Virus record (IMG/VR): IMGVR_UViG_3300025115_000044
Coordinates: 1-29,377 of that record
Strand: one strand, 5' to 3'
Source: a virus
DNA: 29,377 nt
Both the position numbers and the translations under genes were made by a program. Shown piece by piece: positions 1-29,377 of the stretch. The stretch's first letter is position 1. The number at the start of each line of letters is the position of its first letter. The notes beneath the pieces were generated by a model that searched no databases, had not been told where the DNA came from, and worked only from the letters and a program-made list of their open reading frames with translations.

Positions 1-1
1 A

Positions 2-601
2 CTTAAAGATAGAAATATTGGATTTGAGTATATAAATCTTAGTGAAGATAAAGGTAGTATAAGTTATGCTGTACCAAGCCAAAAACAAATTCACATATTA
101 GGTAGTAAACAAGATATAGAAGGTTTCAGAGAGTTTGTTAGCAAAAATATGTATCAATTAGGATCTGAACTATTTAAATCTGATAAAGCTAAATCTCCTA
201 GAGAGAAATGGGATGATATTGTTGCTACACCTAAAAGTACTTTTAAATTTTTATACTATACTTCACTAGAGGCTGCGGAAAGTGATTATCGTAGACACAT
301 AGAAGACTTTGGATATTCTGCTGTTTCATTTATGAAATCTAGTGCTGACTTAAGATATAAATATAAAATAGCAATTAGGCAACCGAAAGATGAACAAAAT
401 TTAAAGGCCGAAAAAGCGGATGAAATTATACAGAATAATGTTAGGGAAATGTCTAAAGAACGCTATCCTGTAAATATGGATTTATTATTAGATAATTTTG
501 ATTTATATTATCCTGAAATGGCTCATAAAGATATAGATGAAAAGAGAGCTTTTATGGAAGGATTAACTAATGGTGAAATAGAAATAATGTGTGGTCTTTA
601 A
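2..601 (+). CDS. C-terminal part of an unknown phage protein, cut by the window edge
   Basis: The reading frame is open from base 2, so the first visible ATG (149) need not be the start; the gene most likely begins outside the window. About 199 residues are visible. They are charged and mostly helical-looking, with no signal peptide, membrane segment or motif that I recognise. The end is a TAA 11 bases before the ATG of the 1349-residue gene, so the two are probably co-transcribed. It belongs to the + strand block, opposite to the replication genes; in crAss-like phages such a block usually holds virion or transcription genes, but nothing here proves that. Function unknown. Confidence 0.8.
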   Translation, partial: LKDRNIGFEYINLSEDKGSISYAVPSQKQIHILGSKQDIEGFREFVSKNMYQLGSELFKSDKAKSPREKWDDIVATPKSTFKFLYYTSLEAAESDYRRHIEDFGYSAVSFMKSSADLRYKYKIAIRQPKDEQNLKAEKADEIIQNNVREMSKERYPVNMDLLLDNFDLYYPEMAHKDIDEKRAFMEGLTNGEIEIMCGL

Positions 602-612
602 TAATTTAAATT

Positions 613-3600
613 ATGAGTTGTAGAGTTACAAATTTAACAGGTGAACAGATTAAGAATATAATGGCCAATAGGTCAATATTCTTTCCTAAATTAATTAATC
701 AAACAGCTGAAGAATCAGTTCAGAGATTAGAACAAATCCATAATTTAAAAACATTAAGAGATGATATTTATTTCATTGCACAAAACGAAATTAAATATAG
801 AGTAAGTGAACGAGCAAAAAGACTTGTAGGACAATCAGAACCTTCTATTTCAGAAGATAATACTATTAAAAGAGAAACAGGTACTAAGATACATGATGTT
901 CTTAATAAACTTGTAGATTTTTTATATAATAAAAAAGGAGATATTAATCAAATAAAAAGAGAAGCTTTAAGTGGTGAATATCCTATTAGCTCTGTAGGAT
1001 TTGCTCAACTTGAAAAATTATCTAAAAGTCTAATAAGTCAAATAGAAGCAACACAAAAAAAGATTGATCCTACTAAACAAGCTAAAATATTAACAGAGTT
1101 GTTTGTAGCAGACCCCGTAGAGAATCTTGGTGGTACAATAGACGTATTAGTGGTATATAGTAATAATACTGCTGATGTATACGACTATAAAACTAAATCT
1201 GGAATATATGGTCATAATTATACTTTAAATAGGGATGAGATTTTATTCACTAACGATTTATTTACAAGTAAAGATTATGCTACTTACAACTTAACAATGT
1301 CTGATTATTCTAGAATATTACTTGAAAGATATGGTATTAGAGAAGTTAATAGACGAAGACTTGTTCCAATATTCATAGCTAACGATATTAAAAAAACAGA
1401 CCAACGTAAACCTGGAAGCATATTAAATAAACCTATTACTAAAATATTAAGTGGTTCAGATGTGTCAGAACATTTAAGACAGGTTCCTATAGGCGGAGAA
1501 TCTACTGAATTTGAAGGTTTGAACAAGTTACTTAATAAACAGATGTCTCTTAAAGAAAAGCTCTTAAACAAGCTAAAACAGGGCAAATTAACGATTGATG
1601 AAAGAGACCAAATAAATCAAAAAATTAAACGTATTAACACATCTATTAAGTCAGTAATCATTGACTTAGATATAAAAGACATGTTATATACAGTAAAAAA
1701 TTTACTTGAAGACTTAGGATCTAGAATAAACGAAAAACCAAAATTAGAAGACGGTTCTGACAATCCTTCGTATATTTCCGATAATGAATTAAGAGATTAC
1801 TATGATGAATTGAATGTTTACTCCAATATGGTAAATGAAAGCCATGTTTATTTTTCAGAATTAAAACAGGTTAATCTTGCTAAATATACTGAATTAAGGA
1901 ACATGATGAGAGCTATAGCTCCAGCTCTTACTTTTATAATGGAAGACGTTAGAACAGAAAGAGAATCTCGTACTATAGATTTAATACCTAATATACATAA
2001 AGATTCAAAAGGAAACATTAAACCATTTGAAGAATTAAATTTCTTTGAAAAAACATTCTTGAAAATATCTGAAATTAAACATCCGGTGTTTCAAGCTTTT
2101 TGGAAATTGATACAAGGAGTACAATATGATATGAGGCAACAATTAAGACAAGTTGAGAAAACATATCATGAAAAAGAAACAGAATTAGAAAAATGGGCTA
2201 AAGGTAGAGGTATGACTTTACTTCAAGCACAAGGTATGATTATAGATAGAGAAACTGGAAACTTATTTAAAAAAATAAAACAAGAATTTTGGGATAGAAG
2301 AAATTTAGCATTTCAAGGTAAAACAGAAGAAGATTACAAATGGCTTACTTCATCTTATCACATAAGAGATGTTGATAAGTGGCAAGAAAGATGGAATTCA
2401 AGATACGATGCTAAGAAAAGACAACTTGCTGCAGCTAATAATAATTTAGAAGATCTTGTTGGAGCAGACGGAAAACTTATTACATCTTCTACTACTTATA
2501 TTAAACAATACGAAAGAGATTTAGATTTTTGGGTTAAGCAAACCAACTTATTAAAAAGCAAAGATGCTTGGTTTAATAATTTTAATTATCGTGGTTGGGT
2601 AACAATTAAACCAGAAGTTGCTAAAGCTAATCACACAGACCAGTATAAACAGATAGAAGCCAATAAACCACTGAAGGATTATTATGACATGTGGACAAGC
2701 TATATGTCAGAATTTAGAGAATTATTAGGTATAAATGAATATAGTAAATTACCTGATAATTTCATACCAAATATAAGAAAAGAATCTATTCAACATCTTA
2801 CTGATAACGGGTTTAATTTAATGGGCTCTATTAGTGAAAAATTAGCATCATTTACAGTAAGAGAAGAAGATATTCATATAGGACAATATGATGAATCTAC
2901 TGGTGAATTAAGACGAAATATTCCTATATTGTTTATTAATAAATTAAAAAATAAACAAGGGGATGTTGACAACAGCTTAAAAAGCTATGATCTTGGGAAC
3001 TCGTTAATGTTATTTGCTAAGATGGCATATAATCATTCACACATGGAAGCTATTGAGGCAGACGTTCTTAATTTAAAAGATATGATTGGAGATCCTTCTG
3101 CTGAACAAGGTGGTATTGAAGCAACTGATAGGATGAATAGAAAAATAAGAGGTAAGGCTCAAAAGTTTTTGACTATTTTAGGTATAAAAACAGATACTTA
3201 CAAATTATTTGAAGACTTCTCAGATTATTATTTATATGGAATTAAATATAAAGAAAAATCATTATTACGAAAATTAAATACTACTAAAGCTATATTAGAA
3301 TTAAAACAATTAAGATCTAGAACAGCTCTTAGTTACGCTATTATACCTGCTGGTGGAGCTTTGCTTGCTGGTAGAACAGGGTTATTTATAGAGAGTAAAA
3401 AATCAACATCCTTTACTCCAGAACAACTCAGAAAAACAGAGAAACTACTTTTAACAAATGCTTCAAAATATGTAGGAATATCTGATTTATTTCATGCGTA
3501 CAGTGAAGATTTAGCAGATAAATTAGCTTTTAGAATGTCAAGAGGTGGAATAAAGAAAGCTTTATCTGAACGTGTATCATATTACCCTTTAAGAAAAGTA

Positions 3601-4662
3601 GATGAAAAACTAATGGATAGAGTTTTAATATCTATGGCTCAAAACTATGGTGTCACTCCTGATGGAAATATAATAAGATTAAATAAACCAGGAGTTGATC
3701 CTAAAAAATATAAGTCAATATTAGATTCAGCTGTTTTTAATGAAAAAACACAAGAATATGAAATTAAAGGTTTAAGTAAAGAAGGTCATATATCGTTCCG
3801 TGCAGCTGCTAAAAGGACACTGTCTGGTGTAATAGGAAACATGTCTGCTGAAGAAATAGCCGGATTCGACACTAATCTAGTTATGGGTTTAATGATGCAT
3901 TTTAGAACATGGATGCCAGGTATTGTTAATGAAAGAGTAAGAGGATTAGAATATGATGAAGACATTCAAGCTTTAAGATTAGGTAGATTTAATGCTCTAT
4001 TTTCAGAATACGGATTAAACACAGACGAAAGAGATACAGGTAAAAAAATAGCAGTATTTGTAAAAAAAGCACTTGTCCCATCTATAGCTAAGACAATATT
4101 AGATATTACTACATTTGGTTTAGCACCAAGAATGGGATTACAAAGAGTAAACGAAGCAAGAGCTAAAAGACATTTTGAAAAGTTCTTAATAGAAAATCCA
4201 GATTTAGCAGAAAAAGTAACTTTTGAAGAATATTTACAAGCTAAAGAAGGACAAATAAAAGCTGCATTGGTTGAGCTTAGGATAATACTTGGAACATTGG
4301 CTTTAATTACTTATTTAGGTGGTAAAGACGATGGTGAAAAAGATCCTAGATATTATAATAATATTATAACCAGAAACTTATATAAGATATTAACAAAAAG
4401 TAATTCAGAATTATCTTTTATGTGGAATCCAGTGGAATTTATAAATCTAGTACAAAACCCATTACCTATTACATCATTATTAACTTTAGCTATGAAAACA
4501 TTAAATAATACAATGGATGAAATTAGAGATTTATTATTTGGAGAAAATTCACCACAAGATAGATCCCCTATTATGTATTATGGTATACAGTGGGCTAGAG
4601 GTGGGGTACAACTTGCAAGGTTTTTTGAACTATATGAAAACTATAAAAAGAGTCCATACTAA
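613..4662 (+). CDS. 1349-residue multidomain protein with an N-terminal PD-(D/E)XK nuclease-like domain
   Basis: Residues about 85-200 carry the spacing of a RecB/Cas4-type PD-(D/E)XK nuclease: H94 in GTKIHDVL, E162, D177 in GGTIDVL and D191-Y-K193 in YDYKTKSG. The following 1100 residues are mostly charged and helical, with long predicted coiled stretches, and match no family I can name. A hydrophobic segment near residues 1220-1240 (ELRIILGTLALITYLGG) could be a membrane helix or buried. ATG at 613 follows the previous stop by 11 bases. It is the last + gene before a bidirectional terminator. The size, fusion and position would suit a protein packaged in the virion and delivered with DNA, but that is inference. 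The nuclease call is from motif reading only. Confidence 0.75.
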   Translation: MSCRVTNLTGEQIKNIMANRSIFFPKLINQTAEESVQRLEQIHNLKTLRDDIYFIAQNEIKYRVSERAKRLVGQSEPSISEDNTIKRETGTKIHDVLNKLVDFLYNKKGDINQIKREALSGEYPISSVGFAQLEKLSKSLISQIEATQKKIDPTKQAKILTELFVADPVENLGGTIDVLVVYSNNTADVYDYKTKSGIYGHNYTLNRDEILFTNDLFTSKDYATYNLTMSDYSRILLERYGIREVNRRRLVPIFIANDIKKTDQRKPGSILNKPITKILSGSDVSEHLRQVPIGGESTEFEGLNKLLNKQMSLKEKLLNKLKQGKLTIDERDQINQKIKRINTSIKSVIIDLDIKDMLYTVKNLLEDLGSRINEKPKLEDGSDNPSYISDNELRDYYDELNVYSNMVNESHVYFSELKQVNLAKYTELRNMMRAIAPALTFIMEDVRTERESRTIDLIPNIHKDSKGNIKPFEELNFFEKTFLKISEIKHPVFQAFWKLIQGVQYDMRQQLRQVEKTYHEKETELEKWAKGRGMTLLQAQGMIIDRETGNLFKKIKQEFWDRRNLAFQGKTEEDYKWLTSSYHIRDVDKWQERWNSRYDAKKRQLAAANNNLEDLVGADGKLITSSTTYIKQYERDLDFWVKQTNLLKSKDAWFNNFNYRGWVTIKPEVAKANHTDQYKQIEANKPLKDYYDMWTSYMSEFRELLGINEYSKLPDNFIPNIRKESIQHLTDNGFNLMGSISEKLASFTVREEDIHIGQYDESTGELRRNIPILFINKLKNKQGDVDNSLKSYDLGNSLMLFAKMAYNHSHMEAIEADVLNLKDMIGDPSAEQGGIEATDRMNRKIRGKAQKFLTILGIKTDTYKLFEDFSDYYLYGIKYKEKSLLRKLNTTKAILELKQLRSRTALSYAIIPAGGALLAGRTGLFIESKKSTSFTPEQLRKTEKLLLTNASKYVGISDLFHAYSEDLADKLAFRMSRGGIKKALSERVSYYPLRKVDEKLMDRVLISMAQNYGVTPDGNIIRLNKPGVDPKKYKSILDSAVFNEKTQEYEIKGLSKEGHISFRAAAKRTLSGVIGNMSAEEIAGFDTNLVMGLMMHFRTWMPGIVNERVRGLEYDEDIQALRLGRFNALFSEYGLNTDERDTGKKIAVFVKKALVPSIAKTILDITTFGLAPRMGLQRVNEARAKRHFEKFLIENPDLAEKVTFEEYLQAKEGQIKAALVELRIILGTLALITYLGGKDDGEKDPRYYNNIITRNLYKILTKSNSELSFMWNPVEFINLVQNPLPITSLLTLAMKTLNNTMDEIRDLLFGENSPQDRSPIMYYGIQWARGGVQLARFFELYENYKKSPY

Positions 4663-4686
4663 CAATAACCCAGTTAAAAAAAAGAT

Positions 4687-4709
4687 AGGGGATACAAATT
4701 GTATCCCCT
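4687..4709. terminator. Bidirectional intrinsic terminator between convergent blocks
   Basis: A perfect 10-bp stem (aggggataca with tgtatcccct) encloses a 3-base loop. On the - strand it is followed, after three bases, by a run of eight T (complement of 4676-4683), a good intrinsic terminator for the phosphatase operon ending at 4749. On the + strand it lies 25 bases after the 1349-residue gene, followed by a weaker pyrimidine tract. It occupies the 86-base gap between the converging transcription blocks. Confidence 0.85.
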
Positions 4710-4748
4710 TCTCTTTACACATTGGATTATTAACTAAAAAAGATTGTT

Positions 4749-5465
4749 TTAAATATCTAAAGTATGAAATTTTATTTTAGTATCTAAACAATCTAAATAC
4801 GTTATACTTGTATACATATCTTTCTTTACAATTGTAATATCAGGTAAATGGGTATGTCCTACAATTTGGTGCCAATTATTTAACATATCTTTTTTTGTTT
4901 CTTGATAATCAGCCCATAATATTCCTGAATAATTGCTCATTCCTCCCCTATAAAAACTAACCTGAAATATAGAATCCATTTTATATTCAAAACCAATATT
5001 CAGTTTATCTGACAAAGATGCATCTAAAAATTCATCAATTTCAATTTTTTCTGAATACTCAGTTAAGAAATCTTTATACCATTTATTTGTTATTCCTGCA
5101 TGTGTCCAAAGATAACTTAAACCATTTGAATTGTATTGATATGCAGCGTTAAAATATTTTTTATTATCAGCAAATAACTGTCCTAAGTCATGTGTCATTA
5201 AATTTCTGTATCCAGTACATCCATATTTTGCATAACCATAATTACGCATATATTGAACTTCATGATTACCAATTAATAACTCAACAAGATTTGGAAAATC
5301 GTTTTTAAACTGAATAATATTATTTAAATTATGTAATATTTCTACATTAGAATGGGTATAAGAATCAACATAATCACCTAAAAATATTATTTTATCAGTT
5401 GTTTCATTCTTAACTTTTTCCCAATATGATTTACCATGTAAATCACCAACAGTAATTATTCTCAT
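4749..5465 (-). CDS. PPP-type metallophosphoesterase (protein phosphatase-like)
   Basis: Calcineurin-like phosphoesterase of the Ser/Thr protein phosphatase (PPP/ApaH-like) type: GDLHG at 7-11, GDYVD at 30-34, GNHE at 66-69, H122 in THAG and GHTH at 203-206. These are the metal-binding and catalytic positions of the family, which needs two divalent metals such as Mn. It could remove phosphate from proteins or cleave a nucleotide such as Ap4A; sequence alone does not decide. At 238 residues it is the size of lambda-type phage phosphatases. It is the last gene of the - strand unit, one base after the upstream gene's stop, and is followed by the terminator at 4687-4709. A second, unlike phosphoesterase lies at 8508-9134. 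Confidence 0.9.
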   Translation of the reverse strand: MRIITVGDLHGKSYWEKVKNETTDKIIFLGDYVDSYTHSNVEILHNLNNIIQFKNDFPNLVELLIGNHEVQYMRNYGYAKYGCTGYRNLMTHDLGQLFADNKKYFNAAYQYNSNGLSYLWTHAGITNKWYKDFLTEYSEKIEIDEFLDASLSDKLNIGFEYKMDSIFQVSFYRGGMSNYSGILWADYQETKKDMLNNWHQIVGHTHLPDITIVKKDMYTSITYLDCLDTKIKFHTLDI

Positions 5466-5466
5466 A

Positions 5467-6039
5467 TTATAAAAAATTATATCGTTTATTATTAAATATA
5501 AGATTGTCCATAGGTACTTCCATTCTAACTGTAGGTGATATTGCTATAATTGCTACTTTAGATAGTTGTCTTGGATTATCCACTCTTATATTTTGAGAAT
5601 ATCTACCAGATATTTGATCTGCTGGATTAAGTTGATCTACAATAGGATGGATTGGGGCATCTAGTTCTTCACGTCCACGTTGGCGAAATTTTATATCTCT
5701 CCTTCTATAAATTCTTATAATTTTTTGTAGTTTATATCCACAAAATTTACCAGTAGTAGGTTCACTTAATGTTACAGATGGTTTAATATACATAAATTCT
5801 CCAGTATCTGTAACTATTTTTATAAATCCTCCATTTGTAATATAAGAATTATTATATTTTAATTTACTTTTAAGTTCTTCGTGTATTTTATATTGTAATT
5901 CATAATATTCTTCTTCTTTTCTTTCAAAGAATTCTGGATTCTTTTTTCTACATAATAAGGCTTTATCAAACCTTTGTTTAATCTTATGTAAATCAGGGTA
6001 ATATTTTGTGAATGCTACTTCTTGTCCTATTTTAAACAT
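5467..6039 (-). CDS. Unknown phage protein
   Basis: A 190-residue protein that I do not recognise. I place the start at the ATG at 6039 (MFKIGQEVAF); the frame also opens at a TTG at 6048, which is less likely because the ATG overlaps the polymerase stop by a few bases, the usual arrangement in this operon. The first half is basic and helical, with many Lys/Glu and Tyr; the second half has short beta-like stretches and no cysteine cluster. It sits between the DNA polymerase and the phosphatase, so a replication accessory role is possible but not shown. Confidence 0.75.
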   Translation of the reverse strand: MFKIGQEVAFTKYYPDLHKIKQRFDKALLCRKKNPEFFERKEEEYYELQYKIHEELKSKLKYNNSYITNGGFIKIVTDTGEFMYIKPSVTLSEPTTGKFCGYKLQKIIRIYRRRDIKFRQRGREELDAPIHPIVDQLNPADQISGRYSQNIRVDNPRQLSKVAIIAISPTVRMEVPMDNLIFNNKRYNFL

Positions 6040-7930
6040 ACCAATCAAATTTTAATTGTTTATCTTCAATTGATTCAATAATTTTATTACACTTATCAAT
6101 ATAATATCTATAATCTATATTAGTTAAATATTCATCTAATTTAGATTCATCATAATCGTTTAATAGTGTAACTTGCCAATCCAATTCAAGATTATGAAGA
6201 CTACCATCATCTTTCCTTTTTATAAAAGTACCACCTTTTTTAGATATAAAATATCTATTTGTTTTTTGTAATACCTCTATAGTTTTAACATTATCTTTTA
6301 AATAATGTAATTCTGAAGTAAATTGACCACCTATTTTTTGACTTTTACAAAAGTCAAAAATATTTCTATGTGTAAACAAGGTATCTTTTATAGGGATACC
6401 TTTTAAAAAATAATTATTTAAAGCTATTGGAATTATAGATGTATTATATCCTTTTTCTAAATCTTGTATATAATTAAAACATCCTTTTTCTTTAGTTTCT
6501 CCACCATCTTTTAATACAGTATAGTTATTAACATCCTTTCTTACATATTTTAAATATGTAGTAAAAGATAATGTAAACTTAGTGTAATTTTCCCAATCTT
6601 TACATATTTTATGATATTCTTCTTTTCTATCTTTTCTCACCAAAGTTGTTATCCCATCCGTATTGGCAGATATAACATCGAACCCGGCTAATGCTAACTT
6701 TTCTATTAACATTAGTAAAAACATTTGGCCGTTTATAGTTACAGAATAGGCTGCTTTAGTATCATATAACCAGTATTCAGGAAAATTATATAATCCAAAT
6801 ATTGCATTAATAGTAATTTTCATACTATCTGCTGTTATTGGATCTATCATTTTTCCAGTTAATGAGTCTTTTTTTTTGGCTTTTAATCTTAATTCTGTCA
6901 TATCATCCAAAATAGAAAAGAATACTTCATCAACATGTTCTGGTTTAATTTTATATTGTAACATGACTCTAGGGTAATAGGAATCTACATCAGCATCTAT
7001 AATTTCATAATTATCATCTGAATTAAATATAGCTACATCATCCATACTATGTAGTCCACCGAATCCCATTTTATATCCTCTATTTTTATAAATAATAGAA
7101 TAATCCAATTCTGGATCTTTATCTTTTTCTATATATACAATTGTATTGTTAAAATTATTTAACATATTATTAAATAACTCTGTTTCATATTTAACTTTAT
7201 CTGAGATACATTCTTTTAATCTTACTATACCTCGATTAGTTCTTAAATCAACAAATTCATATCTATCTAAGCCTGTTCTTTCTTTATAATAAGTATTTAA
7301 TATTTCTTTTCCTATATCAGTTTTAGAAGCATTTAATATTCTAAGTGGTTTGATTTTAAACTTTTTAGATATATGGAATCTCATATTTAATAAATCTTTT
7401 ACTTTATTATAAAGATTTAATGTTGCTAAAACATCATTTTTATTATAGGCTAATATTTCTTCTAATTTATCTAATGTAACAATTTCATCGTGAGGATGTG
7501 GTAAATCTTTAATTTTGTTAAATCTTAATACGGACGATATATGTTTTAAACTAACTTTCATTTTACCAAAAGCAAGCATTTTCATTAAATCAACTGATTG
7601 TACTACTCCATTCATATATTTACCAATTGTTTCATCTTTCCATAAAGGACCTATTTTTTTCTTTTGATGTCTTATTATTTTTTGAGAAAGATAATATAAT
7701 TCGTAAGTATCTACATATCCTTGAGTAATAATATAATTTAATATAATATCATCATAATATTTACAATTATACCCTATTAAAAGATTATTTTGAACTATAG
7801 AGTGCAGCTTTTCCAAGCCACACTCATTATAGTCCAATTTCCAACACACAATTTCTTCCTTAGTTTGAGGGTTAATAAATATCGCACTAAAGAAGTTTTT
7901 ACCTAGTATTTCAACATCATAAATATACAT
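6032..7930 (-). CDS. Family B DNA polymerase with 3'-5' exonuclease domain
   Basis: Replicative-type DNA polymerase, 632 residues. The exonuclease domain shows ExoI D5/E7, ExoII N55 to D60 and ExoIII Y162..D166. A GFGG motif near 289-292 links to the polymerase domain, with motif A D314-x-x-S317-Y-Y-P, motif B K371-x3-N375-x3-G379 and motif C as N423-T-D425-G. The first aspartate of motif C (usual DTD) is asparagine; the second and more critical one is kept. The length is close to the compact phage PolB group (phi29-like and crAss-like) rather than T4-type enzymes; I see no terminal protein gene nearby. Its ATG overlaps the endolysin stop by one base (TAATG), which suggests translational coupling. 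Confidence 0.93.
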   Translation of the reverse strand: MYIYDVEILGKNFFSAIFINPQTKEEIVCWKLDYNECGLEKLHSIVQNNLLIGYNCKYYDDIILNYIITQGYVDTYELYYLSQKIIRHQKKKIGPLWKDETIGKYMNGVVQSVDLMKMLAFGKMKVSLKHISSVLRFNKIKDLPHPHDEIVTLDKLEEILAYNKNDVLATLNLYNKVKDLLNMRFHISKKFKIKPLRILNASKTDIGKEILNTYYKERTGLDRYEFVDLRTNRGIVRLKECISDKVKYETELFNNMLNNFNNTIVYIEKDKDPELDYSIIYKNRGYKMGFGGLHSMDDVAIFNSDDNYEIIDADVDSYYPRVMLQYKIKPEHVDEVFFSILDDMTELRLKAKKKDSLTGKMIDPITADSMKITINAIFGLYNFPEYWLYDTKAAYSVTINGQMFLLMLIEKLALAGFDVISANTDGITTLVRKDRKEEYHKICKDWENYTKFTLSFTTYLKYVRKDVNNYTVLKDGGETKEKGCFNYIQDLEKGYNTSIIPIALNNYFLKGIPIKDTLFTHRNIFDFCKSQKIGGQFTSELHYLKDNVKTIEVLQKTNRYFISKKGGTFIKRKDDGSLHNLELDWQVTLLNDYDESKLDEYLTNIDYRYYIDKCNKIIESIEDKQLKFDWYV

Positions 7931-8487
7931 TATGTATTATATAAAGATAATTCTACTTTTCTTCTTTCGACTAAGTGCTTACTGGTAATATATCTATTAC
8001 CGTGTTTTATTTTCACCCATCTTAAGAATTCATAATTAATACATTGATCAGAGTTAAGTTTTTCTAATAGTGTACTTCTTTGAAAATTACCTACACCTAT
8101 ATTGTAAACTAAGCTCGCCAAAGCTAAAACTTTATTACAATCATCGTATCTATTTAAATTAGTTAATTTTTCTACATATGATATGCAATTATTAAAATCT
8201 AATTTTAATAACAATTCAGCTTCTTTTTCTGTAATTATAGTAAATTTCTCGTAAGATTTTATAGCATGTCCGTATCCAATAGAATATTGTTTAACATCCC
8301 AATAAGGAGCTAAACTCAATCCTTCAAATTTCTTAATGTTATTTATCACCAATTGATATTGATTATTATAGTCAATATGTTTTAATGTAGTAATAGATAC
8401 ATTATCTCTTACTTCGTGTGAAACTTCTGGTGAATACAAATCTATAGATAAAATAAATATAGTTACAAATACTAAAACTTTTTTCAT
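7930..8487 (-). CDS. GH24/T4-type lysozyme endolysin with N-terminal signal segment
   Basis: Peptidoglycan muramidase. The catalytic region reads KKFEG (E55), then D64 eight residues on, then YSIGYGH with S69 where T4 lysozyme has Thr26. The E-x8-D spacing is canonical, but the D-to-S/T spacing is one residue shorter than usual and Ser replaces Thr; a conservative change. Residues 1-18 (MKK then VLVFVTIFILSI) form a basic start and hydrophobic core, so the enzyme is probably exported by Sec or anchored as a signal-arrest-release endolysin. No holin is recognisable next to it. It lies among replication genes rather than in a lysis cluster, just upstream of the polymerase. Confidence 0.88.
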   Translation of the reverse strand: MKKVLVFVTIFILSIDLYSPEVSHEVRDNVSITTLKHIDYNNQYQLVINNIKKFEGLSLAPYWDVKQYSIGYGHAIKSYEKFTIITEKEAELLLKLDFNNCISYVEKLTNLNRYDDCNKVLALASLVYNIGVGNFQRSTLLEKLNSDQCINYEFLRWVKIKHGNRYITSKHLVERRKVELSLYNT

Positions 8488-8507
8488 GATTATTAATTTA
8501 GTTACAC

Positions 8508-9134
8508 TTATTTCTTACTATTAATAATTTGTTTTAAATTATAGTAAGATACTGGAGTAAAATCATTACCATCTACTCCTACGTCATATTGGACATTTCT
8601 CAGTCTAGATATTAAAGCTAATTCTGATTTGACATAACTTTCAACTTCTTTTATAACTTCTTCATCTTTTACATCATTTGATATTTCAACTTTACCGTTG
8701 TGTAAATGTCCGTACAACTGCCAGGCACCTCTATGTGATTGATACCAGGAATACATAGGATAATGACACAAAGTAATTCTTTGTCCTCCCTTTATTTCTG
8801 GATCATTAACAATAATATTTAATATTTGATCTACTCTATGAAATTTATTTATTGTTATAGATTTATCATGGTTTCCAGCTATTAGAATTTTTAAACCATT
8901 TAATCTTTCCATAAAATAATTCCATATATCATATCCTCCAAACACTACATCACCAAGTAGAAATACTGTATCGTTTTTATTAATAACACTATTCCAATTG
9001 TCTATAATAGTTTTATTCATTTCTTCAACAGAAATAAAAGGTCTATTACAAAATTTTATAATATTTGAATGATTTAAGTGAAGATCAGAAGTAAACCAAC
9101 AATTAGGGTCTACCACATAAGATTTAAATTTCAT
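8508..9134 (-). CDS. Calcineurin-like metallophosphoesterase
   Basis: Two-metal phosphoesterase of the YfcE/MPE type common in phages: D17-x-H19 in SDLHLNH, G61-D62, GNHD at 87-90, H124 in CHYP and GHLH at 142-145. The substrate is unknown; relatives act on phosphodiesters or nucleotides. The order and wording of motifs differ from the PPP-type enzyme at 4749-5465 (GNHD against GNHE), so the two are separate families rather than a recent duplication. The ATG overlaps the upstream gene's stop (ATGA). Confidence 0.9.
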   Translation of the reverse strand: MKFKSYVVDPNCWFTSDLHLNHSNIIKFCNRPFISVEEMNKTIIDNWNSVINKNDTVFLLGDVVFGGYDIWNYFMERLNGLKILIAGNHDKSITINKFHRVDQILNIIVNDPEIKGGQRITLCHYPMYSWYQSHRGAWQLYGHLHNGKVEISNDVKDEEVIKEVESYVKSELALISRLRNVQYDVGVDGNDFTPVSYYNLKQIINSKK

Positions 9135-9850
9135 ATAAACAATATTTCTTTTTTAGTTTTTTTAATAATTTTTATACATTTCTTCTTAAATAGTATTAAA
9201 CTACTCCAGCCTCTATAAGAACCATTAAGGTTTTTTAAAAAGTTAGATCTACGTTTAACGATTGGTTCTAATTCATGTTTTATAAACAAATTATGAAAAG
9301 ATACATATATATACCTAGAAACTTTTCGAATATCTGGTTCTATAGTAGTTTCTTCTAAAAAATCAGAATATTCCATTATACCACTAACTGAGATTGGGAT
9401 AAAATTAAAATTATCGATATTTAAATCATATTTTTCCGCATATTCCTCCTTGATCTCAGAACCTATTAGATTAAATGGTATGTCATATTTACTATAATAA
9501 TCAATGTTTATATCTGCTCTAGATCGTCCTTTGTCTGCTAACCACATAAATCCTTCCTTATACTTATTTCTATTAACTAATGCAAAAATAGCATTTACGT
9601 AGTTAAATGATTTTACATTTTTAAATTTTTCCCAATAAGGAATATATTTTTTCTTTTTTTCTAATTTGTCAAGTTCTACTTTTGATAGAAGTACATTTCT
9701 GGTACATTCAACTCTAATACTTTTTTTAATAATTACAGTAGGTATTTCATTGCAAAAGATGATTGATTTAAATACATCAAAAGGCAGTTCTTTTAACACT
9801 TTAAGATCTGAATTATTTAACTTTATATGTAAATTAGATATATTTTCCAT
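9131..9850 (-). CDS. Unknown phage protein next to ribonucleotide reductase
   Basis: About 239 residues from the ATG at 9850 (MENISNL), which follows the reductase stop by two bases; an in-frame ATG at 9862 overlaps the reductase end and is also possible. The protein is lysine-rich, with a very basic C-terminus (FKKKCIKIIKKTKKE) and no recognised motif. Its fixed place after the reductase and before a phosphoesterase hints at a nucleotide or DNA role, without proof. Confidence 0.75.
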   Translation of the reverse strand: MENISNLHIKLNNSDLKVLKELPFDVFKSIIFCNEIPTVIIKKSIRVECTRNVLLSKVELDKLEKKKKYIPYWEKFKNVKSFNYVNAIFALVNRNKYKEGFMWLADKGRSRADINIDYYSKYDIPFNLIGSEIKEEYAEKYDLNIDNFNFIPISVSGIMEYSDFLEETTIEPDIRKVSRYIYVSFHNLFIKHELEPIVKRRSNFLKNLNGSYRGWSSLILFKKKCIKIIKKTKKEILFI

Positions 9851-9852
9851 AT

Positions 9853-12306
9853 TTATGAACATTTTGAATAACTACAATTAGTACATACATCGCATCCTCC
9901 TTCCACTCTCAATACGTGTTGACACTCCGGACATAGTACTCCTTTTTTAATTTCATTTGGTATATATTTCTTAAGAACTCTAGATATTGCCTTATTAAAG
10001 GTTGTTAATGGTCCTTCGGTTTTATCTAACTGTTCAGTTATAAATTTAACTTGTGCTCCATGTCGTAATGAAGTTGAAGTTAATCTAGTTATAGCTGCTT
10101 CTTCATCTGACAATCCTTCAGTTATAGGCCCAAAATTATAGCCTTTATCTTTATTATTCCAATCCAAAGTAGTTAAAATATATACTCCTTTACTTAACTT
10201 TATAAGTTTATGCTTTTCTTCATGAGGTCTAATACCATTCGGCTTTAAAGCAAATACTTCATACGGTTTATCTTCTATTAGACCTACTAAAACACAAAAC
10301 TCTTCGCCTTTAGATTTAGTATAATGTACATTACATTCTAATTCTTTAGGTCTTTTAAGTGCATCATGTTGAACGAAATAAATCTTTTTCTTATTGGTTA
10401 AAATACCATCTCTACTTCCTTCTCTATATATAGTTACACCTTTACATCCATGTTCCCAAGCTTTAATATATATATCTGAAACATCCCCTTCTTTTATATT
10501 TTCAGGTAAGTTGTGCGTAATACTTATACTATGATCTACATATTTTTGCATTTTACCTTGAAGTTTTACTTTTTGAATGGGGTCTATTTCATTAGTCGTA
10601 GATAAATGATAAGGGGATTCTTTAATCCAAGCTTTTATATCCTCGTCTGACATTTCATTAGGATATACGTTTGCTTTTGATTTAATTTCTATATATTTTT
10701 TAAAGTTAGTATGGAATACGTGATATTCTTCCCACCAATCTCCATTTTTATCTTTAAAAGATTTATTATTATTATCCTCAGATACTTTTCTTTTTCTTGT
10801 ATATGTTAAATTAAAAACTGGTTCTATACCAGAAGATACTTGTGAAATTATAGCTACACTACCAGATGGCGGTATAGTTAAACAAGAAATATTTCTTCTT
10901 CCATGACAATAATAATCATCAAATAGTTGAAAATTGCTATCTGGATCTTCTTCATCAAATATCCTATTTAAAAATAAATTTTCTTTTTCTAATTGGTAAT
11001 CCCAAATAGGGAAGTGACCTCTTTCTTTTGCTAATGTAATACTAGATCTATAAGTTTCAATAGCACCTACTTTAGCTACTTTTTCTGAAAAGTCTAATGC
11101 TTCATCAGAATCATATTTAAAATTTAATGCAGCTAAAGTGTCTGCTAATCCTAACCAAGGATTTAATCCAGTTCTTCTTCCATTAATAAGTTTTGTTAGT
11201 ATATTATCCCATAATTCCAATTCTCTATATTTTATTTCTTCAGATTCTGGATCAGATTTGATTTTACTTATAATAGATCTTAATTTTTCTTCCTCTAAAT
11301 CAATCATATCATCCATTAATCTTTGGGCTTTATATACAAATAATTTATATCTTCCCCAATTGAAGCTTGCTTTTTCGGTAAATGGTTCATTAACAAAACT
11401 AAATAAATTTACATGCATTAATCTACAACTATCATATGCACATAAAGGAAGTTCTCCACAAGGATTTGTCGAAATAGTTTTAAAATCAGAATAACAGTCA
11501 GCCGGAGATTCTTCTATAATTCTATCCCAGAACAATACACCGGGTTCAGCTGTTTTCCAAGCTTGATGTATTATTTTATTCCATAAACGTAATGCACTTA
11601 TCTCTAACTCTATTTTATTATTCCAGTTTAGTCTGTATATTTCATCTTTTTCTACTGCTATCATAAACTCATCAGTAACCTTAACAGATATATTTGCTCC
11701 AGTTATTTTAGTTAAATCATCTTTAGATGTAATAAACTGTTCTATATCTGGATGATTTATGTCCATAGTTATTATTAAAGCACCACGTCTACCTTCTTGA
11801 GCAACTTCTCTAGTAGTATTAGAATATCTATTCATAAACGAAACTGCTCCAGTACTTGTACCTGCAGAATTACTTACTTTAGAATTACTTGGTCTTAGAG
11901 TAGATATATCTATACCTACACCACCCCTACGTTTCATTAATTGAGCTAATTCTTCATCAGACTTTAATATTCCACCATAACTATCTACAGGCGAATCTAC
12001 AACATAACAATTACTAAGTGATGTTAGAGCATACCTATTGCCAATACCGAATATTGGTGATCCTGCTGGAATTACATATTTGAAATCTTTTAATAATTCT
12101 AAAATTTCCCCATATACCATAGGGTTAGGATATGATTGTTCAATTCTAAAAAATTCATCTGCTATTCTTTCAATTGTATAATGTGGATCTTGCTCTATAT
12201 AATTATTACCATCTTTTAGACAATACTTATCAACCCACACATTTGCCGCTAAATCATCTCCTTTGAAATATTTAACTGCATTATCCAATACCTCTTTTCT
12301 TGTCAT
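9853..12306 (-). CDS. nrdJ: Adenosylcobalamin-dependent (class II) ribonucleotide reductase
   Basis: Makes deoxyribonucleotides from ribonucleotides, supplying phage DNA synthesis. C100 in SNCYVVDS and N281-P-C283-G-E285 are the redox and radical-site residues of the family; GGVGIDIS (128-135) and PPSGSVAIISQ (about 490-500) are further hallmarks. Near residues 670-720 the RPKELEC...EVFALKPNG stretch matches the TSCPD domain of NrdJ. The C-terminus has a cysteine cluster (C792, C795, C805, C808, C811, C816) as in NrdJ swivel tails (EGGCDVCTNCSYSKC). At 817 residues it is full length. Class II enzymes need B12 coenzyme but no oxygen and no small subunit, and none is encoded nearby. ATG overlaps the upstream stop (ATGA). 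Confidence 0.93.
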   Translation of the reverse strand: MTRKEVLDNAVKYFKGDDLAANVWVDKYCLKDGNNYIEQDPHYTIERIADEFFRIEQSYPNPMVYGEILELLKDFKYVIPAGSPIFGIGNRYALTSLSNCYVVDSPVDSYGGILKSDEELAQLMKRRGGVGIDISTLRPSNSKVSNSAGTSTGAVSFMNRYSNTTREVAQEGRRGALIITMDINHPDIEQFITSKDDLTKITGANISVKVTDEFMIAVEKDEIYRLNWNNKIELEISALRLWNKIIHQAWKTAEPGVLFWDRIIEESPADCYSDFKTISTNPCGELPLCAYDSCRLMHVNLFSFVNEPFTEKASFNWGRYKLFVYKAQRLMDDMIDLEEEKLRSIISKIKSDPESEEIKYRELELWDNILTKLINGRRTGLNPWLGLADTLAALNFKYDSDEALDFSEKVAKVGAIETYRSSITLAKERGHFPIWDYQLEKENLFLNRIFDEEDPDSNFQLFDDYYCHGRRNISCLTIPPSGSVAIISQVSSGIEPVFNLTYTRKRKVSEDNNNKSFKDKNGDWWEEYHVFHTNFKKYIEIKSKANVYPNEMSDEDIKAWIKESPYHLSTTNEIDPIQKVKLQGKMQKYVDHSISITHNLPENIKEGDVSDIYIKAWEHGCKGVTIYREGSRDGILTNKKKIYFVQHDALKRPKELECNVHYTKSKGEEFCVLVGLIEDKPYEVFALKPNGIRPHEEKHKLIKLSKGVYILTTLDWNNKDKGYNFGPITEGLSDEEAAITRLTSTSLRHGAQVKFITEQLDKTEGPLTTFNKAISRVLKKYIPNEIKKGVLCPECQHVLRVEGGCDVCTNCSYSKCS

Positions 12307-12866
12307 TGTGTTATTTCTAATTTAAAAGTTTCATTTTCAATATCTGTTACTGATGCTAATTCAGTATCAGGTGGCAATTTAATACCTAATTCTTTTTCTA
12401 ATTTTTCTCTTTTACTTAAAGATTGATAAAGAACATCCTTTATATCCATACATAATAATCTATCTCTAAAATTATTGCTATAAAACTCCAATATTAACCT
12501 TTTAGAAGATGGAGAAAATTTAGAATATTTACCTCTAATAAAAGAATCATACTCATTAAATATATTTTCTTCTATTTCTAATATCACTAAGATATAATCA
12601 TCGAGAATAAACATTTTTATAAAATTCTTATGTTGTTCTAGCTTTAAAAAATATTCTTGATATCTTACAGTATTCATATTTTCATATAATATACCCATCA
12701 ACCTTCTCTCTGTGGGTATAGAATATTTTTCAAAAAACAAATTACTAAATTTAATATATGTATTACATATATTATCTAAAAATAATAAATTATATTGATT
12801 ATATATTAATGGTAATAAATATGTTTTACTTCTATTTAAATCTTTTATGTTATTGATTATTTTCAT
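12303..12866 (-). CDS. Unknown phage protein
   Basis: A 187-residue protein rich in Ile, Leu, Phe, Tyr and Asn, with no motif that I recognise. It may be a helical and strand-mixed globular protein; there is no signal peptide and no clear membrane helix. It is coupled on both sides: its ATG overlaps the nuclease stop and its TGA overlaps the reductase ATG. This tight coupling says it is a real gene in the nucleotide and recombination operon. Confidence 0.75.
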   Translation of the reverse strand: MKIINNIKDLNRSKTYLLPLIYNQYNLLFLDNICNTYIKFSNLFFEKYSIPTERRLMGILYENMNTVRYQEYFLKLEQHKNFIKMFILDDYILVILEIEENIFNEYDSFIRGKYSKFSPSSKRLILEFYSNNFRDRLLCMDIKDVLYQSLSKREKLEKELGIKLPPDTELASVTDIENETFKLEITQ

Positions 12867-13906
12867 AATAAAGATATTTTTAAATTACCATTATTCTTAA
12901 AAACTTTATAGTCAACTATTGGTTCATCAGAATATAATAGATTTGCATAATATTTATAATGTTCTAAAATTTCAGCTAACCCAACGTAATTATATCCTAT
13001 AGATGTTCTCCATCCATTAAGAAAATTACTTAATATGTTTTCTGGGACAGTATAAACAACAGGATAATTTGAGTCTTTTTTACTTATATATATAAATTTA
13101 AAAGGTTCTATTTTGTATTCATCTACTAATCCAGATTGGTCTAAAATATATAATAAAGCTAAATTATATATTAAAGCTTGAAGATAGTATTTATATTTAT
13201 AAAAACTAATTTCAAAATTAGCTGGATTTTCAGAACCTGTCTTAATATCTATTCCACCTATTGTTTTATTTTTAAAATCTATTTTAATTATATCTAATTT
13301 TGACTTTAAATTAACTCCCATAAATGGAAACATTACTGCTCTTTGATATAACAATAAAACAGATTCATCATTTTTAAAAATATCTTTAGTGTATTCGTGG
13401 TTAAGTATAATATCCACTTGTTTTTTAGCCTCTTCGTATTGATCTTTAGTAATTAAAGTTTTACCATTTGATTCAATTGTACATTTAATATAAGTTGTAA
13501 ATTGCTCATTAGCTAAAGTTAAATTAATTATCTTATCGTCTGTATATTTAGACCAAAGATTTAAAGTTTTACACCTAGATAAAATGTAATCTTCTTTTAA
13601 AACACTTTTAATATCTACATCTAAAAATAAAATATCTTCTATTAAAGATTCAGCTAATGTTAATGAAGACGCTGTTGGTTTTTCATAATTTTCAAAGTAA
13701 AATTTATTATTTACTTCTTCCGGCTCAGTGAGTAATACATCTACTAATGAACCAAAATCAAAAGCTTGTGATCTTTTAGAAGACAACGGTAATAATACAT
13801 TAGCACCTTCTTCAACTATATCTTTTAACGAAGAAAATGAAGGTCTATCAATAATTCTATAATCCCTATCTGATATAACAGGAAGTAACTCTAATAATTT
13901 TTCCAT
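12863..13906 (-). CDS. PD-(D/E)XK exonuclease, RecE/exodeoxyribonuclease VIII-like
   Basis: DNA-processing nuclease of 347 residues. The active-site set is D205 in KSKLDII, D220-I-K222 in GGIDIKTG and Q243-x3-Y247 in YYLQALIYN, the last being the QxxxY motif of the RecE/lambda Exo/RecB nuclease clan. G52 in FDFGSLVD is the usual glycine of the first helix motif. Such enzymes resect double-stranded ends to feed an annealing protein; a Sak4-like ATPase and an SSB are encoded at 21992-23996, so a full phage recombination set is present. It lies two bases after the RusA-like gene. Confidence 0.82.
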   Translation of the reverse strand: MEKLLELLPVISDRDYRIIDRPSFSSLKDIVEEGANVLLPLSSKRSQAFDFGSLVDVLLTEPEEVNNKFYFENYEKPTASSLTLAESLIEDILFLDVDIKSVLKEDYILSRCKTLNLWSKYTDDKIINLTLANEQFTTYIKCTIESNGKTLITKDQYEEAKKQVDIILNHEYTKDIFKNDESVLLLYQRAVMFPFMGVNLKSKLDIIKIDFKNKTIGGIDIKTGSENPANFEISFYKYKYYLQALIYNLALLYILDQSGLVDEYKIEPFKFIYISKKDSNYPVVYTVPENILSNFLNGWRTSIGYNYVGLAEILEHYKYYANLLYSDEPIVDYKVFKNNGNLKISLL

Positions 13907-13907
13907 A

Positions 13908-14291
13908 TTACAATATTGTTATAAAAACACCTGATTTTTCTTGTGTTGTATTTGAATAGAACTTGTTATCTATTTCAAAAGGGAAAGGTATAATTTCATC
14001 AGTGTTATCGTCTTTAATATAACCATGTACAACCATTAAATCTTGTAATGTTTGAACCATATTGACAAAATCCCACTTATGTTTAGTACCTCTTAAAAAA
14101 TGAAACCCTATTTTAATAGGTTTAGGTTTACCTTCTATCATTTCTAGAAACTTAAGTTTATTTTCTAAAAATAATTTTTCTGTACTTTTTTTGTATAATA
14201 AGGCCCTTTTAGACCATATTAATCTTTTACCCGTCCATACTTTATTATTCTTTGAACTGGGCACATTTCCACTTATAAAGATATAATCCAT
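13908..14291 (-). CDS. RusA-like Holliday junction resolvase
   Basis: A 127-residue protein of the RusA family. The N-terminal strand (FISGNVPSSKNN) and the acidic set D74 and N77 in KWDFVN, D84 in LQDLM and D94-D95 in YIKDDNTDEIIP match the family pattern of metal-binding aspartates. RusA resolves Holliday junctions made in recombination. It is the first gene after the promoter at 14307-14338 and so heads the second - strand transcription unit, followed by the RecE-like nuclease. Confidence 0.85.
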   Translation of the reverse strand: MDYIFISGNVPSSKNNKVWTGKRLIWSKRALLYKKSTEKLFLENKLKFLEMIEGKPKPIKIGFHFLRGTKHKWDFVNMVQTLQDLMVVHGYIKDDNTDEIIPFPFEIDNKFYSNTTQEKSGVFITIL

Positions 14292-14306
14292 TACATTAAA
14301 TTTTTA

Positions 14307-14338
14307 CAAAGATATATCTTTATTTTAACATTTCCAAA
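14307..14338 (-). promoter_or_regulatory. Bacteroidetes-type promoter of the rusA-nrdJ-polB unit
   Basis: On the - strand, TTTG (14338-14335) is followed after 20 bases by TATCTTTG (14314-14307). This fits the Bacteroidetes housekeeping consensus TTTG / TAnnTTTG. The expected start of transcription near 14300 would leave a leader of about ten bases before the ATG at 14291. It lies directly after the terminator of the preceding unit, which supports it as a real promoter. Confidence 0.8.
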
Positions 14339-14349
14339 TAAAATAAAAA

Positions 14350-14370
14350 AAGGGGGGAAAATCCCCCCTT
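14350..14370 (-). terminator. Intrinsic terminator of the amide-bond cassette
   Basis: An 8-bp stem (aagggggg with cccccctt) encloses a 5-base loop. Read on the - strand it is followed by a run of T broken by one A (complement of 14341-14349). It begins eight bases after the stop of the amidoligase gene at 14378 and so closes the long unit entering from the right edge. The stem is much richer in G/C than the surroundings. Confidence 0.9.
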
Positions 14371-14377
14371 CTCTCAT

Positions 14378-15814
14378 CTATTTAATATCAAAATTAACAT
14401 TGTCATTTTTTATTTCTTCTGATCCAGTTGGATCATTTTCAAAACTAAATGACTTTCTCTTATTAATATAATCAAATATGTAAGATTTGAATTTTGAATT
14501 TCTTATTTCTTTATGAAGAATATCTTTAAGTGTAATTCCTTTTAATTCTTCAGGAGTAATATCTGTATTTTTAATTCTATCTGCATATTTAATTATAGAA
14601 GAACATATAACTAACCAATTAATTATTTTAACCATATTAAATGTAGGTACATGAAGCCTAAATTCAATAGTTGGAGTATTACCAAATAACGCCGGTATAA
14701 AATTACACCAATAATATCTGGTATTTACATTCCATTTATGATCCTCATTGGTATCATTCGGATGAGCTGTTCCTAAACCACCATATTTATCTGATTCAGC
14801 TAAAAACATAGCTAAATTATTAAAACATTTATCCTGGTCTATTGAAGCAATAGACCTATTCAGTGGCATATTGTAGTCTTTCTTTCGTTCTTTAAATTTA
14901 GAGGTTTGCGCAGAAAATTCTGGAAACATTGAATAAATTTCCTTCTCAATTACACAACATATAGCAAATAATCTAGCTATGAACTTTTTATAATCTTTTT
15001 TAGGTAAGTTCCCAATATGAAGATGTAAACTCTCCTGATTACTGATTATAGTATAATCTTTGAGATCAGTAGTTGCTTTCTCTAATATTTTAATACCTTC
15101 TATTCCACCCAAAGGAATAGTAGCATATTCTATACCTCGAATACTACCATCTCTTAATGGGACTAACCCATCTTGTAACAGCTTATACCAGGGAATCATT
15201 CCAAGATTTGTTTCAAACTCAAATCCAAAAGTTAAATCACCTATTACATTTAAAGCATAACGAGAAACATTATTCTTAAATGTATCAATTGAAAGATTTA
15301 ATTTGTCATATGCTCCTTTGCTTATATTATTTAATATTTCTTGATCAAACCTCTTAAAATTATAAGGTAAAGCAATACCGTAATTATGGTTATTAAATGC
15401 TATTTTAGGAACAGAATCAGCGTTAGGGTTATAATCCGAAATAGGTACAAAATGTCCTTTAGCTCTATATTCAACAAATAAATTAGATGGAAGAATTCTA
15501 TAGTCCATAACCGGATATAAAGTCTTATTTAGCATTAGTCCTACACTTTTGAACATATCATGTTCAAAATAACCAAATACTAAAGCTTTATCATAAAAAT
15601 CATAACTAACTACACCATATGCTAAAGAAGACTCTGCTTTAAGAATCCACTGTTTTTTGGTATAATTAAATATAATATACCCAGAATTTATTCTATACCA
15701 TTTATCTTTAATTAAGAAACATTGTTTGTTTATTTCATAATACTCTCCTTTTATAAATCTACATTTATTTCTTGAAGCAGTAGTACCGTCAAAAGTTTTA
15801 ACTAATCTATTCAT
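14378..15814 (-). CDS. Amidoligase (glutamine synthetase-like COOH-NH2 ligase, Amidoligase_2 type)
   Basis: A 478-residue ATP-dependent ligase that should join a carboxyl to an amine. The catalytic domain (about 190-420) shows the family signatures: GFEFET (197-202), RDGSIRGIEYATIPL region (221-235), S262-L-H264-L-H266 and IEFRLHVPTFN (383-393), where the acidic residues bind metal and the His and Arg handle ATP phosphates. The first 190 residues are an extra region of strands that I do not recognise and may bind the substrate. It is the last gene of its unit, just before a strong terminator and two bases after the glutamine amidotransferase. It is only distantly related to the ligase at 17668-18540. 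The substrate is unknown. Confidence 0.88.
   Translation of the reverse strand: MNRLVKTFDGTTASRNKCRFIKGEYYEINKQCFLIKDKWYRINSGYIIFNYTKKQWILKAESSLAYGVVSYDFYDKALVFGYFEHDMFKSVGLMLNKTLYPVMDYRILPSNLFVEYRAKGHFVPISDYNPNADSVPKIAFNNHNYGIALPYNFKRFDQEILNNISKGAYDKLNLSIDTFKNNVSRYALNVIGDLTFGFEFETNLGMIPWYKLLQDGLVPLRDGSIRGIEYATIPLGGIEGIKILEKATTDLKDYTIISNQESLHLHIGNLPKKDYKKFIARLFAICCVIEKEIYSMFPEFSAQTSKFKERKKDYNMPLNRSIASIDQDKCFNNLAMFLAESDKYGGLGTAHPNDTNEDHKWNVNTRYYWCNFIPALFGNTPTIEFRLHVPTFNMVKIINWLVICSSIIKYADRIKNTDITPEELKGITLKDILHKEIRNSKFKSYIFDYINKRKSFSFENDPTGSEEIKNDNVNFDIK
15547..15569. repeat. Perfect 10-bp inverted repeat inside the first amidoligase gene
   Basis: ttttgaacat (15547-15556) and atgttcaaaa (15560-15569) are exact reverse complements with a 3-base loop. 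It is within coding sequence for FEHDMFK and lacks a T run after it, so it is probably chance in A/T-rich coding DNA. Confidence 0.55.
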
Positions 15815-15815
15815 A

Positions 15816-17699
15816 TTATTTTAATTTTTCACTAATCCCACTTAATATTGACAAAGCTTCTTCAAAATCATCTAATTCTTTTTTAAAATCATCATCCATA
15901 CCTAACGTACTAATTTCATCTGGTATTTCTCGTAATGATTTATACACATTATCTAATTTCTTAGATATTTCGGTTCGTAATATTGCTACGTTCTCATATT
16001 CTCCCATTTCTTCAAAACTAGTAGAAATAAAACCAGTACCTTCACAATGTTGACAAACCTTAGTATATTTACCATTACCACTAGCTAATTGTACATTAAT
16101 ATACCCCGTTCCTTTACATTTCGGACAATCAATTTCAGTTTCTTTATATTTATCATCAAACTCATCATCACTCTCAAAATAAATTTTAGTATCTTTTGGT
16201 TCATGTGATTCTGAATAATAAAAAGATAGTTTCTTTTTAGCTGTAATAACTACTTCATTTAAAATTTTATCTAATGTATCAAGATACATTGAAATAGTCA
16301 TAAATGAATAATTATCTCTAACTTCTTTTAAAGAACCTTGTCTGAAACTTAATACCTTAGTACAAAGCATTGGTGTAAATAACCCATCATAGTAAACAAA
16401 GGAATTAGTATAGGCTTTAAAGAAATATGTTTCTTTCATCCACCCTGTCATACTATTTTCATCATATCTGGTAAAAGGAAATACCGAATTTCTTTCTATT
16501 ATATCATTTAACATTCTAAAGTTATCCTGAGAATAGAATATAGAAGGTGTAATAATACCTTTTTCTTCACATTTCTTTTCTATTTCTTTAAAACCTTTTT
16601 TGTTTCCAATCAAAATACCATAATAAAAGTATAAGGTATACTTTCTACCTGGGGAAGATTTATCTAAAACATAGCCTAAATTATCAAGAATAAATTTACC
16701 ATGAGCCATGTTACCTCTATACATATAGAATCCTCTATTGTATCTAACACATCTTTCAGTAGCAACAGCAGGATTATCATTTAGTACTGATAACAACCCT
16801 ACCCTATTGATATTTTCACTTACTGTTTTAGAATTACTATAGTTCCTATTATAATAATTATCATCATAATAATCATGATTTCTTCCACTACAATGAGAAT
16901 TTCCAGAAGAAGTATAAGGTATGAAATGTAAATCGGAAGTATTTTTCTTAGTTAGTTTTTCTCTATCATAAAGATCTAATCTCTCAACTTTTTCTCCTGT
17001 AATTTTATATAAATAATTATGATCAAAAGAAATAGGTGTAATATGTTTACTTGTACTTATAAATTTAAGAGATTCATCCATAGAAGAAATATAAATACCT
17101 TTTCCTGGTAAATGTATATAAAATAAAGGACGTTCTTCAGAAGACGGAGATGTATACCATGATTTAGATTTACCATGAAATGCATACATAACATTATCAT
17201 CTCCGGGAAGATGTATTAACAATGCCGCAGATCCTTCATATTCTTTTAATACCTCGAAACCATGATTCAGTATTATTTTAGCAAGTATTATACTATCGCT
17301 TTCCTTTTTAGCTATAGGAATTTTATATTTTTCAGCAAGTTCCTCAATATTAGTAATAGTACCATTATGAGCCTGTATAATTAAAGGATTAGATGTTTCA
17401 TCATCATTCTCATATATAATTACCGGCTGAATATTAGTTACTGAAACTTCTCCAACTGATGCTTTTCTTGTGTGACCTATAATTATAGGTTGTTCTAATT
17501 TAATATGATTATGTAATTCATAATTAAATACTAAATCTCTATATTTTGATTCACTATTAATTCCTTTAATAGTGTTTCTATTATAATATATTCCACAAGA
17601 ATCTCCTCCTCTAGTATCGTTATAATTTCCTAATATATTGAATTTTATACTATCAAAATCTTTTGGTTTATTTCCTATCCATCCAAATATTCCGCACAT
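15816..17699 (-). CDS. Class II glutamine amidotransferase with long extension and DnaJ-type zinc finger
   Basis: An N-terminal nucleophile glutaminase domain (1 to about 235) starts MCGIFGW, so Cys2 is the nucleophile and the start at 17699 is fixed. R30-GGDSCG, GHTRKASVG (75-83), AHNGTITN (110-117) and D135 match the glutamine pocket of GlmS-type enzymes. It releases ammonia from glutamine, probably for the neighbouring ligases. A Ser/Asn/Tyr/Asp-rich linker (264-296) leads to an uncharacterised domain, then a zinc finger at 525-559 with two CxxCxGxG repeats as in DnaJ, and a helical tail. GlmS synthase (SIS) domains are absent. The gene overlaps the end of the upstream ligase by 32 bases. 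The extension is unlike any amidotransferase I know. Confidence 0.9.
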   Translation of the reverse strand: MCGIFGWIGNKPKDFDSIKFNILGNYNDTRGGDSCGIYYNRNTIKGINSESKYRDLVFNYELHNHIKLEQPIIIGHTRKASVGEVSVTNIQPVIIYENDDETSNPLIIQAHNGTITNIEELAEKYKIPIAKKESDSIILAKIILNHGFEVLKEYEGSAALLIHLPGDDNVMYAFHGKSKSWYTSPSSEERPLFYIHLPGKGIYISSMDESLKFISTSKHITPISFDHNYLYKITGEKVERLDLYDREKLTKKNTSDLHFIPYTSSGNSHCSGRNHDYYDDNYYNRNYSNSKTVSENINRVGLLSVLNDNPAVATERCVRYNRGFYMYRGNMAHGKFILDNLGYVLDKSSPGRKYTLYFYYGILIGNKKGFKEIEKKCEEKGIITPSIFYSQDNFRMLNDIIERNSVFPFTRYDENSMTGWMKETYFFKAYTNSFVYYDGLFTPMLCTKVLSFRQGSLKEVRDNYSFMTISMYLDTLDKILNEVVITAKKKLSFYYSESHEPKDTKIYFESDDEFDDKYKETEIDCPKCKGTGYINVQLASGNGKYTKVCQHCEGTGFISTSFEEMGEYENVAILRTEISKKLDNVYKSLREIPDEISTLGMDDDFKKELDDFEEALSILSGISEKLK

Positions 17700-18540
17700 A
17701 ATCTAATTTTTTAATATTAAACAATTGTTCTTCAAAAGAAATATTTAATTCATCATAAATTGATGAATCAAATAGAAATTCACCATTAGAATTTGTTTTA
17801 AGAGTAGGTTTTTCCATATACAATAAAGAATATAAATTTTCTTCTTTATTAACATAATCTAATGCTTTATTAGTCTGTCTAATTACCCAAAGTAGATATT
17901 CATTATTTGAAAAATAACTACCTAACGAACGACATTCTAATCCGTAAGGGGTATCTCTATATTGACCTACTCCTCCATAATTTCCAAATCTTCTAATATC
18001 AAATTGTTCAATATAAGAAGGGATTACAACAAATAAATCAAAAGCTCTTGCTATCAATTTATTCATAGTTAATTGACTAAGAGAACATTCATCATCTCTA
18101 TCATAACCAATATGTACATGAAATCCTGCTGTTCTATAATTTACAGAAGATAAATCATTTGCTTTATGTATATCATCATCCCATGCGTTAAGATAAGGAT
18201 CACATCCAAAAAGTAATGCTTCAGGATCTGTTAAATAAATAGGATCTAATTCCATACAATCACTTGAAATTATTTCAAGACTTTCATACTTATCTTTTAA
18301 GTATTTAACTATTCTTGATTTTAATTCTATTATTGAATGTATAAATCCTGATTCTGTAGTAGTTACTGGTACATTTCCTTCAACTAAAATATTATCTCTT
18401 AATATTTTGAAATCATCTCCTAGCTCATAGGGACTATCTTTAACACCTTCAACTAAAAATGTAGATGGAACTACTTTTTCAATATCCTTATTATATATAA
18501 AAAATTCAGGATCACTACCGTAAGTTATATTTTTAATCAT
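17668..18540 (-). CDS. phiEco32-type COOH-NH2 ligase (amidoligase-type 2)
   Basis: A 290-residue ligase of the phage COOH-NH2 ligase type 2 family. Seen motifs: YGSDPEFFI (7-15), RDNILVEGN (48-56), FGCDPYLNAW (111-120), AGFHVHIGYD (138-147) and GLECRSLGSYF (200-210). D10/E12, E54, H141/H143 and E202/R204 are the likely metal and phosphate residues of the glutamine synthetase-like fold. The family is known from phages where it sits with ATP-grasp and glutamine amidotransferase genes, the same company as here. Its stop lies 32 bases inside the amidotransferase gene, and its ATG overlaps the upstream stop. Substrate unknown. Confidence 0.88.
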   Translation of the reverse strand: MIKNITYGSDPEFFIYNKDIEKVVPSTFLVEGVKDSPYELGDDFKILRDNILVEGNVPVTTTESGFIHSIIELKSRIVKYLKDKYESLEIISSDCMELDPIYLTDPEALLFGCDPYLNAWDDDIHKANDLSSVNYRTAGFHVHIGYDRDDECSLSQLTMNKLIARAFDLFVVIPSYIEQFDIRRFGNYGGVGQYRDTPYGLECRSLGSYFSNNEYLLWVIRQTNKALDYVNKEENLYSLLYMEKPTLKTNSNGEFLFDSSIYDELNISFEEQLFNIKKLDYVRNIWMDRK

Positions 18541-19502
18541 ATTTCACTTTTTAATAAATCTTTAACTTTTATTTCACGTATTTTTGTACCACCTGGAGTA
18601 TACATACTAAAAGATTTTTCTAATATTTTATCAACGTCATCAAATATTAAATTATTAGTATGACTGAAGTAAGAGTATTTAATTTCATATTTACACAGTT
18701 TGGAATATACTTCCATACCTTGTTCATATCTACTAATAAATTCTTTTAGTTCGTCTGTACTTACATTAGCGTTAGATAAAAATACATATTTAGCATTTAA
18801 CTCTACAGAAGAATCTTCAAATAAATCTCCAGTTATTTTTATTTTGTTATGGAATATTATATTTTTATTACCAAATACTGTGTATAAATTATTATCCTTT
18901 GCTAACTGTTTTAAATATTGAGATTTTTCAGGAACAAATACTATATCATCTTCTTTTAAAGTATAGGCCACTAATCCTCTACTTACTTGTGTATAATTAA
19001 ATGATAGAGCTATACCTAAAATAATTCTCAAATGATGATCGTTAATTTCTTCATATATAGACATAAATTTTCTATATAAATGTAAAATAATCTTAGCTAT
19101 TATAATTCCATCACCAGTTTGCCACATATATCTTATTAATGTATGACAAGCAACAAAATGTTTATTACTAAGTATTTCTTTACAGTTTATCTCGTAGAAT
19201 AATACTTTATCTGAAAAGGCATCTATTCTTTCAATTCCTATATCATCACGAACTTTAGTACGATCTATATCAACTAAACTATATGTAATATCAAACATCT
19301 TAGATATAATAGAAACATAATCTTTAACATCGTTGATTGAATTATTGAATATATCTAATGTTTGGGTTGTATCTATTACACAATAATTTTGTTTAGTTCT
19401 TGCTCCCATTAATGTTTTTCCTTGTGATTGGCAACAACCTACCGCATATAAAACATAATTGTTACGTTCTACTAAACCAAAATAAGATTGATTATCTTTC
19501 AT
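18537..19502 (-). CDS. Unknown protein embedded in the amide-bond cassette
   Basis: A 321-residue protein that I do not recognise. The N-terminus has a Cys pair and small-residue stretch (YAVGCCQSQGKTLMGAR, 14-30) which loosely recalls a nucleotide loop but does not fit Walker A. The middle (about 120-180) is helical, with several His, Cys and Trp residues; there is no membrane helix. It overlaps the ATP-grasp gene by 11 bases upstream and the type 2 ligase by 4 bases downstream, so it is translationally locked into the cassette. It could be a substrate-binding or accessory subunit of the ligases; that is inference from position only. Confidence 0.8.
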   Translation of the reverse strand: MKDNQSYFGLVERNNYVLYAVGCCQSQGKTLMGARTKQNYCVIDTTQTLDIFNNSINDVKDYVSIISKMFDITYSLVDIDRTKVRDDIGIERIDAFSDKVLFYEINCKEILSNKHFVACHTLIRYMWQTGDGIIIAKIILHLYRKFMSIYEEINDHHLRIILGIALSFNYTQVSRGLVAYTLKEDDIVFVPEKSQYLKQLAKDNNLYTVFGNKNIIFHNKIKITGDLFEDSSVELNAKYVFLSNANVSTDELKEFISRYEQGMEVYSKLCKYEIKYSYFSHTNNLIFDDVDKILEKSFSMYTPGGTKIREIKVKDLLKSEI

Positions 19503-20253
19503 TTTTACTATGTTTGTTAATTAGTATTTTAGTTATTTCGTTTCTGTATGCTATAATCCCTACTTCTCCTAATTGAGGTGCAGAATTAACTTCACACACT
19601 ATAAAATTAGGATTAGTTCTAGATTGAACTCTTATATCTACAGCTCCAATATCTAATCCAACAGATCTTACAGCTACTATTGCTGCATTTTCTAATTCTG
19701 ACCAATTATTAGGTTTTGAAAATAATTCATGTTCTTCATTTACCCAATTACAATTACTAGAATTAAAAAACCACCTTTCGGTGACATCTGATTTTCTTAA
19801 TTTTCTCCATGCTAAAAACGCATGGTCTCTTGTAGCATGTATTCTATATTCCCTAGCATAATTATAGAATCTTTCTATAAAAAATCTATTATTATCATGA
19901 GTTTTTATAAAATTACGAAGTTCTTCCTCATTATTTATAAGTACCATACCTCTACCTTTAAATCCTACTATAGCTTTTCCAACAAGAGGAAATTCGTTAA
20001 AAGGAACAGGATCAACTAAAGATTTCCACTCAGCTTGAGGAACATCGTATTTAGAGAAACATTCCTTCATTCTAAGCTTGTCTCTACTATTTTCGATAGA
20101 TTCTATACTATTACATTCAATAACCCCTCTAATGTCTTTAAAACAGCTTATAAGAGGTGTTCTAGAGCCTAATCTAACTATTGATTTAAAGGGTAAATCA
20201 ATACCACGCAATGGACCAGCACTAGGATTTTTAGTTCTTATTTGAGTTTTCAT
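19492..20253 (-). CDS. ATP-grasp ligase, RimK-like
   Basis: A 253-residue ATP-grasp enzyme that should activate a carboxyl as acyl phosphate and ligate it to an amine. RLGSRTP (27-33) is the N-terminal motif seen in phage members; GFKGRGM (97-103) is the glycine-rich loop; E127, E136/R138 and D205 line the ATP site and E220-V-N222 gives the metal-binding ExN. RimK-like relatives add glutamate to protein tails or make small peptides. It stands between the small zinc-knuckle gene and the 321-residue gene with short overlaps on both sides, the third ligase of the cassette. Confidence 0.9.
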   Translation of the reverse strand: MKTQIRTKNPSAGPLRGIDLPFKSIVRLGSRTPLISCFKDIRGVIECNSIESIENSRDKLRMKECFSKYDVPQAEWKSLVDPVPFNEFPLVGKAIVGFKGRGMVLINNEEELRNFIKTHDNNRFFIERFYNYAREYRIHATRDHAFLAWRKLRKSDVTERWFFNSSNCNWVNEEHELFSKPNNWSELENAAIVAVRSVGLDIGAVDIRVQSRTNPNFIVCEVNSAPQLGEVGIIAYRNEITKILINKHSKNER

Positions 20254-20489
20254 AATAATTTTAATTCTTTAAGACGATGAAGAAATATAGGATGAACTAC
20301 ATCCCCCAAGATTGAATATTGTTTTCTAGAAGGACAACGGGTAGAAGTATGTAAACCATAAGGATATCCACAATTTTTACATACTGTACCATAATATGTA
20401 GAATTTTCTCCAGAACCTCTTGTCTTATAATAGATACCTCCTTCTTGATATCTTGGATGAGGGTGTGTATAACCAGCTGATTTAAACAT
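20250..20489 (-). CDS. Small zinc-knuckle-like protein of the cassette
   Basis: A 79-residue protein with a possible zinc site C-x2-C-x7-H-x4-C (VCKNCGYPYGLHTSTRCP). The N-terminal half is rich in Tyr, Gly, His and Pro and probably flexible. The ATG is two bases after the upstream stop and the TGA overlaps the ATP-grasp ATG, so it is translated with the cassette. It might be a carrier or acceptor for the ligases, or a scaffold; its C-terminus (KELKLL) shows no obvious tag. Function unknown. Confidence 0.72.
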   Translation of the reverse strand: MFKSAGYTHPHPRYQEGGIYYKTRGSGENSTYYGTVCKNCGYPYGLHTSTRCPSRKQYSILGDVVHPIFLHRLKELKLL

Positions 20490-20491
20490 AA

Positions 20492-20914
20492 CTAATATTT
20501 TGATAATCTATGTTCTTTCCAATTAATAACACCATCATTATTAACAGGTACTGTACCTCTCTTTGTATCTGTAAGATTATAATCTTTAGGATTAAGTACA
20601 TATATTTCTGATAAACCATACGGTGTTTCAATAGGACATTTGTTATAAAAATTAACAGGATTATCCTGAGATACAAAACCTTCTAATCTTTCGATTCGTT
20701 TATATATTTCATCGGTAACCTGATATGTTTCTACATATATTTTGTTTTTAACACTCTCGTCTACTATTAAACCAGGAAATCCACCAAAAGATACCATATG
20801 ACAAGGTATTTCAAGTACATCTGTACCAAGTAGCTTTGAATGTTCGTTATTCAATAACCATGACCAATTTCCCATACCTGACAACAAGCTTCCATAAACT
20901 GTTACTAATTTCAT
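20492..20914 (-). CDS. Gamma-glutamylcyclotransferase-like (AIG2/GGCT fold) protein
   Basis: A 140-residue GGCT-fold enzyme: VYGSLLSGMGN (6-16) forms the glycine-rich substrate loop, GGFPGL (44-49) the second contact, and VETYQVTDE leads to RIERLEGF (73-80), where E78 is the likely catalytic acid. Family members release 5-oxoproline from gamma-glutamyl amines or dipeptides. In this cassette it may remove or edit gamma-glutamyl groups put on by the ligases. It is the first gene of the cassette, five bases downstream of the primase. Confidence 0.88.
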   Translation of the reverse strand: MKLVTVYGSLLSGMGNWSWLLNNEHSKLLGTDVLEIPCHMVSFGGFPGLIVDESVKNKIYVETYQVTDEIYKRIERLEGFVSQDNPVNFYNKCPIETPYGLSEIYVLNPKDYNLTDTKRGTVPVNNDGVINWKEHRLSKY

Positions 20915-20918
20915 AATT

Positions 20919-21890
20919 TCAAATTTTTAATTTATAATTTAATAAATATTCTATTAATTTTACTGCATCTTCTAAAGAATAATTCTTAACAAAATCAGAT
21001 ATATCTTTGGATTTGTATTCTTCTGGTATATTTATGTAAGGTATTTTAAATTTAGATGAATATTTTATATTCATCTTTATACCTGTTTGATCAGAATCCA
21101 TAAATACTATCTTATTTTCAAATCTGTCATTTTGTTTATGATAGTAATTTTCAAATAGAAAAGCTGCCTCAGTTGTTGGAGCTATAGCTATATATCCTAA
21201 TTCATAAAGCACCATAACATCTTTAAGAGAAGATGTTATTATTAGAAGATCTCCCTTATAAGGTAACATTCCTTCTCCTTGTACTATTTTACCACCATTA
21301 CTAAACCATTTAAATTTTGAAAATGGTTGATAAATCTTTCTCCTAAATATACCATCTTCCCAATAATAATCATAAGAATAAGAGTATTTATCTGAAATAA
21401 AAAGATTATTATTTATTGTAAAGTGAGAAATTGGAGATACGTTGAATAAGTTCAACGTATCTAAACTTATTTTATAATCTCTAACCCAATAATCATAATC
21501 GTAATCTTTAAATTCTCTTTTTTTTATTTTTAAAATTGTTTTATCTTTTGGAGTTATGTTAATATTACTTCTAGAAATAATAGTATTTGGACTTTTCCCA
21601 TTAATAATATTAAAATCGTTTGCTATTTTCATCACAGCTTGTGGAAAAGATATATTGTACAGTTCTGCTACAAAATCTATAGCTCTATAAGAACCTTTTC
21701 CAAAATCTTTAAATAAAAGATCACCATCATAATAAATAATAAATGCACTTGGATTTGGATCATTCCTTAAAGGAGAATGAAAAGATTTACCAATACTTTC
21801 AAAACCATGACAATATCTAGAAAATATATCATAAGAAGATATTTTTTTTAATAATTCTTCTTTAGATAAAAATTTATTAATACTATACAT
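20919..21890 (-). CDS. DnaG-like primase with degenerate zinc and Toprim motifs
   Basis: The true start is the ATG at 21890 (MYSINKFLS), giving 323 residues; an in-frame ATG at 21977 would translate the upstream tRNA-like gene. Residues about 20-90 resemble a DnaG zinc domain (SPLRNDPNPSAF, LFKDFG, IDFVAELYNISFPQAV) but the zinc cysteines are missing. The C-terminal part is Toprim-like: FMDSDQTGIKM keeps DxDxxG, whereas the first motif reads LIITSSLKDVMVL, without the usual glutamate. It would make RNA primers for the polymerase, together with the DnaB-like helicase of the same unit. The loss of both signature sites is shared with some phage primases and Twinkle-like proteins. Confidence 0.83.
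   Translation of the reverse strand: MYSINKFLSKEELLKKISSYDIFSRYCHGFESIGKSFHSPLRNDPNPSAFIIYYDGDLLFKDFGKGSYRAIDFVAELYNISFPQAVMKIANDFNIINGKSPNTIISRSNINITPKDKTILKIKKREFKDYDYDYWVRDYKISLDTLNLFNVSPISHFTINNNLFISDKYSYSYDYYWEDGIFRRKIYQPFSKFKWFSNGGKIVQGEGMLPYKGDLLIITSSLKDVMVLYELGYIAIAPTTEAAFLFENYYHKQNDRFENKIVFMDSDQTGIKMNIKYSSKFKIPYINIPEEYKSKDISDFVKNYSLEDAVKLIEYLLNYKLKI
21435..21462. repeat. Perfect 12-bp inverted repeat inside the primase gene
   Basis: agatacgttgaa (21435-21446) and ttcaacgtatct (21451-21462) are exact reverse complements around a 4-base loop. In the - strand transcript it would form a stable hairpin within codons for LDTLNLFNVS. No T run follows, so it is not a standard terminator; it may be chance, a processing site or a translation pause. 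Confidence 0.7.
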
Positions 21891-21904
21891 ACTCTTAAAA
21901 TTAG

Positions 21905-21979
21905 ACGGGGTAGTGGGATTTGAACCCACATCTCCTTTCCGTTTCGTACTCGGCGACTTACCAATTAGTCCATACACCG
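21905..21979 (-). tRNA. tRNA-like gene of uncertain isotype, weak anticodon arm
   Basis: A clear T arm (GTGGG TTCAAAT CCCAC), a D arm (GACT AATTGGTA AGTC) and an acceptor of 6 of 7 pairs (CGGTGTA with TACCCCG, one T/C mismatch) make a tRNA-like fold of 75 bases; CCA is not encoded. The anticodon arm pairs only by CCG and CGG. Taking the T of GTACGAA as U33 gives anticodon ACG (Arg), but this is not secure and the region between the D and T arms is about two bases too long. It lies between SSB and primase in the same direction, so it would need cutting out of the operon transcript. It may be functional but divergent, or decaying. Confidence 0.72.
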
Positions 21980-21991
21980 TGACACTAAATG

Positions 21992-22582
21992 CTACTTAAA
22001 TGGTAAGTCATCAAAATCATCTACTTCTGTTTTTTTAACAGATTTTTCATCAGGATCTTCATCCATAACTACTTCTGATTTAACCACTTTTTCTTTAGGG
22101 TAAACCTTAAGTTTGGAATCTTCTGGTGATACTCTGATAGGATCTTCAAATATAGGAGATCCTGTTGGGAGAGTAGCCCTGTTATTTTTATCAAGTATTA
22201 CTTTTATTCTTAATTCTTTGTTATACAAAGATGTGGGAATATCAGCTATAACTTTTTTACAGAACATCTCAAATGATGAAACAGCCCCTGTTTCATATTC
22301 TTCTCCAAGAAGAGACCTTGTGAGATTTTGGAGAATTCTACTAAATCTTGTCTGTTCTTTAGACAGATCTTCCTCAGTTTTGATAAATCCTCCTATTTTT
22401 GGAGCGAAATATATCTTAGAAGCTGTTTTACCAGCTTTATCCCTAACTCCAACAATAAGAAATTCGCTTTTATCAGTTTTTCGATATTCGAGTTTATCTA
22501 AATATCTACCTGTTGCAATTGATGTTTCAGGACTTACTTCAATCGGTCCTGCCCAAACTTGTTTTTTAATACCGTAACTCAT
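21992..22582 (-). CDS. ssb: Single-stranded DNA-binding protein
   Basis: A 196-residue protein. The last third is acidic and unstructured-looking, and ends DDFDDLPFK, nearly the DDDIPF tip by which bacterial SSBs recruit partner proteins; here one Lys follows the Phe. The first 120 residues contain strands compatible with an OB fold (KSEFLIVGVRD, KIYFAPKIGGF), though I cannot prove the fold. It would coat single-stranded DNA at the fork and load recombination proteins. Its neighbours (Sak4-like ATPase, helicase, primase) fit. Confidence 0.72.
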   Translation of the reverse strand: MSYGIKKQVWAGPIEVSPETSIATGRYLDKLEYRKTDKSEFLIVGVRDKAGKTASKIYFAPKIGGFIKTEEDLSKEQTRFSRILQNLTRSLLGEEYETGAVSSFEMFCKKVIADIPTSLYNKELRIKVILDKNNRATLPTGSPIFEDPIRVSPEDSKLKVYPKEKVVKSEVVMDEDPDEKSVKKTEVDDFDDLPFK

Positions 22583-22601
22583 TGTTTATTTATTTATTTA
22601 A

Positions 22602-23261
22602 TTATTGTACTTCTTCAAAAATATCATCATCATTAGAGGGAATAGCATTTAAAAATTCGTTTCCTCCAGATGTATTATGTCTATCATTATCTCCTGGTAT
22701 TATATTAGGTGATTTAGACAATTCTTCAACGGACATCTTTTTAACACTAAAATCTTCAGCTTTTGTTCGTTCTTCACCAATACTATTTTGGTTAGAACTG
22801 ACATGCACCAGTTTAACAATATTGTCTGATAAAGAATAATTTTCTTTAACAGCTTTCATAGTAGGATCTAATTTAAAACAAGGAATAAGTTTAAATTCCA
22901 ATACACCACTATTTGATTCTTTAGCTAATTCAGAAAATATACTATACATTTTTTCTGTAGATTTTATAAATCCGTTGATTTCTCCATCTTCGCTGGTCAT
23001 AAGATTAACCTCCTTAAGATGTTCTTCATTAATATTGACTTCTGATTTAATAAATTCTATAATTTCTTTATTTGAAAACAAAGAATCTTCAATATTAATA
23101 AAATAAATAGTCTTTTTAATTTTTTTAGATTTAAGTTCTGATTCGAAATAACCAATTAGTATTTTAGAACCTTTTTTATCTATTTCTAATAGTTCTAATG
23201 CTTCTTGGTTAAACCAAAGCATTCCCGAATGTGACAAATTGACTAATGCTGTATTTTCCAT
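22602..23261 (-). CDS. Unknown protein between SSB and Sak4-like ATPase
   Basis: A 219-residue protein that I do not recognise. The first 150 residues look globular with alternating strands and helices (KILIGYFESEL, KKTIYFINIED); the remainder is a polar, disordered tail ending in acidic residues (NDDDIFEEVQ), reminiscent of a partner-binding tail but without the terminal Pro-Phe of SSB. The position in the replication-recombination block suggests a DNA-binding or accessory factor. Confidence 0.75.
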   Translation of the reverse strand: MENTALVNLSHSGMLWFNQEALELLEIDKKGSKILIGYFESELKSKKIKKTIYFINIEDSLFSNKEIIEFIKSEVNINEEHLKEVNLMTSEDGEINGFIKSTEKMYSIFSELAKESNSGVLEFKLIPCFKLDPTMKAVKENYSLSDNIVKLVHVSSNQNSIGEERTKAEDFSVKKMSVEELSKSPNIIPGDNDRHNTSGGNEFLNAIPSNDDDIFEEVQ

Positions 23262-23264
23262 AAT

Positions 23265-23996
23265 TTAATCTTTTAAAAATATGTTATCCCAATTGTGTTT
23301 AAATATACCTTCTTCACTTTTTTCTGTCAAAAGAAATTCTTTATTTGAAAGATGTGGACTTCTGGCTTCAATAATGGCATCACCACCTCCATTAAAATTC
23401 AGAAATACTTGGTTTCCTTTTCTATAAAGATAACCTATTGCATCTGCTTGAGCTGCAATAATTCTTTTAAGTTTGCCAGATAAATCCATTTCCAATTCAA
23501 ACATTTCTTTACCTTCTTTTTCAATCATTTTTTCATTACAATGAGAAACAAGAATAAGTGTATCACACAAATCTCTAAACCTTGTAATTACTTGTTTAAA
23601 TGCTTCTCTTAAATACAAATATCCTGCACCATTTGGTAATTTTCTAAGATCATCTCCATCATAAGCTTTTCCCATAGGAGTATTCTTATAATTTCTAATA
23701 GCTAAAGGCATAATTAATTCATCTTCTAACTTTGTAGCTGTATCCAAAGCAATATACTTATAAGGTTTTCCAGCTTCTTCAATTTGTTTTGCTACTTGGA
23801 ATAACTCTCTTATATCATTTACTTCTACAGATAAAGCATCTACATACCTTGATCCTCCTTCTAAGTCAATAATCAAACAGTTATCTAAAAGAGATAATGC
23901 TGTTGTTTTACCATTCTTAGGTTTACCAAACATAATCATAAATTCAGGATTGCTTCTTTTAACCCCACTTTTCCTACTTGGAAGCGTAATACTCAT
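23265..23996 (-). CDS. Sak4-like RecA-fold ATPase (AAA_24 type)
   Basis: A 243-residue P-loop ATPase. Walker A is GKPKNGKTT (24-32), followed by LIIDLEGGSRYVD, and Walker B is YIALDT (81-86); LILVSHCNEK supplies a sensor-like strand. This is the pattern of the phage AAA_24 family, whose Sak4 members are single-strand annealing recombinases working with phage SSBs. SSB is encoded two genes downstream, and a RecE-like exonuclease in the other unit. A DNA packaging or repair ATPase is a weaker alternative. Confidence 0.82.
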   Translation of the reverse strand: MSITLPSRKSGVKRSNPEFMIMFGKPKNGKTTALSLLDNCLIIDLEGGSRYVDALSVEVNDIRELFQVAKQIEEAGKPYKYIALDTATKLEDELIMPLAIRNYKNTPMGKAYDGDDLRKLPNGAGYLYLREAFKQVITRFRDLCDTLILVSHCNEKMIEKEGKEMFELEMDLSGKLKRIIAAQADAIGYLYRKGNQVFLNFNGGGDAIIEARSPHLSNKEFLLTEKSEEGIFKHNWDNIFLKD

Positions 23997-24001
23997 AATT
24001 T

Positions 24002-25096
24002 CTAAATTTTAAATGTTTCACTAATTTTATTTTCAATTTCTACGTACATTTCTTCTGTTAGCACTCTAGGTATTTCTTTAAAGCTATTTACAGCTCCATT
24101 AAATAATAATTGAACACTAGCATTTGATAGACCTTCTCTATTGAGATTAATGTACAACTCTCTATGCCATCTACCTATTCTTTCAAGATTAATATGTTCA
24201 TATTTAGATAAATGATAACTTGCTGGATTAAATAAACTTAACATGAGATCACAATCTCTTGCTGTTAGTTTACAATCTGCTAATCCATCAGGGGAAGGTC
24301 TGATTTTTTCTATTATTGTATTACCTCTATTATCAAACTGTTGTCTTGCACTATCTGCACTTTGTTGTTGTACATTAACTACAGTAAAACCATATCTATC
24401 CCTAAATTCTAAACAATTATAAGCTGAATGATTATATATTGCTTCAAATAAAGACATTTTATTGTTTGAAAGTAATGACAAGTGATCAACTATTATAATT
24501 ACAAACATATCAGGATCTTCCTGAATATATCTATCTACTAATTCTGTATCGTTTTCTGTTTTATAGGTTAATTTACCTATTTTAGATGCAAACTTAGTAA
24601 CATAATTGTAAATACCGTCTGTTGATCTAACATCATCTATAAATGTAACAATTTTTTCTAACTCTTTAAGCCAGTTTTGAAAACTTTGAGATAATATAAT
24701 ACTTAGAATTTTTTCATTTAATATAAATCCTTCAAAAGTTGATTTAAGATTTTGTGGTGATATAATAATATTATAATCCTTAAATAACTTATAGGATATT
24801 GCTTGTAAAATCTTACTTTCTTTAGACATTTCTAAAGAAAAATATAATATTCTTAATTTTTTATTTCTATCTTTATTTTTGAGATACCATTCAAAAGGTT
24901 CATACATAAATAGAAAATCACAAAGTTGAGTTTTTCCTGCTTTTGGATTTGCAGATATCAGTATATATTTACCTTTTTCTACACCAGGAATAACTTTAGA
25001 TATATTAGAAAGAGACCAAGGTATTGCTATAGTATCTCCCCTTATTCTCTTTTCTCTATTTTCTATTAATGTTTGAGTAACTCTTTTATAAATCAT
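24002..25096 (-). CDS. DnaB-like replicative helicase (RecA-fold, SF4)
   Basis: A 364-residue helicase core. Walker A is SANPKAGKT (48-56), then LYFSLEMS (H1a-type motif with the catalytic Glu), Walker B IIIVDHLSLL and a VVNVQQQS motif equal to DnaB motif H3. The N-terminal helical domain of DnaB is absent, so the protein is only the motor part, as in several phage helicases. The primase is a separate gene in the same unit (20919-21890). ATG overlaps the upstream stop (ATGA). Confidence 0.87.
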   Translation of the reverse strand: MIYKRVTQTLIENREKRIRGDTIAIPWSLSNISKVIPGVEKGKYILISANPKAGKTQLCDFLFMYEPFEWYLKNKDRNKKLRILYFSLEMSKESKILQAISYKLFKDYNIIISPQNLKSTFEGFILNEKILSIILSQSFQNWLKELEKIVTFIDDVRSTDGIYNYVTKFASKIGKLTYKTENDTELVDRYIQEDPDMFVIIIVDHLSLLSNNKMSLFEAIYNHSAYNCLEFRDRYGFTVVNVQQQSADSARQQFDNRGNTIIEKIRPSPDGLADCKLTARDCDLMLSLFNPASYHLSKYEHINLERIGRWHRELYINLNREGLSNASVQLLFNGAVNSFKEIPRVLTEEMYVEIENKISETFKI

Positions 25097-25647
25097 AGCT
25101 TTATCTCTCCTTTCCTAGATAAATTTACTTGTTCTTCTTCATCAAGTAAGTATTCATAATCTTCCCAAGTAAAATTTTCAAGCCATGTTTCTATATTTCT
25201 CATCCAATATAGATTTCCTGTATTTTCTCTAAATTTAATTTCAGCTTCTAAACATCTTATTATATGTTTTTGATAGCTATCTTTACCTTTTGTAACCGTT
25301 TTCCACTTCTTATAAATCTTTTTTGCTGCTTGTGCTTCAATTGAAGCAGGAGACAAAATTCTTGTTTCTCCTAATTGATTTTTGACTCTAGTAGGAAAGG
25401 TAGTTATAAACCTTTCATAATTATTATTAGACGGTTCAAATAATTCTCTACCCTTCCTACTTAGTGTCCATGTTTTAGTAATACTATCAATTTCTATAAA
25501 ACCTTTTTCATTTAATTCATCATAAACGAAACTTTCTATAACTAAACCCCTCTCACTGGCGTTGTGATAAATTAATCCCAGAGCTAAATATTCTGCTACT
25601 GATACGCCACTTTCCTTAACCGCTATTGTTCCGTTATCATACTTCAT
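25093..25647 (-). CDS. Winged-helix-like protein, possible initiator or helicase loader
   Basis: About 184 residues from the ATG at 25647 (MKYDNGTIAV). The frame also opens at a TTG at 25695, but the ATG lies one base after the stop of the 51-residue gene, the usual spacing here. The first 65 residues (EYLALGLIYHNASERG, DELNEKGFIEID, TWTLSRKGRELF) read like a winged helix: helix, helix, recognition helix and a beta wing. The rest is basic and helical. Being directly upstream of the helicase, it could be a replication initiator or loader; this is inference. Confidence 0.72.
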   Translation of the reverse strand: MKYDNGTIAVKESGVSVAEYLALGLIYHNASERGLVIESFVYDELNEKGFIEIDSITKTWTLSRKGRELFEPSNNNYERFITTFPTRVKNQLGETRILSPASIEAQAAKKIYKKWKTVTKGKDSYQKHIIRCLEAEIKFRENTGNLYWMRNIETWLENFTWEDYEYLLDEEEQVNLSRKGEIKL

Positions 25648-25648
25648 T

Positions 25649-25804
25649 TTAACCAAATTTACTGCAAAAATACTCAAATAATTTGAGATCTCCAAAAGTT
25701 TTTTCAGAAATTATACCATAAGTTTCAATCTTTTTGGATTCGCTTTCAGTTTCATGATCAGCTTCTATTTCTTTTTTTGCTACTTTCTTATTTAATGATT
25801 TCAT
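25649..25804 (-). CDS. Small 51-residue protein
   Basis: A short ORF with ATG at 25804 and TAA at 25649-25651. The start overlaps the end of the C26 hydrolase by 17 bases and the stop is one base from the next ATG, so it exactly fills a gap that would otherwise be gene-free. The peptide is charged (MKSLNKKVAKKEIEAD at the start, Glu- and Lys-rich middle) with a C-terminal LFEYFCSKFG. Function unknown. Confidence 0.65.
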   Translation of the reverse strand: MKSLNKKVAKKEIEADHETESESKKIETYGIISEKTFGDLKLFEYFCSKFG

Positions 25805-26447
25805 AACGTTTTAATTTATCAAGTATCCACCTGTCAATCGTAGAATCAAACATATCTTCAGGATGAAACTGTACTGCAAATATAGGTTTATTTTGAATTC
25901 TTATAGCTTCAATATGACTCTTAAAACTACTATGAGTAGCTTCTACTATAACAAGATTCTTTCTTCCTTCTTCAGTCATCATTACTGACTGATGATGTCT
26001 GCTATTTACTTTATGTTTTTGCATGTGATTATCTACAATAGAATGTACTGTTTTACTTCTATCATATTTATCATTTGCTTCATGATTCATATCTTGGAAT
26101 AACTCACATTCATAATGTACAGCTAATGTCTGCATTCCTCTACATATACCGAATATAGGAGTATTCATTTCAATATATTCTGGCAAATAATATGTATCAA
26201 ACGCTTCTAAAAATACATTTGGGTTTCCTACTGAAAAATCAGGCCATTGGCCATATCTTGTAGGATTTACATCAGATCCACCTGGTAATAAAATCATGTC
26301 TAAATCCTCCCTTATAGCCATTTCTGGACTTAAGATGTGTATTTCACCATTAAGAAAAGACTGTATATATTTACCATATGATACAGTTATCCCAAATGAA
26401 TTTTCTCCAACCATCCAACCTGGTATACCTATTTTCCTTCTACTCAT
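25788..26447 (-). CDS. C26-type gamma-glutamyl hydrolase (class I amidotransferase fold)
   Basis: A 219-residue hydrolase of the PuuD/peptidase C26 family. LLPGGSDVNP (53-62) is the oxyanion strand, C102 in GICRGMQ the nucleophile, SRHHQS (149-154) a substrate contact, and H195 and E197 in VQFHPE complete the triad. Relatives cleave gamma-glutamyl bonds, for instance gamma-glutamyl-GABA or folate polyglutamate. No synthetase domain is attached, so it is hydrolytic or gives ammonia to a separate partner. It lies in the same unit as the amidoligase cassette, about 5 kb upstream, and probably belongs to the same chemistry. Confidence 0.9.
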   Translation of the reverse strand: MSRRKIGIPGWMVGENSFGITVSYGKYIQSFLNGEIHILSPEMAIREDLDMILLPGGSDVNPTRYGQWPDFSVGNPNVFLEAFDTYYLPEYIEMNTPIFGICRGMQTLAVHYECELFQDMNHEANDKYDRSKTVHSIVDNHMQKHKVNSRHHQSVMMTEEGRKNLVIVEATHSSFKSHIEAIRIQNKPIFAVQFHPEDMFDSTIDRWILDKLKRYEIIK

Positions 26448-26457
26448 TTTTTTGTTT

Positions 26458-26982
26458 TTAGTTAGTATTTCTTAAATCAATATCTTCTTTATATTCTTTT
26501 GAATAATCATATCTTCTATATTCCTTTGGTATATCCCTCAAAATCTCTCCATCACATGTCATACGCATCAAACCTTTGGAATAAGTATTTCCTTCTTTAT
26601 CTTTAGTTTCATATCTATCTTCTATTTCATATAACGGTATTCCTTTTTTTAATAAGTTATAATCAATAGGTGTTATAACATCTTCTAAATCATAAGATAT
26701 TATTTGATAAATATGTCCTTCATTCAACTTAAGCTTACTAATAATTTCTTTTTTTTGTAGGCCAGTTGGTACAAATACAAGACAATGTCTCTTCTTAACA
26801 TAGACATTAAAACTATCGTCATTTAACCCAGGTATAAACCTAACTATTTTTTCAGGATAAATAGATTTAACTTCCTGAGTTAAATGAACAACAGTTTCTC
26901 CACTTTTTGTATTAATAATACGAGAGAGAATTACATTTCCAAAGATTCTTTTAGCGTTATCACCAAAAGAAACTTCTCTCAT
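26458..26982 (-). CDS. Unknown phage protein
   Basis: A 174-residue protein that I do not recognise. The first two thirds alternate strands and helices (GNVILSRIIN, VVHLTQEV, KRHCLVFVPTG); the C-terminus is charged and Tyr/Asp-rich. It sits ten bases upstream of the C26 hydrolase gene. Confidence 0.72.
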   Translation of the reverse strand: MREVSFGDNAKRIFGNVILSRIINTKSGETVVHLTQEVKSIYPEKIVRFIPGLNDDSFNVYVKKRHCLVFVPTGLQKKEIISKLKLNEGHIYQIISYDLEDVITPIDYNLLKKGIPLYEIEDRYETKDKEGNTYSKGLMRMTCDGEILRDIPKEYRRYDYSKEYKEDIDLRNTN

Positions 26983-26984
26983 AA

Positions 26985-27170
26985 TTATTTCATTATTTTA
27001 TAAATTAATTTAATACTTTTAGGAATTTTTGTTTCAGGATTTAATTCTACAAAAGTATAAGATACAGCGAAATGATCTTCTGCTTCGACAACATGTTTAG
27101 ACCTTAGAAGATTTTCTCTTCTCCAGTTATTCTCTAGACAATTACCAACAGTAATTATTAGTTCTTCCAT
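26985..27170 (-). CDS. Small unknown protein
   Basis: A 61-residue protein with strand-like pattern (ELIITVGNCLEN, HFAVSYTFVEL) and no known motif. The ATG at 27170 follows the upstream TAG stop (27172-27174) by one base, and its stop is two bases before the next ATG. This tight spacing supports a real gene. Confidence 0.65.
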   Translation of the reverse strand: MEELIITVGNCLENNWRRENLLRSKHVVEAEDHFAVSYTFVELNPETKIPKSIKLIYKIMK

Positions 27171-27171
27171 G

Positions 27172-27396
27172 CTAAATAGAATTTAAATATTGCATAAAAT
27201 CCCTATACCACTTATCAGCTGTTTCAATAACAGTCTCATGAGCAATAGCTTTCTTAAGTTTCCTTCTTAATGAAGGTATTTCGGTTTTTTGACTTACTAT
27301 ATTTCCAGAATCGTCTTTTTCTTCTCTTATTTTACCATAATAAAAATTAGTAAGTATTTGTTTAACCTCGTTTAATGTTTTATCTCTTTCTGTCAT
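27172..27396 (-). CDS. Small unknown helical protein
   Basis: A 74-residue, strongly charged and helical protein (RDKTLNEVKQILTNFYYG, SLRRKLKKAIAHE, ADKWYRDFMQYLNSI). It ends in TAG, one of the few clear uses of this codon as stop here, so TAG is not reassigned. No function recognised. Confidence 0.65.
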   Translation of the reverse strand: MTERDKTLNEVKQILTNFYYGKIREEKDDSGNIVSQKTEIPSLRRKLKKAIAHETVIETADKWYRDFMQYLNSI

Positions 27397-27408
27397 AAAT
27401 TTTTAAAT

Positions 27409-27579
27409 TTAACTTCTTTTCATTGAACCAGGTTCAGTAAAAGCTGCAACAGTAGCACCAGGTTGTTTTAATGCTAAAGTTCTAATAGCTTTTTTTAATA
27501 TTAGTCTTTTAAGTGCTCTTCTAGTTCCTCTAGAATTAGTAACACCTCTTTTTGCTTTACTTTCACTTCTTTTTGACAT
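27409..27579 (-). CDS. Very basic 56-residue protein
   Basis: A short ORF from ATG at 27579 to TAA at 27409. The peptide is full of Lys and Arg (MSKRSESKAKRG, TRRALKRLILKKAIRTLALK) with almost no acid, so it probably binds nucleic acid, or sits in a membrane or ribosome-like surface. The start overlaps the end of the upstream basic gene by 17 bases, and it fills a gap of about 165 bases between neighbours. No homologue recognised. Confidence 0.7.
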   Translation of the reverse strand: MSKRSESKAKRGVTNSRGTRRALKRLILKKAIRTLALKQPGATVAAFTEPGSMKRS

Positions 27580-27919
27580 CCCACCTTGGTTTTTTAGTCA
27601 TAGTACGATAATCATTCCATATTGCTGTTCTTTCAGCTTTTGTGATATCTACAAACTTATTGTTTCTTAAGTCATCAATTGCTTTTTTCAGAGCAATTTT
27701 TCTTCCTTTTTCTTTAGTAAAAGAATCATATTTTGAACATTTGACTTTTACTCTTACCGGTATTCCATTGTATTCTAATTCTACATTTGTAGAAATAGGT
27801 TTCTCTTCTACAACCGGTACACCTTTTGAATTGAATATTGTTTTACGAGATCTATCATAATAAAATCTCACATTTACTGGACCAAGTCTAATTGGTTTTA
27901 TTGGTTTATCTGTTTTCAT
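27563..27919 (-). CDS. Basic unknown phage protein
   Basis: A 118-residue protein with a Pro-rich start (KTDKPIKPIRLGP), a strand-rich middle (NVELEYNGIPVRVKVKCSKY) and a basic helical C-terminus (GRKIALKKAIDDL, TKKPRWDVKKK). It looks like a small nucleic-acid binder, but I recognise no family. It is one base downstream of the next gene's stop region and overlaps the 56-residue basic gene. Confidence 0.7.
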   Translation of the reverse strand: MKTDKPIKPIRLGPVNVRFYYDRSRKTIFNSKGVPVVEEKPISTNVELEYNGIPVRVKVKCSKYDSFTKEKGRKIALKKAIDDLRNNKFVDITKAERTAIWNDYRTMTKKPRWDVKKK

Positions 27920-27920
27920 A

Positions 27921-28460
27921 TTATAAAAAGTTAATTAAAATATTTTTATTATTAAACATGCAGTATTTGTTAGTATTTATACTAAGAAGTATATCATCAA
28001 TATTATCTACACCTTTTAAATATGCTTTACAAATACTAGTAAAAGCTTTAGGTCTTTCTAATGGTGAAAGAGGAAGATTTAAAAATTTTATATATTTATC
28101 TAATGGTACGAAAGTAATATATTTAAGACGTAAAGCTTCAATAAAAGATTTATTAATAATAACTTCTTCATTTTTTCCATCAGTTAATTGTTCATAGTCT
28201 GTCATACTAGCTTCAGGTATAAATAAAGGTTTGTCAATAAAATCAATAAGATTTACAATATTAACTTTACGAGATACTGTAGGAATATTTTCAATTAATA
28301 GAAAATGTTTAGAAGCTATAATATATAATTTTTTATTTTCTATATCTAAAACTTTTGCACCTAATTTTAATTCAAAGTTGAGTTCTTCTATTCTCTTCTT
28401 AGATAATATTTCTTTATCATTTTTTGAAATATCAGCGAAATAACTCTCTGTTAATTCCAT
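27921..28460 (-). CDS. Unknown phage protein
   Basis: A 179-residue protein rich in Ile, Leu, Lys and Asn. The N-terminal half has an SH3-like or beta-barrel feel (LGAKVLDIENKKLYIIASKH); no catalytic motif is visible. The start overlaps the upstream gene by 29 bases. Confidence 0.7.
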   Translation of the reverse strand: MELTESYFADISKNDKEILSKKRIEELNFELKLGAKVLDIENKKLYIIASKHFLLIENIPTVSRKVNIVNLIDFIDKPLFIPEASMTDYEQLTDGKNEEVIINKSFIEALRLKYITFVPLDKYIKFLNLPLSPLERPKAFTSICKAYLKGVDNIDDILLSINTNKYCMFNNKNILINFL

Positions 28461-29160
28461 AAGTCCATTGGTATATTATGTTACCACTATTAGGATTTTC
28501 TATTCCTGAAGTATGACCTCCTCCTGTTTCTTCAGCTAAGTAATTAAGAGTATCCAAATATATACTATCCTCATCTAAAGATGTTGATAAATTTATAAAT
28601 GCACAAGGTTTATCTCTACTAATACTCTCAATAATTACTCTAAATATAGCACTTAATAAATTATTAGATTGTTTATTATCTAATTTTGCCTCTGTGCTGA
28701 AATTCATTACGTAACCTAGTATATTATCTAATCCGTATATATCACGTATACCACAACTAATAGGGTTATTATAATAATATAATACTATTTCTTGTTTAGA
28801 TTTAAGTCTAAACCCTTTAATATTTAAAGAAATAGTAATACGATCATCACTTTCTCTTTGATAAGATACAACAGGTTGTTTTTGATAAGATACAACAAAA
28901 TATTTAACAATGATATGATATTCTTGTCTATTTAGTAAATCAATAAACTTATCAATTTCAGAAACTTCTTTCACCTCAGCACCCATACCACCCTCACTTT
29001 TAGAAGATGCTTGAAAATTAGATATATGATATCTAGATGTAACACCAGCATTATTAACTATCCAATAATAATTAGGGTCTTCAGAAACACTATCTATAAC
29101 ATAAGATTTACCTTTAGTTAGATTTTTAAATTTGTCAGTTTTAACAATTACCTGTTTCAT
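28432..29160 (-). CDS. Unknown phage protein with N-terminal beta-barrel-like segment
   Basis: A 242-residue protein. Residues 1-50 (FKNLTKGKSYVIDSVS, YYWIVNNAGVTSRYHIS) resemble small SH3-like barrels found in many phage proteins. The central part contains a short internal duplication with VVSYQ twice, 8 residues apart. The C-terminus has a GGGHTSG stretch. No family recognised. Confidence 0.7.
   Translation of the reverse strand: MKQVIVKTDKFKNLTKGKSYVIDSVSEDPNYYWIVNNAGVTSRYHISNFQASSKSEGGMGAEVKEVSEIDKFIDLLNRQEYHIIVKYFVVSYQKQPVVSYQRESDDRITISLNIKGFRLKSKQEIVLYYYNNPISCGIRDIYGLDNILGYVMNFSTEAKLDNKQSNNLLSAIFRVIIESISRDKPCAFINLSTSLDEDSIYLDTLNYLAEETGGGHTSGIENPNSGNIIYQWTYGINRELFR
28857..28897. repeat. 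Short tandem duplication (24-base unit)
   Basis: The 17-base string tttgataagatacaaca occurs at 28857-28873 and again at 28881-28897, a spacing of exactly 24 bases, so eight codons are duplicated in frame (VVSYQ repeated). The remaining bases of the unit differ, so the copy is not brand new. Confidence 0.8.
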
Positions 29161-29377
29161 ACTTTAAATTTTTAATTAATATTTTATGATACTCTATTTT
29201 AATTAAATTAGCTATGTACATACTATCTCTCAATAGTTCTTTTTGATAACTATTAATATTTGAAAGATCGCTATGAGGTATTTCTTTTATACATCTTACA
29301 GTACATCTTTTTTTAGGGTCTCTAGTTATATGTAATACAAATCTAATATTTTTAGCTATATATTCATCACTTTTTAA
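29141..29377 (-). CDS. C-terminal end of an unknown protein, cut by the window edge
   Basis: The frame is open from the right edge to a TAA at 29141-29143, giving about 78 residues. The end overlaps the next gene's start by 20 bases. The visible part is basic and helical (HITRDPKKRCTVRCIKEIP, NSYQKELLRDSMYIANLIK). The other two - strand frames are closed near the edge. Function unknown. Confidence 0.6.
   Translation of the reverse strand, partial: LKSDEYIAKNIRFVLHITRDPKKRCTVRCIKEIPHSDLSNINSYQKELLRDSMYIANLIKIEYHKILIKNLKYETGNC

Follow-up and report, generated by a model that had tools for sequence, protein, structure and literature searches.

The window, by which we mean the whole 29,377-nt stretch of viral DNA analysed here, carries seven minus-strand ORFs arranged head to tail from position 20914 to position 14378 and closing at a strong terminator. 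The ORF coordinates and a 12-pair terminator stem confirm this arrangement, which an earlier note on the DNA had described. The cassette and the associated features are as follows.

25788..26447, minus strand: PuuD-like class I amidotransferase / gamma-glutamyl hydrolase, 219 aa (PF07722 Peptidase_C26, 2.6e-25)
20919..21890, minus strand: primase, upstream flank (phrog_12622, 3e-36), start inferred downstream of tRNA-Arg
20492..20914, minus strand: GGCT/GGACT-like gamma-glutamyl cyclotransferase, 140 aa (Pfam GGACT, E = 9e-10; phrog_2520)
20250..20489, minus strand: 79-aa ORF with C37-x2-C40-x6-H47-x4-C52 (zf-CCHC_6, E = 0.03 only)
19492..20253, minus strand: RimK-like ATP-grasp carboxylate-amine ligase, 253 aa (Pfam RimK, 9e-8; phrog_2599, 2e-27)
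18537..19502, minus strand: 321-aa protein with homologues at the same place in two other loci, L118 and L065
17668..18540, minus strand: phiEco32-type COOH-NH2 ligase type 2, 290 aa (Pfam PF14395, 2.5e-8; phrog_3815, 1e-40)
15816..17699, minus strand: class II (Ntn) glutamine amidotransferase with a long C-terminal extension, 627 aa (Pfam GATase_6, 3e-10)
14378..15814, minus strand: Amidoligase_2, GS-fold, with an N-terminal beta-rich domain, 478 aa (PF12224, 2.6e-5; phrog_2443, 2e-21)
14374-14345, minus strand: intrinsic terminator at the cassette end, 12-pair stem and T-run

From GGCT to Amidoligase_2 the successive spacings are a gap of 2, overlaps of 4, 11, 4 and 32, and a gap of 1, and the end of the primase gene lies 4 bases from the start of GGCT. 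Terminator-like sites number 12 against 2.3 expected from shuffles. The three ligases (COOH-NH2 ligase, Amidoligase_2 and ATP-grasp) share one operon, which also contains GGCT and the class II amidotransferase, whereas the class I PuuD-like gene lies outside it. The flanking genes, primase upstream and RusA, exonuclease and RNR downstream, are replication and DNA metabolism genes on one strand. This 29 kb fragment contains no structural gene. Nearly all of the best polymerase matches listed are to Crassvirales or crAss-like phages (27-33% identity), and the gene order is common to the window and phi14:2. Judged by its Crassvirales replication genes and gene order, the genome that hosts the cassette is that of a crAss-like phage.

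Clear enzyme domains are recognized by Pfam and PHROGs in five of the seven cassette ORFs. The earlier note had allowed for degenerate ligase active sites; these are not degenerate, and catalytic residues are near-invariant across cassette homologues. Y7-G8-L10 and E78 of GGCT are conserved, with the residues near-invariant across 106 homologues. Homologue comparison likewise identifies conserved positions in the ATP-grasp ligase (K59, E135, K151, D206, E221 and N223) and in the class II amidotransferase (nucleophile C2, R78, N112, G113 and D135), and invariant positions in the COOH-NH2 ligase (E12, E54, H141, R184, R195, E202 and R204) and Amidoligase_2 (E199, E201, E229, H264, H266, E384 and R386). 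The COOH-NH2 ligase type 2 family is GS/GCS-like according to the published classification, and its profile gave no sequence match in the PDB, PuuA-like or other. The Amidoligase_2 profile also gave no PDB sequence match; its AlphaFold2 model (pLDDT 91.5) aligns with the GS superfamily at a Z of about 11 over about 225 residues, with an rmsd of about 4, and matches gamma-glutamylmethylamide synthetase, naphthylamine GS and YbdK. From this model we confidently predict that Amidoligase_2 is a GS-fold ligase with a conserved acidic/His/Arg active site. PDB profile matches of the class II amidotransferase are to PurF and GlmS. The class II enzyme had been counted as glutamyl-cleaving, a description that is not supported: the solved structures nearest to it are PurF/GlmS-type glutaminase domains.

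A second gamma-glutamyl-cleaving enzyme, overlooked by the earlier note, is a candidate role for the PuuD-like protein encoded about 5 kb upstream of the cassette. The predicted protein has the triad C102, H195 and E197 and an HHQ motif (H151-H152-Q153), matches PuuD in PDB profile searches (6vtv, 1e-12) and falls in the subgroup linked to GGCT/ATP-grasp. It shares 41% identity with the product of a gene that Leptolyngbya phage Lbo-JY46 carries within its cassette. The PuuD-like gene encodes a further cassette enzyme; it is displaced here and elsewhere normally sits inside the cassette. The 191-239 aa protein found between the COOH-NH2 ligase and amidoligase genes of phiEco32-type cassettes was considered as a diverged PuuD-like enzyme, and profile comparison gave no support for this.

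The two remaining ORFs of the operon differ in standing. The 79-aa ORF, previously listed as a zinc-knuckle member, scores 14.6 bits for zf-CCHC against a curated Pfam cut-off of 22, has no homologue in 195 loci and is missing from the nearest relatives, L118 and L065. Carried by no relative, the predicted ORF lies within the operon but is not a conserved cassette part. The 321-aa protein has an N-terminal GCC and an LIRYMW motif, and shows a remote profile link to other proteins encoded between the ATP-grasp and COOH-NH2 ligase genes; it is probably a member of an optional, fast-evolving cassette family. Pfam searches with it gave nothing better than chance, and neither PHROGs nor tblastn against phages yielded a match. 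We claim no fold, because the structural model is of low confidence (pLDDT 64; VIA-align Z at most 5) and gave neither a PDB match nor, with Foldseek, anything under E 0.8. A hand-made motif for the superfamily occurs 28 times near cassettes versus once, a count that we do not treat as proof because the motif was written after the members had been seen and covers only 21 of the 112 loci described below.

The cassette gene set recurs in many unrelated phages, and is common to phi14:2, cr108_1, Lbo-JY46, Bas87, QDWS535, BUCT695 and Bjorn. A nucleotide search of the cassette region against phage records gave no match, and single-sequence scans of viral contigs found neither the COOH-NH2 ligase nor the 321-aa protein; alignment-based scans recovered homologues where these had not. 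Mycobacteriophage Marvin has been cited for amidoligase/amidotransferase genes, but its first 50 kb gave no match. Within 8 kb on each side of an Amidoligase_2 anchor, the ATP-grasp, COOH-NH2 ligase, class II amidotransferase and GGCT genes are each present in 36-38 of 39 loci. We assembled 112 non-redundant phage loci with at least five of six core genes (GGCT, ATP-grasp, COOH-NH2 ligase, class II amidotransferase, Amidoligase_2 and PuuD-like), and in all 112 the cassette genes are co-directional. The genes stay together on one strand, but their order is shuffled across unrelated phages. The primase is the nearest recognized upstream neighbour in 64/112 loci, and across loci the neighbours (primase, helicase, RusA and exonuclease) usually belong to replication rather than to lysis or the envelope.

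Within the shuffled orders, the core genes form three couples. The class II amidotransferase and Amidoligase_2 genes are adjacent in 104/108 cases (39 expected from shuffled orders), the PuuD-like hydrolase and COOH-NH2 ligase genes in 78/96 (40 expected), and the GGCT and ATP-grasp genes in 64/89 (30 expected). Joint absence points the same way for ATP-grasp with GGCT (p = 6e-5) and for COOH-NH2 ligase with PuuD-like (p = 5e-5), both uncorrected for relatedness. A natural reduced version occurs in seven large phages, whose whole records lack both ATP-grasp and GGCT and retain the other four of the six core genes. By this analysis the cassette consists of three enzyme couples and has both a constant core and optional parts.

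These patterns bear on whether the genes act as one unit, as the earlier note had proposed, or come and go independently in relatives. The COOH-NH2 ligase, class II amidotransferase and Amidoligase_2 genes stay together wherever the cassette occurs; the GGCT, ATP-grasp and PuuD-like genes vary, partly as couples, and Rudgehvirus and cr127_1, the Crassvirales with the best-scoring polymerase matches, have none of the six core genes. cr108_1 lacks GGCT and phi14:2 lacks the PuuD-like gene, which indicates that neither step is required in every phage. Mirror-tree correlations of 0.51-0.87 among four tested cassette genes do not exceed those with primase (0.71-0.85), and co-inheritance is thus no independent proof of one pathway. 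Recurrence together on one strand, the near-invariant catalytic residues and the GS-fold model support a single unit.

The cassette had been thought undescribed. The same enzyme set is in fact published as a seven-gene phage ‘peptidoglycan modification cassette’ (PMC5498523; PMC11945000), an assignment that rests on gene-context prediction. Comparative genomics has recognized it since 2009, in phages of many hosts, and its published carriers are PSA-HP1/phiRIO-1, phiEco32, 7-11, PA11, tf, MR299-2, LUZ24, PaP3 and CW02 (PMC5498523; Hardies 2013 and Iyer 2009, as quoted in later papers). In PSA-HP1 the cassette is transcribed immediately upon infection (PMC7082346). A literature search found no measured product, substrate or enzyme activity for the cassette in any phage. 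The window shares with the published cassette the GGCT, ATP-grasp, COOH-NH2 ligase, amidoligase and glutamine amidotransferase genes and their embedding in a replication region. It differs in having the Crassvirales-type order primase-GGCT-ATP-grasp-X-COOH-NH2 ligase-class II amidotransferase-amidoligase, a PuuD-like gene displaced 5 kb upstream, and the extra 321-aa and 79-aa proteins. Gene order is shared with phi14:2 (NC_021806) and cr108_1 (NC_055878), at about 30-40% protein identity, as are the neighbours (primase upstream; RusA or endonuclease, exonuclease and RNR downstream). phi14:2 differs from the window in also lacking a 321-aa homologue, and cr108_1 in having two proteins of a family remotely related to the 321-aa protein. 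New here are the addition of the PuuD-like enzyme, the exclusion of the 79-aa ORF, the proposed 321-aa family and the three couples.

We consider it probable that the window holds a crAss-like phage copy of the published cassette with a three-couple chemistry. The class II amidotransferase would hydrolyse glutamine and feed ammonia to the GS-fold Amidoligase_2, which would amidate or ligate a carboxyl group. The COOH-NH2 ligase would make a gamma-glutamyl-type amide removable by the PuuD-like hydrolase, and the ATP-grasp ligase would add a glutamyl-type group that GGCT could release as pyroglutamate. The net result would be a stepwise build-protect-deprotect route in early infection, with a single amine or peptide as substrate. 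Our leading guess for that substrate, a tentative one, is that published, a peptidoglycan stem-peptide precursor. Points against this reading are the usual replication-gene surroundings of the cassette, the phages that do without GGCT or the PuuD-like gene and, in the window, the distance of the PuuD-like gene from the operon. With the wall as target, the cassette would serve the phage in exclusion or lysis; otherwise it would yield a phage-made metabolite.

A soluble product, either a small molecule or a short peptide, with gamma-glutamyl as removable protection and a function in counter-defence or host takeover that leaves the wall untouched, is possible, if somewhat doubtful. Possible models for such a product are the assembly of the butirosin side chain, in which the ATP-grasp enzyme BtrJ and the GGCT-fold enzyme BtrG are a protection/deprotection pair, and the Puu putrescine pathway. 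The ATP-grasp/GGCT and COOH-NH2 ligase/PuuD-like couples fit such add-then-remove chemistry, and no envelope enzyme was recognized in the cassette of the window or among ten accessory cassette proteins tested. The likeness to BtrJ/BtrG lies in the pairing of an ATP-grasp ligase with a GGCT-fold enzyme that deprotects, and is at the superfamily level; the cassette lacks carrier protein or aminoglycoside genes. The Puu gamma-glutamylputrescine pathway similarly couples a GS-fold ligase (PuuA) to a C26-type gamma-glutamyl hydrolase (PuuD), but no solved structure matches the cassette COOH-NH2 ligase in sequence, two further ligases are present, and no PuuB-like oxidase or PuuC-like dehydrogenase was recognized in the 29 kb fragment. 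A two-hybrid screen reportedly detected an unconfirmed contact between LUZ24 gp9 and SpuB, a gamma-glutamylpolyamine synthetase (PMC4635203). Against a soluble product, the cassette conserves no carrier protein, transporter or tailoring enzyme of a known kind. An elaborated form of this idea, which we rate as unlikely, would make the cassette an assembly line in which gamma-glutamyl groups are added and removed by modular parts to give a phage-specific soluble amide (natural product or counter-defence metabolite), in which ATP-grasp/GGCT and PuuD-like would plug into the constant core of COOH-NH2 ligase, class II amidotransferase and Amidoligase_2, and the 321-aa family would be a dedicated carrier or scaffold.

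Post-translational modification of host or phage proteins by glutamylation or a peptide tag, in the manner of RimK or Pup ligase, has in its favour that the ATP-grasp protein matches phrog_2599, named S6 glutaminyl transferase, and that the Pup ligase PafA is among the GS-fold ligases. We think it improbable, given that the ATP-grasp/GGCT couple is dispensable in the seven large phages and that no conserved small tag protein was found in the cassette. More remote still is hypermodification of phage DNA, in which the ligases would couple an amino acid or amine to a modified base. The adjoining primase, helicase, RusA and exonuclease genes would suit it, and phage amide ligases acting on carboxymethylcytosine exist, CmoY among them (PMC12783734). 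CmoY is, however, an asparagine-synthetase-type ligase, not GS-fold or ATP-grasp, and requires CmoA and CmoX (PMC12783734), neither of which was seen in the window; nor was any enzyme providing a carboxyl- or hydroxymethyl-base handle recognized in this fragment. Of 16 restriction enzymes, 11 cut the DNA of U17, a LUZ24-like phage that has the cassette (PMC11945000), which argues against modification.

A cellular origin was also considered: nine bacterial MAG contigs carry a cassette ligase gene, but their gene context and Pfam content gave no host pathway. Culturable laboratory phages that carry the cassette include LUZ24, phiEco32 relatives such as Bas87, and phi14:2.

The seven open reading frames (ORFs) that the earlier note had read as one cassette are all borne out by ORF calling. 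All lie on the minus strand, neighbours being separated by 1-2 bases or overlapping by 4-32, and the strong terminator claimed for the operon end is present.

14378-20914 (minus): seven-ORF operon
14374-14345: terminator at the operon end
18537-19502 (minus): 321-residue protein
20250-20489 (minus): 79-residue ORF
25788-26447: PuuD-like class I amidotransferase (Peptidase_C26), 219 residues, overlooked by the earlier note

Pfam and PHROGs identify a GGACT-type cyclotransferase (GGCT), a RimK-like ATP-grasp protein, a phiEco32-type COOH-NH2 ligase, a class II amidotransferase and an Amidoligase_2 protein. The seven-gene observation is sound and the system is real and conserved, but it is not undescribed: a seven-gene "peptidoglycan modification cassette" is already known from PSA-HP1, with nine further phages named (PMC5498523), and is transcribed immediately after infection (PMC7082346). 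New here are the displaced PuuD-like member, the organization into couples around a constant core, the removal of the 79-residue ORF from the cassette and the wide spread in crAss-like contigs. Annotated relatives occur in crAss-like, phiEco32-type, Aeromonas, Alcaligenes, Pseudomonas and cyanobacterial phages.

The zinc-knuckle call is weak: the 79-residue ORF matches the Pfam model only below cut-off. It has no homologue even in the nearest contigs, L118 and L065, and we exclude it from the cassette. The 321-residue protein has no credible match in Pfam or PHROGs, and homologues lie at the equivalent place in L118 and L065. Among about 40 families compared with its profile, three protein clusters from cassettes rank first to third (cluster 22, 69%; cluster 0, 29%; cluster 7, 5%; the rest at most 2.8%). 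These clusters lie mainly in the interval from the ATP-grasp gene to the COOH-NH2 ligase or PuuD-like gene, and remote homology to them is likely, although not proven. A separate accessory family (132-284 residues, median 154) surrounds GGCT and ATP-grasp in 22 loci (L170:7221-7697, L116:6531-6998 and 20 others); it was not seen in the window.

IMG/VR scans yielded about 190 loci, which were searched with profiles built in this analysis. In a non-redundant set with at least five of the six core genes, these all lie on one strand (112/112 loci). This set was picked by gene content, so anchored counts are less biased. Among the 39 loci in which Amidoligase_2 has 8 kb on either side, we found GGCT in 38, ATP-grasp in 36, COOH-NH2 ligase in 37, class II amidotransferase in 37 and PuuD-like in 33; anchoring on COOH-NH2 ligase (43 loci) gave class II amidotransferase and Amidoligase_2 in 43 each, PuuD-like in 39, ATP-grasp in 35 and GGCT in 22. 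The earlier note had said that independent presence or absence across close relatives would count against a single pathway. Where the cassette occurs, COOH-NH2 ligase, class II amidotransferase and Amidoligase_2 keep together; ATP-grasp, GGCT and PuuD-like genes are variable, in part as couples. Seven contigs of 160-353 kb (L127, L128, L133, L135, L145, L154 and L138), which may represent few independent events, carry a reduced set of COOH-NH2 ligase, PuuD-like, class II and Amidoligase_2 genes; whole-record searches found neither ATP-grasp nor GGCT in them. Such searches likewise found no GGCT in cr108_1, no PuuD-like gene in phi14:2 and none of the six core genes in Rudgehvirus or cr127_1.

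The genes form three couples, adjacent more often than in shuffled gene orders: class II/Amidoligase_2 (104/108; 39 expected), PuuD-like/COOH-NH2 ligase (78/96; 40 expected) and GGCT/ATP-grasp (64/89; 30 expected). Two of the couples tend to be absent jointly, with p-values that are optimistic because the loci are related. For PuuD-like/COOH-NH2 ligase, this is partly displacement, not loss, since the ligase apparently missing near ATP-grasp in four loci (L071, L072, L079 and L082) lies elsewhere in all three records searched whole.

The window PuuD-like protein retains the Cys-His-Glu triad, and the top phage match of its gene lies within the cassette of Leptolyngbya phage Lbo-JY46. Homologues split into two groups, one usually adjoining COOH-NH2 ligase and the other, including the window gene, mostly adjoining GGCT, ATP-grasp or primase. 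Six loci (L017, L027, L035, L043, L051 and L013) have two copies, one by GGCT/ATP-grasp and one by COOH-NH2 ligase, which suggests two hydrolases acting on two different amides. In L199 and L202, MAG contigs binned as bacterial and labelled Geobacteraceae and Stahlbacteria, a PuuD-like gene comes directly after COOH-NH2 ligase and GGCT lies about 1.5 kb beyond; the contigs may derive from phages or hold a cellular version.

Degenerate ligase active sites, raised in the earlier note as a counter-indication, are not seen: in each family the catalytic residues are near-invariant across 106-143 homologues, and the window proteins have them. In the Amidoligase_2 model (pLDDT 91.5), a GS-fold domain (about 169-461) matches glutamine synthetases, naphthylamine GS, GmaS and YbdK at Z of about 11, superfamily matches that do not indicate the substrate. 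Profile searches place the class II protein nearest, among solved structures, to the PurF and GlmS glutaminase domains; of 140 homologues, only 20 share the CxxC pairs of its C-terminal part.

The gene set, the couples, the conserved catalytic residues and the GS fold of Amidoligase_2 are established. As families, GS-fold and ATP-grasp enzymes use ATP to join carboxyl to amine, those of the C26/PuuD type cleave gamma-glutamyl amides by hydrolysis, GGCT liberates pyroglutamate and class II domains draw ammonia from glutamine. The cassette would then comprise two add-and-remove glutamyl couples and a ligase core fed by glutamine, all acting on one substrate.

Peptidoglycan, as published, is our leading guess for that substrate, though a tentative one; literature searches found no paper reporting a cassette product, and PMC11945000 and PMC10580990 restate wall and superinfection-exclusion ideas based on Hardies 2013 and Iyer 2009. 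Close behind peptidoglycan comes a soluble gamma-glutamyl-protected compound, and protein tagging is less likely. DNA modification is unlikely because 11 of 16 restriction enzymes cut the DNA of a cassette phage, the LUZ24-like U17 (PMC11945000).

The 29.4-kb virus record appears to be a distant crAss-like phage. Its polymerase shares 27-33% identity with those of crAss-like phages, and in gene order (helicase-Sak4-x-x-primase-cassette-RusA-exonuclease-x-RNR) it resembles phi14:2 and many contigs from the environment. COOH-NH2 ligase identity to the closest contigs is 54% (L118) and 52% (L065). Directly upstream of the primase lies a tRNA-Arg(ACG) (21904-21979, minus) that contains the GTG start of the 352-residue primase ORF, which makes a primase start near 21890 more likely. 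On the strand opposite the cassette, 613-4662 (plus) encodes a 1,349-residue protein without a PHROG match and with only a weak PD-(D/E)XK hint. There are two separate calcineurin-like phosphoesterase genes (4749-5465 and 8508-9134, minus), and a phage lysozyme gene (7930-8487) sits amid replication genes.
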